This document shows, piece by piece, positions 1 to 64,000 of a stretch of 64,000 bases of DNA (the first letter of the stretch is position 1; each line of letters begins with the position of its first letter). The DNA lies in assembly GCA_003223325.1 (NCBI GenBank), contig QHYS01000026.1:1-64000 (forward strand). The letters run 5' to 3'. Below the pieces are notes generated by a model that saw nothing but the letters and a program-made list of their open reading frames with translations, did no database searches and was not told the origin of the DNA. The position numbers were made by a program, and so were the translations under genes. The DNA is from Acidobacteriota bacterium (GTDB lineage: Bacteria; Acidobacteriota; Terriglobia; Acidiferrales; UBA7541).

Positions 1-133
1 CCGCATAGAGCCGCCGCTGCCGCTCGTCCAGCAGGCTGAGGAATAGGATGATCGCGGCCTTCCGTTCCTCCCACAACTCCGTCGGCTGCAGGGAGGCCCC
101 TACCTCCCACTCCGCTTCCTGGCTCGCGCGCCG
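1..133 (-). mobile_element. Left-edge fragment, N-terminal part of a transposase (ISAzo13-like)
   Basis: An open minus-strand frame enters from an in-frame TGA at 134-136 and runs off the left edge. It translates to a stretch containing TELWEERKAAIILFLSLLDE and then RQRRLYAG. The DERQRRL(Y/L)AG segment is what I remember from the N-terminus of ISAzo13-family transposases. Only about 44 codons are visible, so the family call rests on one short motif. No ATG is seen; a TTG in the TELW region is possible. It suggests the gas vesicle genes lie beside an insertion sequence. Confidence 0.4.
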
Positions 134-408
134 TCAACTGTTGTTCCCTCCGACTGCCCGGCTTTTCTGCTTAGCGAGGAACGAGCGAAGCCGGTGGGTG
201 TCCAAACGCATGTGGTATAGTTGATCCAATAAGAAGATGTTTACGAGGAATTATACCATGCTTTGACGCGGGGGGTGTCTTCAACAAAACTCAGTGTCAG
301 GCAGGCCTATGGCGCTTGTCAGCCCATTCTAAGGATGGATTCCGACGGGGATAGTAATTCCACAAAAAGGAGAAGTTATTGTTGCGCGGTTCCTTAGCTC
401 CTTAAATA

Positions 409-702
409 TTAATGGGCGATCCGACGCGCAGGGGGGCGAGGCACATGCCGAGCTGGTTCGATGGTCACTTCCTCTCTGTCTGAACCAAGCTGCGGCCTCG
501 CAACCAAGCCGGTGAGCCCGACGGCATCCGCGTACTTCAAATAGGTATCGATGGATGCGACCACCACGCGTGCTTCCACCGTGATCAGGTCAATACCGAC
601 CAGGGAGATGCGCACCCAGGCGTCAATAACGATGCCCTTGTCAAGAACTCGATCAAGAACATCGATCAGGCTGGATCCACCCGATACCCGTTCAACTGCC
701 AT
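409..702 (-). CDS. gvpA: Gas vesicle shell protein GvpA
   Basis: GvpA is the small hydrophobic subunit that polymerises into the ribbed wall of gas vesicles. The 97-residue product has the family core almost unchanged: [20 protein letters not shown], then [20 protein letters not shown], then [14 protein letters not shown]. That is the normal helix-strand-strand-helix unit of about 70 residues, followed here by a charged and proline-rich tail of about 28 residues. The ATG at 702 follows a good GAGGAGG ribosome site. It lies 26 bases after the second gas vesicle gene on the same strand, so the two are probably cotranscribed. No gvpN, gvpK or gvpF/L is visible in the window. Confidence 0.92.
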
Positions 703-728
703 AGGACCGTCCTCCTCTAATTAGTTAG

Positions 729-1034
729 TTAGACTCTCCCTCTCGGCTTCGCCGCTCTCGAAGCTCCTGGTCGGCGAGCAACTCGCTGGGCTTGTGGGAG
801 CGTGGCAGGTAGCGGGCCTTGCAGCGTCAAATGCGGGTCGTATTTCCACCAGTTCAGCCCCATCTGCTCGGCCTTATCAACAGAACAAATCACTAAGCGA
901 ATGCGAATCGTGAGTAACTCGACGTTTGCAAGCGAGATACGGACATCTCCGGCAATGACCAGACCCTTATCGAGAACGCGATCCAAAAGGTCTACAAGGT
1001 TCGTCGTTCCAGAGATAGACCGCACTTTCTCCAT
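729..1034 (-). CDS. gvpJ: GvpA/GvpJ-family gas vesicle protein
   Basis: Paralogue of the downstream shell protein, 101 residues. The core [20 protein letters not shown] followed by RISLANVELLTIRIRLVICS is the GvpJ/GvpM type (AGDV in place of the IDAW of GvpA). A second part, KAEQMGLNWWKYDPHL, ends in a basic tail. GvpJ-type proteins are minor wall or nucleation components (family knowledge). It is the first gene of the pair, and a promoter with a palindrome lies about 55 bases upstream of its ATG at 1034. GvpJ versus a second GvpA cannot be settled without alignment. Confidence 0.82.
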   Translation of the reverse strand: MEKVRSISGTTNLVDLLDRVLDKGLVIAGDVRISLANVELLTIRIRLVICSVDKAEQMGLNWWKYDPHLTLQGPLPATLPQAQRVARRPGASRAAKPRGRV

Positions 1035-1088
1035 AGAATCGCGCTCTCTTTTTGCGCGGGTTTAGACGTGAAGATCTGTCCAGGGAGA

Positions 1089-1121
1089 TACTAATAGTAC
1101 TAGTAGTATGGGGAAAGTCAA
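1089..1121 (-). promoter_or_regulatory. Promoter with overlapping palindrome upstream of the gas vesicle genes
   Basis: Read on the minus strand, TTGACT (1121-1116) is followed after 16 bases by TACTAT (1099-1094), an acceptable sigma-70-type pair. The -10 box lies inside a 20-base imperfect palindrome, TACTAATAGTACTAGTAGTA at 1089-1108, in which 18 of 20 positions are self-complementary. Such an overlap is a common repressor site layout. It points at the gvpJ ATG about 55 bases downstream. Confidence 0.5.
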
Positions 1122-1871
1122 GTGTTTTCCAGTGTTTTCCTCTACGCCTTGTACGCCTCAGAAGAGCGCATTCCGGGTATTGATGCCGGCCGCACCGGGC
1201 GAGAGCCCAAACTTTGTCATGTGGTTGTAGACGGAAATACGACCTGGTTCACATGGGTGCGTCATCCATCCACCGCATTTTCAATTAATTACTGGTCGTG
1301 TGTTTTGGAGGCGTTCCTCAACTGCAACCTAAAGCTATTAGGCAAAACGGCGCAGGGGGAAAGTTCACTGAAGCGGCATTCCATCAAAAGTCTGCAGTCC
1401 GTCATTCCGGCGGAAAATCCCGCACCCGCTCATCGCCTTTATCAATCGACCAACAACCCTCAGGCAGCCGGTTGGCCTCTTCATCAGGCCGCTAACTCGG
1501 CGCATTCCCAGAAGATTGGAAGCTCAGCCGCAACCACGAAGGCAGCCGCGGCTTCGTAGCCGTACTCGTCAGCGAAGACGTTGACGCCGAACATCACGGT
1601 ATCCAGTGAGCATGCGCGGATTTCGTCTTGGAGCTGCATGAACCTAACCCACTGCGGCGCTGCGGGATTTTATTGAACCATCTGGCGGAATTCCAACGAT
1701 GCGATTCAGCGTGGAAATCAACTCAGTTTCAGCCGCCGACTTGGGCACGAATGTCCCGCACTCTTCTAGAGAGAGGGATTTCGGGGCAAGGTATAACTGT
1801 AGTACCGCAGGGGGTAAAGTAAAGGACAGCAGAGAGTTTTTCCACAGGCTTTTCCATTACCAGCCGAGTCG
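1122..1871. other. 750-base stretch without a convincing long gene
   Basis: No frame here looks like a known family. A 145-codon plus-strand frame from 1122 has no recognisable ribosome site and no coding character. The only coding-like segment is a short minus-strand frame at 1484-1639, listed separately. The stretch may hold decayed insertion sequence DNA, but no end repeats were identified. Confidence 0.4.
1484..1639 (-). CDS. Possible small protein, 51 residues, unknown
   Basis: A short frame from ATG at 1639 to TGA at 1484-1486. The product starts MQLQDEIRACSLDTVMFGVN and continues VFADEYGYEAAAAFVVAAEL, with a plausible hydrophobic and acidic mix. No good ribosome site precedes the ATG, so this may be a fragment of a larger lost gene. 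I do not recognise the family. Confidence 0.25.
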   Translation of the reverse strand: MQLQDEIRACSLDTVMFGVNVFADEYGYEAAAAFVVAAELPIFWECAELAA

Positions 1872-2111
1872 TTAGGCTATCGTCTCAGACTCTTCAGATT
1901 CCTTCACCCGTTCCTTCACTGGTATTAAGGTCTCCAAAGCGATGAGCGCGTCTCGCAACGCCAATTGTTCTTCAAGCTCGGGCCTTTCACGCAGCCGTTG
2001 CGATATGGCCCGTTCGGCGATGCTGACTTTATGTCGCAGCGGTTGGGATTTGAATTCTAGGAAGGCGTCAAAAACAAACTGCTGCCACGGATACTTTATT
2101 GGTGAATCCAC
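1872..2111 (-). CDS. Small hypothetical protein, 79 residues
   Basis: GTG start at 2111 with GGAGGAG about ten bases upstream, which supports a real gene. The product begins MDSPIKYPWQQFVFDAFLEF, has a charged middle (SIAERAISQRLRERPELEEQ) and ends in a glutamate-rich tail. It is predicted helical and cytosolic with no membrane segment or cysteine pair. It lies downstream of a single-domain response regulator on the same strand, about 115 bases away. I do not recognise the family. Confidence 0.55.
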   Translation of the reverse strand: MDSPIKYPWQQFVFDAFLEFKSQPLRHKVSIAERAISQRLRERPELEEQLALRDALIALETLIPVKERVKESEESETIA

Positions 2112-2225
2112 GGTGTCTCTCCTCCACCTTCCTCCAAACCTCTACTGCTATTGTTCTCGCAGTCCGCCTTTCTAACCGGCCAGTCGGGTTGCTCACCAGA
2201 CTTCACTGCAAAATCAGCGGCCTCT

Positions 2226-2597
2226 CTAAGCAGTCTTCGTTGGTCGCACGCTTCGGAGGACAGAGAGAAACTCGGAAATCGGCATAGTCTTGAGCAAATA
2301 ATCGCCCGCACCACAGTCCGCTGCGCCTTGCCGATAGGCTGCGCTATCCCAGGCCGACAGGAGCAGGACCGTCGCACCAGCGAAACTATGCTTGATGCGG
2401 CGGGTCGCCTGCAGGCCGTTGGTGCCGGGCATATCGATGTCCATCAGGATGACATCAGGCTTGAGTTGTTGAGCTAACCGAACGCCTTCTTCGCCATCTG
2501 ATGCTTCGCCTACCAACATCCAGTCCTGCTGTACCTCCAAGATTCGCCGGAGGAATCTACGATATTCGTTGTTATCATCGACGATCAGGAACCTCAT
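2226..2597 (-). CDS. Single-domain response regulator (CheY-like receiver)
   Basis: A stand-alone receiver of 123 residues starting at MRFLIVDDNNEYRRF (ATG 2597). The frame is open further upstream, but the sequence before this ATG is not receiver-like. The acidic pair is D7-D8, the phospho-acceptor is D53 in ILMDIDMPG, the conserved Ser is in LLLSAWD, and the signalling Lys is in DYLLKTMP. There is no output domain, so it should act through protein contacts or a phosphorelay. No histidine kinase is nearby. Confidence 0.85.
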   Translation of the reverse strand: MRFLIVDDNNEYRRFLRRILEVQQDWMLVGEASDGEEGVRLAQQLKPDVILMDIDMPGTNGLQATRRIKHSFAGATVLLLSAWDSAAYRQGAADCGAGDYLLKTMPISEFLSVLRSVRPTKTA

Positions 2598-3180
2598 GGT
2601 TTTCAGACTTCCTAGCTTAGCGCTAGAGGGAATGAACACGGCTTCATTACTACTATTACGGGCATATATCACAATCGGGGGAAGTATGCCTTGTCGGCTC
2701 AAGCGAATCCCTTAGTACCACCGCCTTGTCCGTAGCCGGAAACGGCATTTTTGATAACTGCAATTTGGGCTGGCGTTTCCGAAACCGCGACTTGACCCTA
2801 ACGCACCGTAGAGCACTCTGAAACCGGCACCCCCTTGCGCCGGGGGCTGCGAAATTTGTCAAAGGGTTTGCGGGGTCCGCGTTTCTGACTATACGAAGCA
2901 TTCAAAATCTTTACCTATGGATTCGGCGGAGCCGCGTAGGGCACGTGCTTGTATTTCCCTACCGCTCCCTCATCATGCTGTGGCTTCTGAAAGCGAAGGA
3001 CGTATGTCGGCATCCGCAGGCTGCGCTAACCTGTGGGGGCACATGCGGCCACGGGGATTCCCTGACATCGCTTCCGGGAATTCTCTGCCTCTCAGATTGC
3101 CGAACTCACCGGATTGCCGCGACCGTCCTAATTTAGTTTGTTATACGAAGCGGATTGAATACTTTACGGACGAAGAAATT

Positions 3181-3540
3181 ATGGCAGAAGCCAAAAGGCG
3201 CGGGTTTAATCGCGTGAGTGATTTTGATCTGATTCTCCGCATCAGCGAAGAAATCAAGGCAGATCAAAACAAGCCTGTCCTCGAACAGCAGATCAATCCG
3301 CTGGATGAGGTTGCCGTGGCGCTTCTCTACCGTGAGGCCGACAACCTTGTCGAAACGTACATGCAGCAGTACCGTGCTAAGTACGCGGACCAATTTGAGC
3401 GTCCGGAGCGTTTCGACGCTTTAGTCGTCGAGTGCCAGAAGACGATGCGCCGGGGCGTTGCCAAATTCATTGAGCTTACACGAGTACTGATCTCTGACTC
3501 GGTTTTAGGCATGCCGTGTGGGGGCGTTCGGCCCAACTGA
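3181..3540 (+). CDS. Hypothetical protein, about 119 residues
   Basis: From ATG 3181 the frame reads MAEAKRRGFNRVSDFDLILR and then a largely helical, acidic product (VALLYREADNLVETYMQQYR) ending MPCGGVRPN. The same frame is open upstream to 2917, but that part is rich in Arg, Pro and Cys and looks non-coding, so I prefer the later start. The ribosome site is weak (GAAGAAATT). No family is recognised. Confidence 0.45.
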   Translation: MAEAKRRGFNRVSDFDLILRISEEIKADQNKPVLEQQINPLDEVAVALLYREADNLVETYMQQYRAKYADQFERPERFDALVVECQKTMRRGVAKFIELTRVLISDSVLGMPCGGVRPN

Positions 3541-3946
3541 CGCCGAGCAGTTGCAGCAGGAGTTTCATCCCCCACATACCGCTCGTGCTGACGGCTGCTC
3601 GACAGTAGCTCTAATTTTCCGTTCCGCGTAAAGGAGGAACTCCCCCTGCCTGCGCAAACTCCCAGCAAGTCACCAGCGTCAGTCCGGCAGTACCAATATC
3701 CCGTATGGTGTGATCCATGACACCATTGATCCGTCGCGCGAGGGCACACGATGCGTTTATGGCCACTGGCGTCGAGTCTAGAATCTCTATCTTGCATAGG
3801 CTTTTACTGTCGCTTACTGTTGCCGATTGACCCCTATTTTAGGGCTAAACATGTCCGCTAAGGTCCCCGAATGAATCATTCAAAACACCAATAAACATGC
3901 GGGTTTTAGCCGCTTTTCGTGGATTTTCTCAAAACTTGGGTACGGA
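3541..3946. other. 400-base gap without a supported gene
   Basis: A minus-strand frame at about 3618-3785 reads KIEILDSTPVAINASCALAR and then INGVMDHTIRDIGTAGLTLV. It looks protein-like but has no ATG, GTG or TTG after its upstream stop, so it may be the remnant of a gene. Nothing else is seen. Confidence 0.3.
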
Positions 3947-3967
3947 ATGCTGTATTCTGCATCTAAG

Positions 3968-4318
3968 ATGCCGGTCGTCTTCATCGTTTCCGGCGAATGG
4001 GACTTGCGCGGCGCCGTGCGAGCTGAATTGCGGGAGGCAGGCATAGAAGCCTTGGGCATGGAAACGGTCGAAGATATGGCCGGGACGATTGCCGGCGGCG
4101 GCGCCCCCTCGCTGGTGGTTCTCGATGGCGCCCAATTGCACAAAGCGCAAACGCGCCAGGCTCCGCAAAATCTGAGTACTCGAGTGCCGCTTCTCGTGAT
4201 CGATTCCCGGCTGAGTCCAGCCCCTGCACTGCCTGGTGCCCAGACTATTCTAAGGCCTGTTCGAGTGAAAGACATTGTTGCGCGCGTATTGATCATGCTC
4301 TCCTCGCGGGCCTCCTGA
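3968..4318 (+). CDS. Degenerate receiver-like domain protein
   Basis: About 116 residues beginning MPVVFIVSGEWDLRGAVRAE. The order of strands and helices follows the response regulator receiver fold: a first strand VVFIVS, an Asp in SLVVLDG at the phospho-acceptor position, VPLLVIDS in place of the usual (T/S)A strand, and ILRPVRVKDIVARVL near the end where ...KP... is expected. The N-terminal acidic pair is absent, so phosphorylation is doubtful. ATG 3947 is an alternative start. It precedes the tiny zinc-ribbon gene by 31 bases on the same strand. Confidence 0.55.
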   Translation: MPVVFIVSGEWDLRGAVRAELREAGIEALGMETVEDMAGTIAGGGAPSLVVLDGAQLHKAQTRQAPQNLSTRVPLLVIDSRLSPAPALPGAQTILRPVRVKDIVARVLIMLSSRAS

Positions 4319-4349
4319 GCGCTCCCGAATACTGTGTTAGACTGGGGTC

Positions 4350-4511
4350 ATGAGTGAGCATCCTACGACGTCTCCTCATGCCGCGGAAAATGCTGCTTTG
4401 CCGCGCGGCACCCGCGTGATTCATCGCGTCTGCATTCAATGCAACAACATGTTCCGCGTGACGCCAGACCGGTTTGATGCTAAGCAGTGCCCCAACTGTC
4501 ACAAAGGTTGA
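4350..4511 (+). CDS. 53-residue zinc-ribbon protein
   Basis: Starts MSEHPTTSPHAAEN and has two CxxC knuckles, CIQC (VIHRVCIQCNNMFRV) and CPNC near the C-terminus (KQCPNCHKG). That is enough for one structural zinc ribbon and nothing more. Such small proteins often bind nucleic acid or a protein partner, but no function can be assigned. It follows the receiver-like gene by 31 bases. The ATG at 4350 is preceded by a weak GGGGTC. Confidence 0.68.
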   Translation: MSEHPTTSPHAAENAALPRGTRVIHRVCIQCNNMFRVTPDRFDAKQCPNCHKG

Positions 4512-4638
4512 TCGCGTCCACGAATTTCCTTCCGCCCCTACATCGGCTAGAATCTCCGTCGCCCATCGGAGAAGAGCATGCGTATTCATAGCGACTACGT
4601 GACCGTGCAAACCAAGCATAGGCGCGAGTTCCTGGTTA

Positions 4639-4920
4639 TCACACCGAACATAAAGGTCCGCCGTAGAAATGAGCGGCATTCGCGACGGTATCATCCTGAT
4701 CTCCTTGCTGCACTCGAATTCGGCTCTCTTCGTCAACGACGAGGAGCCCGGCCTTTTGCAGGACGTCGCACAATGTGCCGACCGCATCGCGCCCTTCGGG
4801 CCCAGCTACCATCACAGCGCGCGCAGCGAAAGCAACGCCGGCGCGCACCTGCCGAGCCTTCTGCTCAATCATCAGGCCTTCGTCTCGCTCACGGATGGGG
4901 GAAGCTCGAATTAGGCCCAT
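4639..4920 (-). CDS. Doubtful hypothetical protein, 93 residues
   Basis: From ATG 4920 the minus frame gives MGLIRASPIRERDEGLMIEQ and then ARAVMVAGPEGRDAVGTLCD, VLQKAGLLVVDEESR. The composition is more protein-like than the competing plus-strand frame over the same DNA. There is no clear ribosome site and no recognised family. The rest of 4512-5085 holds nothing I can support. Confidence 0.25.
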   Translation of the reverse strand: MGLIRASPIRERDEGLMIEQKARQVRAGVAFAARAVMVAGPEGRDAVGTLCDVLQKAGLLVVDEESRIRVQQGDQDDTVANAAHFYGGPLCSV

Positions 4921-5085
4921 GGCAGAACGTGATGTATGCCGAACTGGAGGCCAGCGGCCCAAACGCATTCTCATCAAGATCCTGGGAATGATCGCCCCAC
5001 GGCGTTGAAGGTAGCGACGCCCGACTCGGCTCCGGGCAGCCCGCTGAAAACCCAGGCGGACCAGAGACTTGGCCTGAGACTTGGA

Positions 5086-5817
5086 ATGATCGTAGCAGAA
5101 AACCTCGGCAAGGAATTTCGGGATAAAGATCGAGGCGTGATTCGTGCGGTCGGGAATCTCAGCTTCTGCTGCCACCCGGGCCAGATTTATGGGCTGCTGG
5201 GCGCAAACGGCGCCGGCAAGACTACCACCCTGCGTATGCTTGCGACGATCCTCACGCCCACATCCGGCACGGCGAGCGTCGCGGGTTTTGATATTCGGCA
5301 GGAGCCGGAAAAAGCTCGCCAAAACTTAGGCTTTCTCTCCACGGCTACGGCGCTCTATGGCCGGCTGACGGCGCTCGAAATGGTGGAGTACTTCGGCTGT
5401 CTCCATGGTCTGGATCGAGCGAGCGCTCGCCGTCGTACCCTTGCGCTTTTCGAGCGGCTGGACATCAGTGCCTTTCTGGATCGCCGCTGCGAAGCTCTCT
5501 CCACCGGCCTAAAACAGCGCGTGTCCATTGCCCGCACGCTGGTCCACGACCCTCCCGTGATGATCTTCGACGAGCCGACCTCCGGCCTCGACGTCATCAG
5601 CGCCAGGACTATGGTGGACTTCATTCGCGAGTGCAGAGCAAGCGGCAAGACGGTTGTTTTCTCGACTCATGTCATGAGCGAGGCCGAAAAGCTTTGCGAT
5701 ACGATCGGCATCATCCACGACGGACGGCTGCTGGCCGAAGGGTCTCTCCAGGAGCTTCGCGCCTGTTATGGCCACGCCGACCTCGAGGAAATTTTTATGC
5801 GGGTGGTTGGCGGGTGA
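5086..5817 (+). CDS. natA: ABC transporter ATP-binding protein, NatA type
   Basis: ATPase subunit of an ABC-2 exporter, 243 residues. Walker A is GANGAGKTTTLRML, the signature motif is LSTGLKQRVSIART (an LSxGxxQR variant), Walker B is VMIFDEPTSGLD, and the switch His is in VVFSTHVMSEAEKLC. I chose ATG 5086 (MIVAENLGKEF), where the nucleotide-binding domain begins; the frame is open further upstream but without family resemblance. The stop overlaps the GTG start of the permease (GTGA), so the subunits are translationally coupled. The substrate is unknown; NatAB-like systems export sodium or small compounds. Confidence 0.88.
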   Translation: MIVAENLGKEFRDKDRGVIRAVGNLSFCCHPGQIYGLLGANGAGKTTTLRMLATILTPTSGTASVAGFDIRQEPEKARQNLGFLSTATALYGRLTALEMVEYFGCLHGLDRASARRRTLALFERLDISAFLDRRCEALSTGLKQRVSIARTLVHDPPVMIFDEPTSGLDVISARTMVDFIRECRASGKTVVFSTHVMSEAEKLCDTIGIIHDGRLLAEGSLQELRACYGHADLEEIFMRVVGG

Positions 5818-7022
5818 ACCTGCGCAATATCGCCGTCGTCTATCGCAAGGAGCTTAAGGATTCGCTCCGCGACCGTCGCACGGTTATTTCCATGATCGTC
5901 GTGCCGATCTTCCTGATGCCGGTGCTCACCATTTTCGTGGGAGTGCTTTCGGCGCGCCTGATCGGCAGGGCCATGCTGGAAGTGCCTTCGGTGATGATCA
6001 TCGGAGGAGAAGACTCGCCACAGATTTTGGCCGCTCTGCATGCGCTTCAGGACATTCAGGTTGTGCCCGCGACCCCCGATTACGGCCAGCAGATTATTGA
6101 CAAAAAAATCCGCGCCGCCGTTGAGCTTCCTCCCGATTTCGATGTCCTCATCGCGCATGGCGATACTGCCCGAGTCCGCATTGATATGTATCAGGGCGAA
6201 ATTAATTCCGGATTCGGCGCAGATAAATTGCAGAAGTTTTTTCGCGATTTTCGCGAACGCACGATTCGCCAGCGCCTCGAGGCGCGCCATCTGCCCGGGA
6301 ATCTCGCCGAGCCGCTGCTGGTAGAAGAAACAAACGTCGCACCGCCGGAAAAAGTAGGAGGTGTGGTGCTGGGCGGATTGGTGCCGTATTTCGTCATTAT
6401 TCTGGCCCTGACCGGAACTATGTACCCGGCCATGGACCTGACCGTCGGTGAAAAGGAACGCGGAACGATTGAGACGATCCTCTGCAGCCCTATCTCGCGA
6501 ATGAATCTCGTGCTGGGCAAGTTCTTGATGGTGCTCACCGCGTCGCTTTCGACCGCCGCTCTGGCCGTAGCGTCCATGGGAGTAACGCTCGCGGCTGCCA
6601 GCAAGATGGTGGGCGGTCTCTCCCAAATCAGCTCTATGGGCCTGCAGTTCCAGATGACTCCCCGGTCGGTTATCTGGGTCTTTGCGATGATTGTCCCGCT
6701 GGCGGTTCTGTTTTCCGCCGCCCTATTGGCCATCTCGCTTTTTGCCAAGAGCTTCGAGGAAGCGCAGAGTTATCTGTCTCCTCTGACGATCGTGGTCATA
6801 GCTCCCGCCGTCGTATCTATCCTTCCTGGAGTGGAGTTGAATGCCCGCCTGTCACTTGTCCCCATCTTGAACACGAGCCTCGTCTGTAAGGAGATCGTCA
6901 GTGGAACGTATCACTGGGGTTACATCGCCCTGATCTTCGTTTCGTCCTGCGTGTACGCTGCGGTGGCGCTGTGGGTGGCGATCCGGCTTTTCCAGCGCGA
7001 AGACGTACTCTTCCGTATTTGA
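5814..7022 (+). CDS. natB: ABC-2 type permease, NatB type
   Basis: Membrane partner of the preceding ATPase, 402 residues from GTG 5814, which overlaps the natA stop. It starts VNLRNIAVVYRKELKDSLRD, has one membrane segment (VISMIVVPIFLMPVLTIFVG), then an extracytoplasmic domain of about 150 residues (roughly 60-180), then a block of five or six segments starting at GGLVPYFVIILALTGTMYPA. The EKERGTIETIL motif after it is typical of NatB and CcmB/ABC-2 permeases. An earlier in-frame start exists inside natA but would add no membrane sequence. Confidence 0.85.
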   Translation: MNLRNIAVVYRKELKDSLRDRRTVISMIVVPIFLMPVLTIFVGVLSARLIGRAMLEVPSVMIIGGEDSPQILAALHALQDIQVVPATPDYGQQIIDKKIRAAVELPPDFDVLIAHGDTARVRIDMYQGEINSGFGADKLQKFFRDFRERTIRQRLEARHLPGNLAEPLLVEETNVAPPEKVGGVVLGGLVPYFVIILALTGTMYPAMDLTVGEKERGTIETILCSPISRMNLVLGKFLMVLTASLSTAALAVASMGVTLAAASKMVGGLSQISSMGLQFQMTPRSVIWVFAMIVPLAVLFSAALLAISLFAKSFEEAQSYLSPLTIVVIAPAVVSILPGVELNARLSLVPILNTSLVCKEIVSGTYHWGYIALIFVSSCVYAAVALWVAIRLFQREDVLFRI

Positions 7023-7117
7023 AGAATCGAGTTCCGGCCCACGCAACTAAATCGCGTGCGCGAATCTCCGATCTCGTCGGTTTTCGACAAGGTCACCGAA
7101 TCAGGTGGCCGCCTGGC

Positions 7118-10100
7118 TTAGGTTTCGAAAGATTCCTCCCGTTCTGGGAGCTTATCGTCCTTCCGGGCGGACCAAACATATAGTGTGGGCAAAATAAATA
7201 TGCTCATCGCCAAATTGACCATCAGGCCGCCGACGACGACGATCGCAAATGGCCGCTGTGAGTCCGAACCGATAGCATGGGACGTCGCAGCTGGCAGCAA
7301 TCCAAGAGTCGCCACCAACATCGTCATCATGATCGGGCGTAGCCGCAGGACAGCGCCGTCTACTGCGGAGTTTACGATAGTGTGGCCTCGGGAACGGAGT
7401 TGGTTGATGTATTCGAGCATGATGACGCCGGTCTGCACGGAGACGCCGAAGAGCGCTAGGAAACCTATGCCCGAGGACACGCTGAAGTGAGCGTCTGTAA
7501 CCAGAAGTGCGACTAGGCCGCCGATGCTGGCCATCGCTACGGTCGCAAGAATCAACGCGGCCCACTTGGACGAGCGAAACATTGAGTAGAGGATCATGAA
7601 GATCACCAGGACGGTTATTGGAACGATAAGGAACAATCGCGCCTGAGCTCGCCTCTGACTCTCGTATTCACCTTCCCAATCGAGGCGGTACCCGCGCGGC
7701 AGTTGAATCTGTGCGTTTACTCTCCTGATGGCTTCCTCGACCGCGCTGCCTATATCGCGGCCGCGCACGCTGTACTTGATCGCGATATAGCGCTGATTTG
7801 CCTCACGGTAAATTTCCGAACCGCCATCCTGTTCTTTGATCTTGCAGAGTTGCGCCAGTGAGACTCGTTCGCCTGACGGTGAAAGCAAGCGAATGTTCTC
7901 GAGGGCCTCCTTCGTGGTGCGGTACTGGGGCAGATAACGCATCACCAGATCGTATCGGGCCTCACCGCGCAGCACCTGAGTGAGCGCATTGCCTCCGGCC
8001 GCGGTTTGGATGGCATCTTGTATATCAGCGACGTTGATCTGATAACGCGCCGCTTGTGCGCGGTCTACCTCGAAATTCAAGTTGGGCTGGCCCAAAACCC
8101 GAAAGACTCCCAGATCCTCAATTCCTTTGATCTGGCGCATAACGGAGACTATCTGATCGGCCTTTTGCTCGAGAACGTTCAAGTCATCGCCGTAGATTTT
8201 TGTGGCTAGTTCGCCCTTTACCCCACTGACCGCCTCTTCCATGTTGTCTTCTATCGGCTGAGAAAAACCCCAGACGACACCGGGAATTTTGTTCAGTTCG
8301 CGACTCATGGCGGCGATCAATTCGTCCTTGTTCTGGCGGAAGACCGGCCTCCACTGCTCCTTGGGCTTCAGGTCAACAAAGTACTCGGTATTGAAAAAGC
8401 CCGTCGTATCCGTTCCGTCATCAGGGCGCCCGACTTGGCTGGTGCACTGGGGCACCTCGGGAAAGGAACAAAGCACGGTGCGCGCTTGGTTTGCCACCCG
8501 GATTCCTTCGCTTGGTCCCGTGCTGGGAGCAAGCGTGCCTCGCACTCATAACGCACCTTCACCCAAGCGGGGCAGAAACTCGGAACCGATGACGCCGCCG
8601 TAGGCGAGATAAACGGCCAGACCTAGGCCCGCCACTCCGCTACCTACAGTCAACATGCGGCGATCAATCGCAAAGCGCACGGCCTTGCGATAACGGTCAG
8701 TCAAAAACGCCATCGCAGGGTTATGCAACTCGCGAACTCCCTTGCGAAAGAGCAGAGTGGAGAGCACAGGCGCGACGAGCATGGAAAACAACAGCGCGCC
8801 CAACAGCGCAAAAGCAACGGTCCAAGCCATCGGCCTGAAAAGGCGTCCCTCGACTCTTTGCAATGTGAAGATGGGTAAATAGGACGTGATGATAATGCCG
8901 ATGGCGTAAAACACGATCTCTGCACTTCATGGGCTGCGCCGCGAATCGCTTCCGCCATCGATTTTGTACTTTCTCCATTCTGGCGATGGCTCAAATGGCG
9001 GACGATATTCTCAACCATGACCACCGCACCATCCGCAACCATTCCGAAGTCCAAGGCGCCGAGCGAAAGGGGGTTTGCGGGAATGCCTCTGAGATTGAGG
9101 CAGGTGGCGGCAAACAATAGCGCAAAAGGAATGGTCAGGGCGACAATAACGGCCCCGCGAATGTTCCCAAGAAATAGAAAAAGAACAATTGCGACGAGCA
9201 CCATTCCTTCGGTGAGGTTGTGCAGCACGGTATGCGTCGTGTAATGGACCAGGTCGCTGCGATCGATAAAGGGAACGATCTTTACGCCGGCCGGTAAGAT
9301 GTGGTCGTTGAGCTCTTTGACCTTGGCCGCGAGACCCCTGAGGGCCTCGTCCGCATTCGCACCCTTACGCAGGAGAACGATTCCAGAAACAACGTCATCG
9401 TTGTCGATAATCGCGCCGTCTTCTCGCTGGATCGCGCGGCCAAACTGGCCCAACCGGATCTTTGGGCCTTGCTCGACCCCAGCGATGTTCTTTACTCGCA
9501 CCGCCGTCCCGCTCTTGGTCGTAATGACCGTGTTTTCGATGTCTTGTACGTTCTGGACCAAGCCAACTTCCCGAATATTGATCTGCTGGAGGCCGGCTTC
9601 GATGAAGCTGCCGCCCGCATTTACATTGTTGTTGGCGAGTTGCTGTTCTACCTGTGCGAGGCTGAGACCGTAGGAGATCAGCTTGTCCGGGTCAACGCGA
9701 ACCTGATATTCGCGCGTGGGTCCGCCGAAGCTGGCAACATCCACAATGTCGGGGACAGATTGTAGGTTTTTCTCAACGACCCAATCTTCGAGTGATTTCA
9801 ACTCCATTACGTCGTACTGTGGATTGGTGCTTCGAAGCGTGAAGAAGTAAATCTGGCCGACAGGGCTCCAGTCTGTGCCCATCTGCGGTACGACACCGGA
9901 GGGCAAGGTGACTTGAGAAAGCCGTTCGAGGACCCTCTCCCGGTTCCAAGCGTTTTGTTCTTCATCATCAAAAATTAGCTTCAGGTCCGAGAGCCCGAAT
10001 AGAGAGAAGGAACGGAGGTGAACCACATGCGGGATGCCGTTCATCGCCGTTTCGAGTGGAATCGTCACCTGCTGCTCGATTTGTTCGGCGGAGATTCCGG

Positions 10101-10260
10101 GCCACTGCGTGATGATCTCTACGTAGTTGTCAGCCACGTCGGGATAAGCTTCGACGGGCAATTGAGGGAAGGAAATCGCCCCCCAGCCAAACAACAGCAG
10201 CGCAGCTGCAAGGATGAGAAAGCGATTGTTCAGCGCAAAATCGACTAAACCACGAATCCT
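7118..10260 (-). pseudogene. cusA/czcA: Heavy-metal RND efflux pump (CusA/CzcA), broken
   Basis: Inner-membrane proton-driven pump of the HME-RND family that would expel Cu, Ag, Zn, Co or Cd from the periplasm. Joining three frames gives about 1047 residues, the full family length. Recognisable parts are FPQLPVEAYPDVADNYVEII near the N-terminus, GPTREYQVRVDPDKL, SLGALDFGMVADGAVVMVEN, and the second half with NEDLKPKEQW-like FVDLKPKEQWRPVF. Three lesions: the expected start codon position reads AGG at 10260 after an upstream TAG (the first usable start is a TTG at 10194); one base is missing near 8916-8917 (HEVQR then VFYAIG); and an in-frame TGA at 8548-8546 replaces the Trp expected in GEGALWVRGT. 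Confidence 0.85.
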
Positions 10261-10305
10261 CGACTACTCCCTGGGTACTGCGGCGACCAATGGATGGCGT
10301 CGCCT

Positions 10306-11438
10306 TTATTGCTCGACTGTGTTCTCCAGCGCCAGGGCATCGTTTACGACCTGCTGGCCGGTCTGAATCCCGGAAACGATCTCTTGGATGTTGCCAGGCA
10401 GCATCTCTCCCGCTACGACTTCGGTTCGCCGAAACCGACCGCTTCCCGCCGACACAAAAACCCAATCGCGATCTTGCAAGTGCAAGATCGCAGAAGCCGG
10501 CACCGTTGCATGTTTCTCCTCGGTCATGCCATGGAACGTAGCTGTGACAAACATTCCGATGCGCATGAGCCCAGGATTGCGTACCTCGATGCGCACCTTG
10601 GCCGTGCGAATATTTGGGTCCAGAATCGCGCTGATATTGTTGATTGTGCCTCTGAAGACTTGGCCGGGAAAAGCATTCAGCCGGATGTCCGCAGTCTCGC
10701 CGAGGCGCACGCTCGGAAGATCGTTTTCATGCACATCGCAAAGCACCCAGATGTAGGAAAGATCAGAAATCGTAAACAGGTTCGTTCCCAGACCTTGCAC
10801 GCCCCCGGCATTCGTGACTTGCTGCTCTGCGATGACTCCAGAAACCGGCGCGACGATGTCCACGATCCCGGTCGGATGTTCTAGGTCACTTCCCAACAAC
10901 CGCAGATGCTCCGAAGTGGTTTCCACGTCCACCTGTGCTTTGTCTTCCGCATCCTGTGCGACCTGCAGATCATTCAGGGCAATGGCTCCGTGAGCATAAA
11001 GATCCTTGGCGCGGTCGAGTTGAGTTCGAGCGAGCGAGCATCTCATCGGCGACAGCCTTGCGATATTCGGAAAAAGCGCCCGAGATATCCGAGCTCTGGA
11101 CACGCATCAGGAGCTGACCTTTTTGAACGGTGTCTCCCAAACGCGCCTGAATTTCTACCACCCGGCCGGCAGCAAGCGAGACGACCGGCACGGTTCTAGA
11201 CACATCGGGACTCACCGTTCCGGTAACCACCAGTTGCGATCTGGCGGCGCGCTGGGCCCGCCGTTACCAGCGAAAATTGTTCCGGGTGATCGACCCTGAC
11301 GACATTGAGATCCTGCTCATGTTCGACGTGGGCTGGTGGCGGCGCTTCAGCCGCCGGGTCAGCATGGGTGCTACAACCAGCCAGAGTAAGACCCAAGGCA
11401 ACAACGCATGCACATCGGGCCCCAATTGTGCTTGTCAT
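10306..11438 (-). pseudogene. cusB/czcB: RND periplasmic adaptor (CusB/CzcB), broken
   Basis: Membrane fusion protein that would link the pump to an outer-membrane channel. The N-terminal frame (ATG 11438) is a lipoprotein with LTLAGCSTH as the lipobox. The core continues in a second frame (VVTGTVSPDVSRTVPVVSLA) and the C-terminal half in a third (ARTQLDRAKDLYAHGAIALN ... ILHLQDRDWVFVSAGSGRF). One extra base lies near 11240-11255. The second frame change coincides with a triple GCTC at 11028-11039, where two units would restore the reading DEMLARTQLDR. It lies directly upstream of the broken pump, so the operon as sequenced is dead. No outer-membrane factor gene is seen. Confidence 0.85.
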
Positions 11439-11533
11439 TAGACGACCTCATCTATCCAACACGAAATTGACCCGACCGCCACGCAGCTATCGAATACCGT
11501 CCCAATGCCTCTGAAATGGTTGAGAGAGATTTC

Positions 11534-12232
11534 TTAGACGTGGAGGAATGGCCGAGGTGGAGCGCGGCCCGAAGGCGAGGATCGAAACAACGTCCCTGCA
11601 AAACCCAGCGCCCGCGACAAAGCCGGCCTCGATTTCTGTACGACAGGAATTTTGCGGCCCGGACTCCAGAGGGCGGAATACTCGAAGCCGAGAATCGTGC
11701 GGTCCCCTAAGAATCGTGACACGATTCCGAGTTGCGTTCTGGACGAAACGGCTTCGCTTGGAAACTGGGCCGGGGCAGCAGCCGAAAAATTGCCTTCGCC
11801 ATCATTCAAAAGGACGGCTACCAATTCGTGTCGCCATGCCGTAACCAGAACCAAATCAAGAGCACGATCGCCATTTACGTCCTGCGCGACCAACACCAGC
11901 CCGCCGCCGGGCCCCGTCACTCCTATCGTTTGCAGCCTGCCTCTGCTGAGCTGAAATGAGACCCAATAGCGCGAGCGAAGAGTGTTGAAGCGGGCGATCT
12001 CCACGGTGGCGAGGTCTGGCTGGCGATCGCCGTCGAAATCACCGATCGCAAATTGCGAGTCTGGGATCGTGGCGCGAGAATTTTGCGCTTGCGTCTTACC
12101 TGTGCCACGGCTGAAGTCAGAGCTGCGGGCATTGGCAACTTCCGAAATCGCGAGCAAACAGCACAGGCCGAGGAAGAGATGCATCCACCACTTCCAGGTC
12201 CTTTGCAAGACGCAAATCATTGCCTCTGGCAT
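11534..12232 (-). CDS. Exported FG-GAP/VCBS repeat protein
   Basis: A 232-residue product with a hydrophobic N-terminal segment (WMHLFLGLCCLLAISEVANA) that should act as a signal peptide. Two calcium-binding-like repeats follow, IGDFDGDRQPDLATVE and AQDVNGDRALDLVLV, plus VLLNDGEGNF. These are blades of an FG-GAP beta-propeller, but there are too few for a complete propeller. It is the first gene of the run leading into the adaptor and pump, 95 bases upstream of the adaptor. A role in metal handling is only suggested by position. The C-terminal 35 residues are basic and proline-rich. Confidence 0.7.
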   Translation of the reverse strand: MPEAMICVLQRTWKWWMHLFLGLCCLLAISEVANARSSDFSRGTGKTQAQNSRATIPDSQFAIGDFDGDRQPDLATVEIARFNTLRSRYWVSFQLSRGRLQTIGVTGPGGGLVLVAQDVNGDRALDLVLVTAWRHELVAVLLNDGEGNFSAAAPAQFPSEAVSSRTQLGIVSRFLGDRTILGFEYSALWSPGRKIPVVQKSRPALSRALGFAGTLFRSSPSGRAPPRPFLHV

Positions 12233-12304
12233 CAGTAATATTTATAGCGGTTTATAGGGAGTCTGCCAACCGGCGGGTTCACTGTGGGTTCACTCTTGCT
12301 ACCC

Positions 12305-12549
12305 CTATGAACACATGTTGACCGGATTTTGTGTTTCTACTATCCAATGGACCACTTCGCCATTCTCGCCTTTTACATCGAGTTGCAGGAGGCAATGGGG
12401 ATTGGACCAGAACCATTCGGTCACGGTTCCCTTCAGGGTAAGTCTCTTGTCGGTATCGAAGGCCGCAGTTCCGTGGTGTGCAAGTAACGGGCGGAAAAAG
12501 TCGCCGCACACAAGGCTAGAACGAATCTTGGTGCAACTTTCCTGCTCAT
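12305..12549 (-). pseudogene. Small exported AHH/NPH protein (DUF6152-like), broken
   Basis: The signal peptide MSRKVAPRFVLALCAATFSA begins at ATG 12549, but the mature part (LLAHHGTAAFDTDKRLTLKG, TVTEWFWSNPHCLLQLDVK) is in another frame; one missing base near 12488 would join them. The product then stops at 12305 after NPVNMCS, where relatives continue for about 30 more residues. The family hallmark, His-His just after the cleavage site and an NPH further on, is shared with the genes at 17037 and 19366. It follows the large secreted protein at 12572 by 22 bases. Confidence 0.7.
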
Positions 12550-12571
12550 TGCTCGCGCTTCCGTTTGCCAG

Positions 12572-13483
12572 CTATCGTTGCGGTGAATGGCCCCCTACGC
12601 CACCGGCCCCAGAACCACTTGAAGGATCGCCAAATAATCTATTATAACGCTCCATCTCCGAGGGCGAACAATACTGCTCCATGACGTCCCGATGAGGATC
12701 CTCCAATTTCATCAGGAACTTGTCCATAGCGACCCAAGGTTTCGTATACATTTTGGGATCGTCGATGGTCACCGTCCATTCCAAATGGTCGCGGTCAACG
12801 CGATGGAACCGCTCCTCCACGCGCAATTGATCGCTGATGGGACGCCCCGCGGTATCCAGCCACACCCGGTCTTCTCCCATCATTCCCGTCGTCTCAACAA
12901 CGAGCGTGGTGTCATCAACCCATTTTCCGACTGAGTATCCGTAATAGCGGGGCTCCTTAACTTCCTTACCGATCAGTACGCCGCCATCCACCAAGTTGGG
13001 AAGTTCGCGGCCGTCCGTCCAGATGACGCGCCAGACGGTTCCATACTGGTAGAGCATCACGATCTTGTACTCGTTCTGAAGGATCTGCGTTTCCCTCAGG
13101 TTGTAAAAATTCATCCGCGGAAATCCCAGCGGCTCGCATTTGTCGCGCGGATCGTCAAAAAAGCCGGGAAGCACAGCATCAGCTCCTTCGAGTGCGTGGT
13201 GGGACTTATACGTTTGTGATCCATAAGGCGTGAAGGGCAATTGATGTTCCGGCTTTCCGTCATTCGGCATAGCCTTAACGCCATTCGCCTGGATTCCGTC
13301 TGAAGGCCCATTGGCCGGCTCCCAGGTTCCAGAAATATCGTGGCGGGGAGCAGCGGCCGCGGCCGCTCTCTGTCCTTTGGCCGCCGCGGGCGGCTGCGGC
13401 CGCTCGCTCTGAGCGAGTGCCGGCGCCGAAAAAATCACCGCTGCCACCAGGACAATAATCGAGACGCTGAAGCGATGTAGCAT
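12572..13483 (-). CDS. Exported protein of the GxSxGxWxxDTLVV family
   Basis: 303 residues from ATG 13483 (MLHRFSVSIIVLVAAVIFSA), a clear signal peptide ending APALAQ. An Ala/Pro-rich linker leads to HDISGTWEPANGPSDG. The core has RDKCEPLGFPRMNFYNL, VMLYQYGTVWRVIWTDGREL, GYSVGKWVDDTTLVVETTG and DDPKMYTKPWVAM. Paralogues at 17477 and 19764 share the same order of motifs. I know these only as uncharacterised secreted proteins common in Acidobacteria. It is paired with the small AHH protein downstream. A beta-rich fold is likely; no catalytic residues can be named. Confidence 0.82.
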   Translation of the reverse strand: MLHRFSVSIIVLVAAVIFSAPALAQSERPQPPAAAKGQRAAAAAAPRHDISGTWEPANGPSDGIQANGVKAMPNDGKPEHQLPFTPYGSQTYKSHHALEGADAVLPGFFDDPRDKCEPLGFPRMNFYNLRETQILQNEYKIVMLYQYGTVWRVIWTDGRELPNLVDGGVLIGKEVKEPRYYGYSVGKWVDDTTLVVETTGMMGEDRVWLDTAGRPISDQLRVEERFHRVDRDHLEWTVTIDDPKMYTKPWVAMDKFLMKLEDPHRDVMEQYCSPSEMERYNRLFGDPSSGSGAGGVGGHSPQR

Positions 13484-13627
13484 TTCAAGACCTTTCGCGC
13501 GAGGGGAATCGGGCCAACCATACGTCTGCCGCCTCAATTAAGTCAAGTTCACCACCAGAACATCCAAATGGGGAGACGATTGCTGGGTTGTGGGAATAGA
13601 AATTCGGCAAGCGTCAGCCTAGGCCTT

Positions 13628-14263
13628 TTAGGTCGGATTCTTTGAAACGCCTAAGCCGTCGACTTCAACGTCAAGATGGTGATTGATGCGCAGCCCATAA
13701 ATGCCGTCGGTCTTCGCGGCCGGCCCGGTTTTGGGAAGTGTCTTCACGACCGTGCCGTTGACGACGAAATCAATCTTATCGGCCATCACGCGTACTTCGA
13801 GCGCATTGGTGCAGCTTCCATTGGCGTCGGGCTTCTTCACGGCGCTGCTGGGCGTCTTGTCTGACACTTCCTGTGTTGTACCTCCAGTTCGGCGTTTCAC
13901 AAGCCACGTCCCATCATCGGTGATCACAAAATACAGATACTCTTGGCCCGCCGCCGCTAGATTGCTCCCTCCGAATACGAGCCCGTAATATTCGAGGTAG
14001 CCAGTCGACTTCATCAGCTTGAATGTGCCTTTGAGCGTGTAGGTACCGGTCGCCGTATTTGCGGGGTTCCAGAAGACCGCTGCCTGAGGAGTGGTCACGT
14101 GAAAGCCCGATGCCGTTGTGACAAGCTTAATGGGGCCCGGGGCGTCCGGATCTGAAGCTTCGGTGCTGCGATCCACCCGCAGCATCCAGCCCTTCGGCAC
14201 CTGCGCGAGCAGGGGCATAACTGCAATTAAGGCGAGTACCGCGACAGCAGCATGGCGCTTCAT
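13628..14263 (-). CDS. Exported LamG/DUF1080-like protein
   Basis: 211 residues with signal peptide MKRHAAVAVLALIAVMPLLA. The mature part is beta-rich: FWNPANTATGTYTLKGTFKL, YYGLVFGGSNLAAAGQEYLY, TWLVKRRTGG, VMADKIDFVVNGTVVKTLP, YGLRINHHLDVEVDGLGV. That pattern (a ligand-binding jelly roll with a FVVNG..V turn) is typical of concanavalin-like or 3-keto-disaccharide hydrolase-like domains. No catalytic residues are evident. A good GGGAGG site precedes the ATG. It stands alone between the secreted genes. Confidence 0.72.
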   Translation of the reverse strand: MKRHAAVAVLALIAVMPLLAQVPKGWMLRVDRSTEASDPDAPGPIKLVTTASGFHVTTPQAAVFWNPANTATGTYTLKGTFKLMKSTGYLEYYGLVFGGSNLAAAGQEYLYFVITDDGTWLVKRRTGGTTQEVSDKTPSSAVKKPDANGSCTNALEVRVMADKIDFVVNGTVVKTLPKTGPAAKTDGIYGLRINHHLDVEVDGLGVSKNPT

Positions 14264-14453
14264 CTAAAGCCTCCCGAGAATATGATTCCGATAATACTCC
14301 CAGCCCGTCATCGTTAGAAGCCAATCGGATACGATACGCCTTCGGCATTGGAATTATGCCTCAACGGCGATTCCTCAATTTGGCGACGAGCGAAGCACGC
14401 ATGCCGCACGAGACGGATCAAAGGCCTCTCCGCCCTGTGTGCCTCTGAGAGAG

Positions 14454-15671
14454 TCAGTTTTCGTGCCCGTAAACGGCGATGCAACCCTGCTTGGCAGGAA
14501 AGCCAAACATGGTGTTGCACACGTCGGTTGGTGAGGCAGCGGTCGGAATCGCGATCGGAACGAAGATGTGATTGTTCTCCCGGAACGCGGCCACCGAATG
14601 GGAGCCGGGTCCGGCCGGCAGATTATTCAGCAGCTTGTTGGTCGCGGCATCGATGACGCTCAGAGTCGGATTGCCGCCGAAGCCGCTGGGTGCGTAATAA
14701 TTGTTGTCCCCGGGGTTATACCACACCTCGTCGGCGCCCCTGGTTCCTTCAACCGAGGTGAGCACTTTGCCCGTCAACGCGTCCAAAACGATCAGGGGCT
14801 TTCCTCCTCCACATCCGACGAGCAGGTGTTGCGAAGGGCCGAGCACCAAACCGGAGCCGCAATTACCCGTAGGATAGGTCGCTTCGATGGTCGGTGCCTT
14901 GGGGTCCTTCAAGTTGAAGACCACCACTTTGGAGGTCTCGCCCATGCCGGGCACCGTCGCAAGCATGCGGCCCCCCTTCAGTTCCGGATCCCAAAGCGGT
15001 TGCTCGAAGCCACGCGCACCGGGAAACGGAACCTTGCTAAGAAGAGTGTAGGGCGGATCGGAAGAGATCAGCGCAGCGTAGGGAGGCTTTTCTTCCGGAT
15101 TGCCGACAATAACGATGTGGTCTTTGGGATCGAATCCGATCTCGTCCGCGCGGCAATTAGCTCCCGTTGAGATCGTGGCAATGGGTTTGACATCATTGAA
15201 CGGTGGCTCGGCCTTTGCCAGATCGAACACCTTCACCATGCCATGGGCGTCGTCGGCCCATAGCTGATTGTTCGGCGTGACTAAGATGCCGTTAGGACCC
15301 ATTCCTTCGATCGGGCCACAGGGGTCGTCGGAAAGACCCAGGCCGTGAAAACCGGTAATGCGGCCGAGAAACAAATCGTTCTCGGCATCAATGACGTCCA
15401 CGCCGCCGTTTCCGGACTCAGCCAAGTAGTATCTGCCTGTAGTTTGATCGACCCAACTGATGTCGAACCGCAGAGGATTGCCAGGCAAATAGATTCCGCC
15501 GAGAAGTTTGACGGGCTTTTTCGAACTTGGCTTGGGACCGGCGTCCGGGCGTGGTCGCGCGTTCAGAACCAGGACAAGAGCGACCGACAAGAGAAACAGA
15601 GCGGACACGGTCGTTTTCCTCGGGGATTTCTTCCCGGGGAGTGGCGCAGGTTCTATCCTTGGGCCCATCAC
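14454..15671 (-). CDS. Exported YVTN/YncE-like beta-propeller protein
   Basis: 405 residues; Met1 and Met2 are both possible starts. An N-terminal membrane segment (TTVSALFLLSVALVLVLNAR) serves as signal or anchor. It is followed by repeated blade motifs: YYLAESGNGGVDVIDAENDL, PNGILVTPNNQLWADDAHG, MVKVFDLAKAEPPF, HLLVGCGGGKPLIVLDALTG, TLSVIDAATNKLLNNLPAGP. It is a surface or periplasmic propeller of unknown ligand. Cysteines at DDPCGP, GANCRA, GNCGSG, VGCGG and DVCN could form disulfides. A remnant of a similar protein lies at 20688. Confidence 0.75.
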   Translation of the reverse strand: MMGPRIEPAPLPGKKSPRKTTVSALFLLSVALVLVLNARPRPDAGPKPSSKKPVKLLGGIYLPGNPLRFDISWVDQTTGRYYLAESGNGGVDVIDAENDLFLGRITGFHGLGLSDDPCGPIEGMGPNGILVTPNNQLWADDAHGMVKVFDLAKAEPPFNDVKPIATISTGANCRADEIGFDPKDHIVIVGNPEEKPPYAALISSDPPYTLLSKVPFPGARGFEQPLWDPELKGGRMLATVPGMGETSKVVVFNLKDPKAPTIEATYPTGNCGSGLVLGPSQHLLVGCGGGKPLIVLDALTGKVLTSVEGTRGADEVWYNPGDNNYYAPSGFGGNPTLSVIDAATNKLLNNLPAGPGSHSVAAFRENNHIFVPIAIPTAASPTDVCNTMFGFPAKQGCIAVYGHEN

Positions 15672-15867
15672 ATGGCTCCTTTCGGCGTGTAGGCCAAGCT
15701 TCCGAGGCGACTGCGCGCTCGGTCGCCTTCTTCTCTTCAGCTAATGGAATAGCAAACGAATGGGGGTGATGATACTTATCTCGCGTTAGGGTTTCAAGCT
15801 TTGTTCCTTCTCGCAGCCTCGTGTTTTCTCTAGACATCAACGTTTTTTGGTGTAGCATGCCGCCGTT

Positions 15868-16353
15868 ATGTTCCTTCATCTCGGGCGGTTGTTGCAGAAC
15901 AACTCATTCATCGTCACGATCAACGAAGTGCCGGTGACCGCTGCGGCGCTCGAGATCATTCATTACTTCAGCATGTTTCTGGTTGTCGGTCCGACGGCGA
16001 TGGTGGACTTGCGTGTCCTCGGGGCAGCGGATCGGCATCACCCTGTTGCAGAACTAGCGGAACGGTTTTTCCCCTGGGTGTGGGTGGCGCTCGCGTTCAA
16101 CGCGCTGTCAGGGTTTCTCATGTTCGCGGGCAATGCCGTTGCGTATATTCCTGAATCGACATTTCACGCGAAGATGCTGGTAACTTTGCTGGCCATTATA
16201 TTCACCCTCGCTGTTCAGCGCGGCGTACCGAAATGGGATCGATCGCCCTCGATGCCTGCAACTGCAAAGATCGTGGCGATCATCTCAGTGCTTCTCTGGA
16301 TCGGGGCAATTCTCGCCGGAGTGGAGGTCCCGGCCCTTTCCGGCATTGGCTAG
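15868..16353 (+). CDS. Four-helix membrane protein, DUF6644-like (first copy)
   Basis: 161 residues with four likely membrane helices (around ALEIIHYFSMFLVVGPTAMV, WVWVALAFNALSGFLMFAGN, KMLVTLLAIIFTLAVQRGVP and IVAIISVLLWIGAILAGVEV). His residues in IIHYF and Arg in MVDLRVLG resemble the haem or cofactor contacts of CopD/DUF2214-type proteins, but this is only a resemblance. The neighbour at 16385 is a paralogue, 31 bases downstream on the same strand, so they may form a heterodimer. Confidence 0.68.
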   Translation: MFLHLGRLLQNNSFIVTINEVPVTAAALEIIHYFSMFLVVGPTAMVDLRVLGAADRHHPVAELAERFFPWVWVALAFNALSGFLMFAGNAVAYIPESTFHAKMLVTLLAIIFTLAVQRGVPKWDRSPSMPATAKIVAIISVLLWIGAILAGVEVPALSGIG

Positions 16354-16384
16354 GGTGTGAGATTACTAATTGGGAGCCATTGAA

Positions 16385-16873
16385 ATGGTGGGCGAAGTAG
16401 TCAATTTTGGTAATTGGCTGCAAAACACTTCGTGGGCCTTGGCGATCGCCACATCTGACTGGGCCTATCCCTTCGTGCAAGCGACCCACTTTACCGGATT
16501 ATCGCTATGGATTGGGACGAGCGTTGCGGTCGATTTGAGCCTGCTGGGCGTTGGTAATAGGCGGCAGCCGCCTTCCAGGCTCTCGGATGCGTTGTTCTTG
16601 TGGAACTGGATCGGCTTTGCGATCGCCATAGCCGGCGGCTTCCTACTCTTCTCCGTCTCGGCCGCGACCTACCTGGTTAATGCCGCCTTCCTCACTAAAC
16701 TCGGCCTGCTCATTCCACTCGCTGTTATTTTGCACGTAGCAGTGCAGAAAAGAGTGCGGGGATGGGGGCAAATGCCGGCCATGCCTGCGGTGGCGAAACT
16801 TGCGGGGCTGGCCGAGCTTCTGCTGTGGCTGTCGGTCGCGACGGCTGCGGTTTCGATCCCCTACTTAGCCTAA
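16385..16873 (+). CDS. Four-helix membrane protein, DUF6644-like (second copy)
   Basis: 162 residues from ATG 16385 (MVGEVVNFGNWLQNTSWALA). Helices include AYPFVQATHFTGLSLWIGTS, FLWNWIGFAIAIAGGFLLFS and LGLLIPLAVILHVAVQKRVR. It shares with the first copy a membrane His (ATHFTGL versus IIHYFSM), an Asp after helix 2 (AVDLSLLG versus MVDLRVLG) and MPAMPAVAKL versus SMPATAKIV near the last helix. They look like an old tandem duplication. Function unknown. Confidence 0.68.
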   Translation: MVGEVVNFGNWLQNTSWALAIATSDWAYPFVQATHFTGLSLWIGTSVAVDLSLLGVGNRRQPPSRLSDALFLWNWIGFAIAIAGGFLLFSVSAATYLVNAAFLTKLGLLIPLAVILHVAVQKRVRGWGQMPAMPAVAKLAGLAELLLWLSVATAAVSIPYLA

Positions 16874-16928
16874 GTCAGAAATACGTGGTTGCCCGCATAG
16901 GCGCCTTTTAGCCGCGACCCATAGAGCT

Positions 16929-17012
16929 GTCATTCTGAGGAGCGAAAACCCGGGGTACCAAGCGCGTGGCGGTTTTGCACATGCTGGGTGGTAGCGACGA
17001 AGAATCTCTCCT
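16929..17012. repeat. Copy of a dispersed GTCATTCTGAG...GACGAAGAATCTC element
   Basis: GTCATTCTGAGG at 16929-16940 is followed by GACGAAGAATCTCTCC at 16997-17012. The same two blocks occur in degenerate form at 54884-54921, and in inverted arrangement at 62536-62563. Elements of this sequence are scattered between genes in many bacterial genomes, to my memory. Confidence 0.45.
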
Positions 17013-17036
17013 CTATTTTTCTTTCGCGCAGGCTGT

Positions 17037-17441
17037 TTATTCTCCGCCTAGCCTAAACACGAGCACATGGCCATCGGAATGGTATTTGATTTGTTTCAGG
17101 AATCCCCAGTGCTTCGAGTGGTCCTTCGCGGCAATGCAGGTGAGGGTAACAACTTCCCCGACCCGCCAGTCTTGACGGTGCACTCCCGCACGGCTGTAGG
17201 TGCTCGGCGGATTCCCCTCGCAACCCCACGTTTCAGACGCGCCCGTGCTCTCGTCCTTGACTTCCACCCAAGTGGCTGTGTGCGGGTTAATCCAGTCGAC
17301 CTTTTTTAGGACACCCGTGACGGTCCATTCCTGATTGGCGTCAAATTCGGCAGTAACCGAATGATGCGCCAAAAGAGGAGCACAGACTACCAGAAGGGCG
17401 GTGGCAGAGAGCAGCATCCCGCAAACTTTGTTTTTGTTCAT
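17037..17441 (-). CDS. Small exported AHH/NPH protein (DUF6152-like)
   Basis: 134 residues from ATG 17441. Signal peptide MNKNKVCGMLLSATALLVVC runs to APLLA, then the mature chain begins HHSVTAEFDANQEWTVTG. VLKKVDWINPHTATWVEV carries the NPH motif, and the rest (EVVTLTCIAAKDHSKHWG) is beta-rich. Small single-domain OB-like or beta-barrel proteins are likely; no enzyme motif is visible. It lies 35 bases downstream of the large secreted gene at 17477. Two cysteines (WGCEG and LTC) could form a disulfide. Confidence 0.8.
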   Translation of the reverse strand: MNKNKVCGMLLSATALLVVCAPLLAHHSVTAEFDANQEWTVTGVLKKVDWINPHTATWVEVKDESTGASETWGCEGNPPSTYSRAGVHRQDWRVGEVVTLTCIAAKDHSKHWGFLKQIKYHSDGHVLVFRLGGE

Positions 17442-17476
17442 GGAGGTGTACCTTTGTAACTCGTCTTCGCGTGTCC

Positions 17477-18820
17477 CTACTTGGCCTGCTTGGCGGCCAA
17501 CCGAAACTCGTTCCTGTTGATCTTGATAGACCCGTCGATGTCTTTGGCCACGACCGTGGCGCGGACATCGTATTTCTTCTGTCCGTCCGATACTGTGGCG
17601 TGAAGAAACGCGCCCTCTAACGTCCCTTCCAGCGGCATTTCGCCGCTCTTGCTCGTGACGGTGCCGGTAACCTTGCTGCCATCCTGCTTCATCACCCACT
17701 GCTGGTTCATCAGGCCTTCGATTGTGCTGTAAATCTGAACGTTCCAGCTTCCCGCAATATTGGGGATAGTCTGAGTCGTGGCCGCAACGGTCGTCGGCTC
17801 GGCGGCGTCCTTCGAGGTGACATAAGGGGTCTCGTCTTCTTTGACCAAATGGCTCTTATCCAAAGGCAGGCACATGGTCGGGCGGATATAATCGCCTGGG
17901 GCGGCAATTTGCGTCTGCCGCGGAGTCATCATCCAGGGCTTGGTAAACATGACGGGATCTTCCACCGTGGCCTCGTAGGTCAGTACGTCGCCTGCACGAG
18001 TCCAGCGTTCGATGACATGCAGCTGGTCGCTATGCATCATCGCCAATTTCGGCCCGACGGTTCCAGAGCCGAGCCAGGTCTCGTCGTTGAGCCCGACCAC
18101 GTCAACGACAAGGGTATCGCCCTCCCAATGCCCGATCGAATCGCCATAATAGGAAGAGTCCAGATCCTTGGGGTGCGGACGCCCGTCGAGGTAAACAATC
18201 CTGAAATAGGGACCCGGTCTGTCTTCATAGAGGAAGGCCACGACTTGCGAGTTCTGCACGATCTGCATCGCGTAACCACCACCGCCGCGAAGCGATCCGC
18301 GCGGCACGCCGTACGGGATACAGTCATACTGCGGATCCGCCGGTGAGGCATCGCCGTGCATCGCGTCGCCGATGGCCTTGACCTTGGCCATGTATTCCTG
18401 CTTATACGGCGGCTCCTCGCAGGATACGCAAGTGCGATCGAGAAGATTCACTTTGCCGTTCTGAGTCTGCAGGACCTTCGTGCCCACTTGTTCGCTTCCC
18501 GCCGCATTGGCTCCTCCGTAATCAAAGAACACCGACCCGTCAGCGGACCTGACCACAACGTGCTGGCCCGGCTTTTCCTGTACGGGGTCCCCGGCAAAAA
18601 TGTCTCCGAGATTGTAGAAGCCGCTCAGATCCGGGTGACCATCCGGCGTCCGCGGCGTTGGTTTCGAACCGGGTGCTAGTTTCGAGGGTGTTGGTTTGGA
18701 AGCCGCCGACGTCTTCCCTGGCGCCGCATCCTGAGCCGCACACCACGGCAAAAAGCACAACGCCGCCACCCCCGCGGCAACCACGATCATAGAGCGACTA
18801 ACGCTGCGTCCCAGTCTCAT
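17477..18820 (-). CDS. Exported protein of the GDSIGHWEGDTLVV family
   Basis: 447 residues from ATG 18820; signal peptide MIVVAAGVAALCFLPWCAAQ follows a short Arg-rich start. A Lys/Pro/Ser linker precedes TPDGHPDLSGFYNLGDIFAG. The core has YDCIPYGVPRGSLRGGGGY, VAFLYEDRPGPYFRIVYLDG, YYGDSIGHWEGDTLVVDVVG, LNDETWLG and VEDPVMFTKPWMM. A C-terminal extra domain (IAGSWNVQIYSTIEGLMNQQ to the end, about 100 residues) is absent from the two paralogues and looks like a small beta-barrel. It pairs with the small AHH protein downstream. Confidence 0.83.
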   Translation of the reverse strand: MRLGRSVSRSMIVVAAGVAALCFLPWCAAQDAAPGKTSAASKPTPSKLAPGSKPTPRTPDGHPDLSGFYNLGDIFAGDPVQEKPGQHVVVRSADGSVFFDYGGANAAGSEQVGTKVLQTQNGKVNLLDRTCVSCEEPPYKQEYMAKVKAIGDAMHGDASPADPQYDCIPYGVPRGSLRGGGGYAMQIVQNSQVVAFLYEDRPGPYFRIVYLDGRPHPKDLDSSYYGDSIGHWEGDTLVVDVVGLNDETWLGSGTVGPKLAMMHSDQLHVIERWTRAGDVLTYEATVEDPVMFTKPWMMTPRQTQIAAPGDYIRPTMCLPLDKSHLVKEDETPYVTSKDAAEPTTVAATTQTIPNIAGSWNVQIYSTIEGLMNQQWVMKQDGSKVTGTVTSKSGEMPLEGTLEGAFLHATVSDGQKKYDVRATVVAKDIDGSIKINRNEFRLAAKQAK

Positions 18821-19006
18821 GTCATACCCTCCTTCGCGGCCCGTTCCCCGCGCGAATTCTCCCATCGCCCAGTGAAACGTGTCAACGCCAGTAACGCTGA
18901 GTTCGGCGTCAGTGCCTTCGCCCAAAATTTCGGCAACGAGACCGCCGCCGGCTTCGTGGTTGCTCATACGTGTATGAAACGCGAAGGATTCCCCGCCGGA
19001 ATAACA

Positions 19007-19130
19007 AGCGGTGGGTTAATCGCAGCCGCCGGGCTGCTCCGATTTGTTTTAGATGACCTCCCTCGACTTGCTGCAAGACCTTCAACCGCTCCCATTCTTT
19101 CGCGCTCAACTCGATTCGCTCCGGTCCCAT
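19007..19130 (-). pseudogene. Transposase N-terminal remnant (ISNCY/IS21-like)
   Basis: From ATG 19130 the minus frame reads MGPERIELSAKEWERLKVLQ and then QVEGGHLKQIGAARRLRLT, the helix-turn-helix start typical of ISNCY-type transposases. After about 41 residues the sequence no longer resembles a transposase, so at least 90 per cent of the gene is gone. The end repeats of the element lie just upstream at 19151-19202. Confidence 0.6.
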
Positions 19131-19150
19131 CCCTCCTTCCGCTGGATGAA

Positions 19151-19202
19151 ACCGGACATTTCTATTTTGCGCAAACCGGACACTCTCATTTTGCTGCGAC
19201 AG
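19151..19202. mobile_element. Insertion sequence end with two subterminal repeats
   Basis: Two direct copies, ACCGGACATTTCTATTTTG (19151-19169) and ACCGGACACTCTCATTTTG (19175-19193), start 24 bases apart and end in CTGCGACAG. Repeated TGTCCGGT blocks starting from a terminal TGTCG are typical of the ends of IS21-type and related elements. The opposite end was not found, in keeping with the truncated transposase. Confidence 0.6.
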
Positions 19203-19365
19203 TAGCCTGTGGCGCCTTGACACGGGCACGATAGCGGGTATACACATCGGAGCCGGACTCTTTGTGCGCACATCTTTTTGTTCGCCTGACTGCGGCTGAT
19301 TCGGCTCGCACCTTCGGCCTACTAGGCAGATGGGGACGCTTCGAGAGCGCTGGCGAGGTAGGAGT

Positions 19366-19767
19366 ATGAAATTCAAGCTGCGTGCGTGTTTCGTTGTGGC
19401 GGCGGGGTTGTGCGTTGGGTCGCTTCCCGTATGCGCCCATCACGGTACAGCAGAATACGACAATACGAAGACGATCTCTCTGCAAGGAACCGTCACGGCC
19501 TTGCAATACCTCAATCCACATGCGTTGATCCTCTTTACCGTCAAGGACGATAAAGGACAAGCCGCAAATTGGACCGCCGAGCTTCAGAGCCCGAATCTTC
19601 TGTCGAGAAGGGGCTGGAGCAGAAGCACGCTGAAGCCGGAAGACCAAATCATCGTCACGGGTCATCCGGTGAAGAATGGCGCGAAGGCCATGTCCGGTCA
19701 GAAGGTCGTATTTATCGACGGGCGAGAGACCCCCTACATGGGATTGCCTGCCGATTCTTCCAAATGA
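19366..19767 (+). CDS. Small exported AHH/NPH protein (DUF6152-like)
   Basis: 133 residues from ATG 19366 with GGTAGGAGT just upstream. Signal peptide MKFKLRACFVVAAGLCVGSL runs to PVCA, then HHGTAEYDNTKTISLQGTVT. ALQYLNPHALILFTVKDD has the NPH motif; ELQSPNLLSRRGWSRSTLKP and IIVTGHPVKNGAKAM complete a small beta-rich domain. The stop overlaps the start of the large partner (ATGA), the tightest coupling of the three pairs and strong evidence that the two proteins work together. Confidence 0.85.
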   Translation: MKFKLRACFVVAAGLCVGSLPVCAHHGTAEYDNTKTISLQGTVTALQYLNPHALILFTVKDDKGQAANWTAELQSPNLLSRRGWSRSTLKPEDQIIVTGHPVKNGAKAMSGQKVVFIDGRETPYMGLPADSSK

Positions 19768-20606
19768 GAAGCCCGATCATTTTTCAGTTTTGCACGAGCT
19801 TTTTGCTTTGCAGGAGCTTTTTGTTTTTCGCTGGCCTCCTCTTAGTCCCGTCTGTGCTGCATACGCAAGCTTCGCAGCCGGGAAAGGCCGGAGGCCAACC
19901 CACAAGCCAGACTCCGGCTGCCTTCAGGGGCGTCTGGTATCCGTCAACGAGAAGCACTTTGGGAGCGGCCACGCCCGACAATCCTGGCCAGCAGTTTGTC
20001 TGGCTCCATCCCGAGGGCAAACCCCTGAAGGGTCCTCTACCTCTGACTGCGTGGGGGCTGGAGAGACTCAACGCCAATCGGCCCATAGGACCTAATACCA
20101 CGGCGATCGACTCGAACGATCCCGATTTCCAATGCTTCCCATCCGGCTTGCCGAGGATCTATCTCTTCCTCTACCCACTGGAGATTATCCACACGCCTGG
20201 GCGCGTGCTCATGCTTTTCGAGTACGGCCACGTCATTCGGCAGATTTTTACGGACGGGCGCGGGCACATGCAGGACGCGGGGCCCACCTGGATGGGCGAC
20301 TCCATTGGCCACTGGGAGGGAGACACGCTCGTCACCGACACCACGGGTTTTAACGATAAGACCTGGCTTGGTTACGGCGGCCAGCCGCATTCCGACGCTC
20401 TTCACCTCATCGAGCGCATTCATCGTATAGACCACGATTCGTTGATGATCGACATCACGCTCGATGACCCCAAGGCGTACTCGATGCCCTTGCACACACA
20501 AAAGAAATACATTTTGAAGCCCGATTGGAACATCATGGAGTTCGTCTGCGAAGACAATTCTCTCAACTTCCTCGAGTACGAAAAGAAGGTCAGAATCCAA
20601 CAATAG
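19764..20606 (+). CDS. Exported protein of the GDSIGHWEGDTLV family
   Basis: 280 residues from ATG 19764, overlapping the small gene's stop. Signal region FLLCRSFLFFAGLLLVPSVL, then a linker and FRGVWYPSTRSTLGAATPDN. The core has DPDFQCFPSGLPRIYLFLYP, VLMLFEYGHVIRQIFTDGRG, GDSIGHWEGDTLVTDTTGFN, KTWLGYGGQPHSDALHLIER and LDDPKAYSMPL. It is the shortest member in the window and lacks the C-terminal domain of the 17477 protein. The frame is open far upstream, but the overlap start gives a proper signal peptide. Confidence 0.83.
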   Translation: MRSPIIFQFCTSFLLCRSFLFFAGLLLVPSVLHTQASQPGKAGGQPTSQTPAAFRGVWYPSTRSTLGAATPDNPGQQFVWLHPEGKPLKGPLPLTAWGLERLNANRPIGPNTTAIDSNDPDFQCFPSGLPRIYLFLYPLEIIHTPGRVLMLFEYGHVIRQIFTDGRGHMQDAGPTWMGDSIGHWEGDTLVTDTTGFNDKTWLGYGGQPHSDALHLIERIHRIDHDSLMIDITLDDPKAYSMPLHTQKKYILKPDWNIMEFVCEDNSLNFLEYEKKVRIQQ

Positions 20607-20687
20607 GGTAGCACCTCAGACCCGGCTGGGGTTGAAGCACTGAGAAGAAATTAACAGGGAGAGACAAATAAAAAGCTGTTCCCCTAA

Positions 20688-21393
20688 CTAAAGGTCGATA
20701 CAGACTCCATCGGCTACCATCCGGCGAAGCACTATCTTTACGTGGACAGCGGCGGCGACAATGCCCACGAAGCTTTCACCATGCTCAGCGTTGTCGACAC
20801 GACCGCCGGCACGAAGCTTGCGGACGTCAAAATTGACGGCGATACGCTGGAAGCCATGGCGCTGGAGACGTCGGGAAGCAGGCTCTTTTTGAACAACCCG
20901 GCAAAGAACGAAGTCGAAGTGATCGATCGCAAGACAAATAAATTGACCACGAGTTGGCCGGTCAAACTGGGCAAGGACAACTCCACGATGGCGTTCGATG
21001 AATCAGCATATCGCCTTTTCGTCGGATGCCGCAGCGGGCAGATGGTGGTCTTCAATACGCAAGCGGGGAAAGAACTTCAGGCGCTTGCGATCGGAAGGAG
21101 AGCGGACGACCTGGTGTTCGATCCTGCGAGTAAGCGCATTCACGCGACCTCTGGCGGTGCCGGCGTGGTAAATGTGTACAAGGAAATCGATCCGGATCAC
21201 TATCAGTCGCTGGGACAAGTTCCCTCCGGTCCGGGCGGGAAAGACCGGCCTTCTGGTGACGCAGTTATCTCGTCTTTTTGTTCCCGCGCCGGGGAAAGGG
21301 GCTCCGCCGAGCGCGGTCTACGCCTCCGAACTTTCAGTGAACGGCGCTGGAGGCGGGCACTCGCGTGGACTGGGACAATCGAAAGTGTTGTAA
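20688..21393 (+). pseudogene. YVTN beta-propeller protein, truncated and frameshifted
   Basis: The frame opens after TAA 20685-20687 directly inside the fold (KVDTDSIGYHPAKHYLYVDS), so the start and signal peptide are missing. Blades follow: LSVVDTTAGTKLADVKIDGD, RLFLNNPAKNEVEVIDRKTN, RLFVGCRSGQMVVFNTQAG, RIHATSGGAGVVNVYKEIDP. At about 21237-21243 one extra base in a GGGCGGGAAAG run shifts the frame; the proper end (GGKTGLLVTQLSRLFVPAPG) continues in the next frame to TGA 21391. It resembles the class of the intact gene at 14454. Confidence 0.75.
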
Positions 21394-21449
21394 CCGACTC
21401 ACCGGTCGCACGCGCCCGCCAGCTTCCCAAGAGTTGCTGCCCGATCTCT

Positions 21450-22097
21450 TTACTTCAGCGCAGAATTGACGTACCCGTGCTGGAGAACCTTTTTCAAGTC
21501 CGGCCGAATGCTCAAATACGTGATGTGATCCGGAATCGCTGAAAATCCGTGCGGCACATGCTCCGGAATTATGATCACGTCCCCCGTTTTTATCTCGCGG
21601 CTCGTATATCCCACCATAGTGCCGCCGCAGGAAGGGCCATTGAGGACCGTCGTCACTTCGTCATTCGGACCAGAACGTTTCCCGTTGACGATGCTGCCCC
21701 CGGTGATCAGAGTTCCGCTACCCGATATGACGACGTAACTCTCGGCGGTATCGTCGTGGAAGATTCCCGTGGGACCCGTCGCACCGGGGCGCTGCTCGCC
21801 GCAAGACTGCGAGGCGCTCGCTGCCGCAGGCGCGGCGCTTCCCCCGCCCGCATTTGCGGTGGTGCCACCGCCTTTCATGGCTCCGCGGGCAACGACAGCA
21901 ACGCCGAGCTGATACTGACCCATATCGATCACTCTAAGCGTATTATCCGGAATTGTGCGATGCGTATCGGCCGAGTGCTTCAAGACGGCCTTGATATTCT
22001 CATCGCTGATGTACACGCTATCTTTGGGTGCTTGAGCCAGCGCTGCCGAGCAAACTGCAAGCAGTATGACCGGGATTTGCAAGACTTGCTTCCGCAT
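21450..22097 (-). CDS. Exported cupin-domain protein
   Basis: 215 residues with signal peptide MRKQVLQIPVILLAVCSAAL ending ALAQ. The cupin core has TGIFHDDTAESYVVISGSG (motif 1 like H..D..E.Y.V..G.G) and VIIIPEHVPHGFSAIPDH (motif 2, with PxxxPH). His, Glu and His residues for a metal are present. A Gly/Ala/Ser-rich insert of about 30 residues interrupts the start of the domain. Family members bind sugars or act as small dioxygenases or isomerases; the substrate is unknown. Confidence 0.75.
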   Translation of the reverse strand: MRKQVLQIPVILLAVCSAALAQAPKDSVYISDENIKAVLKHSADTHRTIPDNTLRVIDMGQYQLGVAVVARGAMKGGGTTANAGGGSAAPAAASASQSCGEQRPGATGPTGIFHDDTAESYVVISGSGTLITGGSIVNGKRSGPNDEVTTVLNGPSCGGTMVGYTSREIKTGDVIIIPEHVPHGFSAIPDHITYLSIRPDLKKVLQHGYVNSALK

Positions 22098-22553
22098 GAC
22101 GACCTCCTTATTTCGTTCGGTCCAGAATGTTGAACCCTATCACTATCGAGCCTGAGCGAAAACTCCGATTTGAGACTTCAGCGGTTTGGCTTCTGGACAC
22201 CGGTGGAGTCCACCGGACTCCCGAAACCGAAGCTAACTAAGGCCGTCCTCTTCCTTCTCCTCGATAGGCTCATGGCAAACGCATCGTCTAGCTAGGAGAC
22301 GTTAAGGCGTCCGTCACTTTTACTCCAATTGGCATCGGTGAGCAACTAAATGGGCGACTGATCCCGGACGGTAGACGTCAAAGGAGGCGCGTTCATTCTG
22401 TCGTCTATGCGAAAGGCTCAAAGGCGGGAAGGCCCCAACCGAAATGCCTTGAGATTTGCGCGTTCGTTGGGCGGGCATATAATCTGCACAATCATGGTCA
22501 AGATAGACAGAGTATTGTGCTCTAGCTGAGCAGCCGCGGGGCAGGAGGACGAC
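22098..22553. other. 450-base intergenic region with a palindromic repeat
   Basis: Divergent gap between the cupin gene and the flavoprotein gene. It contains the palindromic repeat at 22182-22229. The plus-strand ribosome site GGAGGAC lies at its right end. No gene is supported inside. Confidence 0.5.
22182..22229. repeat. Palindromic repeat, copy A
   Basis: CGGTTT (22182-22187) pairs with AAACCG (22224-22229), and inside it CCGGTGGA pairs with TCCACCGG, giving a long hairpin. A second copy at 55543-55607 shares TCCACCGGACTCC, GAAACCG, CGGTTT and an upstream CTCCGATTTG. Both copies lie 40-90 bases 5' of a minus-strand gene. Confidence 0.65.
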
Positions 22554-24233
22554 GTGACAAAGCACAGGAAAATGAGAGAGGCCTGGTCGAGGAGAGATTT
22601 TGTCAAGACCACACTCGCGGGCGTTGGAGCGACTGCCTTGGCCTGCAGCGCAAAGCCAGTTGGTGCGGCGTATGCTTCGCGGCATTGGGACAGCGTCGCG
22701 GATGTCGTAGTCGTCGGGGCGGGAGCTGCAGGTCTGCCCGCTTCGATTGAGGCCGCCGAAAATGGAGCATCCGTTATCATTGTCGAGCAGAATTACGACA
22801 TCGGCGGACACGCCATAGAGAGCGGCGGCAATATCGCTTTGGGAGGCGGAACAAGCCTGCAAAGAAAATACGGCATCGAGGACTCACCAGACCAAATGTT
22901 CTCAGACTTGGTGCACTGGCACGACTATCGGTTCAGCGACCGGGAAATTGTGCGCGCCTTTTGCGACTGGAGCGCCCCGACCTTCGAATGGCTGAAAGAA
23001 CACGGAGTGGAATTTCCCGACCGGTCTCCGGTCGGTGCCGATGGTGGTCCCCAAAACATCAAGAGAGCGCAGACAGTTGTGTGGAGCGAGGGACCTAGTT
23101 CCGTGGCTCCCAATGGAGGAAATGGAACTGCCCTCGTGCGGCCGCTGGAAGCGAGCGCAAGAAAACTTGGCGTGCAAATCCTGCTGCGGCACAGCATGAC
23201 CGGAATCATTAGAGAAGGCCAACTTTCGGGAAGGGTTCTCGGCATCACGGCTACGAGCCAGGGCAAGACCCTCAACATTCAGGCCAGGAAAGGCGTGATC
23301 ATCGGCACGGGAGGTCATACCAGTAACGTGAATTTCCGTCGCATGTTTGACCCCAGGCTAACCGAAGAGTACCAAGTGGTTGGCGAGCCGTATTCACGCC
23401 AAACTGGTGATGGCGAGAGCGCGGCTATGGGCGTCGGGGCAGCACTTTGGGGCGTAGCGAACCAAACCCTTGAGACAATGGCCCGATCGCACATTTTTGA
23501 AAAACCCTACGTGATTGGTAATCAGTATGGTTATCCGCAGGGCGGTGGGACTCGCAACGAAAATCTGAAGAATAGCCCTATTGCGGGCCTCGCTCGTGCC
23601 ATAGGCCTTCTCGTAAGGGACTACCAGGACGTGATCCACGTGAATCAGGTGGGTCTGAGGTTCGTAAACGAAGCAGCCACCGGATTCGATTGGTGGAATC
23701 CTTGCCTGGAGTTGAATGGTGGAACAGGCGAAGGAGGAGGCCCCATTTGGGCGGTCTTCGATGCAGACGCGGTTAGACGAGAGGGTTGGACGTGTACGCC
23801 GCCATACGTGGATCCGGAGGGCTGGTTTTTCAGTGCGACCACGCTTGCCGAGCTCGCGCGCAAGATCGTTAGCAAATATCAGAAGCAGCCTGTGCCGCCC
23901 GTGGCTTTGGAGCAAACCGTGGCCCGATACAATTCGTTTGTGGATGCGGGCAAGGATGCGGATTTTGGAAAACCAACTCCCCAGTACAAAATCCAGACGG
24001 CCCCGTTCTATGCCGCCTGGTCGACGCCCTGCATTCATGATTGCGTGTCAGGGCTGAGGATTAACGCGAAAGCCCAGGTCATTGACCTGCAAGGCCAAGT
24101 GATCCCGGGACTTTACTGCGGAGGCGAATCGGCGGGTGGATTCAACCAGCACGGTCTGGCAAAGTGTCTGGTCTTTGGCCGCATCGCTGGTCGCGAAGCG
24201 GCGCGCTCGTCGGTAAGCTCCACGAAATCTTGA
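22554..24233 (+). CDS. Tat-exported FAD-dependent oxidoreductase (FAD_binding_2)
   Basis: 559 residues. The N-terminus has a twin-arginine motif, SRRDFVKTTLAGVGATALAC, so the folded flavoprotein is probably exported. The FAD fold is ADVVVVGAGAAGLPASIEAA with EQNYDIGGHAIESGGNIALG; the C-terminus has GLYCGGESAGGFNQHGLAKC. This layout matches the fumarate reductase / 3-ketosteroid dehydrogenase group, where a second domain holds the substrate. GTG 22554 has a strong AGGAGG site; ATG 22572 is a later option. The substrate cannot be told from sequence alone. Confidence 0.85.
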   Translation: MTKHRKMREAWSRRDFVKTTLAGVGATALACSAKPVGAAYASRHWDSVADVVVVGAGAAGLPASIEAAENGASVIIVEQNYDIGGHAIESGGNIALGGGTSLQRKYGIEDSPDQMFSDLVHWHDYRFSDREIVRAFCDWSAPTFEWLKEHGVEFPDRSPVGADGGPQNIKRAQTVVWSEGPSSVAPNGGNGTALVRPLEASARKLGVQILLRHSMTGIIREGQLSGRVLGITATSQGKTLNIQARKGVIIGTGGHTSNVNFRRMFDPRLTEEYQVVGEPYSRQTGDGESAAMGVGAALWGVANQTLETMARSHIFEKPYVIGNQYGYPQGGGTRNENLKNSPIAGLARAIGLLVRDYQDVIHVNQVGLRFVNEAATGFDWWNPCLELNGGTGEGGGPIWAVFDADAVRREGWTCTPPYVDPEGWFFSATTLAELARKIVSKYQKQPVPPVALEQTVARYNSFVDAGKDADFGKPTPQYKIQTAPFYAAWSTPCIHDCVSGLRINAKAQVIDLQGQVIPGLYCGGESAGGFNQHGLAKCLVFGRIAGREAARSSVSSTKS

Positions 24234-24290
24234 GTCGGCGGCATTATTTTCTTGTGGAACTCGTGTACATTCGGTCGTATTGGGTGTGTT

Positions 24291-25067
24291 TCAAGCGTTC
24301 CAAATCGCACGTTGTCGCTTCTGTTCAGCCGGCGATAGGCTAAACCAGGACTCCGCTGTAGTTCGAACGTACTCGAGCAAGCGTTGCAGATCAGCTTGCT
24401 TACGCTCGATCGCATCGCGACCGGTTTGGTCCGGCACTTCAATCGGCGGGCCGATCACAAGCACAACACGGGAGAAGGGCCAGGGAAGCTGAAAAAGATC
24501 CCAGGCCTTGTCGAAAATACGCGCGTGTTCGGCGAAAACGTGAAACCCAACGATCGGGCAGCCGCTGCGGCGAGCCAGAATTATGGGCCCTGGTTTTGCA
24601 AGATGACGCGGTCCCCGCGGACCGTCTGCCGCAAAGGCCACGTCACGGCCTTGTTGGAGCCGCTTCGCCAGCACGGAGAGGCCTCGCAGGCCGCCGCGGG
24701 ACGAACTCCCGAATGTGGTGTCAAAACCTAATCGTTGGAGTGCGCTACCGAGGATCTGTCCGTCAAAATTCCCGCTGGTCATGGCCACCAAGCCGCGGTG
24801 ACGCCACCACCACATGGCTAAGAAAATTGTTTGGTGCCAAAAAGAATAGACGCAGCGGCGATTCTGAAGGTGCACGCGGTCGATGTGCTGCCAGCCGAGG
24901 ACTTCGTATCGCAGAGTCGGGCCAACGAATCGAGCGAACGCGTATGCGGCGCCGGCAATGATGGGAATCTGAGCGCGCCGAAAAGGGGAGAGTTGTTTGG
25001 GCCGCGAATCGTAGGCGTCGGCGAGCTGTTCTTCGCGTTCTGGCAACGACTTGGCCAATTCAGTCAT
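24291..25067 (-). CDS. Lysophospholipid acyltransferase family protein (DUF374)
   Basis: 258 residues. The DUF374 signature is present: VYSFWHQTIFLAMWWWRHRG (His of the acyltransferase box), ALQRLGFDTTFGSSSRGGLR, GRDVAFAADGPRGPRHLAKP and GCPIVGFHV. The family is related to LpxL-type lipid A acyltransferases and probably acts at the inner membrane on lipid A or a glycolipid. One hydrophobic stretch (IPIIAGAAYAFARFVG) may anchor it. It is divergent from the FecR-like gene with only 32 bases between the starts. Confidence 0.8.
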   Translation of the reverse strand: MTELAKSLPEREEQLADAYDSRPKQLSPFRRAQIPIIAGAAYAFARFVGPTLRYEVLGWQHIDRVHLQNRRCVYSFWHQTIFLAMWWWRHRGLVAMTSGNFDGQILGSALQRLGFDTTFGSSSRGGLRGLSVLAKRLQQGRDVAFAADGPRGPRHLAKPGPIILARRSGCPIVGFHVFAEHARIFDKAWDLFQLPWPFSRVVLVIGPPIEVPDQTGRDAIERKQADLQRLLEYVRTTAESWFSLSPAEQKRQRAIWNA

Positions 25068-25099
25068 GCGCTATAGTATAGGCGACCCGAAACACGGAT

Positions 25100-26146
25100 A
25101 TGAGGATATACGAATTCATTCACGGAGCGCCGTACACCAACCGCTGGCGTGCGATCTGCCGCCTTCTGCTGGCGTTCATATCCTTACTGATCTTTCAGGC
25201 GCAACTGCGGCCAGCGCAAGCCACCTCACCCGGGCCGCCGGGACGGCAAGATTTGGTCGGACGTCTCTCCGGAGATGATGTTTCCGTGACTGGAGCGATA
25301 AGCTTTGAGAATGAGAACGGCCGCGCCACGGCCTTGCTCGCCAGCGGCAGCGACCTTACGCTTCGATCCGGTCAGGCAAAGATCGATATGCCCGAAGGCG
25401 GCGATATCATCCTTTGTGGGCCAGCTCATCTCTCGTTCTTGAAGTCGGGGCCGGCAATCACCATCGCACTCGACTATGGCCAGATACATTTGCAAGTTGG
25501 CGCTGCGGCACAGGTCACCGTCTATACTCCGCTATTGATCGTCGCTCCGGAGGGCATCGGAGATCGGGAGCCCGATCTCACGGTCGGGTTAGATCAAAAG
25601 GGAGAACTCTGCGTCATGGCGCTTTCCGGCGCAATGCGCATCGAGGAGCAATTCACGGGAGAGAACTTGATCGTTCCGCAAGGCGGGAATATCGAGATGG
25701 ATGGAGGCGAACTCCGTGCGCTGCGCAGCGGTTCACGAAGGTGCTCCTGTGAGCTTCTCGTTTCCGGGAATAACACCCTAAAGCAATTAGAAACGAGCAC
25801 CACGGCGCATCCGTCTCCAAGCGGACCGATCACTCCGCGCGCGCCGCAATCAACCGATTCGGCAACTTATCGGATCGAAATGCCGTTGACTTTTAACGCC
25901 TCTTCTGTGGACATCGGGTCAGCCTTGACTTCAGACGCTATGCGGGTGATCCGCGAATCGGTGGCGGACCCGCCGATCTTTTTTCGAGGCGCCGTAACGC
26001 CTGCCTTACCCGCGCCGCCTGCAGAGATTTCGCGCCCGATTCCACGATCCCACAAGTCAAGGCTTCGCCTTTTCGCAAAGCTCTTCGGAATCTTTCATCA
26101 CCACAGGCCGCCTGTCTCGGAGCAGAGTGCGGCAGCACATCCCTAA
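25100..26146 (+). CDS. Exported FecR-like protein
   Basis: 348 residues. A signal segment RLLLAFISLLIFQAQLRPAQ is followed by a FecR-type beta domain: ALLASGSDLTLRSGQAKIDM, GGDIILCGPAHLSFLKSG, ALDYGQIHLQVGAAAQVTVY, LCVMALSGAMRIEEQFTGEN. These alternating short strands resemble the periplasmic FecR fold, though no sigma factor or TonB receptor gene is present. The C-terminal third is disordered, proline-rich and basic, ending with HHHRPPVSEQ. The start could be slightly later. Confidence 0.7.
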   Translation: MRIYEFIHGAPYTNRWRAICRLLLAFISLLIFQAQLRPAQATSPGPPGRQDLVGRLSGDDVSVTGAISFENENGRATALLASGSDLTLRSGQAKIDMPEGGDIILCGPAHLSFLKSGPAITIALDYGQIHLQVGAAAQVTVYTPLLIVAPEGIGDREPDLTVGLDQKGELCVMALSGAMRIEEQFTGENLIVPQGGNIEMDGGELRALRSGSRRCSCELLVSGNNTLKQLETSTTAHPSPSGPITPRAPQSTDSATYRIEMPLTFNASSVDIGSALTSDAMRVIRESVADPPIFFRGAVTPALPAPPAEISRPIPRSHKSRLRLFAKLFGIFHHHRPPVSEQSAAAHP

Positions 26147-26169
26147 GGTGGCTTGGGTCTGACGCCGGC

Positions 26170-26743
26170 CGCATATTTCTGCGTCGATGCCCGGCTCGCT
26201 CGGATCGGATCCGGCTCGGCCATTCAAGCTATGGTAAACGGCGCCGGAGACAGCTGGCTTTCAGGCCAGATCTCGTTCGATGCGCTCAAAGAGAATAGAA
26301 TCAGCGCTCGGCGCTCCTGCTCGCCGGGGGTAAAGGTTTTATTGCTTTCGATTCTTACGCCGACACAGACCCGTTTCAGGGCTGGCTTTTCGCCGACGAT
26401 GCGTCTGATCTGAAGAGCGTACCGGCCGTTTTCAATAGCACGCCGAATGATTCCCGTGGCAGAATCGGCGAAAGGGGCAGCGCCATCTTCTGACGTCACA
26501 TCCATCATCCAACGTTGTTGTCGCCACGTCCGACGTTACCCCATTTGACCCCAATACGGGCGGCGGTCTTTCGCGCTTCGACGCAACAACCTCGCGAGCA
26601 AACTGTATGCAAGCCCTACGAGCGCAAACGGCCTTGCGCCCGCGGCGGGGCCGGCAGTTAAGTTTGCCGTTCCCACAGTGGCAAACGGCAACGTGTACGA
26701 CGGTACGCAGAACGAACTCTCCGTGTTCGGCCTGCTCACCTGA
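26170..26743 (+). pseudogene. Quinoprotein-like beta-propeller gene, C-terminal ruin
   Basis: Pieces of one protein lie in several frames. GDSWLSGQISFDALKEN is in one frame, then GKGFIAFDSYADTDPFQGW and LFADDASDLKSVPAVFNSTP in another, then NVVVATSDVTPFDPNTGGG, and finally AGPAVKFAVPTVANGNVYDG with TQNELSVFGLLT and a TGA at 26741. The order matches quinoprotein-like propellers I associate with Acidobacteria. The first shift sits on a tandem AGAAT (26292-26301): one unit restores KENQRSALLLAGGKGF. The next ones lie near 26460 and 26500, and a stretch between RFDA and NLAS appears deleted. The N-terminal part is absent. Confidence 0.75.
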
Positions 26744-26759
26744 TGGCCGTGCCCCGCGG

Positions 26760-28418
26760 CTACATCCCTTCGTAATTCGGCCCGCCGCCGCCCTCCGGCG
26801 GCACCCAGTCGATGATTTGATAAGGATCGGCGATATCGCACGTCTTGCAGTGCACACAGTTCGAGAAATTGATCTTCAGCCGCTGCACCACTTTGTCCTC
26901 AACCATCTCGTAGACGGCCGCAGGGCAAAAATATTGGCAAGGGCTCCCGTACTCGAAAATGCAGCGATCGACGCAAATATTGGTATCGAGAACATGCAAA
27001 TGGCAGGGCTGATCTTCCTCGTGGCGCGTGCCGGAATGGTAGACGTCGGTTAGCCGGTCAAACGTGAGCATGCCATCGCCCTGAAAGCGCGGAGGAGCCG
27101 GACCCGCGCCGTCGAGCTTGTGATATTGCTCGTGGCCAGCTGGCATCCGCATTGGATCGACCAGGCCACGCCCGCGGGTCAAATATTGCACGGAGGTGTG
27201 CGCCAGACCGCGCCAGAGGCCGTGCTGGAAGGACTGATGAAAATTGCGTACGCTACGTAATTCGCGTCCGATCCAGCTTTGATCTATCTTGCGGCGAAAT
27301 TGTGAGAGATTCGCGGCGGAAACGTCGCCCGCGCGCAATGCGTCCAGAATCGTCTCCGCCGCAAGCATGCCGCTCTTGATGGCCATGTGAATTCCCTTGA
27401 GTCGCTGGGAATTGAGCAAGCTCGCAGAATCGCCGATAATCAGGCATCCACCAAGATACACACGCGGCATCGAATACCAGCCGCCCACGGGGACCGTTTT
27501 CGCGCCATAGCGCACCAGCGTGCCGCCTGCGAGAATCCGGCGCACGAACGGATGCGTCTTGAACCTCTGAAAGGCTTCGTGCGGATCGAATCGCGGGTTG
27601 TGGAATTCGAGGCCGGTCACCAATCCCAGCGAGACGCGGTTATGCCGCATTCCGTAGATCCAACCGCCGCCGTACATGCTGGAGTCGAGCGGCCAACCCA
27701 CCGTATGCGCCACCCACCCGGCGTTGACGCGGCCCGACGGTACTTCCCAAAGCTCCTTTACGCCGACGCTATAGACCTGCGGATTGAGGCCGCCGAGATT
27801 TTTCTCCGCGACGAGGTGCTTGGTCAGGGAACCGCACGGGCCCTCAGCGAGCACCGTGATCTTGGCGCGGAGTTCGTAACCCAGCGTGAAGTTGTCCTTG
27901 GGCTTCCCATCTTTGTCACGGCCCTTGTCTTCCGTGATCACGCCAGCGATCGCTTCGCCCTCATAAATGAGCTGTACCCCGGCGAATTGCGTGAAGATGT
28001 TAACGCCCGCCTGCTCGACAAGTCCCCCGAGCCACTTCACCAGCCTGTTCAACGAGACGATGTAATTGCCGTGATTTCTTAAAGGCGGCGGGGTGATCGG
28101 AAGCTTCCAGGCGCGACGCGCACCGAGAAAGTACGCTGCATCATCGCAAACCGGCGCATCGAGTGGCGCTGTCTCTGCGAAGTCCGGCACAAGCTCGGCC
28201 AGAGCGGAGGGATCGAGCACAGCCCCGGAAAGCTGGTGTGCACCAAGGTCGCGTCCCTTTTCGAGAACATAGATACCTTCGGCCGGAAGCTTGGGCTTTC
28301 CGCCGGATTCATTGTGTTGCCGGATCAATCGAGCCAGGTGCAGGGCGCATGCAAGGCCGGCCGGCCCGGCGCCGACGATCAGGACGTCCGCGTCCAGGCG
28401 TTCCCGTTCGGGACTCAC
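26760..28418 (-). CDS. etfD: Electron transfer flavoprotein-ubiquinone oxidoreductase
   Basis: 552 residues. ETF-QO passes electrons from reduced ETF to the quinone pool at the membrane. The FAD fold is ADVLIVGAGPAGLACALHLA; GAHQLSGAVLDP and ITEDKGRDKDGKPK are family landmarks. The C-terminus has a 4Fe-4S ferredoxin-like site, INFSNCVHCKTCDIADPYQI, preceded by CIFEYGSPCQYFCPAAVYEM. Start is GTG 28418 (VSPERERLDADVLIV). It lies downstream of etfA on the same strand and completes the ETF branch. Confidence 0.92.
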   Translation of the reverse strand: MSPERERLDADVLIVGAGPAGLACALHLARLIRQHNESGGKPKLPAEGIYVLEKGRDLGAHQLSGAVLDPSALAELVPDFAETAPLDAPVCDDAAYFLGARRAWKLPITPPPLRNHGNYIVSLNRLVKWLGGLVEQAGVNIFTQFAGVQLIYEGEAIAGVITEDKGRDKDGKPKDNFTLGYELRAKITVLAEGPCGSLTKHLVAEKNLGGLNPQVYSVGVKELWEVPSGRVNAGWVAHTVGWPLDSSMYGGGWIYGMRHNRVSLGLVTGLEFHNPRFDPHEAFQRFKTHPFVRRILAGGTLVRYGAKTVPVGGWYSMPRVYLGGCLIIGDSASLLNSQRLKGIHMAIKSGMLAAETILDALRAGDVSAANLSQFRRKIDQSWIGRELRSVRNFHQSFQHGLWRGLAHTSVQYLTRGRGLVDPMRMPAGHEQYHKLDGAGPAPPRFQGDGMLTFDRLTDVYHSGTRHEEDQPCHLHVLDTNICVDRCIFEYGSPCQYFCPAAVYEMVEDKVVQRLKINFSNCVHCKTCDIADPYQIIDWVPPEGGGGPNYEGM

Positions 28419-28509
28419 ATTACGATTCTAGCAAGAAAGTAGCTAGATCCAGGCGCAGTCTGGAAGGCGTCGCGCGCAGGAAACAACACGCCGCGGGTCT
28501 CGGTGACAG

Positions 28510-29490
28510 TTATTTCTTTTCGAGGGCTTCCGTGAGGGCGGGAATGAGCTCGAAAATGTCTCCGACGATGCCGTAGTCGGCGACCTCGAAGATTGGCGCG
28601 TTCTGATCCTTATTAATAGCCACGATCGTCCGCGAGCCTTTCATGCCGACGACGTGTTGAATTGCGCCGCTGATGCCCAGCGCAAGATATAACTTCGGCG
28701 CTACGGTCTGACCCGAGCTGCCGATTTGGCGATCCATCGGCAGCCAACCTTCATCGCAGATGGGACGCGAGGCCGCCAATTCTCCGCCCATCAGCTTCGC
28801 CAGTTTCGCCGCCAGAGGGATATTTTCCGGCGCTTTGATCCCGCGCCCTACAGCAACCAGAATCGGCGCCTGCGTCAAGTCAACCGCCTGTTTTGCTTCC
28901 CGGAAAAGCTCGAGAGGACTAGTGCGAATCTGCTCCTGCTTCAAATCAATCTTGATCGTCGTGATCGGAGCGGGCGCCGTGCCGCGAGTCACCTGATCGC
29001 CGCGAAACGCACCGGCCTGAAAGGAAACGAACCAGGGCGGAGCGCCCTGAAACGATACGTCCGCAGCTGTCTTTCCTTGGAACATTTGGCGGACAAATAC
29101 GATGCCTTCCTTGTCCGCGCGATAACCAACACAATCAGCGATCATTCCTTTACCCAGGGATGCGGCCAATTTGGGCGCATAGTCACGCACCTGATAGGTG
29201 TGGGGCAGCAGGACGAGGTCCGGTTGTGATTGCGCAATCGCTTGGCGCAGCGCGATCGCGAATCCGTCGGGCGTATATCGCTCGAGCAGGTCGTGTTCGA
29301 CTAGCAGCACTTCCGCTACTTGATTTGTCGCCAACTCGTCGGCGAGCCCGCGCACATCTTTGCCAATCACCGCCGCGGTGACGCAACTTCCTGTTTGCGT
29401 AGCGGCGATTTGCTGCGCCGCGACTACAGTTTCGAAGCTGACCGGATTCCATTTGCCCTCGCGCTGCTCGGTGATGGCGAGAATTTTCAT
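28510..29490 (-). CDS. etfA: Electron transfer flavoprotein, alpha subunit
   Basis: 326 residues. The N-terminal half starts MKILAITEQREGKWNPVSFE. The C-terminal FAD domain has the family signature GSSGQTVAPKLYLALGISGA, followed by IQHVVGMKGSRTIVAINKDQ and APIFEVADYGIVGD. Together with EtfB it forms the soluble heterodimer that collects electrons from acyl-CoA dehydrogenases. It starts 15 bases after the etfB stop, so the two are cotranscribed. Confidence 0.93.
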   Translation of the reverse strand: MKILAITEQREGKWNPVSFETVVAAQQIAATQTGSCVTAAVIGKDVRGLADELATNQVAEVLLVEHDLLERYTPDGFAIALRQAIAQSQPDLVLLPHTYQVRDYAPKLAASLGKGMIADCVGYRADKEGIVFVRQMFQGKTAADVSFQGAPPWFVSFQAGAFRGDQVTRGTAPAPITTIKIDLKQEQIRTSPLELFREAKQAVDLTQAPILVAVGRGIKAPENIPLAAKLAKLMGGELAASRPICDEGWLPMDRQIGSSGQTVAPKLYLALGISGAIQHVVGMKGSRTIVAINKDQNAPIFEVADYGIVGDIFELIPALTEALEKK

Positions 29491-29505
29491 TTTTCGTGAC
29501 GGTGA

Positions 29506-30276
29506 TTAGAGGACGCGCGCCTCGTGGCGAAGCTTCTCGAGCAACTTTGCCGCGGCGTCTTTGGGACTGCCGTCAATGAATTCCGTCCGCTTGGCCCTCT
29601 GCGGGACATAAATACGTTCGACGCGCTGGGTCGGCTCGTCTGCTACGCCTAGCGATTCGCGCATGATGACGGCAATCTCTTTCTTCTTTGCCGCCATGAT
29701 TCCCTTCAGAGAAGCATACCGAACTTTATTGATGCCCGACTGGATCGTGAGCACGGCCGGTAACGGCAGTTCGACCCATTGAAACCAGCCAGACTCCAAC
29801 TCTCGCTTGAGCTTGAGCCGCTGCCCCTGGAGTTCAATCCGCATAATGATGGTGGCATGAGGCAAGCCGAGCACTTCTGCGAGCAGCACGCCCGTCTGGC
29901 CGAAGCCGTGATCGTCGCTCTGCAGGCCGGTCAGAATTAGATCGAAATTGTCTTTCTTCAGCGCCGCCGCGATGGATTTCGCGGAGCTCAACGGATCGAG
30001 CAGGAAGGATTTGTCATCTTCCAGATGGATTCCGCGGTCCGCCCCTTTTGCCAGGGCTTCCTTGATTACCTGTTTCGTCCGCTGCGGACCCATGGAGAGC
30101 GCCACCACCTCGCCTCCGTGCTTTTCTTTGAGCCGCAGGCCTTCCTCCAGCGCGAAGCTATCGGGTTCGTTCATTTCGAAGCCGATATCGGTCTCACGAA
30201 TCCAAGTGCCGTTATCGGTGATGTGCAAGGGCGCATCCTTGGCCGGAACTTGCTTGATACAAACGGCGACTTTCAT
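29506..30276 (-). CDS. etfB: Electron transfer flavoprotein, beta subunit
   Basis: 256 residues from ATG 30276 (MKVAVCIKQVPAKDAPLHIT). The frame is open upstream into the fabF region, but only this start matches the family N-terminus and length. Landmarks are EMNEPDSFALEEGLRLKEKH, LILTGLQSDDHGFGQTG, ELESGWFQWVELPLPAVLTI (ELEGG-type) and NKVRYASLKGIMAAKKKEI. It binds AMP and contributes to the FAD pocket with EtfA. It follows fabF by 43 bases. Confidence 0.93.
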   Translation of the reverse strand: MKVAVCIKQVPAKDAPLHITDNGTWIRETDIGFEMNEPDSFALEEGLRLKEKHGGEVVALSMGPQRTKQVIKEALAKGADRGIHLEDDKSFLLDPLSSAKSIAAALKKDNFDLILTGLQSDDHGFGQTGVLLAEVLGLPHATIIMRIELQGQRLKLKRELESGWFQWVELPLPAVLTIQSGINKVRYASLKGIMAAKKKEIAVIMRESLGVADEPTQRVERIYVPQRAKRTEFIDGSPKDAAAKLLEKLRHEARVL

Positions 30277-30319
30277 GTCCGCTCTAACTTTCCGATATTG
30301 CCGCGAGGGCAACGTTCGA

Positions 30320-31538
30320 TTATTGCCAGCGCTTGAATAACAACGCGGCATTGGTGCCGCCAAAGCCGAAGGAGTTCGATAAGGCATATTCGAAAGCTGC
30401 TTTGCGTGAATGGTTAGGCACGTAGTCGAGGTCACATGCGGGATCGGGATGCGCGTAATTAATGGTCGGTGGCAGCTTCTGCTCGCGTAGAGCCAGCGCG
30501 CTGATTCCGGCTTCCAGGCCTCCCGCACCGCCCAGCAAGTGCCCAGTCATCGATTTGGTCGAGCTCACCGCCAGCTTTCTGGCATGATCGCCGAAGACGC
30601 GCTTGAGCGCGAGCGTTTCGATGGCATCGCCAAGCGGCGTGGAGGTGCCATGTGCGTTGACGTATCCCACATGCTCGGCCTGCACTCCTGCGTCGCGAAT
30701 CGCTGCGCGCATGACGCGGTACGCGCCATTGCCATCCTCTGCGGGGTGCGTGATGTGATTGGCGTCGCCGGACATACCGTATCCAACGAGCTCTGCAACA
30801 ATGGGAGCATTGCGCTTTTGCGCATGGTCGAGCGATTCAAGGATCAAAATACCCGCGCCTTCGCCAACGACGAAACCGTCGCGTTCGGCATCAAACGGGC
30901 GGCTGGCGCAGGCGGGCTGCTCGTTGCGCGTGGAAAGCGCTTTCATTGCCGCGAATCCACCGATACCCATTGGGGTAATTGCCGCTTCCGTACCGCCACA
31001 GATCATTACTTCGGCATCCCCTCGCTCCAGGATACGAAACGAATCGCCTACGGCGTGGGCGGATGCGGAACATGCCGTCGCCGTCGCCGAATTCGGCCCC
31101 CGAGCGCCGTAACGAATGGAAATTACGCCCGAAGCGAGATTAATGATGGCAGCAGGAATGAAAAATGGTGAGATGCGGCCAGGCCCGCCCTCGATGAGCT
31201 TGCAGTGTTCGCGTTCAATGACGTCGAACCCGCCGATACCGGACGCGACATAGACGCCCACCGAGTCCGCGATCGATGGCGTAATCTCCAACTTCGCCAT
31301 GCGCAAGGCAAAATCGGCTCCTGCCACGGCGATCTGAATGAAGCGGCCCATCTTTTTTAGCTCTTTTTTGGCAATCCAGTTCAGCGGGTCGAAATCGCGG
31401 ATTTCAGCGGCAATACGGCAATCGAACCCAGAAGGATCGAATTGCGTGATGGGGCCGACACCTCTCCCACACTTGGTCGGTCCCGATGCCTAAAGCACAA
31501 ACAAGGCCGACACCCGTTACGACTACCCGGCGCCTCAA
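30320..31538 (-). CDS. fabF: Beta-ketoacyl-ACP synthase II (FabF), frame disrupted near N-terminus
   Basis: Chain-elongating condensing enzyme of fatty acid synthesis. TTG start at 31538 has AAGGAG eight bases upstream and gives RRRVVVTGVGLVCALGIGTD, the normal FabF beginning. After QVWE the frame changes at about 31462-31466: the next part (GVGPITQFDPSGFDCRIAAE, IRDFDPLNWIAKKELKKMGR) is in another frame and about seven residues (the LLAGKSG segment) are missing. The rest is intact: catalytic Cys in SATATACSASAHAV, His in VNAHGTSTPLGDA and KSMTGHLLGGAGG, and the end SNSFGFGGTNAALLFKR. Such a deletion would be lethal without a second copy, so assembly error is possible. Confidence 0.85.
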
Positions 31539-31574
31539 GTTCGATTCTCCTTGAAGGGATTCTGGCGTGGGGGA

Positions 31575-31820
31575 TTATTTCTTCGCCTGGGCGTGTTTAT
31601 CGATATAAGCGACGGCATCCTTCACTGTGGCGATTTTTTCGGCGTCCTCGTCGGGAATTTCGATGCCAAAAGCTTCCTCAAAGGCCATCACCAGTTCGAC
31701 GGTATCGAGCGAATCGGCGCCCAGATCGTCCACGAAAGAGGCCGTGGGCGTGACTTCCGCCTCATCCACGCCTAGCTGCTCCACAATGATCTGCTTGACG
31801 CGTTCTTCTACACTGGCCAT
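31575..31820 (-). CDS. acpP: Acyl carrier protein
   Basis: 81 residues, strongly acidic. The 4'-phosphopantetheine attachment Ser is S37 in the classic [20 protein letters not shown] motif. Helix 3 ends with [20 protein letters not shown]. It carries growing acyl chains between the Fab enzymes. It lies between fabG and fabF, its usual place. Confidence 0.97.
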
Positions 31821-31929
31821 TCTGTTTGCCTCCGCTGCCCGCCACTCCGGTCCGCGCTATTCCTTCTCTTGGCGCTTAAGGGACCGCCCATTCTATGCGG
31901 CGCTCTGGACCAGGTCAACCGCTCCGCAT

Positions 31930-32676
31930 TCAGCTCATGCGCAAACCGCCGTTCACGTCGAGCACATGCCCGGTGATATATCCTGCTTCATCGCTCGCCA
32001 GAAACAAGACTGCCGCCGCGACCTCCGCGTCCTTGCCCATTCGCCCCAAGGGAATCCGCGCCACCAATTCTTGTTTTGTCGTCTCCGGTAGCGGGTCGGT
32101 CATGGGAGAGACAATGAATCCAGGAGCGACGGCATTAACAGTGATGTTGCGTGATGCCACTTCCGTGGCGATGGCCCGCGTCAGTCCGATCAGCCCCGCC
32201 TTGGCCGCGATGTAATTCGCTTGCCCGGCATTGCCGGATTGAGCCACAACCGAGGTCACATTGATGATGCGGCCGGAGCGTTGGCGTAACATCACGGCCA
32301 GCGCCTGCTGAATACAGAAATAGGCTCCGGTCAGGTTAGTCCGCAGAACCGCTTCCCAGTCTTCCGCCTTCATGCGCACCGCCAGACCATCTCGAGTGAT
32401 CGCGGCGTTATTCACCAGAATATCCAGCCGGCCGAATCGTTCGATGGCCTGACGAAAGCCTGCCTTGACTTCTTGCGGATCCCCGATATCCATCTGAACC
32501 GCAAGTGCTGCGCCCGGGGCAACGCCGATTTCTTCCGCGAGGCGTTGAAGCTTTTCCGCATTACGTGCCGCAATCACAACGCGTGCCCCGGCGCACGAGA
32601 GCGCCAGAGCAATGGCCCGGCCGATCCCTTGCGATGCGCCAGTCACCAGCGCTATCCGATCCTTTAAGCTGAACAT
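31930..32676 (-). CDS. fabG: 3-oxoacyl-ACP reductase
   Basis: 248 residues, short-chain dehydrogenase. The NADPH site is VTGASQGIGRAIALALS; NNAAITRDGLAVRMK is the FabG-type loop. The catalytic triad is S142 (INVTSVVAQS), Y155 and K159 (NYIAAKAGLIG). The C-terminus GYITGHVLDVNGGLRMS is typical. It reduces beta-ketoacyl-ACP in each elongation cycle and lies in the fab operon between fabD and acpP. Confidence 0.96.
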   Translation of the reverse strand: MFSLKDRIALVTGASQGIGRAIALALSCAGARVVIAARNAEKLQRLAEEIGVAPGAALAVQMDIGDPQEVKAGFRQAIERFGRLDILVNNAAITRDGLAVRMKAEDWEAVLRTNLTGAYFCIQQALAVMLRQRSGRIINVTSVVAQSGNAGQANYIAAKAGLIGLTRAIATEVASRNITVNAVAPGFIVSPMTDPLPETTKQELVARIPLGRMGKDAEVAAAVLFLASDEAGYITGHVLDVNGGLRMS

Positions 32677-32702
32677 AACCGCGGGTGCCCGTGCATTTGC
32701 AT

Positions 32703-33668
32703 TCAGGAGGCCTCGGCTTCTGCCTCTTGGCCTCGTATCTGCACCAGACGATCGAGCGCGATCTGAAGTGACTTTATGTCTTCGATGTTCAGGGAATGCA
32801 CCGAGCGGTCGATCTGCCGCAGTAGCCCGCTGAGCACGCGGCCCGGACCGACTTCCACAAACGTTGTGGCGCCCTGCTCGATCAGTTCGCGGATCGATTC
32901 CTCCCAGCGCACCGGCAGAGTCACCTGCCGAATCAACGCTTCTCTTGCTTCCGCTCCGCTTGTAATGACGCCCGCGTCCACATTGGTGACCAGGGGAATC
33001 TTCAATGAAGAAAAGTGGGTGGCGTGCAGATCCTCTGTCAAACGCTCTTGCGCCGGGCGCATCAGTTCGCTGTGAAATGGCGCTGAAACCGGCAGTACGA
33101 CGGCCCGCTTGGCGCCGGCTGCCGACGCGTTTTCCACGGCGCTTTTCACCGCCGCGGCATCACCCGATATGACCGTTTGTTCCGGCGAATTCAAATTGGC
33201 AGGCATCACCTTCCCGTCCGTTGCTTTGCGGCAAATTTCGGCCACTTGTCCGGGCCGCATGCCGAGAATTGCGGCCATGGCGCCCGCTCCACGAGGAACA
33301 GCTTCTTGCATATATTGCCCGCGCTTTCTCACCAGCCGGACGGCATCTACAAATTTCAGGGCGCCAGCGGCTACGAGCGCCGAATATTCTCCCAAGCTAT
33401 GGCCGGCGACATAGTCAGGGCGCACGCCCTTCTGCTCGAGCACGTGATAAGCGGCCACCGAAACAGTGAGAATGGCGGGTTGCGTATTCTCCGTGAGCTT
33501 CAGTGCCTCATCGGGTCCGGAGAAGCAAAGTTGGGAAATCGAGAATCCCAACGCCCGATCAGCTTCCTCAAAGACTCTGCCGGCCACCGGAAACGAATCC
33601 GCGAGTTCCCGGCCCATGCCGGCATATTGGGATCCCTGACCCGGAAAAAGAAATACAACTCCACTCAT
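32703..33668 (-). CDS. fabD: Malonyl-CoA-ACP transacylase
   Basis: 321 residues. The oxyanion GQGSQ is near the start (VVFLFPGQGSQYAGMGRELA). The nucleophile S91 is in VAGHSLGEYSALVAAG, and the catalytic His is in VSAPFHSELMRPAQ. Arg of the malonyl carboxylate contact is expected in QYMQEAVPRGAGAMAAILGM. It loads malonyl groups on ACP. It follows plsX by 30 bases. Confidence 0.96.
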   Translation of the reverse strand: MSGVVFLFPGQGSQYAGMGRELADSFPVAGRVFEEADRALGFSISQLCFSGPDEALKLTENTQPAILTVSVAAYHVLEQKGVRPDYVAGHSLGEYSALVAAGALKFVDAVRLVRKRGQYMQEAVPRGAGAMAAILGMRPGQVAEICRKATDGKVMPANLNSPEQTVISGDAAAVKSAVENASAAGAKRAVVLPVSAPFHSELMRPAQERLTEDLHATHFSSLKIPLVTNVDAGVITSGAEAREALIRQVTLPVRWEESIRELIEQGATTFVEVGPGRVLSGLLRQIDRSVHSLNIEDIKSLQIALDRLVQIRGQEAEAEAS

Positions 33669-33698
33669 TTGATCCGAGGGCTCCTTCAGGCTGGCGGA

Positions 33699-34712
33699 TT
33701 ATGCCCCAACCGCAATTGGCAAAGAGGAAAGCTCTCGCTCGATCCGTTCATTCAGTTGCGCGTGCGTCAGTTCGGATGCCACACGCACTGCATTCTTTAT
33801 GGCATTGGCGTTGGACCTGCCATGGCCGACGATGGCTACGCCACGCACGCCAAGCAACGGCGCTCCGCCGTACTCGGAGTAGTCGATGTTGCGCCGAAAC
33901 TCATGGTAGGCGCTCCGCGAAAGCACGTAACCAACCTGCGAGGCGATCGTGCTCTTGAGCGCCTTTTTAAGTACGGCGGCGATATGCTGGGCCACGCCTT
34001 CGCTGATCTTCAAAGCGACATTGCCAATGAAGCCGTCGCAGACAATAACGTCCACGCTGCCCGAAAAGACGTCGCGTCCTTCGATATTCCCGACGAAATT
34101 GAGGGGCAAGTCCTTGAGCCTGTTATACACCTCTTTTGTGAGTTCATTCCCCTTGGATTCTTCCTCACCTATGGAGAGCAAGGCCACCTTTGGCCGCCGC
34201 GTGCCGAAGATAACCCGGTAATAAATCTCTCCCATCACCGCAAACTGCAGCAGGTGGCCCGCTTTTGAATCCACGTTCGCGCCCGCGTCGATCAAGACCG
34301 TTACGCCTCCGCGGCTGGTCGGAAAGGGCGCGGCGAGCGCCGGCCTTTGCACGGAGGGAAGCGTGCCGAGCACAAAACGCGCAACAGTCATGAGCGCGCC
34401 GGTATTACCGGCGCTGACGAGCGCATCGGCCTGTCTGTGTCGCACTAAGCGCGCCGCTACGTGCGCCGAGCTGTCTTTTTTCCGGCGAAAAGCTTGCGCA
34501 GGAGAATCGCTCATCGCGATCACGTCGCTTGCCGGGACGACTTCGAGGGAAAGGCCTCGCAGGGAGTGCCGCGCCAGCTCGCGTTTAATCTCTGCGGGTA
34601 TGCCTACCAGCAGTACTCGAAGCCCCAGTTCGCGGGCCGCTAGGACCGATCCCTCCACCTCGGGGCGGGGGGCAAGGTCGCCGCCCATAGCGTCCACGGC
34701 GATGGTAATCAT
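33699..34712 (-). CDS. plsX: Phosphate acyltransferase PlsX
   Basis: 337 residues from ATG 34712 (MITIAVDAMGGDLAPRPEVE), the invariant start of the family; the longer upstream frame is discarded. Other landmarks are SAHVAARLVRHRQADALVSA, GNTGALMTVARFVLGTL, RPALAAPFPTSRGGVTVLID, GANVDSKAGHLLQFAVMG and GFIGNVALKISEGV. PlsX makes acyl-phosphate from acyl-ACP for PlsY in phospholipid synthesis. The rpmF-plsX-fabD order is standard. Confidence 0.96.
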   Translation of the reverse strand: MITIAVDAMGGDLAPRPEVEGSVLAARELGLRVLLVGIPAEIKRELARHSLRGLSLEVVPASDVIAMSDSPAQAFRRKKDSSAHVAARLVRHRQADALVSAGNTGALMTVARFVLGTLPSVQRPALAAPFPTSRGGVTVLIDAGANVDSKAGHLLQFAVMGEIYYRVIFGTRRPKVALLSIGEEESKGNELTKEVYNRLKDLPLNFVGNIEGRDVFSGSVDVIVCDGFIGNVALKISEGVAQHIAAVLKKALKSTIASQVGYVLSRSAYHEFRRNIDYSEYGGAPLLGVRGVAIVGHGRSNANAIKNAVRVASELTHAQLNERIERELSSLPIAVGA

Positions 34713-34789
34713 CTGGAACCGCCTCTTGCGTCGTATCAGTACCCTAGATTGGCCTGGGAAGACAAAGCGCGCCGGTGAACAGCTGCGAT

Positions 34790-34969
34790 TCAGGCAGAAG
34801 TATCCATCACTTCCCTGCCCTTGTAGTAGCCGCAATGTGGGCAAGCTCGATGGGGCTGCTTCATTTCATGGCAATTCGGGCATTCGGTGAAGGCCGGCGC
34901 GACTAAATGATCATGTGCCCGCCGGTTGTTCTTACGTCTTTTCGAATGACGCCGTTTTGGGTTAGGCAT
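34790..34969 (-). CDS. rpmF: Ribosomal protein L32
   Basis: 59 residues, MPNPKRRHSKRRKNNRRAHD at the start, a basic tail that winds into 23S rRNA. The zinc form is kept: CPNC (FTECPNCHEMKQ) and CPHC (RACPHCGYYKGREV). The ATG at 34969 has GAGGAG upstream. It sits between yceD and plsX, the usual bacterial arrangement. Confidence 0.97.
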   Translation of the reverse strand: MPNPKRRHSKRRKNNRRAHDHLVAPAFTECPNCHEMKQPHRACPHCGYYKGREVMDTSA

Positions 34970-35033
34970 GCAAACTCCTCGCTCGGATCGCTGCTCTCTC
35001 GCGCGCGATTCTATGGCGTTTTGATCAATATGG

Positions 35034-35567
35034 CTATTGCTTTTTGAACCAGTCCTGCTTCAGACGAGCCAACGGCTCCATTCGCGGATCACCGGAGTGA
35101 CTCTCGCAGCGGCACGCGTCGCTATTGAGGTTGGCGCCGCAATGCGGGCAGAGGCCCTTGCAATCGCCGCGACAAATGATTTTCATGGGTATGGCCAGCA
35201 ACACCTGTTCCGCAAGCACATCCGTCAGGAAGAGCCCGTCGCCTTCGAAGAAGGCGATCTCGGTGTCGTCCAGTTTCAGCCGAACCTCTTCCTCCCGGGA
35301 AATGGACTGCATGGGCCGGTAATAGAGATCGAAGCCGCGGGTTACCTCCTCGACGACCGGCTCTAAACAGCGCGCACACGCCATCTCCACGCGTGTGTGC
35401 AGCTCCCCGGAAATACGGATTTGGCTGTCCACCATTTCTGCGGTTGCCCGAACCTCCAGTGGATCGATCTGGCGAAAGTCGTGGGTATGATAATCCACCG
35501 CGCCCGGCGCGTAATTCTGATGGAGACGCAGCTTATGCAGCGCCAGTTCTTTGACATCGAGGAACAT
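35034..35567 (-). CDS. yceD: DUF177 (YceD) protein
   Basis: 177 residues. The family pattern is present: GELHTRVEMACARCLEPVVE with a CxxC, a middle with DDTEIAFFEGDGLFLTDVLA, EQVLLAIPMKIICRGDCKG, and the second Cys cluster GLCPHCGANLNSDACRCES. YceD is linked with 23S rRNA levels in several bacteria and is nearly always encoded next to rpmF, as here. The four Cys of the C-terminal part suggest zinc binding. Confidence 0.9.
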   Translation of the reverse strand: MFLDVKELALHKLRLHQNYAPGAVDYHTHDFRQIDPLEVRATAEMVDSQIRISGELHTRVEMACARCLEPVVEEVTRGFDLYYRPMQSISREEEVRLKLDDTEIAFFEGDGLFLTDVLAEQVLLAIPMKIICRGDCKGLCPHCGANLNSDACRCESHSGDPRMEPLARLKQDWFKKQ

Positions 35568-35658
35568 AAACGAGGCCTTTGAAAGCGAAACGTCATTATA
35601 CGGAGCACCCGAACGATGTCAAGAAATCAGCCAGGCGTGTTGTCAACAATGGCGATGC

Positions 35659-36789
35659 TCAAATCGATGCAGTCATCCCGACGAGCTCACGGTGCTGACG
35701 CAGTAGGAAATGATCGGTCATACCGGCGATGTAATCGCAGACAACACGGTGAGGCGCCTCCCGCGCGGTCAACTCAGAATAATATTTCGGCAGGGACGTC
35801 GGATGCGCCAGGTAAAAGCGCAAGAGTTGCTCGAGAGCGTTCACGGAACGGTCCCGCTCTTCGACGATTGCCGGATGATCATAGAGCCGGCGGTAGAGAA
35901 ATCGCTTGAGCTCGCTATTGTTTTTCGCCACCTGCGTGCTGAATCCAACCAGGCGGTGCGGCAGTCGGCGAATATCATCGGTATTCTTGGCGCCGCTCGC
36001 TAAAATCCGCTCCCGAGTTTGCTCGATCAGATCCGTCGCCAGACAGTCGAGGAGCCTTTTAATCGTTTCGCCGATTTTGAGCTTGGTTCGCCCGCCCGGA
36101 TGGGTGCGATCTACCTCATCGTAGACATCGGTAAAGAAAGGCAGTTCCACTCTGAGCATGTCGATCTCGAGCAGGCGCGCCTCAAAACCGTCATCCAGAT
36201 CGGCGGAGTTGTAGGCAATCTCATCGACTGCATTCATCAGCTGGGCCTCTATAGGAGGCTGCAGGTCCAATTGGTATTCAGCAAGTTCCCGGAAGTCTGC
36301 CGGCGGATAGTCGCGCGAGTGCTTGACGATGCCTTCGCGAACTTCGAAAGTCAGATTCAAGCCTGGAAAATCGAGATATCGCTGCTCGAATTGCTCCACG
36401 ATTCTCAGCGCATGCAAGTTGTGATCGAAGCGGTCGCCGTAATCGCGCATCAATTCGTGGAGGCGCATTTCGCCGGCATGTCCAAATGGCGGATGTCCGA
36501 TGTCGTGCACCAGGGCAAGCGCTTCGGCCAGTTCGGTATTCAAGCCGAGTGCCTGCGCCACGGTGCGCGCAATCTGAGCGACCTCGATGGTGTGCGTCAG
36601 GCGATTCCGGAAATGATCGGAGTAGCGGGTCGTAAAGACCTGCGTCTTTGCCTCTAAACGGCGAAATGCACGCGAGTGGATCACGCGATCGCGATCCCGC
36701 GCGTATTCGCCGCGATAGGGATGCATGGGTTCCGGCCAGCGACGCCCACGGGAACACCTCTCATCCATGGCTACCGCGGCCAGATCCAT
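35659..36789 (-). CDS. dgt: dGTPase-type deoxynucleoside triphosphohydrolase (HD domain)
   Basis: 376 residues. The HD phosphohydrolase motifs are FRNRLTHTIEVAQIARTVAQ and LALVHDIGHPPFGHAGEMRL; QLMNAVDEIAYNSADLDDG carries the final metal Asp. The N-terminal signature SRAFRRLEAKTQVF is typical of bacterial dGTPases. It cleaves dNTPs to nucleoside and tripolyphosphate. ATG 36789 is used; a later Met (MHPYRGEYARD) is possible. Confidence 0.92.
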   Translation of the reverse strand: MDLAAVAMDERCSRGRRWPEPMHPYRGEYARDRDRVIHSRAFRRLEAKTQVFTTRYSDHFRNRLTHTIEVAQIARTVAQALGLNTELAEALALVHDIGHPPFGHAGEMRLHELMRDYGDRFDHNLHALRIVEQFEQRYLDFPGLNLTFEVREGIVKHSRDYPPADFRELAEYQLDLQPPIEAQLMNAVDEIAYNSADLDDGFEARLLEIDMLRVELPFFTDVYDEVDRTHPGGRTKLKIGETIKRLLDCLATDLIEQTRERILASGAKNTDDIRRLPHRLVGFSTQVAKNNSELKRFLYRRLYDHPAIVEERDRSVNALEQLLRFYLAHPTSLPKYYSELTAREAPHRVVCDYIAGMTDHFLLRQHRELVGMTASI

Positions 36790-36867
36790 GCGGTCATTCT
36801 ATGTCACGGCGATTTCGCGAGAAAGAACGGACACCGGGGAAAAACACACGGAGGGCCTGAGGCGAGT

Positions 36868-37590
36868 TCACCCCTTTACCTGAAGCAATTGCAGGCGCTC
36901 GTCCGCTTCCTGAGCGGCCTGAGTACCGGGGAACTCCTCTTTCACTTGCTTATAAAGCTTGGCCGCCTGAGCTGGATCGGAGCTGCTGTAGTGATCAGCC
37001 AACGCCAGTAAGACGACGGGCTTGGGAACGAAGAGGGTCGGCTTGTTGGCAAGCTGCTGGTAGAGCGGCACCGCCTGCGAACCTTTTCCAGCCTCATCAT
37101 AGACCTGTGCCAGCTTGAAACGCGCCAGAGCCGAGAGGCTCTCATCCCTGCTCGATTGCAAAGACTTCAAATCGTTTTCAGCCTCGTCGTAACGCCCCAG
37201 CTTCTCAAGACTCAAAGCCGCGTAATAGCGGGCCAATTGCCCGGGGCGGGTCCTGGAATAACGGTTTGCGACGTCCGTGAATCTCTTTACGGCATCGGCG
37301 TACTTGTTCTTTTCGTCCACATAGGTAACTTCATTTGGCAGAGCGGGTTCCTCGGCTTTCCGAATCCGCGCCTGGTAAATCTTCATGGCGTCGGCTAATG
37401 CGGACGCTCCTTTGGCGGTTTGGTTTTGGGTGTAAAAGCGCCAGCCCAGCACCACGAGCACAATGAACAGTACCACCCCGCCATAGACCCAGATGTCCCG
37501 CTGATGCGAAAAAATAGCCTCAGCGCCGTGGCTCAAGGTCTCGCGGATTTCGTCTTTTTTCAGTTCCTTGCGGGAGATATGCTGCGGCAA
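36868..37590 (-). CDS. YfgM-like tetratricopeptide membrane protein
   Basis: 240 residues from TTG 37590, chosen because AAGGAG lies six bases upstream and the product then begins PQHISRKELKKDEIRETLSH, as in relatives. One membrane helix (VYGGVVLFIVLVVLGWRF) near residue 40 places a TPR-like domain in the periplasm: YYAALSLEKLGRYDEAENDL, ARFKLAQVYDEAGKGSQAVP, LLALADHYSSSDPAQAAKLY. The family acts as an ancillary chaperone at the Sec translocon in E. coli. A longer frame to 37695 exists. Confidence 0.8.
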   Translation of the reverse strand: MPQHISRKELKKDEIRETLSHGAEAIFSHQRDIWVYGGVVLFIVLVVLGWRFYTQNQTAKGASALADAMKIYQARIRKAEEPALPNEVTYVDEKNKYADAVKRFTDVANRYSRTRPGQLARYYAALSLEKLGRYDEAENDLKSLQSSRDESLSALARFKLAQVYDEAGKGSQAVPLYQQLANKPTLFVPKPVVLLALADHYSSSDPAQAAKLYKQVKEEFPGTQAAQEADERLQLLQVKG

Positions 37591-37743
37591 ACGAAGCTCC
37601 TTGATAGGGAGTCGACTGAAAATCCTGCCGTAATCCTGCGGGAGTCCGAACCGCAGGGGCCGCACTTGAGGCGACACAAAAAGAACCGGCCCCATCCAGC
37701 GAACAGGGCCTCATCAATCGAAGAAACAATGAAACTTAAGCTT

Positions 37744-37950
37744 TTACGGTACGGTTACGTTCTCGGCCTGGTAGCCCTTTGGCCCCTGTTTGACCTCGAA
37801 CTCGACCATCTGTCCCTCCGTCAGCGATTTGTAGCCATCCATCTGAATCGCGGAGAAATGGACGAATACGTCCTCTCCCGACTGGCGCTGGATGAAGCCA
37901 TAACCCTTTGCCGCGTTAAACCACTTCACCACACCTTGTTCTCTGCTCAA
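37744..37950 (-). CDS. cspA: Cold shock protein
   Basis: About 68 residues of a single OB-fold. RNP1 is KGYGFIQR and RNP2 is [10 protein letters not shown], with WFNAAKGYG typical of CspA. It binds single-stranded RNA and DNA. I favour TTG 37950 because AGGAG lies eight bases upstream; a GTG at 37959 would add three residues (MKK). The 240 bases upstream contain no gene and could hold the long 5' leader common for this family. Confidence 0.93.
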
Positions 37951-38198
37951 CTTCTTCACTCCTCATCTTGATCTTCGCTATTTGCCGGGTGTAACGCCAG
38001 TCGGTGGAGCTCGGAATTACCCGGTGACGGGGCCCTTGCACCACTACGGGATTACAAGACCCAATCAAACGCGGCGCAATGCTGGCATAAACTGCCCCCT
38101 GCTGTCCAGAGCCTTTGTAGCTTAGCTTATCCGGGCGGCTTACGCGGCCCGACTGTCGGCCTCTGACTGGGGCGCTGGAACTCGGTTTTTGGTGCGGT

Positions 38199-38654
38199 TT
38201 ACTTATCTTGCAGATGTGGAGCGGAGTGCGGCTGGCCTAGCTTTTTCGCCATGATCACTTCCGCACCGCCCTGAGGAGTGCGACGCAGCTCAAATTCGTC
38301 CATAAAAGTTCGCATGAGGAAAATCCCGCGGCCGGAGGTCTTCAAAAGATTTTCGTCCGCGAGCGGATCCGGCACCTCATGCAGGTCAAAGCCCCGCCCC
38401 TGATCGAGGATGTGCACAATGAACTTGTCGTCCCTCACCTCAAAGTTCAGTTGAATCTTCTTGTGACGCTGCTCTTCATTTCCGTAGCGAAAGGCATTGA
38501 TCACGCCTTCCCTTACAGACATGCCGATTTTCAGACAGTCGTCATCATTGAAGCCGGCCGCTCTGGCCACGCGTTCGGTTATGCCTTCAGCCAATGCCAC
38601 GCTGTCAAGCAGCGTCTCCATCGTAACTTCGATGCGGTTGGTACCATTCGTCAT
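38199..38654 (-). CDS. RsbW-like anti-sigma regulatory kinase (HATPase_c_2)
   Basis: 151 residues from ATG 38654 (MTNGTNRIEVTMETLLDSVA). GHKL ATPase motifs are the N box SVREGVINAFRYGNEEQ, the G1 box ILDQGRGFDLHEVPDP and G2 TSGRGIFLMRTFMDEFELRR. The family phosphorylates an STAS anti-anti-sigma factor and binds a sigma factor; no such partner lies next to it. An upstream ATG at 38690 is in frame but less likely. Confidence 0.85.
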   Translation of the reverse strand: MTNGTNRIEVTMETLLDSVALAEGITERVARAAGFNDDDCLKIGMSVREGVINAFRYGNEEQRHKKIQLNFEVRDDKFIVHILDQGRGFDLHEVPDPLADENLLKTSGRGIFLMRTFMDEFELRRTPQGGAEVIMAKKLGQPHSAPHLQDK

Positions 38655-39208
38655 ATCTTCCGTCTCTAGAGCGGGGCCACTCAGTAGCATAGCTCATTTG
38701 GAATGGCCCACAAAAGCAGCTACCTGCCTTCGCAAATGCGCAATCGTAGTGAATGCTCAGGCCCCATAAGTACGGTCGAAGGTGGAAGAATGGTGACTAC
38801 TCAGAATTTGGGCCAAGCTGGGCTCCTGCGACAGCAATGTTTTGCTTCGAGTGCGATTGACCAAAGCTATCTCACGTTGATGGTCGGGACGCTCAACGCC
38901 GGCAGGGTTATAGTGAACGACGAACCGCTCGCGGGCATAGTTCCGGTTAAAGACGGCCGCGCTGAGCGCCTTAAAAAAGCATGGGTGAGGGGAAGCGGGG
39001 CTCCGGCCGCAAGGCTAAACCAACTGAGTGGGCAGCGCCAGAGGCGCTTTTGCCGGCCGCTTGTCACCCAAACAGTTACTTCTTGCCTCTTGAGGTGCAA
39101 CTTCGGTCTCCGCTCTTTACACAAGCCTGGCCGATGCCCATATTGGAGAGACGAAATCAGCTTCTCAATTTCGCTGCGGTTAATTCAGCGTCGAAAGAGG
39201 TTTGCCAA
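38655..39208. other. 550-base divergent gap with a relic
   Basis: Between the anti-sigma gene and lemA. A plus-strand frame at 38703-39212 has no family resemblance. The only recognisable piece is the minus-strand relic at 38867-38956. Confidence 0.4.
38867..38956 (-). pseudogene. C-terminal relic of a glycoside hydrolase-like protein
   Basis: The last 29 residues before a TAG at 38869-38867 read SLTGTMPASGSSFTITLPAL and then SVPTINVR. A terminal (S/G)SSFT(Y/I)TLPA.SV..(I/L) strand ending at the stop is typical of arabinofuranosidase and related glycoside hydrolases. The sequence upstream is not recognisable, so only the end of a lost gene remains. Confidence 0.4.
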
Positions 39209-39772
39209 ATGATGCCTGCGCTGATCGTCATCGCGATCCTCGCACTATCGATTGTGTTTATCTACAACGGACTGGTGCGGCTCCGGGTGCAATGTGATAA
39301 CGCTTGGGCGGATATCGATGTGCAGCTCAAGCGCCGTTACGACCTGATCCCCAACCTGGTCGAAACCGTCAAGGGATATGCCGCGCACGAGCGCGGGACC
39401 TTCGAGGCCGTGACGGCAGCGCGCAATCAGGCCATGTCGGCGCAAGGTCCCGCGGCCAAAGGTCAGGCCGAGGGAATGCTGAGCGGCGCTTTGCGCCAGC
39501 TCTTTGCGCTCTCGGAAGCCTACCCTCAGCTTCGCGCTGCGGAAAACTTTGCCCAGCTTCAGGCCTCGCTCAACCAGATTGAAGACACGCTGCAGAATGC
39601 GCGCCGTTATTACAACGCTGCGGTGCGCGATTTCAACACCCGCGTGGAGCAATTTCCTTCCAATATGGTTGCGGGCATGGGCAATTTCAAACCGCGCGAG
39701 TTCTTCGAAATCTCGGCTCCGGCCGAACGCGAAGTTCCGCGTGTCAACTTCAGCACGACGCCAGCGGCCTGA
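39209..39772 (+). CDS. lemA: LemA family protein
   Basis: 187 residues. An N-terminal membrane helix (PALIVIAILALSIVFIYNGL) is followed by the coiled-coil family core: NAWADIDVQLKRRYDLIPNL, VETVKGYAAHERGTFEAVTA, and FAQLQASLNQIEDTLQNARR, YYNAAVRDFNTRVEQFPSNM. Met codons at 39209 and 39212 are both possible starts, with AAAGAGG upstream. It is followed by a DUF2207 gene, the usual partner. Function unclear; envelope related. Confidence 0.92.
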   Translation: MMPALIVIAILALSIVFIYNGLVRLRVQCDNAWADIDVQLKRRYDLIPNLVETVKGYAAHERGTFEAVTAARNQAMSAQGPAAKGQAEGMLSGALRQLFALSEAYPQLRAAENFAQLQASLNQIEDTLQNARRYYNAAVRDFNTRVEQFPSNMVAGMGNFKPREFFEISAPAEREVPRVNFSTTPAA

Positions 39773-39782
39773 ACCTCGCTCG

Positions 39783-41558
39783 ATGGTTTCTGCTGGCATC
39801 CGGTGTCTCGAAAACCGCCGGCACAACTCTACCCTGAGCCGTTTGTCACGACGCTTCCGCCGGGGGGCCCTCCTCTGTCCGGCTCTTATGTTGGGGACGT
39901 TGTTTGCCGGCCCAACTTCTGCAGGCACGGTGCGCATCCGCGATTTCCATGCTGAGCTCGATGTGCTGCCGGACTCCTCCCTCGACGTCACTGAGACCAT
40001 TCAAGTCGACTTCACCGGCGCCCGGAACGGAATTTATCGCACCATTCCCGTGGAGTATGAGGGGCCCGGCGGCTTCAATTATTCGCTTTTCCTTACCGAC
40101 ATCACCGCCACCGATTCCGACGGCGCCTCCCTTCGCATCGAAAAGCAGCGGCACGCCGGAAATCTCCAACTGAAGTTCCATGTCCCTGCCGCGGAGGATA
40201 CTTCGAGAAATATCTCGCTTCATTATCGCGTTCGCGACGGCCTGCGCTTCTTCGAGGATCATGACGAACTCTATTGGAACGTGACCGGCACCGGCTGGGA
40301 TGTTCTCATCGAATCCGCAAGCGCGCATGTCATCCTGCCCGGAGGAGTCACGGGCCTGCGTGCGGCCAACTACACCGGCTTCTTGGGCTCCCGCTTGCAG
40401 GACGCGCGCGTGGATATCCTCGGCAGCAACATCGATATCCGATCCCAGCGGCCGCTTGCCTTTCACGAAGGCCTGACCATTGTCGCCGGATGGGACAAGG
40501 GATTCGTGCACGAGCCGGCCGGTTCTGAGAAAGTCGCGCAATTCCTGCAGAGCAATTGGCCCCTGTTCGTTCCCGCCGGCGTCTTCGTGCTGATGTTTTG
40601 GCTTTGGTATACGCGGGGCCGGGAGCCGCGGGTAGGTGCAATTGCCGTGCAATATGAGCAGCCTGCCGGCCTTTCTCCTGGCGAAGCGGGAGCGCTGGTT
40701 GACGATCAAGCGGGAATTCGCGACATTACCGCGACGCTGGTCGACCTTGCCGTGCGCGGATTCATCGTGATCGAAGAGAAAGAGGTCTCCCACTTGATGG
40801 GTTTGTATTCCAACAAGGAATACGTCTTTCATCTCAACAAGAAGCCGACGGAATGGACGGGAGCGAAGTCTTACGAATTACTCTTGCTTAACGGAATTTT
40901 CGGGGCGCCTCTCGTGGGCGTGCGAGATGAGGTCGCGCTCTCCGAATTACAGAATCGGTTCTATAAGAATCTGCCGGGAATTCGCAGGGCGATTCTTGAG
41001 TCCTTAGTGCAGCACGGCTATTTCGCGTACCGGCCCGATATTGTTCGCCAGGCATACATACTTGCTGCTGCCGTCACCGGAGCTCTGCTCTACCTATTCG
41101 GCCAATCCTTTAGCGTCGCCGCAATTCTGACGGGTCTCGCGATCGCCGGGTTCGGGTGGTTCATGCCTACGCGAACCGTTGATGACGTCCGTGCACTTCA
41201 CGATACGCTCGGATTCGAGAACTTTCTGAGCCACGTCGAAGGCGATCACCTGGCCCGGACACCCCAGTCTCCTGCAAATTTCGAGAAGTACCTCCCGTTT
41301 GCCATGGCGCTGGGCGTGGAGAAAAAATGGGTCGGTGCCTTCGACGGAATGCTGCAGCAGCCATCCTGGTATCAAACGACCGGCACCGCGGTGTTTCACC
41401 CTGTCGGTTTTGTATACAGCCTCGATCAAATGGCTGCGCGTACCGGGCAGGTGATGGCTTCCGCGCCCAGAAGCTCAGGCAATTCGGCCACCTCGGGATT
41501 TGGCGGTATGGGCGGAGTGGGCGGCGGCTTTGGCGGCGGGGGCGGCGGCGGCTTCTAA
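39783..41558 (+). CDS. DUF2207 membrane protein
   Basis: 591 residues from ATG 39783. After a hydrophobic N-terminus (ALLCPALMLGTLFAGPTSAG) comes the extracytoplasmic DUF2207 domain: VRIRDFHAELDVLPDSSLDV, TETIQVDFTGARNGIYRTIP, LHYRVRDGLRFFEDHDELYW and NVTGTGWDV. A membrane helix (PLFVPAGVFVLMFWLWYT) leads to a cytoplasmic part with two further helices (YILAAAVTGALLYLFG, FSVAAILTGLAIAGFGWFMP). The C-terminus is glycine-rich (GGVGGGFGGGGGGGF), typical for this family. It lies 10 bases after lemA. Confidence 0.9.
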   Translation: MVSAGIRCLENRRHNSTLSRLSRRFRRGALLCPALMLGTLFAGPTSAGTVRIRDFHAELDVLPDSSLDVTETIQVDFTGARNGIYRTIPVEYEGPGGFNYSLFLTDITATDSDGASLRIEKQRHAGNLQLKFHVPAAEDTSRNISLHYRVRDGLRFFEDHDELYWNVTGTGWDVLIESASAHVILPGGVTGLRAANYTGFLGSRLQDARVDILGSNIDIRSQRPLAFHEGLTIVAGWDKGFVHEPAGSEKVAQFLQSNWPLFVPAGVFVLMFWLWYTRGREPRVGAIAVQYEQPAGLSPGEAGALVDDQAGIRDITATLVDLAVRGFIVIEEKEVSHLMGLYSNKEYVFHLNKKPTEWTGAKSYELLLLNGIFGAPLVGVRDEVALSELQNRFYKNLPGIRRAILESLVQHGYFAYRPDIVRQAYILAAAVTGALLYLFGQSFSVAAILTGLAIAGFGWFMPTRTVDDVRALHDTLGFENFLSHVEGDHLARTPQSPANFEKYLPFAMALGVEKKWVGAFDGMLQQPSWYQTTGTAVFHPVGFVYSLDQMAARTGQVMASAPRSSGNSATSGFGGMGGVGGGFGGGGGGGF

Positions 41559-42169
41559 AGATTAGAGGATGCTATTGCCGCGTGGCCAGTTCCTCGACGC
41601 GTTGGGCCACTCGCCGGCCATTCAATTCGTGAAAACTCACGCGCACATGGTCCCCAGGACTTATACTAATAATCGAAAGTTCCACCGCCAAATCTTCCAC
41701 CGTCTCCTGCACACGGACTTTCAGATGGCCCTCACCGACGCCGACGACGTTACCTTCGATCGTGCGCCGCACGGCCCCCCGCATCCCGTCCCTTCGTAGC
41801 CTTTGCAGCCGTCCCGCCTCGCGCCACGCCTCTTGTGCAAAAGGTTGCCCCAGCATGCCATCACCGCAGCCCGGTTGATGTATCCGATCATTTTCTCCGG
41901 ATTCTGGCGGTCGACTACCGGCAACCGCCCCACGTTATTCATGAGCATTTTGGTCAAAGCGTCAAAGGCGCTTTCGTCCGGATAAGCTACGATCAGCGAC
42001 CGCGAACCACCATCGATCACGGGCCTATCTCCTGTCGGATTCTCTTCGAGCCCGCAAAGGATATCGCCTTGCGTGACGATTCGCGCCCTCCATCGCCTCA
42101 GGAATCCCTTGTCCCCTGATCTTGTCTCAACCGTATGTCGCCATCATGCCGACGATGAGCCCTCGCCGG

Positions 42170-42806
42170 GTAGGCCCGGGGAATTTCACTCCGAGCCTCC
42201 CACAGATCCGGACGTGAATCTCTCGATTCATCCGGCTCGTGCCACCCAGTGAAGGCTAACGCCTTCCATCAAGACCAGGAGTTCCTCGGGTTGCCCGTTG
42301 ACTCCGCGTGATGTGGGTGACCTGCTCCCTTGGCTCCACGGGCATTACCCCGCTTCCGCGCTACTACGAAGCAGTGCGCCCCTGATCGGTGCATCGGTAC
42401 TTTCGGCCTCGTGGGGTGTCCACTTGGGCCTTTTCCCTTAGCATCACCGACCCGGTTCTCAAGTTCCGTACGAAGGCCCAGATAAGAGTCATGCCGCCTG
42501 TACGCCGGACCCCGCATGGCCAGTAAGTAGGTCCCTTCCATACTGCTCCCAGGACAAGGTGGAAACCCTGGTTTCGGTGTCATCAAAGATCCTTTCGACG
42601 CTTCATCAGCGGATCGTTTGCACTCATCTCTCTTATCCACACATGACGTGATCTAATGTCACGCCTTTTAACCCTAACGTTCACCACCGCGGCCTTTGGG
42701 GAGCGAAGCAGCTTAGGGCAGTTTGAAGCCCCCTCCTACAAGGCGGCTCCGAAGGGTCCTCCTTCATCTTTCGCACAGCATGACGCTTTCGCGTCTTCCT
42801 GACACA
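42170..42806 (-). ncRNA. Group II intron without reverse transcriptase ORF
   Basis: On the minus strand a domain V helix is clear at 42238-42204: it begins GAGCCGGATGAATCGAGAGA, carries the AGC triad and a GAGA tetraloop, and closes with TTCACGTCCGGATCT. A domain VI-like segment follows to CCTAC near 42170. Upstream sequence resembles domain I of bacterial group II introns (GTACGGAACTTGAGAACCGG region near 42460, GCTAAGGGAAAAGG). No intron-encoded protein is present; the minus-strand frame at 42269-42640 is only an incidental reading of the ribozyme. Boundaries are estimated: 5' near GTGTCAGG at 42806, 3' near 42170. It interrupts clcA. Confidence 0.75.
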
Positions 42807-42950
42807 ACCACCTCGGGGATCACAATCACCCAGGGCCCAAGTTGAGTCGCTTCGGATCGGAAATGCGGAAATGAAAGGACCACTGGTGATAGAACGTCAC
42901 ATTCGTGAAGAAGCCAATCAGGTTGTACAAGATGAATGCGATCAGCCGGC

Positions 42951-42966
42951 GATCAATCGATCAATC
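42951..42966. repeat. 8-base perfect tandem duplication in clcA
   Basis: GATCAATC occurs twice without spacer. Removing one unit restores the reading of helix A (AIGLI followed by AGLIAFILYN, apart from one further missing base next to it). Confidence 0.7.
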
Positions 42967-43108
42967 CGATGGCGGCCCCCGTCAGAGATACGAATCCCAG
43001 CCGGTACCCCGGTGTTGTTGGTTGTCGCACTCACCCGTCCGTTGGTATCAGTCAAATAGATTTCTCCTCTTCTCTCTGCAATCTGGGCGGATCAACGGAA
43101 GGATGAAC

Positions 43109-43606
43109 TCAGGTATAAGGGGATTGCTTCTGCCGTTTTCCAGACGCCTGCTCATACGCCCTTCGCCGCCGGCTCGAGCCGGGTTCCTGTGAAGCCGCCG
43201 CCAGCACCGCCTGCAGAGCGTGCGTCAGTTCGGGTGCACTTACGCGTAGCTCGGCAATGCGGTGCCGCACCAGCCGGCTCAGCAGCTTTTCTCCTCGCGG
43301 CGTCACGTGCACGTGCACTTGACGCCGGTCTCGCTGAGAGCGTTCGCGACGAAAAAGCCCCCGCCTTTCCATGCGGTCTACGAGCTCAACGGCGCTGTGA
43401 TGCTGGATCTGCAGCCGTTCGGCCAGGCTGCGAATGGTTGGTTCGTGGTCCGGGGGCAGTCCGCGCAGCGCCAACAGGCCCATATACTGCTGCGGTTCGA
43501 GACCCACCGACCGGGCCGCCTTTTCGCTGTTATTTAGATAGCGCCGGATTAGAAAGCGGAACTGCGCAAGGGCTTGATATTCGGCAGTGTTGCTGGAGCG
43601 GTTCAT
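43109..43606 (-). CDS. MarR-family transcriptional regulator
   Basis: 165 residues. Winged-helix core: SVGLEPQQYMGLLALRGLPP, TIRSLAERLQIQHHSAVELV (recognition helix) and DRMERRGLFRRERSQRDRRQ with the wing VHVHVTPRGEKLLSRLVRHR. It should bind DNA as a dimer and respond to a small ligand. A palindrome and a perfect TATAAT lie just upstream of its start, which suggests autoregulation. The neighbouring clcA remnant runs in the same direction downstream. Confidence 0.9.
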   Translation of the reverse strand: MNRSSNTAEYQALAQFRFLIRRYLNNSEKAARSVGLEPQQYMGLLALRGLPPDHEPTIRSLAERLQIQHHSAVELVDRMERRGLFRRERSQRDRRQVHVHVTPRGEKLLSRLVRHRIAELRVSAPELTHALQAVLAAASQEPGSSRRRRAYEQASGKRQKQSPYT

Positions 43607-43614
43607 CGACCTTA

Positions 43615-43633
43615 ATTATATCGTGCGGCGATA
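43615..43633 (-). promoter_or_regulatory. Promoter and operator of the MarR gene
   Basis: On the minus strand a perfect TATAAT (43620-43615) lies only eight bases before the ATG at 43606. It overlaps the inverted repeat TATCG-tgcgg-CGATA at 43619-43633. Transcription would start at or near the ATG, so the message may be leaderless. No good -35 box is seen. Confidence 0.5.
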
Positions 43634-43697
43634 AGGTCGTACCCAAAACAATCGGGCCGCGTTCCGTAGAAGAAGACCCCTAGCCGAAGGCGCAGTT

Positions 43698-44147
43698 TTA
43701 AAACACCTTCTCGGAATCTGCGAGAATCGTAACCGGCCCGTCATTTTCCAGCTCGACAACCATGTGCGCCTGAAAAATACCTGTTTCCACGGGAACGCCT
43801 AAAGATTTCAGGCGGGCGATGTATTCTTCATATGTCCGATTCGCCTCGGAGGGCGGCGCCGCGCGCTCGAAACCCGGCCGGCGGCCCCGGCGCATGTCGC
43901 CGTAAAGCGTAAATTGTGAAACCACCAGCGCCGCCCCGCCACTTTCAAGCAGGGAAACGTTCATCCTTCCCTCAGCATCATCAAAAATTCTCATGTGTGC
44001 GGTTTTCTCTGCCAGGTGATGAGCGGCCTCGTTCAAATCGCCCTTAGCTATTCCGAGCAACACCACGATTCCGGCGCCGATCTCCCCAACGGTGCGTCCA
44101 TCAACGCTCACGCGTGCATGGCGAACTCGTTGAATGACGGCTCGCAT
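43698..44147 (-). CDS. dtd: D-aminoacyl-tRNA deacylase
   Basis: 149 residues starting MRAVIQRVRHARVSVDGRTV. The two chiral proofreading motifs are present: SQFTLYGDMRRGRRPGFERA and the C-terminal NxGPVT as ELENDGPVTILADS. It removes D-amino acids from mischarged tRNA and acts as a dimer. The start lies ten bases after the mutM stop on the same strand. Confidence 0.96.
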   Translation of the reverse strand: MRAVIQRVRHARVSVDGRTVGEIGAGIVVLLGIAKGDLNEAAHHLAEKTAHMRIFDDAEGRMNVSLLESGGAALVVSQFTLYGDMRRGRRPGFERAAPPSEANRTYEEYIARLKSLGVPVETGIFQAHMVVELENDGPVTILADSEKVF

Positions 44148-44156
44148 GGTCCTTCT

Positions 44157-45035
44157 TCAAACTCGCGCCTCGGCCTTCCCAGAGGCACGCGCTCGCCGAG
44201 GCGCGGTCTGGCAGTGCGGACAGAAATAACTGCTTCGTCCGGCGACGATGGCGCGCCGGATCTTTGCCCCGCAACGAAAACAAGGTTTGCCCTCGCGGCC
44301 ATAGGCGCGATGTCTCTGCTGGTATTCTCCAGGTTGACCTTCCGCATCCACGAAAGTCGCTATCGAAGAACCGCGATCCGCGATGGCATGCTGCAGTACC
44401 CGCCGAATGGCCTGGCGAAGCCGGCCGAGTTCTGTGGAATGGAGCCGCGCTGCAAGGCGCGCCGGGTGAATGCGCGCCTGCCATAAACTTTCATCGGCAT
44501 AGATATTTCCGATTCCTCGAAAGACCCTTTGGTCAAGCAGCAAGGCTTTGATTCGGGCTCGGCGGCCTGCCAGCCGCTTGTGGAATTCGCCGGCAGAAAT
44601 TTCCAGCGGCTCCTGCCCAAGACTATCCCGGAAGGCGTCGATCTGATCGCCGGCGACCATCCGCATTTGTCCGAACCGGCGAATATCGGTGTAGCGCAGC
44701 TCCCGGCCGTCTTCGAGTTCGAAGAATACGTGAGTGTGCGGCGCAACAGGGTCTTCGGGCCGGCGCACGCCCAGCCATCCCGTCATGCCGAGATGTACGA
44801 GGAGATTGATCGGCCGGTCGGGACTCTTCGCAGCGCTGCCCGCATTCAGTTGTAGCCGGATGAACTTGCCAAGGCGCTCGACCGTTTCTATGCGACGTCC
44901 GGGAAGCAATTCGGCCAACGCGAGCGGCTCTTCGATGAAATCGGTCTTTCCCAGACGCACCGACACAATGGTGTGCCCCGGTAACACGGTTCGCAGCCCG
45001 CGCACAATCGTTTCGACTTCGGGCAATTCCGGCAT
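44157..45035 (-). CDS. mutM: Formamidopyrimidine-DNA glycosylase
   Basis: 292 residues from ATG 45035, giving MPELPEVETIVRGLRTVLPG; the catalytic Pro after Met and Glu of PELPEVE need this start. The Lys of the beta-strand is in RLGKFIRLQL. The helix-two-turn-helix has FRGIGNIYADESLWQARIHP, and the zinc finger is GKPCFRCGAKIRRAIVAGRS plus SYFCPHCQTAP. It excises oxidised purines. It is followed directly by dtd. Confidence 0.96.
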   Translation of the reverse strand: MPELPEVETIVRGLRTVLPGHTIVSVRLGKTDFIEEPLALAELLPGRRIETVERLGKFIRLQLNAGSAAKSPDRPINLLVHLGMTGWLGVRRPEDPVAPHTHVFFELEDGRELRYTDIRRFGQMRMVAGDQIDAFRDSLGQEPLEISAGEFHKRLAGRRARIKALLLDQRVFRGIGNIYADESLWQARIHPARLAARLHSTELGRLRQAIRRVLQHAIADRGSSIATFVDAEGQPGEYQQRHRAYGREGKPCFRCGAKIRRAIVAGRSSYFCPHCQTAPRRARASGKAEARV

Positions 45036-45111
45036 GTTCAAATGCTGGCCGACTGCAGCCTACACAAGGAAGCGGCCGCCTTCCCATCTTCGCATACGCA
45101 TGGATAATAAA

Positions 45112-45591
45112 TTACGGAAGGGGCAGACCCGGAGACGCTACAATACCGGCCATACGTAAGATTTCCTGGTATTCCTCGTCAGATACCGCGGAAATAATCA
45201 GTCGAACGTTCTTCAAGAATTTCAGCTTTCGCAGCCCCGGGTTGGCGCGCAGCTCCGCGAGACTGACTTGCCGTGGCAAACGCTCGAGTGCGCGCAGATC
45301 CGCCACCAAGCTTTTCTTTTCCGGATCGTGCGGATCGGGATAGGGATCGCGTGTGACTTCCGCGAGTGCATAAAGAGCGCGCTCCGGGGCAGCGTGATAA
45401 CAGAGCACGCGATCGCCGCGACGTATGTGTTTGAGCTGCCTCAAAGCGTCCGGCCGCGAACCCGCCCCGCGCCACATCTCTTTGCCTTTAACAAATAAAG
45501 TGTCCCAGTGGTAATTGTGTGGATCAACGCTGAACAACCAGTGGTTGCGTTTTGACTCGGGGCGATTAGTCTGCGCAGTGGAACTGGTCAA
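45112..45591 (-). CDS. EVE-domain protein
   Basis: About 160 residues. The EVE core is HWLFSVDPHNYHWDTLFVKG, then MWRGAGSRPDALRQLKHIRR and GDRVLCYHAAPERALYALAE, VTRDPYPDPHD. Family members are PUA-like and read modified nucleobases. The start is uncertain: no ATG lies near the domain; TTG 45591 and TTG 45618 are candidates. Confidence 0.8.
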   Translation of the reverse strand: MTSSTAQTNRPESKRNHWLFSVDPHNYHWDTLFVKGKEMWRGAGSRPDALRQLKHIRRGDRVLCYHAAPERALYALAEVTRDPYPDPHDPEKKSLVADLRALERLPRQVSLAELRANPGLRKLKFLKNVRLIISAVSDEEYQEILRMAGIVASPGLPLP

Positions 45592-45595
45592 GGGT

Positions 45596-45908
45596 CTAGG
45601 TTGTTCCCCTAGCGGCAAAAGTTATCCTCGATGCGCATCCGCTCTTGCCGGTTGAACGCGCGTGAATAAAGGCAGCACTATACACGCGAGTATCCCGGTA
45701 CGGGAGCAAAAAGTGATCTTTTTGCTCCCTCTCCAGCACTGTTCGGCACCCTCCAGGAGTCTTTACCCTAGGGCAGACGAGGCAGCCTACTCCTTTATTG
45801 TCTATAACATGTCTAGGTGCACGAAGCCATGGCTCTAACGAACCCGCGCCACGGGCTTCAAGGGCAAACGCCTTGGCTCCACGGGCCAAGTAACTTGGTA
45901 GACGAGGG
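45596..45908. other. 310-base stretch with a strong hairpin, unexplained
   Basis: No recognisable gene. A minus-strand frame (45596-45889) is open but has no family. A perfect 12-base stem, GGGAGCAAAAAG (45702-45713) and CTTTTTGCTCCC (45718-45729), closes a TGAT loop. A second, overlapping hairpin TCCCG-gta-CGGGA (45692-45704) would compete with it. The stretch separates the FucA-like gene from the EVE gene. Confidence 0.4.
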
Positions 45909-46661
45909 TCACTTAGAGCGGCGGGCAGGTTTTAACGGAGGGAGGTCGCTGTTCGAGGGCGTGTGGGTTTGGCGGTTAGATTCGGATGCGTTGCCAGCAT
46001 GGTGGGCGCGGGTGGCGAGCAGTTTTTCGATATCACCGGCGGAGAGCACGGTTTGCTTGCCGAGGAGTTGCGTGACGAGCGAGACCATGGCGACGTGCTC
46101 AACTGTTTCCATGCGGAAAAACGCCGTAAGCAAATCGGGCCCGTAAGTAACCACACCGTGATTGGCCAGGAGTATGGCGTCGTAATTCCGCAGCAACGGC
46201 TCGATCGAATCGCACAATTCTGACGTGCCTGGCGTGCCGTAAGGAGCTAAAGGAACGCACCCGAGTGAAGACACAGCTTCGCTAAGAATGGCTTTATCGA
46301 GCGGCACGCCCGCAGCCGCGAATCCTGTCGCAATGGGCGGGTGGGCATGGCAGATGGCGCAAACATCCGCCCGAAAACGGTAGATCAGAAGATGCATGGC
46401 AAGTTCGGTGGACGGCGGGCGCGCGCCGGAAAGGGGCCGGCCCTGCATGTCTGTGACGACCAGATCGTCCGGAGTCATCATGCCTTTGCTGATGCAAGTA
46501 GGAGTCGTGAGCACGCGTGAAGCATTGAGGCGGACCGAGATGTTGCCGTCAGTGGCTGGCGCAAAATGTCGCGCGTGAACCCACCGTCCCGCCGTACAGA
46601 TTTCGCGCCGGTGCGTGTCTTCGGTCTTGGAATTGCCCGGGATGATGGCTTCGGGAAGCAT
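45909..46661 (-). CDS. fucA: Class II aldolase/adducin family protein (FucA-like)
   Basis: 250 residues. Zinc ligands are in ICHAHPPIATGFAAAG and LANHGVVTYGPDLL; TDGNISVRLNASRVLTTPTC is the phosphate-binding start, and the catalytic Glu is in RPPSTELAMHLLIYR. Members cleave L-fuculose-1-phosphate, ribulose-5-phosphate or methylthioribulose-phosphate; which one cannot be decided. It lies eight bases after the glutamate dehydrogenase stop. Its C-terminus (QTHTPSNSDLPPLKPARRSK) is an unusual basic tail. Confidence 0.85.
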   Translation of the reverse strand: MLPEAIIPGNSKTEDTHRREICTAGRWVHARHFAPATDGNISVRLNASRVLTTPTCISKGMMTPDDLVVTDMQGRPLSGARPPSTELAMHLLIYRFRADVCAICHAHPPIATGFAAAGVPLDKAILSEAVSSLGCVPLAPYGTPGTSELCDSIEPLLRNYDAILLANHGVVTYGPDLLTAFFRMETVEHVAMVSLVTQLLGKQTVLSAGDIEKLLATRAHHAGNASESNRQTHTPSNSDLPPLKPARRSK

Positions 46662-46669
46662 GGTTCACT

Positions 46670-47947
46670 TTAGGCATAGATGCCGCGGAGCTTCAGCACA
46701 AATGCGACGCGATCGATCGCCAGCATATACGCCGCGATGCGATTATTAACGGCATGCGCCTCGGAATAGCGTACCACTTCGTCGAAGCTGTGCTCCATGA
46801 CATCTTTCAGCCGCTCGTTAACCGTGCTTTCGCGCCAAAAGAATCCTTCGCGGTCCTGCACCCATTCGAAATAGCTGACCGTGACACCGCCGGCATTGGC
46901 CAGGATATCCGGAATGACGAAAATACCCTTGGCGTCGAGCACATCGTCGGCGTAGGCGGTGGTAGGCCCATTGGCGCCTTCGCAAAGGATGCTGGCCTGG
47001 ATGCGGTCCACGTTCTCGCTGGTGATTTGGTTTTCGATGGCGGCGGGCAGGAGGATATCGCAGGGCTGGAAAAGGACCTCTTGCGCGGACATCTGCGTGC
47101 CGCCGCCGGGAAAATCCGGGAGCGGTTTCTGCTGCCGCAGGACCCAATTTTCTACGGCTGGCAGATCGAAGCCTTTTTCGTCATAGAGCCCACCGTGAAT
47201 ATCGGCGAGGCCAACGATTTTGTAACCTGCAGCGTGCATGAGCGAAGCTGCGGCTGAGCCTACATTGCCGAAGCCTTGCACGATGACGCGCGCGTCGCCG
47301 CGCCGTTTGCCAAACTTAGCCATGGCTTTGTCGCAAACGATGAGCAACCCACGGCCGGTGGCGGAGTGGCGCCCCTGCGATCCGCCCATCTCCACGGGCT
47401 TTCCCGTCACGACTGCGGTGGTGGTGCGGCGGGCGTGCATGGAGTAAGTATCCATGATCCAGGCCATGACCTGCTCATTTGTCCCTAGATCCGGCGCCGG
47501 AACATCACGCTCAGGGCCGAACCATTCGATCAGCTCGGCCGTGTAGCGGCGGGTGATGCGTTCGAGTTCGCCGCGGGAAAGCTTGCCAGGATCGCAGATG
47601 ATGCCGCCTTTGGCGCCGCCAAAGGGAATGTTCACCACGGCGCACTTCCAGGTCATTTCGCTCGCCAGGGCGCGGATTTCGTCTAATGTCACGTTCGGCG
47701 CAAAGCGGATACCGCCCTTGCAAGGCCCACGAACTAGGGAGTGGTGGACGCGGTAACCGACAAAAACCTCGAGGCGCCCATTATCCAGCGTGACTGGAAT
47801 GTAGACAGTGATTTCCTTATTCGGATGGCGCATGAAGCGATAGACGCCCTCTTCGAGTCCGAGCTTCCTGGCAGCGATTTCGAAGCGGGCTTCCGCCGAA
47901 GCGTAGACATTCATTTCATCGTGAGGCGACAAGGTAGGCGTAGGCAT
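46670..47947 (-). CDS. gdhA: Glutamate dehydrogenase (Glu/Leu/Phe/Val family)
   Basis: 425 residues from ATG 47947 ([20 protein letters not shown]). Substrate site [18 protein letters not shown], catalytic Lys in [20 protein letters not shown], and nucleotide fold [33 protein letters not shown] and [17 protein letters not shown] are family landmarks. It interconverts glutamate with 2-oxoglutarate and ammonia. NAD or NADP use cannot be decided. Upstream 48-237 region to YvcK is short and empty. Confidence 0.93.
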
Positions 47948-48237
47948 AACCTCTTCTCCGCGGGCTTGAGGTCCGCAGTTCCGGGCTCCGAGACAGCGAA
48001 CTTCACCTCCGGTTTCAAGGCTCCAATGGATTCTATCCACTCTTAGTGCCGTCGGCGCGCGGAGAATCGCAGTATACGAACACGTGCCGGGCGGTGCAAG
48101 CTGATCGCGAGCGGGGAGCGCGGCGCTTCGCGGCCGAAGCCCTTCACCGGCCGGTGGCATTCGAGCCTGAAGACGGGCCCCCGCGCCTGTACGGGATCAC
48201 TGCACGAATTAAGAAACCAGGGGAAGGAGCGCGGAAG

Positions 48238-49248
48238 CTATTTTTTTACGAATTTTTCCATCAGGAGGGAAGCCAGCCGGCCGGAATTGTGACGCACCAC
48301 GCCATGAACTTCGAGGAGATTATCGAAGACGCATTGGAGGCCCATTCGCTTCAGTGCGGCGGAGTCAATCAAGACGGGCTCGGCACCCTCTGATTTGTAT
48401 CGCCGCAGGACTTCGGGGGCCAGAGGCTGATCATTAATGACCACGCAATCGATGATCTTCCTTCCGGTGTGCTGATGAATGGCGCGCACGTGATCGACAA
48501 GGGTGTAACCGACCGTTTCACCGGGTTGGGTCATCAAGTTTGCGATGTACACTCGCTTGGCGTTGCACTTCTCGATGGCTTCTGCGACGCCCGACACCAG
48601 CAGATTGGGAATAATACTGGTGAAGAGTGACCCCGGGCCGAGCAGAATCAGATTCGCCGAGGCGATTGCTTGCAGGACTTCCGGCAGTGGCTTCACTCTT
48701 CGCGGAACCAAATGAACGCGGCGAATGGGCACGCGAGTGGCGCCGATCTGAGTCTCTCCGGCGATCACTTTGCCGCTTTCGAGCGCGGCTTCGAGCGAGA
48801 CGAGCTGATTGGTGGAAGGGAAGATGCGGCCGCGGATAGCCAGTACTTCGCTGGTGACACGCACTGCGTGCGTGAAATCGCCGGTAATATGGCTCAATGC
48901 GGTGAGGAAGAGATTGCCGAAGCTGTGCCCGCGCAGGCCGCGGCCGGATTGGAAACGATACTGAAACAGCCGGCTAAGCAAGGCTTCGTCTTCGGACAAT
49001 GCGACCATGCAATTGCGAAGGTCACCGGGAGGAAGGACGCCGTACTCGCGCCGCAAACGACCGGAGCTGCCACCGTCATCGGTGACAGTCACGACCGCCG
49101 CGAGGTCGGCAATGGGATGGTGAGAATTGTTCCGGTGCAGGGGAGCCACGTGACTTTTCAAGCCGCGTAGCAGCATAGAAAGTCCCGTGCCGCCGCCGAT
49201 CGCGACGATCCGTGCCGGACTAGCGCGCTGAAACCGTGAATGACTCAC
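48238..49248 (-). CDS. yvcK: YvcK/CofD-family gluconeogenesis factor
   Basis: About 336 residues from GTG 49248. The UDP-sugar-binding start is RIVAIGGGTGLSMLLRGLKS; VVTVTDDGGSSGRLRREYGV, LPPGDLRNCMVAL and GHSFGNLFLTAL follow. The late motif LGPGSLFTSIIPNLLV and IYIANLMTQPGE-like VYIANLMTQPGETVGYTL are typical of YvcK rather than CofD. YvcK is needed for growth on gluconeogenic carbon and for envelope integrity in B. subtilis. It begins 13 bases after the TPR gene. Confidence 0.9.
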   Translation of the reverse strand: MSHSRFQRASPARIVAIGGGTGLSMLLRGLKSHVAPLHRNNSHHPIADLAAVVTVTDDGGSSGRLRREYGVLPPGDLRNCMVALSEDEALLSRLFQYRFQSGRGLRGHSFGNLFLTALSHITGDFTHAVRVTSEVLAIRGRIFPSTNQLVSLEAALESGKVIAGETQIGATRVPIRRVHLVPRRVKPLPEVLQAIASANLILLGPGSLFTSIIPNLLVSGVAEAIEKCNAKRVYIANLMTQPGETVGYTLVDHVRAIHQHTGRKIIDCVVINDQPLAPEVLRRYKSEGAEPVLIDSAALKRMGLQCVFDNLLEVHGVVRHNSGRLASLLMEKFVKK

Positions 49249-49261
49249 GTGCAGGAAACCG

Positions 49262-49861
49262 TCAGGTTCCAGAACCGTCCCGATCCGGGTAGAGCAGTTC
49301 CGTGAATCTGGGGTCTTCCTGAAGGAAGGCGAAGTCCTCATCATTGCGGGCGTGATACCGATTCTCGGGACGAAGCTGGATGGCCAGCTTCAAGTTTTCC
49401 ATAGCCGATTCGGCTTCTCCCGTAAGGCAATCAAGAGCCGCCATAGCGTAGATGACGTAATCGGCCTTCGGGGCCAACTTTCGCGCGCGGAGCAAATGCT
49501 CCCTGGCCTCGTCCCAGCGTCCCATGTTCATCATGGCGACACCTTGTTGGTAATGCTCTTCGGGCGAATGCGGCACGACGGGATCTGAGCGCTGCAGGCG
49601 TTGCTCCGCGAGATCTTTCCCGGGTCCAGTAAGAACCTTCTCGAAGACGGCCTTAGCCTTTGCATACTTTTGTTGCTGGAAGTTCTGCACCGCTTCCTCG
49701 AAGGCTCTCAACTGCTGCTCGATCGCGGGGTCGACTGCGGGGCGACTCACTTCCTTGGATCTTCCCTCCCTTAACTCCTTCTTTCTAAATAGCTTGACCT
49801 GAGTGGGGGCGGTGACCCGCCTTGCTTTCCTGGTTTTATGGGATTTTCCGGCACGGCGCAT
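49262..49861 (-). CDS. Tetratricopeptide repeat protein
   Basis: 199 residues. A basic N-terminus (MRRAGKSHKTRKARRV) precedes TPR-like helices: AFEEAVQNFQQQKYAKAKAV, EEHYQQGVAMMNMGRWDEAR, EHLLRARKLAPKADYVIYAM, AALDCLTGEAESAMENLKLA and DEDFAFLQEDPRFTELLYP. Relatives have about ten more residues before the second repeat than seen in AEQRLQRSDPV, so a small in-frame loss may have occurred. It is divergent from mglA and overlaps nothing. Confidence 0.78.
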   Translation of the reverse strand: MRRAGKSHKTRKARRVTAPTQVKLFRKKELREGRSKEVSRPAVDPAIEQQLRAFEEAVQNFQQQKYAKAKAVFEKVLTGPGKDLAEQRLQRSDPVVPHSPEEHYQQGVAMMNMGRWDEAREHLLRARKLAPKADYVIYAMAALDCLTGEAESAMENLKLAIQLRPENRYHARNDEDFAFLQEDPRFTELLYPDRDGSGT

Positions 49862-50017
49862 TCGCGCATATTTAGCATAGCTTTCCAGAGCGCGTCAATC
49901 CGGGTGCTGGCGGAGCATGGCGCCGCCAAGACCCGACAAACGGACAAGCCATTGTAAACCCGACTCTTGCAGCTGACTTTTGTTGTCAATTGGCTACGCC
50001 GTTGCGGTGCCATGCTT

Positions 50018-50045
50018 TGGCTCTCAAGCTCGCTATGTTATAAAT
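50018..50045 (+). promoter_or_regulatory. Promoter of mglA
   Basis: TTGGCT (50018-50023), 16-base spacer, TATAAA (50040-50045), 26 bases before the GTG of mglA. The spacing and boxes fit a housekeeping promoter. Confidence 0.5.
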
Positions 50046-50071
50046 ACACTCCCGGCTAGCCCCGGGGCACT

Positions 50072-50659
50072 GTGCCTTTCATCAATTTTCCTGCGCGCGA
50101 GATCAATTGCAAGCTTGTCTATTACGGTCCCGGCCTAGGCGGGAAAACCGCTAATCTACAATGGATTTACGACAACACCGGGACGGCCTTGAAAGGGAAA
50201 ATGATTTCGCTCGCCACGGAAACCGATCGCACGCTTTTCTTTGACTTTCTTCCGCTCGATCTCGGCACAGTCCGAGGTTTCAAAACTCGCTTGCATTTGT
50301 ATACCGTGCCCGGCCAGGTGTTCTATGAAGCAAGCCGCAAACTCATTTTGAAGGGCGCGGACGGAGTAGTTTTTGTCGCGGATTCGCAGGAAGAGCGGCT
50401 GGACGCCAATTTGGAGACGCTGGAGAACTTGAAAGAGCACCTTAGGGAGCAGAAGCTCGAGTTCAGCACAATTCCTTATGTATTGCAGCTGAACAAGCGC
50501 GATCTCCCCAACGTCATGGCCAAGGATGCCCTCTGCAAGCACCTACGGCTGAAAGCAGAGCCCGTCGTGGAAGCCGTGGCGGTCGAGGGAAAGGGTGTAT
50601 TCGATACCTTGCGCGAAGTGGCCAAACTGGTCCTGGCCGAATTGAAGAAAGGCACGTAA
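50072..50659 (+). CDS. mglA: MglA-type small Ras-like GTPase
   Basis: 195 residues from GTG 50072 (MPFINFPAREINCKLVYYGP). P-loop is GPGLGGKTANLQW, switch II region TVPGQVFYEASRKLILKGAD, and the base-binding motif is LQLNKRDLP. In myxobacteria MglA controls cell polarity and motility; in Acidobacteria its role is inferred. No mglB (Roadblock) gene adjoins it. The endonuclease V gene follows on the same strand after 69 bases. Confidence 0.93.
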   Translation: MPFINFPAREINCKLVYYGPGLGGKTANLQWIYDNTGTALKGKMISLATETDRTLFFDFLPLDLGTVRGFKTRLHLYTVPGQVFYEASRKLILKGADGVVFVADSQEERLDANLETLENLKEHLREQKLEFSTIPYVLQLNKRDLPNVMAKDALCKHLRLKAEPVVEAVAVEGKGVFDTLREVAKLVLAELKKGT

Positions 50660-50728
50660 GTTCCACCCGATCCGCCTGGAACGGGGCCGGCGCGCTGCGG
50701 GCAAGGATGGATCCCCGAAGAAATTCGT

Positions 50729-51466
50729 ATGAAGGCCTTGGACCTGCATGGTTGGGACGTGACCGCGGCCGAAGCGCGGGAGATACAGCTCCAGCTTCGT
50801 GAGCGCATGGAACGTGAGGACCGAATTCCGGACGTCGAGCATGTGGCGGGCGCGGATCTTGCGTTCGAGCTGGGCCGGAGGGGCTCGTGGCGCACAGGAG
50901 AAGGACGAGCGATTGCCGGAGTGATCGTTTATCGTTTTCCTGAGATGGAGGAAGTCGATCGGGCCAGCTCAATCCAGTCTTTGAGATTCCCCTATATTCC
51001 TGGATTGCTCAGTTTCCGCGAAGTTCCAGCGCTGCTGGCGGCTTTTGAGTCGCTGCATGTTTCCCCCGATCTGATTTTCTGCGATGGACAAGGGTATGCG
51101 CATCCACGGCGGTTCGGATTGGCTTGTCATTTGGGCGTTTTGCTGGACGTAGCATCGATCGGCGTCGCCAAATCGCTCCTTATTGGCAAGTGCAAGGAGC
51201 CGGCGCGGCGAGCCGGAAGTACCTCTGTTTTGGTCGATGCGCACACGGGCGAACAAATCGGCGCCGCGGTTCGCATGGCCAGCGAGGTGAGGCCAGTGTA
51301 CGTATCGCAGGGCCATCGCCTTTCGCTCGAGAGGGCGATCGAATTTACGTTGGCGGTGGAGGACGGATTCCGCATTCCGCGGCCCACGCGCGAGGCCGAT
51401 CACTTTGTGAACCAAATTTCCCGTGAGCGTAAGGCGCTCGCCGCCGCTGCAGGTGGTGCGCTATGA
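50729..51466 (+). CDS. nfi: Endonuclease V
   Basis: 245 residues. Motifs are VEHVAGADLAFELG (first Asp), the wedge sequence FPYIPGLLSFREVPALLAAF, and the metal site LIFCDGQGYAHPRRFGLACH. Catalytic His is in AHPRR, and VGVAKSLL-type IGVAKSLLIGKCKEP follows. It nicks DNA one base 3' of deoxyinosine. ATG 50729 is the first Met. Confidence 0.93.
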   Translation: MKALDLHGWDVTAAEAREIQLQLRERMEREDRIPDVEHVAGADLAFELGRRGSWRTGEGRAIAGVIVYRFPEMEEVDRASSIQSLRFPYIPGLLSFREVPALLAAFESLHVSPDLIFCDGQGYAHPRRFGLACHLGVLLDVASIGVAKSLLIGKCKEPARRAGSTSVLVDAHTGEQIGAAVRMASEVRPVYVSQGHRLSLERAIEFTLAVEDGFRIPRPTREADHFVNQISRERKALAAAAGGAL

Positions 51467-51601
51467 GCATGACGTATTGCGGTTGTCGGGCCGCAAAAAG
51501 GGCTTCTTCACGCGAAAGTCATGGCGATCAGGAGCCCGCGTCGGGCGGGCGCGTCAACAACGTTCACGTCGTTTTCAGCACCTAAAAAGGCAAATAAAAA
51601 A

Positions 51602-51632
51602 GGGAGGTGAAAACTGAGCGTTTCCACCTCCC
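51602..51632. terminator. Hairpin terminator for nfi
   Basis: GGGAGGTGAAAAC and GTTTCCACCTCCC form a 13-base stem with one mismatch and a TGAGC loop. It is preceded by an A-run (AATAAAAAA) and lies in a convergent gap, so it may work in both directions. Confidence 0.5.
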
Positions 51633-51675
51633 GGGGTGGGTGGGGTGTTGCTGAGTAAAACCTGCGAACCGCAAA

Positions 51676-51754
51676 TCCGGAGCCGTTAAGTCCTCCGGAG
51701 TGTCTCTTGCAAACGTACAGTTCGTCGAATGCCCGGCAAGGAGTCGCTTGCCGG
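51676..51754. other. Two further hairpins in the nfi/ctpA gap
   Basis: TCCGGAG (51676-51682) pairs with CTCCGGA (51693-51699). CCGGCAAG (51733-51740) pairs with CTTGCCGG (51747-51754) around GAGTCG. With the stem at 51602 they form a row of three hairpins in 150 bases, which could be terminators or part of a small RNA. Confidence 0.4.
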
Positions 51755-51938
51755 AGTCTTTACGCGTGCCCAAATATCACTCTAGGAGATATCGTGTCAA
51801 GAGTTTTTATTGGCAGGATTGGCAGGCGTTTCAACCGAGTGCGTTCGCCGCCAGGGGCGGGCACGCGGACAGGATAAGCTTCGAGGAATTAAAGAAGTCA
51901 TCACGGCGCTTTTCGCGCTCTAAGGCCGTGCGTCGAAT

Positions 51939-53549
51939 TCAGGGTTGCGCAACGGGTGCCGCGAGCCGCTGGGCCAACACGCGTCGTGCATTCTCATAGA
52001 GCGCCCGCGCTTGCGGAAGGCCCTCGATGGCCTTCAGAACCTGCGGATCGTTTTCGAGTTCGACCTCGTCGCCAGTGGGCAGGCCGAATACGGAGACGAA
52101 GACTTCTTTCTTGATCTCCCGCTTGATCCAATCAACATTGGCGGCAATGTCCGCCTCGCCGTAGTGGATATTTTTGTTATCCAGATAGCGGCGGAAGGCC
52201 CCGAGAACGGCATCATTTACCTCAAAGTCTTTTGTGACTTGAGGCTTGGTACCGAGAATGAAGGTGGTGAAATTACCGACGCTGCCCTCGAATGGAAAGA
52301 AAACGTCCCGGCGGAGCAGAGATTGCTGAAAGTCATTGGGCTTGGGTTCGGCGAATACAACGTCAGGGGTGATGCCGCCGCCTCCGTACACCTGCCGGCC
52401 GCTGTCGGTGAGCTTCACCTCGGTCGGGTGCGGGTTCTTGTGGTTGTAGAGATAATCGTAAAGGGAGACGTCCTTATAATCGCGCTGGATGAGGCGGCCA
52501 CTGGGAGTGTAGTAACGCGCAGTAGTAAGAGCCAGGCCAGTGTTTTCACTGAGCGGAGTAACCGATTGCACCAGCCCCTTGCCGAAAGTTTGCTCCCCTA
52601 ACACGAGTCCGCGATCGTGATCCTGAATCGCGCCGGAGAGAATTTCCGAAGCCGACGCGGAACCGCCATTGACGAGCACGACGAGCGGCACTTGTACTCC
52701 GCGGTTTCCGTGCACGGCGTAGTAGCGTCGTTCTTGGGATGCCCGTCCATGATGCGAGACGATCAGCTGGTTCTTATCGAGGAACATGTCCGCGATCGCG
52801 ACAGCCTTGTCGAGCAAGCCTCCGGGATTGCCGCGCAGGTCGAGGATGAGGCCATCGAGCTTGGCCACGTCCAGCACCTTCAGGGCACCTGCCACATCAC
52901 TGTCTGCATCTTCGCTTTCGAATCCGGTCAGACGGACGTACCCGATGCCCGGCCGCACGAGAAATGCGACGTCCACGGCATGGCGCGGAATCTCATCGCG
53001 CGTCAGAGTGAAGCTCACCGGCGCATTCTCGCCTTCGCGGACCATGCTCACGTGTACCATCGTTCCCTTGGGGCCTTTGAGCAGATCAGCGACTTCGGAG
53101 GTGGTCAGGCCCTCGGCGGACTTGCCATCAATTGTGTTGATGATGTCGCCTGGACGAATGCCGGCTTTCGACGCGGGCGAACCGACCATGGGAGCAAGGA
53201 CCACGGTATGGTTCTCACGCACGCCGATGGTCATGCCCACGCCGTAATACTTGCCGCGCTGGCCTTCGCGAATCAATGCGAATTGTCTCGGATCGAAGAA
53301 TGTGGAGTGCGGGTCGAGCACGCGCAGCATCCCGGGAATGGCGCCTTCATAAAGAGCGCGATCGGTGTCGACCGGAATGGCATAGTTCTGCTGAACGATG
53401 GCGAGCACGCTGGTCAAATTCTTGATGTGCTCCTGCAGATTGGAGGTGTCGCCGGGAGTGGCCCGCAGCGGACTGTGTAGAATTCCGAAAGCGGCCGAGA
53501 AGAAGAGCGCCGCGAGGGTCAGGAGGGCTCGATTTCGTTTGAATTTCAT
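51939..53549 (-). CDS. ctpA: C-terminal processing peptidase (S41, CtpA)
   Basis: 536 residues from ATG 53549. Signal or anchor: LLTLAALFFSAAFGILHS. The PDZ domain is GVGMTIGVRENHTVVLAPMV and GSPASKAGIRPGDIINTIDG. Protease core has LDGLILDLRGNPGGLLDKAV, VVLVNGGSASASEILSGAIQ with the nucleophile Ser, and the general-base Lys in VLGEQTFGKGLVQSVTPL. A C-terminal region of about 150 residues is longer than in small Ctp proteases. It works in the periplasm. An upstream ATG at 53573 adds eight residues. Confidence 0.92.
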   Translation of the reverse strand: MKFKRNRALLTLAALFFSAAFGILHSPLRATPGDTSNLQEHIKNLTSVLAIVQQNYAIPVDTDRALYEGAIPGMLRVLDPHSTFFDPRQFALIREGQRGKYYGVGMTIGVRENHTVVLAPMVGSPASKAGIRPGDIINTIDGKSAEGLTTSEVADLLKGPKGTMVHVSMVREGENAPVSFTLTRDEIPRHAVDVAFLVRPGIGYVRLTGFESEDADSDVAGALKVLDVAKLDGLILDLRGNPGGLLDKAVAIADMFLDKNQLIVSHHGRASQERRYYAVHGNRGVQVPLVVLVNGGSASASEILSGAIQDHDRGLVLGEQTFGKGLVQSVTPLSENTGLALTTARYYTPSGRLIQRDYKDVSLYDYLYNHKNPHPTEVKLTDSGRQVYGGGGITPDVVFAEPKPNDFQQSLLRRDVFFPFEGSVGNFTTFILGTKPQVTKDFEVNDAVLGAFRRYLDNKNIHYGEADIAANVDWIKREIKKEVFVSVFGLPTGDEVELENDPQVLKAIEGLPQARALYENARRVLAQRLAAPVAQP

Positions 53550-53758
53550 CGTGTTCTCACCTTTAGCACGCATAACCTCATCTGCATGCTAACCGATACG
53601 ACAGCCGCCGCGGCCAAGCTGGGCGAGTGCCATTGAGTGAGCGTAACACGGCGATTCGCCCAAGTACCAGTGCAGAGTTTGCCAGCCCAGAATTCGACGG
53701 AAGCATTCCTTCTGCGGACTGAAGCACACATCGGGAATCGCAGACGCTACGCCGGGCC

Positions 53759-54412
53759 CTACGCAGGAAAAGCCAGCAGGGTCAGCATTAGCACCATGAC
53801 CAGAACTACTAGGCTGACCGCGCTCAGAAAACGGCCGTGACCCAACAGAGAATCGCGAGTTTGCGCGTTGATGCAAAGCAGCGAGGCGGCCAGGCCCACC
53901 AGCACCCAGGGCAGAAGCCAGGTCAGACCGGAAACAGCCGTCAACGCGGGTAGGTGAGGGAGCTTGGCGGTGGTCACCAGCACCGCCGCGGGTGGCCGAA
54001 GCCAACGCGGAACTAGCGGGGCCAAACCCGTCGCAATAGCAAGAATCAGAAGACCCCGGATAAGCCAGCCCTTGAGCTTCTCGCTAATGACCGAATCCGC
54101 TTCTTGCCGAACAAAGTAGTCCCAGGCCAAAAGTCCGAGCGCTAAGGGTATCCAGCCGTAGAGAGCAACCTTCAGATCCGTCCACAACCACGCGCGAATG
54201 GCGAACCGTTCGTGACTCAGGACGAACCGATGCTGACGACCCGTGGTCATGTGCGGCAACACGAACAACGCGACTAGGGAGTTGCACGCCGCCGCTAATA
54301 CCAACGTAATCAAGCCCATCAGTTGGAACCAGTGGCGAGTCGAAGTGGCCCCACAACGGGTGCAAACCGACTGCATCGGAAGGAATTGCAGCCCACAATT
54401 CTCGCAGAACAA
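53759..54412 (-). CDS. Zinc-ribbon membrane protein
   Basis: 217 residues. An N-terminal CxxC pair, MFCENCGLQFLPMQSVCTRC, gives a zinc ribbon on the cytoplasmic side. About five membrane helices follow, among them LITLVLAAACNSLVALFVLP, WLIRGLLILAIATGLAPLVP and LTWLLPWVLVGLAASLLCI, AVSLVVLVMVLMLTLLAF. I do not recognise a named family. The DNA between it and ctpA (53550-53758) is empty. Confidence 0.7.
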   Translation of the reverse strand: MFCENCGLQFLPMQSVCTRCGATSTRHWFQLMGLITLVLAAACNSLVALFVLPHMTTGRQHRFVLSHERFAIRAWLWTDLKVALYGWIPLALGLLAWDYFVRQEADSVISEKLKGWLIRGLLILAIATGLAPLVPRWLRPPAAVLVTTAKLPHLPALTAVSGLTWLLPWVLVGLAASLLCINAQTRDSLLGHGRFLSAVSLVVLVMVLMLTLLAFPA

Positions 54413-54968
54413 GCGCGCCTCGCAGACAGGAATTCCGATCGTCCCAGACTACTTGCAGGCAGCTCGGTCGGCTACTGTCCCTTGGAACAGGTCTGTCGAA
54501 TCCCTCACTTGTCACACCACCATGGCTCAGGTTTCCGCCCCCCGGCTGCAAATCGCGCCCAGCTTAAGCCCGCAGGGTGACACAGCCTCGTAGCCCAGGG
54601 TGCCCGCAGCCCTTGCGGGACCCTGGGTTCTAGGGGTCATCTCGATGAGCGCAAGGAGGAGGGTTCTGCTTTCGCCTTTAACGTAGCGCGGGGCTTTAGC
54701 CGGCAACCAGTCTTCGCTTTTTCGGGTTCCCCATCCTTTGCGCGTGTTGGGGTGGTGGCAGTGCTGGGTAACGTCGCGGAGCAAACCGAAGCCCCGTCAA
54801 CCGGGATCCCCAAAACGCGCCGGTCTCGCGCGTATTGGGCGGTGGCAAGGGGCGATAGATCTCTTGCGCAATCGCCCGCTGGTGTCATCCTGAGTCGGCC
54901 TAGGCGGACGAACGATCTCTCCGGACCCGCGGCTCTGTACTTCCGTGGCCGTCGCGTCGGTCTTTTAT
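54413..54968. other. Gene-free region with palindromic elements
   Basis: No supported gene. Strong hairpin at 54594-54627 (CCCAGGGT pairs with ACCCTGGG, then CCCGCA with TGCGGG inside). GCGCGGGGCTTTAGCC at 54686-54701 has an inverted identical copy at 56842-56857. A degenerate GTCAT(C)CTGAG / GACGAACGATCTCT element lies at 54884-54921. Confidence 0.5.
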
Positions 54969-55517
54969 CTATCGCCCCGGGGGCGCTGGCGGAAATTCCA
55001 CTTCGTGAAAGACACTAATGAACCAGCGCCCTTTTTGCTTGGTCATCGTAGTGACCATGAGTCCTTTGCGAGGACGTACCTCCGAACCGTCTGCAGCTTT
55101 GGTTCCTGTTATGACCGTATCGGCGTCAACTTCGGCGATCTCGGGAGCAGCGAAACGAATACTCTTCACGATGTCCGTGCGACGCGCAGCTTTGAGATTG
55201 CCTGCGAATAACATCGCCAACCACGCTTCGATCTCCTTGCGGCCGTGGTTGTGAACGCCGCGCATGTTCGTGAAATCGGCGTCTTCCGCAAAGGTCATCG
55301 CGGCGGCATGAGCGTCATGCCGGCTGAAGCTTTCGTAGAATACCGCGAATACTTGCTTGATCGCTTTGGAATCAGCCTCCGAACTCTGCGCTTGCTCCTG
55401 CGCGCGAGAGCCCGCGAGAGAGAAGAGAGGATCCGAAAACAAGAGCAGGCTGGCTATTGCTGTTACGAACGCTGCCATCACCGTCGCACGAATGAAACCA
55501 AAACGCCTCCGCTCCAT
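54969..55517 (-). CDS. Exported SnoaL/DUF4440-like protein
   Basis: 182 residues from ATG 55517 with a GGAGGGG site. Signal segment ATVMAAFVTAIASLLLFSDP. The NTF2-like domain has IKQVFAVFYESFSRHDAHAA, AMTFAEDADFTNMRGVHNHG, EIEAWLAMLFAGNLKAARRT and LMVTTMTKQKGRWFISVFHE. The layout matches the SgcJ/EcaC family of small cone-shaped proteins, which either bind ligands or isomerise steroids. Its role is unknown. Nearby DNA is repeat-rich. Confidence 0.78.
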   Translation of the reverse strand: MERRRFGFIRATVMAAFVTAIASLLLFSDPLFSLAGSRAQEQAQSSEADSKAIKQVFAVFYESFSRHDAHAAAMTFAEDADFTNMRGVHNHGRKEIEAWLAMLFAGNLKAARRTDIVKSIRFAAPEIAEVDADTVITGTKAADGSEVRPRKGLMVTTMTKQKGRWFISVFHEVEFPPAPPGR

Positions 55518-55535
55518 CACCCCTCCGATTTGCAC

Positions 55536-56004
55536 GTGTAGCGCCCGCCTTCAGGTCCGGTTTTTGGACTCTGGTGGCTCCACCGGACTCCAGAAACCGC
55601 GGCGGGCATCTTTCGTTTCTGCGCTAAGCTGAACCGCCGCAACCCAATCCCTGTTGTCATCATACGCCACCCAATCGAAGCAGATCAGCTTCCTGAACGT
55701 CGACTGTCGCGCGCCGTGGTCGATTTTTCCTCAAGTGCCGTCAGGGACGGAAAAGCGTAGCCCAGCGCGGAAGCGCTGGGGGGCCAGTGTTTTGGGATCC
55801 CGAGTCCCGGGGAGGGGCCACACACCGATACCGACGCGCCGAACTCGTCCTTTCGCGCGTCAACAAAGTCATCACGCGGCTTTTGTCACATAAAGAAGTC
55901 GAGCAGCAAGAGGGCATGGCGATCATGCCCCTTTTGGCGCGTAAAAAGTCCGGTATATACTCACTGGACTGGCCCGCCAATTGGAGCGGAGAGGATAGGA
56001 CGGT
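55536..56004. other. 470-base gap with hairpins
   Basis: Between the SnoaL-like gene and the ModA-like gene, starts divergent. Contains palindromic repeat copy B (55543-55607) and a GNRA-capped hairpin CCCAGCGC-GGAA-GCGCTGGG (55761-55780). No gene is supported. Confidence 0.5.
55543..55607. repeat. Palindromic repeat, copy B
   Basis: Outer stem GCCCGCC (55543-55549) with GGCGGGC (55601-55607), then CGGTTT (55558-55563) with AAACCG (55594-55599), then GGTGG with CCACC. It shares the inner 40 bases with copy A at 22182-22229, including TCCACCGGACTCC, and the preceding CTCCGATTTG. Confidence 0.65.
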
Positions 56005-56847
56005 ATGAACAAGCGATGGCACGCGCCGACGAAATTGATCTTTCTGATCGCACCGATTGCAGCGGTTGTCGGCTTGCCGGCTGCGTCGTTCGCGCAGGGT
56101 CCGGTTCAGGTTATCGCGCAGGGTCCGGTTCAGGTTACGGTCATCATTTCTGGCGGCTTTGCGGCCGCCTTTCAAGAGATCCAGCCGGAGTTCGAGAAGG
56201 CCACAGGCATCAAGGTCGCTGTGACCCGGGGACCGTCGCAGGGAACCGGCCCTGACACCATCGGCGCCCAGTTGCGTCGAGGCGTGCCCGCGGACGTTGT
56301 AATCATGTCCCGGGAGGGGCTCAATGATCTGATCGCGGAGAATAGAATCGTCTCCGGATCGGACGTTAACTTGGGCCAAACACCTCTGGGCATGTCCGTG
56401 CGCACCGGAGCGCCTAAGCCGGATATCAGTACGGTCGAAGCCTTCAAACAGACCATGCTTCACGCGAAGTCCGTGACCTTTCCGAGCAGCACCACTGGCA
56501 TCTATTTGGTCAAGAAGCTCTTCCCGCAGCTCGGAATCTTCAACGCAATGGTAGGAAAAACCACGAATACAGGTGTGGCTGCCGTAGCCAAAGGAGATGC
56601 GGAGATGGCAGTGCAGCCGGTGAGCGAGCTTCTGCACGTGCCAGGCACCCAGTTCGTTGGAACGCTCCCGGCGGAGATTCAGTATGTTTCGATCTTCTCC
56701 GCAGCTATGGTGAAAGGCTCGAAGCAACCTCAGGAGGCGAAAGAGCTGATCGTTTTCCTCGGCTCGGAAAAGGCAAGGACGGCAGCCAAAAAGAGTGGCA
56801 TGGAGCCGAACGAAGTTCCGGTGAGCAAACCGAAAAAGCAGGGCTAA
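56005..56847 (+). CDS. ModA-like substrate-binding protein
   Basis: 280 residues with signal peptide LIFLIAPIAAVVGLPAASFA. Binding fold: VIISGGFAAAFQEIQPEFEK, PDTIGAQLRRGVPADVVIMS, IVSGSDVNLGQTPLGMSVRT, TFPSSTTGIYLVKKLFPQLG and KGDAEMAVQPVSELLHVPGT. It resembles molybdate-type extracytoplasmic binding proteins of type II. No ABC permease or ATPase gene adjoins it. A 24-base in-frame tandem repeat at 56092-56139 doubles AQGPVQVI at the start of the mature protein. Confidence 0.82.
   Translation: MNKRWHAPTKLIFLIAPIAAVVGLPAASFAQGPVQVIAQGPVQVTVIISGGFAAAFQEIQPEFEKATGIKVAVTRGPSQGTGPDTIGAQLRRGVPADVVIMSREGLNDLIAENRIVSGSDVNLGQTPLGMSVRTGAPKPDISTVEAFKQTMLHAKSVTFPSSTTGIYLVKKLFPQLGIFNAMVGKTTNTGVAAVAKGDAEMAVQPVSELLHVPGTQFVGTLPAEIQYVSIFSAAMVKGSKQPQEAKELIVFLGSEKARTAAKKSGMEPNEVPVSKPKKQG
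56092..56139 (+). repeat. 24-base in-frame tandem duplication in the ModA-like gene
   Basis: Two near-identical 24-base units, each beginning GCGCAGGGTCCGGTTCAGG, give AQGPVQVI and AQGPVQVT one after another near the signal peptide cleavage site. Confidence 0.85.
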
Positions 56848-56976
56848 AGCCCCGCGCCACTTTTTATGCGGCAAAAGCGGCGTGATTCTCTTTGCCGCTC
56901 GACAACCCTAATCTTGGATTGCTCGATTCACTCTAGAGTTTGGGGGCTCGATCGATAGGATTGAGCCCCATTTCTG

Positions 56977-58080
56977 CTATGAGCCTGACTTAATGGTGAT
57001 TTTCTCCACGTCCCACACAGAGCAGGAGCCCCTGTAGAGGACGTTGTCGGACTCGGCGTAGAACTCGTGGATGAGGCAGCCGGTCTGCCCGTAGCCCAAG
57101 CTGGTCTGGGCCCAGCCGAGTAGCTTTCCGCTGTGGTCCAGTTGGTAGATTTTGCCGGTGCCGTCGCCACTGTAAATATATTTGGGCGTCACTTGAACGG
57201 TCCACGGCATGGCTACGCCGGTGATGGTTTTCTTGAAGTTCAGATCGGTGTCATAGACCTGGATGCGGAGATTGGCGCGGTCGGCGACGTAAACGAGGCC
57301 CGTCTGCGCATCCACGGCGATGCCGTGCGGCGTGCTGAACTGATCCTGGTCCTTGCCGTGGGTTCCTACGGCTTTCACCCAAGTGCCGTCCTTGGCGATT
57401 TTGACGACGCGCGAGTTGCCATAGCCATCGCTCACGTAGCTATTGTCCTGCGCATCCCAGGCGATGTCCGTTTCACGGTTGAATGTGCCCATGCTGCCGG
57501 TCGGATAGCGCTCCGTGTCCTTCTCGCCGCGCTCGACGAAGCGCTCGAGGTAGTCGATGGCTTCGGGCTTTCGGCCGAGAGTCATTCTGACGTTGCCGTT
57601 GGGGTCGAACTTGACGATCATGCCGGAACCTTCGTCAACCATCCAGACGTTGTCGTACTTATCGACGCGGACGGAGTGCGCGAAGGAGGCGGCGTAGTTA
57701 CCCGGACCCCAAAGCTTTACAAATTTCAGGTTTTCGTCGAACTCGAACAGCTCCGCGGCCGTTCCGCCACGCGCGCTGCCGCCGGTGCCCGTGCGCGAGT
57801 ACACAAACAGATGTCCTTTGGAATTCTTGGAAACTCCTTCGGTTTCACCGATGGTGTGGCCGGGAACGGTGAGCGTGAGATGTTCCTCCGTGATCTTTAA
57901 CGGCGGAATAGTTTTTTCAAGGGCAAGTTGTTTCTCTCTTGCGGCCACCGCCTCCGGGCTATTGCCGAACTGCGCTTGGACCCGCAACGTCCCCGCGCCC
58001 ATTACGGTGCCACATACCACCGAACGGTTTCGGGAGAATGCTTCTTTAGCTCCCTGTGAGCAGCGCGATGCTACACCCAA
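56977..58080 (-). CDS. NHL-repeat six-bladed beta-propeller protein
   Basis: 367 residues, probably exported (VVCGTVMGAGTLRVQAQFG region), though the signal peptide is weak and the start uncertain (TTG 58080). Blades: GETEGVSKNSKGHLFVYSRT, FAHSVRVDKYDNVWMVDEGS, NRETDIAWDAQDNSYVSDGY, GNSRVVKIAKDGTWVKAVGT, PHGIAVDAQTGLVYVADRAN, RIQVYDTDLNFKKTITGVAM. Propellers of this NHL type resemble the lyase part of peptidyl-alpha-hydroxyglycine lyases. The ligand is unknown. It lies convergent to the ModA-like gene. Confidence 0.78.
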   Translation of the reverse strand: MGVASRCSQGAKEAFSRNRSVVCGTVMGAGTLRVQAQFGNSPEAVAAREKQLALEKTIPPLKITEEHLTLTVPGHTIGETEGVSKNSKGHLFVYSRTGTGGSARGGTAAELFEFDENLKFVKLWGPGNYAASFAHSVRVDKYDNVWMVDEGSGMIVKFDPNGNVRMTLGRKPEAIDYLERFVERGEKDTERYPTGSMGTFNRETDIAWDAQDNSYVSDGYGNSRVVKIAKDGTWVKAVGTHGKDQDQFSTPHGIAVDAQTGLVYVADRANLRIQVYDTDLNFKKTITGVAMPWTVQVTPKYIYSGDGTGKIYQLDHSGKLLGWAQTSLGYGQTGCLIHEFYAESDNVLYRGSCSVWDVEKITIKSGS

Positions 58081-58104
58081 ACGCTGCGTCGGTGCCGATA
58101 GTTT

Positions 58105-59493
<1,389 letters not shown>

Positions 59494-59513
59494 TCACACA
59501 GGTGAAAACGGTC

Positions 59514-60206
59514 CTCTAGTTCGCGCCAATACAGTTCCGGACCTGGCCAAGTGCGCGCGTAGGCGCTGTCGTAAGATGTCGAGCGGCAGAAACCCGCAAA
59601 GGCGGCAGGGGTAACGATCGACTAAGCCACGGAAACTGATGCGTCCTCCACGATTTGCAGGCCACTGATCTCCCTTCGAGTGTGCTCGGAGGAATCCGTG
59701 AGATCGAGACGAGGATCACGGAGGCCATTCCAATGCTTCTCGAACTCCTCCCGGATGACGTCTTGAATCGGGGGCGGAACATGGGGAAGCTTCCCGCCGC
59801 CAACCGCGAGGAGCCCCTAGGGTCGGAGCCAGCGAGCGATATTAATCATTACGCGCGGAATATTCATCCAATCCAGCGCCGCAAAGACGGTGACGAGATC
59901 AACGCTCGACGGTTCCTGGATACAGTCCTCGACCGAAACACTTCGGATAATCGCGCCAGGTGCAGACGTACGCAATTTCTCGACTATCAGCGGATCAGCT
60001 TCGATGGCGATGACCTCGGCGAAATGGTCGAGGAGGATCGTGGACTTCCCGGTACCTGCGCCAAGGTACATCGCGCAATGGCACCGCTCCGGCGGCAGGA
60101 ACGAAAGGACTCGGGCCAACAGCTCCGGCGGATATTCAGATTCAGGGCGAAAGGCGCTGTAGGCTCCAGCAGACTGGCCGAAAAGATAGGGAGAGGCTGA
60201 GGGCAT
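59514..60206 (-). pseudogene. SAM-dependent methyltransferase with two in-frame stops
   Basis: One frame encodes a class I methyltransferase: YLFGQSAGAYSAFRPESEYP, CAMYLGAGTGKSTILLDHFA (SAM-binding loop), VIAIEADPLIVEKL, and SVDLVTVFAALDWMNIPRVM. A TAG at 59819-59817 stops it after IARWLRP, but the same frame continues with GLLAVGGGKLPHVPPPIQDV, IREEFEKHWNGLRDP, then a second TAG at 59624-59622 (in place of Trp in VSVAWSI), and ends near ELYWRELE. No frameshift is needed, so the gene is a simple nonsense pseudogene, or its ends are read through. Confidence 0.78.
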
Positions 60207-60216
60207 TCAGAAAATC

Positions 60217-61449
60217 CTACTCCGGTTCTTCGAGCATGGATTCTTCGCGCACGACGGTGACGGTGCCTTTTTCGCTGACGTGATAGCGGCTGCGGTCGGC
60301 TTCGAGCTCGTAGCCGATCTCGGTGTGTTCGGGCAGGACCACGTGGCGATCGATGATGGCATTGCGGACTCGCGAATGGCGTCCGACATTCACGTGGTTG
60401 AAGATGATGGAATTCTCCACTTCGCAAAAGCTGTTGACACGCACATCGTAGCCGAGTATGGACCGCTTCACGCGGCCTCCGGAAATGATCGAGCCTGCAC
60501 ACACGATAGAGTCCAAAGCCACACCCATGCGGTCCGGATCGGCAAAGACGGTTTTGGCCGGGGGATATTGCTGCTGCCAGGTGCGCAGCGGCCAGCCTTT
60601 GTCGTAGAGATTGAAGATGGGCGTTACGGAAACCAGGTCCATGTTCGCTTCGTAGTAGGCGTCGATCGTCCCGACGTCACGCCAATAGAGGGGGCCATTG
60701 CGGTTTTCGTCCTCGAAATTGTAGGCAAAAACGCGATACTTCGAGAGGATGCGCGGGAGAATATCACGGCCGAAGTCGTGCGTGGATTCGGGATCTTCGG
60801 CGTCGGAGATCAGGATGGGGATGAGCAATTGCGTATTGAAGATGTAGACGCCCATGGAGGCATTCACTTTTTCCGCGCGATGTGCGGCGCGCTTGGGCTT
60901 CGCGGGCTTCTCCTCAAAACCGAGAACCCGCCACCGAGCGTCTGTCTCAATGATGCCAAAGCGTCCGGCGGCTTCGGCGGGATCGGCTTCGATGGTGGCG
61001 ACGGTGATGTGGGCCCCAGAATCGACGTGCTGCTGGAGCATCTTCCCATAGTTCATCTTATAAATGTGATCGCCGGAGAGGACGATGGCGTAGGTGGACC
61101 GCTCGCTGCCGATGGAGTAGATGTTCTGATAAACTGCGTCGGCGGTGCCGAGATACCAACTGGTAGAGACGCGCATCTGCGGCGGCAGAATTTCAATGAA
61201 GTCGCCTAGTCCCATTAGAGATGACCAACCGATGCGAATATGGCGATTCAAGCTCAGCGCCTTGTATTGTGTGAGGACGAAGATGCGGCGCAGATCGCTA
61301 TTGATACAATTCGATAAGGTGACGTCGATGATGCGGTAAACCCCGCCAAAAGGGACGGCGGGTTTGGCGCGGTCGCGAGTCAGCGGCCATAGCCGCTCCC
61401 CCTGTCCACCCGCCAGGAGAATACCGATGACGTCGCCCATAAGAGGCAT
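60217..61449 (-). CDS. glgC: Glucose-1-phosphate adenylyltransferase
   Basis: 410 residues. Nucleotide site is GILLAGGQGERLWPLTRDRA and KPAVPFGG; allosteric and substrate motifs are VLSGDHIYKMNY, GRFGIIETDARWRVLGFEEK, MGVYIFNTQLL and HDFGRDILPRI with YWRDVGTIDAYYEANMDL. The C-terminal left-handed helix domain is present. It makes ADP-glucose for glycogen. ATG 61449 and 61440 are both possible; the frame opens just upstream. Confidence 0.93.
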   Translation of the reverse strand: MPLMGDVIGILLAGGQGERLWPLTRDRAKPAVPFGGVYRIIDVTLSNCINSDLRRIFVLTQYKALSLNRHIRIGWSSLMGLGDFIEILPPQMRVSTSWYLGTADAVYQNIYSIGSERSTYAIVLSGDHIYKMNYGKMLQQHVDSGAHITVATIEADPAEAAGRFGIIETDARWRVLGFEEKPAKPKRAAHRAEKVNASMGVYIFNTQLLIPILISDAEDPESTHDFGRDILPRILSKYRVFAYNFEDENRNGPLYWRDVGTIDAYYEANMDLVSVTPIFNLYDKGWPLRTWQQQYPPAKTVFADPDRMGVALDSIVCAGSIISGGRVKRSILGYDVRVNSFCEVENSIIFNHVNVGRHSRVRNAIIDRHVVLPEHTEIGYELEADRSRYHVSEKGTVTVVREESMLEEPE

Positions 61450-61696
61450 GAGGCGGAGCCTCTGGTGTGAGTTGCGGACGCGAACTCAGCGACAGAGATT
61501 TTACTCGTTAGACGCGCCGCACGCATCCTGTGGGTCCTCTGCCCTGAAGACACGATGACGGAAAAAGACTTCTTGACTTAGGAGACCGGCTCCGCTAGAA
61601 CAAGCCCACAAATGGCACCCCCCGGGGCCTACCCTTTCAGCAAGAGCTGGCTCGGGCTATTTAGCCATCACATACCCGAAAGGAGGTGAGCTTCGC

Positions 61697-61894
61697 GTGG
61701 CAGAAGTTGTAATTCAGGAAGGCGAGTCTTTGGAGAACGCGTTACGTCGCTTCAAGCGCAAAGTCCAGCAGGAAGACATCATAAAGGAAATCAAAAAGCA
61801 CAGCTTTTATATGAAGCCCGGCGAAAAGCGCCGTGCGAAGCAGGCTCTATCCCGGAAGCGTCTGCGAAAGAAGCAGCGCCGCGAGCAGGATTAG
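61697..61894 (+). CDS. rpsU: Ribosomal protein S21
   Basis: 65 residues, start GTG 61697 with AGGAGGTGA upstream. MAEVVIQEGESLENALRRFK, RKVQQEDIIKEIKKHSFYMK and a very basic tail (KRRAKQALSRKRLRKKQRRE) are typical. It is a small-subunit protein needed for initiation. The 246 bases before it are empty. Confidence 0.96.
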   Translation: MAEVVIQEGESLENALRRFKRKVQQEDIIKEIKKHSFYMKPGEKRRAKQALSRKRLRKKQRREQD

Positions 61895-62069
61895 GTAAGC
61901 CGGATCAGGCCAGCAGGAGCAGGCATCATAGACCCTTGGGAAAGTAAGTAGTTCGGGTCCCGATCAGGCTGTCTGGACGCACAGGAGATATTTACATCCG
62001 GATGTGCCTCGCCGAAGGCCCGAAATGCTTAGCGGCCCCGCATCCAGCAAGGGGTCGTGGGAGCTACAG

Positions 62070-62372
62070 ATGGAGTACCGGGATAAGGTTCTGAAGTGCG
62101 CGGAGTGTGGTGCAGAATTTGTTTTCACCGCCGGCGAACAGATGTTTTTCGCCGACAAGGGTTTCAAGAACGAACCCAAGCGGTGCAAGTCCTGCAAGGC
62201 AAAACGCGCCGATACCCCAGGCCAGGTATCGAATTTCCAGCGAACCGAAACGAAGACGACCTGTTCACAGTGTGGGAAGGAAACAACCGTTCCGTTCAAG
62301 CCCACACAGGGTCGTCCCGTTTACTGTCGTGAATGTTTTCAGCAGCGACGGTCCATGGGTTCGCCAGCCTGA
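62070..62372 (+). CDS. Zinc-ribbon protein (zf-trcl type)
   Basis: 100 residues from ATG 62070 with GGGAG upstream. Two zinc sites: CAECGAEFVFTAGEQMFFAD with RCKSCKAKRAD, and TTCSQCGKETTVPFKPTQGR with VYCRECFQQRRS. The spacing CxxC..CxxC twice is typical of the trace zinc-ribbon family found near ribosomal genes. It probably binds RNA or a ribosome-related partner; that is inference. An earlier start at 62004 is in frame. Confidence 0.82.
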   Translation: MEYRDKVLKCAECGAEFVFTAGEQMFFADKGFKNEPKRCKSCKAKRADTPGQVSNFQRTETKTTCSQCGKETTVPFKPTQGRPVYCRECFQQRRSMGSPA

Positions 62373-62535
62373 CCCACCCTTCACAGTCGCTAAGGCGGCT
62401 GTTCAGGGTAAAGAAGAGCAACGCCCCCGTCGGAGGAATCTGAGCCGAATTGGAGATGGCAGGGGCCGCGCGATCTTGACGAAGCGCAGCGGGTCGCTTG
62501 ATCTGTGTTTTGCTGGGATGCGTCCAACCAGAGCG

Positions 62536-62563
62536 GACGACGAAGAATCTCCTCAGAATGAGA
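62536..62563. repeat. Element of the GTCATTCTGAG family, inverted form
   Basis: GACGAAGAATCTCC is directly followed by CCTCAGAATGAG, the reverse complement of the other block, in the 237-base gap between the zinc-ribbon and DinB genes. Confidence 0.4.
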
Positions 62564-62610
62564 GGCCCGCAGGCACTCGGGCCAATTTAACACGACGAAA
62601 TCTTGCCCAA

Positions 62611-63135
62611 ATGAAGCCGAAACGACGCACCCCCAAAAAACCTTCGAGCGACGCCCACGATGCCGCTCTTCGGAAACATTTGATTGAATTACTGCGCAGC
62701 CGGGGAGCACACGCTGATTTCGACGCGGCGGTAGATGGGCTGCCCGAAGGGCTGCGCGGTGCGCGCGTGAAGGAGCTGCCGTTCACGCCCTGGCGGCTTC
62801 TGGAACACCTGCGACTAGCGCAGTGGGACATTCTCGAATTCAGCCGCAACCCGAAGCATGAATCCCCGCAATGGCCGCAGGGCTACTGGCCCGCGGGCGA
62901 TGCTCCTCCCAACTCGGCGGCGTGGGATGCGAGCGTGACGCAGTTCCGGCGAGCACTCACGGAAATGGAAAAGCTCGTAAGGGATTCTTCCAACGATCTT
63001 TTCGCTCCCCTCCCGCACGGGCAAGGACAGACGCTGCTTCGCGAAGCCCTGCTCGTGGCCGACCATAATTCCTACCACCTCGGACAATTAATCATGCTAC
63101 GGCGTCTGCTAGGAGCTTGGAAGGAGGAACGCTGA
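62611..63135 (+). CDS. DinB-family protein
   Basis: 174 residues from ATG 62611 (MKPKRRTPKKPSSDAHDAAL). Four-helix DinB/YfiT fold: LRKHLIELLRSRGAHADFDA, PFTPWRLLEHLRLAQWDILE, WDASVTQFRRALTEMEKLVR and LREALLVADHNSYHLGQLIM. The metal His triad is expected at LLEH, DHNSYH and nearby. Many act as thiol-dependent transferases or hydrolases. The frame is open upstream into the zinc-ribbon gene, but that part is out of family. Confidence 0.82.
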   Translation: MKPKRRTPKKPSSDAHDAALRKHLIELLRSRGAHADFDAAVDGLPEGLRGARVKELPFTPWRLLEHLRLAQWDILEFSRNPKHESPQWPQGYWPAGDAPPNSAAWDASVTQFRRALTEMEKLVRDSSNDLFAPLPHGQGQTLLREALLVADHNSYHLGQLIMLRRLLGAWKEER

Positions 63136-63316
63136 CCGATTGGTCTCAAGCCAAGCGCGAGGATGCCGCCCGTAAGGCGGCGAAAGAAGCTCCATGGCCG
63201 TCACAAATCCGCGCGCCCCTGGGCCACAAGTCTGTTTGGTATAAGTTTTCTCCAGATCCACAACACGTTTTGACCTACGTCCACGCGTTCCTTAGGGTGG
63301 TCACGGAGCATCAGAC

Positions 63317-63733
63317 ATGATTAGTGGCACTCATGTTCTTCTCTACAGCAGCGACCCAGAAACAGATCGCACATTCTTTCACGACGTTCTTGGGTTTCGT
63401 TTCGTCGATGATGGCGATGGCTGGCTCATATTTGCCCTGCCGCCCGCCGAGATGGCGGTGCACCCCTCGAGCGCGAATGCTCCGCCCCCAGTCGTGGATA
63501 CGGGGCATGAGTTGCTTGGTGCGGCGCTCCATCTGATGTGCAACGATTTGCCCTCCGTGATGAGGTCGCTAAAAGCCAATAACGTCAGTTGCACCGAGCC
63601 TAGCACGCAACCGTGGGGTATCTGCACGACAATCCGGTTGCCCAGTGGCGGTAGTATTGGTTTGTACCAGCCGATGCACAAAACTCCTCTCGGCATCGGT
63701 TCGATGGAAAACTTCGGCGCGCTAGGTAGTTGA
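63317..63733 (+). CDS. VOC-family (glyoxalase-like) protein
   Basis: 138 residues. Vicinal oxygen chelate pattern: MISGTHVLLYSSDPETDRTF, FHDVLGFRFVDDGDGWLIFA, ALHLMCNDLPSVMRSLKANN, TIRLPSGGSIGLYQPMHK. One metal His is in GTHVLLYS and one in ALHLMC; a Glu partner is near MAVHPS or the GLYQP strand (Gln, so metal binding is unsure). The function could be antibiotic resistance or dioxygenase-like; unknown. Confidence 0.8.
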   Translation: MISGTHVLLYSSDPETDRTFFHDVLGFRFVDDGDGWLIFALPPAEMAVHPSSANAPPPVVDTGHELLGAALHLMCNDLPSVMRSLKANNVSCTEPSTQPWGICTTIRLPSGGSIGLYQPMHKTPLGIGSMENFGALGS

Positions 63734-63956
63734 ACCGCGTGCGCCGGGCCAGGCCTCGCGAAAACCGAAAAGCAGATCCCTCACCCGCACAAATCGCGGG
63801 GATTCGGGATGACACATGCACGGTTGCGCTGTGGTCGGTAAGGATGTCAAGAGAGCCATAGTAAATCTAGCCAAGCTAGGATTCGTTATATGGGGACAGG
63901 GATCGCGCGAAGTGACGGAATTCGCGAGAGTGCTAGGCTTCTTGAGGAGTTTGGCC

Positions 63957-64000
63957 ATGACTAGGAGCTTCGTTAGTGTAATCGCCTCCACGCTGATATT
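63957..64000 (+). CDS. Partial exported protein at the right edge
   Basis: ATG 63957 follows GAGGAG by about nine bases. The visible 14 residues, MTRSFVSVIASTLI, look like the start of a signal peptide. The rest lies outside the window. Confidence 0.4.
   Translation, partial: MTRSFVSVIASTLI

Follow-up and report, generated by a model that had tools for sequence, protein, structure and literature searches.

Acidobacteriota are among the most abundant bacteria of soil, and to our knowledge a large part of their envelope genes still lacks an explanation. The window analysed here, a stretch of 64,000 nucleotides from an Acidobacteriota genome, raises the question why a gene for a small exported protein and one for a larger exported protein stand side by side three times between positions 12,305 and 20,606, in both gene orders, and what such a pair could do. 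A preliminary description of this DNA had claimed three such pairs, and the coordinates, gaps and order are borne out by the sequence: the large gene comes first in module 1 (gap 22 bp) and in module 2 (gap 35 bp), and in module 3 the small gene comes first and overlaps the large one by ATGA. The features are:

12305..12549 (-): module 1 small gene, DUF6152, broken (Pfam PF19649, E 8.8e-19)
12572..13483 (-): module 1 large-family gene, 303 aa, exported, predicted calycin-like barrel; no Pfam, NCBIfam or PHROG match
15868..16353 (+): DUF6644 membrane protein, member 1 of a tandem pair (PF20349, E 1.2e-11, 45.4 bits; dN/dS 0.24)
16385..16873 (+): DUF6644 membrane protein, member 2 of the tandem pair (PF20349, E 5.3e-8, 33.6 bits; dN/dS 0.11)
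17037..17441 (-): module 2 small gene, DUF6152, with signal peptide, mature start HHSVTAEFD and NPH (PF19649, E 6e-20; dN/dS 0.13)
17477..18820 (-): module 2 large-family gene, 447 aa, with about 115 aa extra at the C-terminus (dN/dS 0.18)
19366..19767 (+): module 3 small gene, DUF6152, predicted OB-fold, mature start at 19438 with HHGTAEYD (PF19649, E 1.2e-27; dN/dS 0.24)
19764..20606 (+): module 3 large-family gene, 280 aa, predicted calycin/FABP-like barrel (dN/dS 0.23)

The small proteins of all three modules belong to the Pfam family DUF6152, with 67.8, 71.6 and 96.3 bits against a gathering score of 27. The described motifs, AHH and NPH in the small proteins and G(Y/D)S(V/I)G(K/H)W in the large ones, are present throughout, but the small gene of module 1 is not intact. 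As located by tblastn with the paralogue L022, its ATG and a signal-peptide-like stretch (MSRKVAPRFVLALCAATFS) lie in frame -2 and the AHH...NPH part in frame -1, with a frameshift after the signal peptide and an early stop after NPVNMCS. Because the frames differ and the second one ends early, this copy is either a pseudogene or an assembly error. Several copies, that of module 1 included, are fragmentary or broken, which would suit the view that duplication has spread a repeat family now in decay and without present function. For modules 2 and 3 this view is largely refuted by purifying selection, as these genes and both DUF6644 genes have dN/dS values of 0.11-0.24 relative to the sister genome L090. 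Near-invariant residues across 190 sequences and a small-large pairing that is retained across phyla likewise speak against it, and we consider it very improbable.

That the two proteins act together had been proposed from their conserved pairing, and the families do adjoin one another elsewhere. According to the search lists, the own genome holds about 100 DUF6152 and 149 large-family matches; a large gene lies on the same strand within 1.5 kb in 84 of 100 DUF6152 matches, compared to about 7 expected by random placement on either strand, and 55 of the 149 large-family matches have no DUF6152 nearby. The divergence of small and large partners is correlated (Mantel r 0.68, null SD 0.04). In loci from named species, found by scanning contigs with a nine-sequence large-family alignment, a large gene occurs within 1.2 kb of 51 out of 56 interior DUF6152 genes, a count that the large-family query favours, and about half of the large genes there are without a nearby DUF6152. 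Three genomes even encode natural fusions of the small and the large protein. Among the matches listed, presence of the two families is concordant in 245 of 247 Acidobacteriota genomes, with 30 of 31 carrier genomes shared, and both occur on the identical 8 of 72,556 plasmids. It is therefore well supported, by adjacency, shared presence, correlated divergence and fusions, that the small/large pair functions as one unit. DUF6152, DUF6644 and PF19649 are not mentioned in the literature searched, which agrees with the earlier suggestion of an undescribed system, and the two-gene exported module appears to be undescribed so far.

The DUF6644-like membrane proteins that had been noticed around the modules belong to this system. 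DUF6644 (gathering score 27 bits) is above cut-off in exactly those 31 of the 247 Acidobacteriota genomes that carry DUF6152 and, among the matches listed, lies within 3 kb of a pair in at least 17 of them, not being adjacent in the other 14. The own genome has about 11 DUF6644 genes, and 8 of 11 are found within 3 kb of pair genes (1.1 expected). In this family His30 is invariant. The best scores against CopD (PF05425), 18.9-19.3 bits in 3 of 23 members, stay below the cut-off of 32.1 and amount to a resemblance only; the upper value belongs to the first DUF6644 protein of the tandem pair. Similarity to DUF2214 is weak, and the PDB sequences contain no convincing relative of DUF6644. A TTG at 16370, upstream of the annotated start of the second DUF6644 gene, is a possible alternative start.

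Other neighbours are less constant. The propellers that had been listed as surroundings show no link of the DUF6644 kind, and as to the flavoprotein, one distant module has an FAD_binding_2 flavoprotein as a recurring neighbour, which is anecdotal. Flavin enzymes, PQQ dehydrogenases, a tannase and esterases are found near modules, and as the Pfam tallies of the neighbours are diverse, a single catabolic pathway was rejected as context. TonB-type receptors with CarboxypepD_reg were considered as obligate partners; of the best 75 of about 112 matches in the own genome, 10 lie near a large gene at 3 kb (7.8 expected) and 22 at 6 kb (13.1 expected), so they are not clearly linked to the large genes. 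A remnant of a CusA/CzcA-type RND protein adjoins module 1.

What the pair may do is best approached from the conserved residues of DUF6152. Among 60 paralogues H1, H2, P27, H28 and E48 are invariant, and across phyla (190 sequences) H1 and H2 are kept in 185 of the 185 sequences that reach that point and H28 in 188 of 189. The lone full-length exception, L193, has lost HH and H28 all together. The residue before His1 is alanine in nearly all members, and the invariance extends exactly to the predicted signal-peptidase cut, a site read by eye from the sequence. An AlphaFold2 model of the module 3 small protein (pLDDT 89.7, mean of the first ten residues only 77) gave OB-folds as Foldseek matches; sequence relatives of DUF6152 were not found in the PDB. 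From this conservation pattern, the histidines look suited to holding a metal such as copper. An identity with CopC was rejected, since no member of the 60 matched the CopC profile (PF04234) at E <= 0.1 and an OB-fold is predicted instead of a cupredoxin-like beta-sandwich. LPMOs were rejected in the same way, as no LPMO profile was matched and the predicted fold differs from their immunoglobulin-like/fibronectin-type beta-sandwich with its flat brace surface.

Searches of Pfam, NCBIfam, PHROGs and PDB sequences gave nothing meaningful for the large family. It is exported, with two near-invariant cysteines and invariant Arg123 and Asp199, and its sequences are diverse compared to the invariant histidines of their partners. 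In Foldseek, the module 3 large protein (model pLDDT 86.9) finds CRBP, CRABP or FABP proteins almost throughout its 50 best PDB matches, at weak values (E >= 2.8e-3, TM on query <= 0.36), which weakly suggests a calycin-like barrel. Both folds, as predicted, are classic binding folds, and Arg123 and Asp199 could anchor an anionic ligand. The pair could thus be an envelope complex that is structural or binds ligands, such as hydrophobic or anionic compounds at the surface, and in it HH and NPH would serve folding or the small-large interface and not a catalytic or transported metal. An interface role, however, does not need invariance up to the signal-peptidase cut, and the joint loss of HH and H28 in L193 is the pattern expected of a common ligand, so that we regard this explanation as rather unlikely.

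We tentatively favour, with a probability of roughly 0.42, a three-family envelope unit for capture and transfer, in which DUF6152 would provide an OB-fold histidine brace. After export and trimming, DUF6152 would start with His-His and adopt an OB barrel. A transition metal, with copper the likeliest, may be held there in a histidine-brace-type site made up of the N-terminal amine, one or both of His1 and His2, and His28 of the NPH motif. A small ligand or a metal-ligand complex would be taken up by the large partner, presumably an exported calycin/FABP-like barrel, which would dock onto DUF6152. The tandem DUF6644 proteins, distantly CopD-like and with their invariant histidine, could be the inner-membrane partners to which the soluble pair hands the metal (or electrons), as CopC does with CopD. 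About 100 pairs and about 11 DUF6644 genes would fit many ligand-specific capture proteins that feed few membrane partners, and the RND remnant beside module 1 was also counted for this reading. What we infer here is that DUF6152 binds a metal, which metal it is, where the two proteins dock and which way the transfer runs. Against capture and transfer count the copy number, which far exceeds the need of a simple copper importer, the DUF6644-CopD match below the Pfam cut-off, the genomes in which DUF6644 is not adjacent, the unpaired large genes, the weakness of the calycin-like assignment, and the lower model confidence at the first ten residues of DUF6152.

The same abundance can be read as chemistry. 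Histidine braces can be oxidases, as in LPMOs, and the pair might be a secreted copper- or metal-dependent oxidase or oxygenase, with the redox metal in DUF6152, the substrate pocket in the barrel, and electrons or metal delivered by DUF6644. About 100 pairs with invariant histidines yet a diverse partner, as well as the enzymes among the neighbours, would agree with this, and the paralogues would then cover many soil organic molecules. No enzyme signature was found, however, the neighbouring enzymes are too diverse for one chemistry, and the perfect co-occurrence with a CopD-like family suits metal handling at least equally. Also the characterised N-terminal-His proteins have little or no oxidase activity (PMC12537917). 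We therefore think that such an enzyme is unlikely, and slightly more so in its full form, a new class of secreted copper-dependent oxidases or oxygenases with an OB-fold histidine brace, an obligate calycin-like substrate barrel and an expansion in soil Acidobacteriota to about 100 pairs, each specific for its substrate.

The analysis ties three uncharacterised families, DUF6152, DUF6644 and the unnamed large family, into one system, the core pair of which reaches about 100 copies in the genome of one soil acidobacterium, and it points to three specific DUF6152 histidines that are directly testable. If the favoured reading is true, an OB-fold that carries such a metal site would be new as a scaffold among the N-terminal-His metalloproteins compared, and the system would open a way to understanding how metals are captured, or soil organic matter oxidised, by these bacteria.

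Among known systems, SusC/SusD-type repertoires consist of many co-diverging two-gene units per genome that serve ligand capture at the envelope. The modules resemble them in this organization, but the proteins are unrelated, and the TonB-type association through CarboxypepD_reg is not clearly above chance here. The large protein is weakly predicted to have a beta barrel similar to that of calycins and fatty-acid-binding proteins, and it differs from these in its lack of sequence similarity, its low TM values, its export and its cysteines. LPMO histidine-brace oxygenases have an N-terminal histidine and a second histidine, like the metal site proposed for DUF6152, but differ from it in predicted fold and profile, and no polysaccharide link is known for DUF6152. 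Another comparison is with the N-terminal-His metalloproteins DUF4198, DUF6702, Ang-1 and Ang-2, in which, as predicted for DUF6152, the signal peptide is cut directly before a conserved histidine and an internal histidine is added (His1/His18 in DUF4198, His1/His28/His32 in the modelled DUF6702 site; PMC12537917); these are beta-sandwich or immunoglobulin-like proteins, whereas DUF6152 has a predicted OB-fold, a His-His start and a dedicated partner protein. A precedent for a brace combined with membrane import is CopC with CopD, which also occur fused or adjacent (PMC13344008). Compared to CopC-CopD and YcnJ (PF04234, PF05425), the module differs in the fold predicted for DUF6152, in the sub-threshold CopD score of DUF6644, in an obligate calycin-like third partner, and in its up to about 100 copies; it shares with them an exported protein that, as predicted here, starts with histidine after signal-peptide cleavage and the link to a family of small multi-pass membrane proteins in which a histidine is conserved.

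The six open reading frames of the three modules form three small/large pairs in the layout given by the preliminary description:

12305-13483, minus strand: module 1, large gene first, gap of 22 bases
17037-18820, minus strand: module 2, large gene first, gap of 35 bases
19366-20606, plus strand: module 3, small gene first, 4-base ATGA overlap

By profile match, the small proteins belong to the Pfam family DUF6152 (PF19649), and the large proteins gave no meaningful match in Pfam, NCBIfam or PHROGs. For module 1, the presence of the pair, its order and its gap stand as described, but the small gene is not intact: the signal-peptide-like start (ATG at 12549) lies in frame -2 and the AHH...NPH body in frame -1, and this body ends after NPVNMCS, where a paralogue (L022) reads on. 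Modules 2 and 3 and both genes of the membrane protein family DUF6644 (PF20349) are retained in the sister genome of Acidobacteria gp2 AA84 (locus L090), with dN/dS values of 0.11-0.24. The large protein of module 2 carries about 115 additional C-terminal residues (IAGSWNVQIYSTIEG..., 17477-17840, minus strand), which are absent from other family members.

That DUF6152 and the large protein work as a unit is strongly supported. In an evenly drawn sample of 247 Acidobacteriota genomes, DUF6152 occurs in 31 and the large family in 31, with 30 common to both among the matches listed; the Fisher p of about 1e-36 is indicative only, as related genomes are not independent. Of 61 relatives, 18 have DUF6152, 19 have the large family and 17 have both among the matches listed, and of the 72,556 plasmids in PLSDB the same eight, all from sphingomonads, carry both exported families. 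The adjacency seen in the window recurs at loci of named species (Acidobacteriota, Caulobacteraceae and Gammaproteobacteria), where a large gene lies within 1.2 kb of 51 of 56 interior DUF6152 genes, a fraction biased upward because the large family served as query. Small-small and large-large distances of 61 pairs in the window's genome correlate with r 0.68 (permutation null: SD 0.04, maximum 0.15), a pattern that duplication of whole pairs, with partners retained, would produce. Both proteins can also be encoded as one polypeptide, in the order signal peptide-DUF6152-large; such fusions occur in genomes G052 (L170, L174), G174 (L190) and G046 (L191, L193), and L196 is one more place in G046 with a full-length match.

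With 6.1 Mb in 377 contigs, the window's genome contains 100 DUF6152 and 149 large-family matches, fragments counted. A large gene lies on the same strand within 1.5 kb of 84 of the 100 DUF6152 matches; random placement is expected to give about 7 of 100, either strand. Both gene orders are common, since 51 of these 84 are small-first and 33 large-first, and the order tends to be inherited, as the nearest small neighbour shares it in 50 of 61 pairs. There is no same-strand DUF6152 within 1.5 kb of 55 of the 149 large-family matches. At L184, L067 (G000:C209) and L061, several large-family genes follow one another while DUF6152 genes are few or absent, and the large family therefore also exists independently. 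The same genome has about 112 CarboxypepD_reg matches, many of them in reading frames of 1000-1300 residues resembling TonB-type receptors, which looks like a second large envelope expansion that is weakly tied to the modules.

DUF6644, already remarked upon as a neighbour of the modules, scores above the cut-off in exactly those 31 of the 247 genomes that have DUF6152. Its genes are mostly arranged in tandem pairs, and among the matches listed they lie within 3 kb of a DUF6152 or large gene in at least 17 of the 31 genomes. Of the 11 DUF6644 matches in the window's genome, 8 have a large gene no more than 3 kb away, compared with 1.1 expected, and two DUF6644 genes adjoin the module on plasmids of Novosphingobium humi and Sphingobium TomTYG65. 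His30, Gly80, Phe97, Lys100 and Trp142 are invariant in 23 sequences, and similarity to CopD and DUF2214 is weak and sub-threshold.

PDB sequences include no relative of either exported family. Mature DUF6152 is predicted by AlphaFold2 from 60 paralogues to adopt an OB-fold (pLDDT 89.7), with strands 13-23, 30-36 and 42-48, helix 52-57 and strands 70-78 and 84-92. In Foldseek this model matches OB domains of SSB proteins and of synthetases (best E 8.6e-4), and a few members match OB-fold Pfam families. H1, H2, P27, H28 and E48 (mature numbering) are invariant across the 60 paralogues. In a set of 190 sequences, the 185 with aligned residues at the N-terminus all carry H1 and H2, and 188 of 189 carry H28; E48, conserved in 180 of 187, is less strict and thus a weaker candidate. 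H28 and E48 are probably close in space, because strands 2 and 3 of an OB topology are arranged so that the first residues of the former, which follow H28, lie next to the last residues of the latter, where E48 is found. The L193 fusion (1348-2520, plus strand) is the sole full-length sequence without HH, and NPR replaces NPH there; this joint loss, a single event, is what a ligand common to the three histidines would predict, and the fusion is a natural variant suited to testing a metal site. The large protein is predicted to be a barrel, with weak best matches to retinol- and fatty-acid-binding proteins; among 72 sequences, G20, R123, G142 and D199 are invariant and C88 and C226 nearly so.

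Four further features surround the modules:

7118-11438, minus strand: heavy-metal RND permease of the CusA/CzcA type and CzcB-type adaptor, both broken up into several ORFs that are not in the same frame
20742-21542, plus strand: propeller-like reading frame without clear start or signal peptide
21450-22097, minus strand: exported cupin-domain protein, adjoining the flavoprotein
22554-24233, plus strand: Tat-type FAD_binding_2 flavoprotein

The permease and adaptor genes, neighbours of the broken module 1, make up a metal-efflux operon that is decayed or mis-assembled; this CusA/CzcA-type remnant, a single case, is compatible with a metal context. The propeller-like frame appears to be what is left of a larger gene. 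On the Sphingobium plasmid pTomTYG65a, an FAD_binding_2 oxidoreductase and two luciferase-like monooxygenases are also close to modules.

A signal peptide cut directly before a histidine is the signature that led to new copper- and nickel-binding proteins (PMC12537917), in a recent paper whose main text appears not to treat DUF6152. From this precedent and the invariance of the histidines, we infer that DUF6152 binds metal. Our search, which covered few subscription journals, found no paper naming DUF6152, DUF6644 or PF19649, so that an earlier description may exist. The main rival explanation regards the pair as a module acting as a copper-dependent oxidase, a role with which the expansion of roughly 100-fold would be in keeping. 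We favour metal capture or transfer, because of the histidine signature and a layout analogous to that of CopC-CopD: the exported pair would capture or transfer a metal (copper), with the barrel supplying ligand specificity. Tests for membership of the CopC and CopD families were both negative, and the best reading is by analogy, namely that the system may work like CopC-CopD metal handling. In copper import, CopD membrane domains work with CopC-type His-brace domains (PMC13344008); here, the analogous layout would consist of an OB-fold His-His protein, a calycin-like partner and a CopD-like membrane pair, although the present system is built on different folds.
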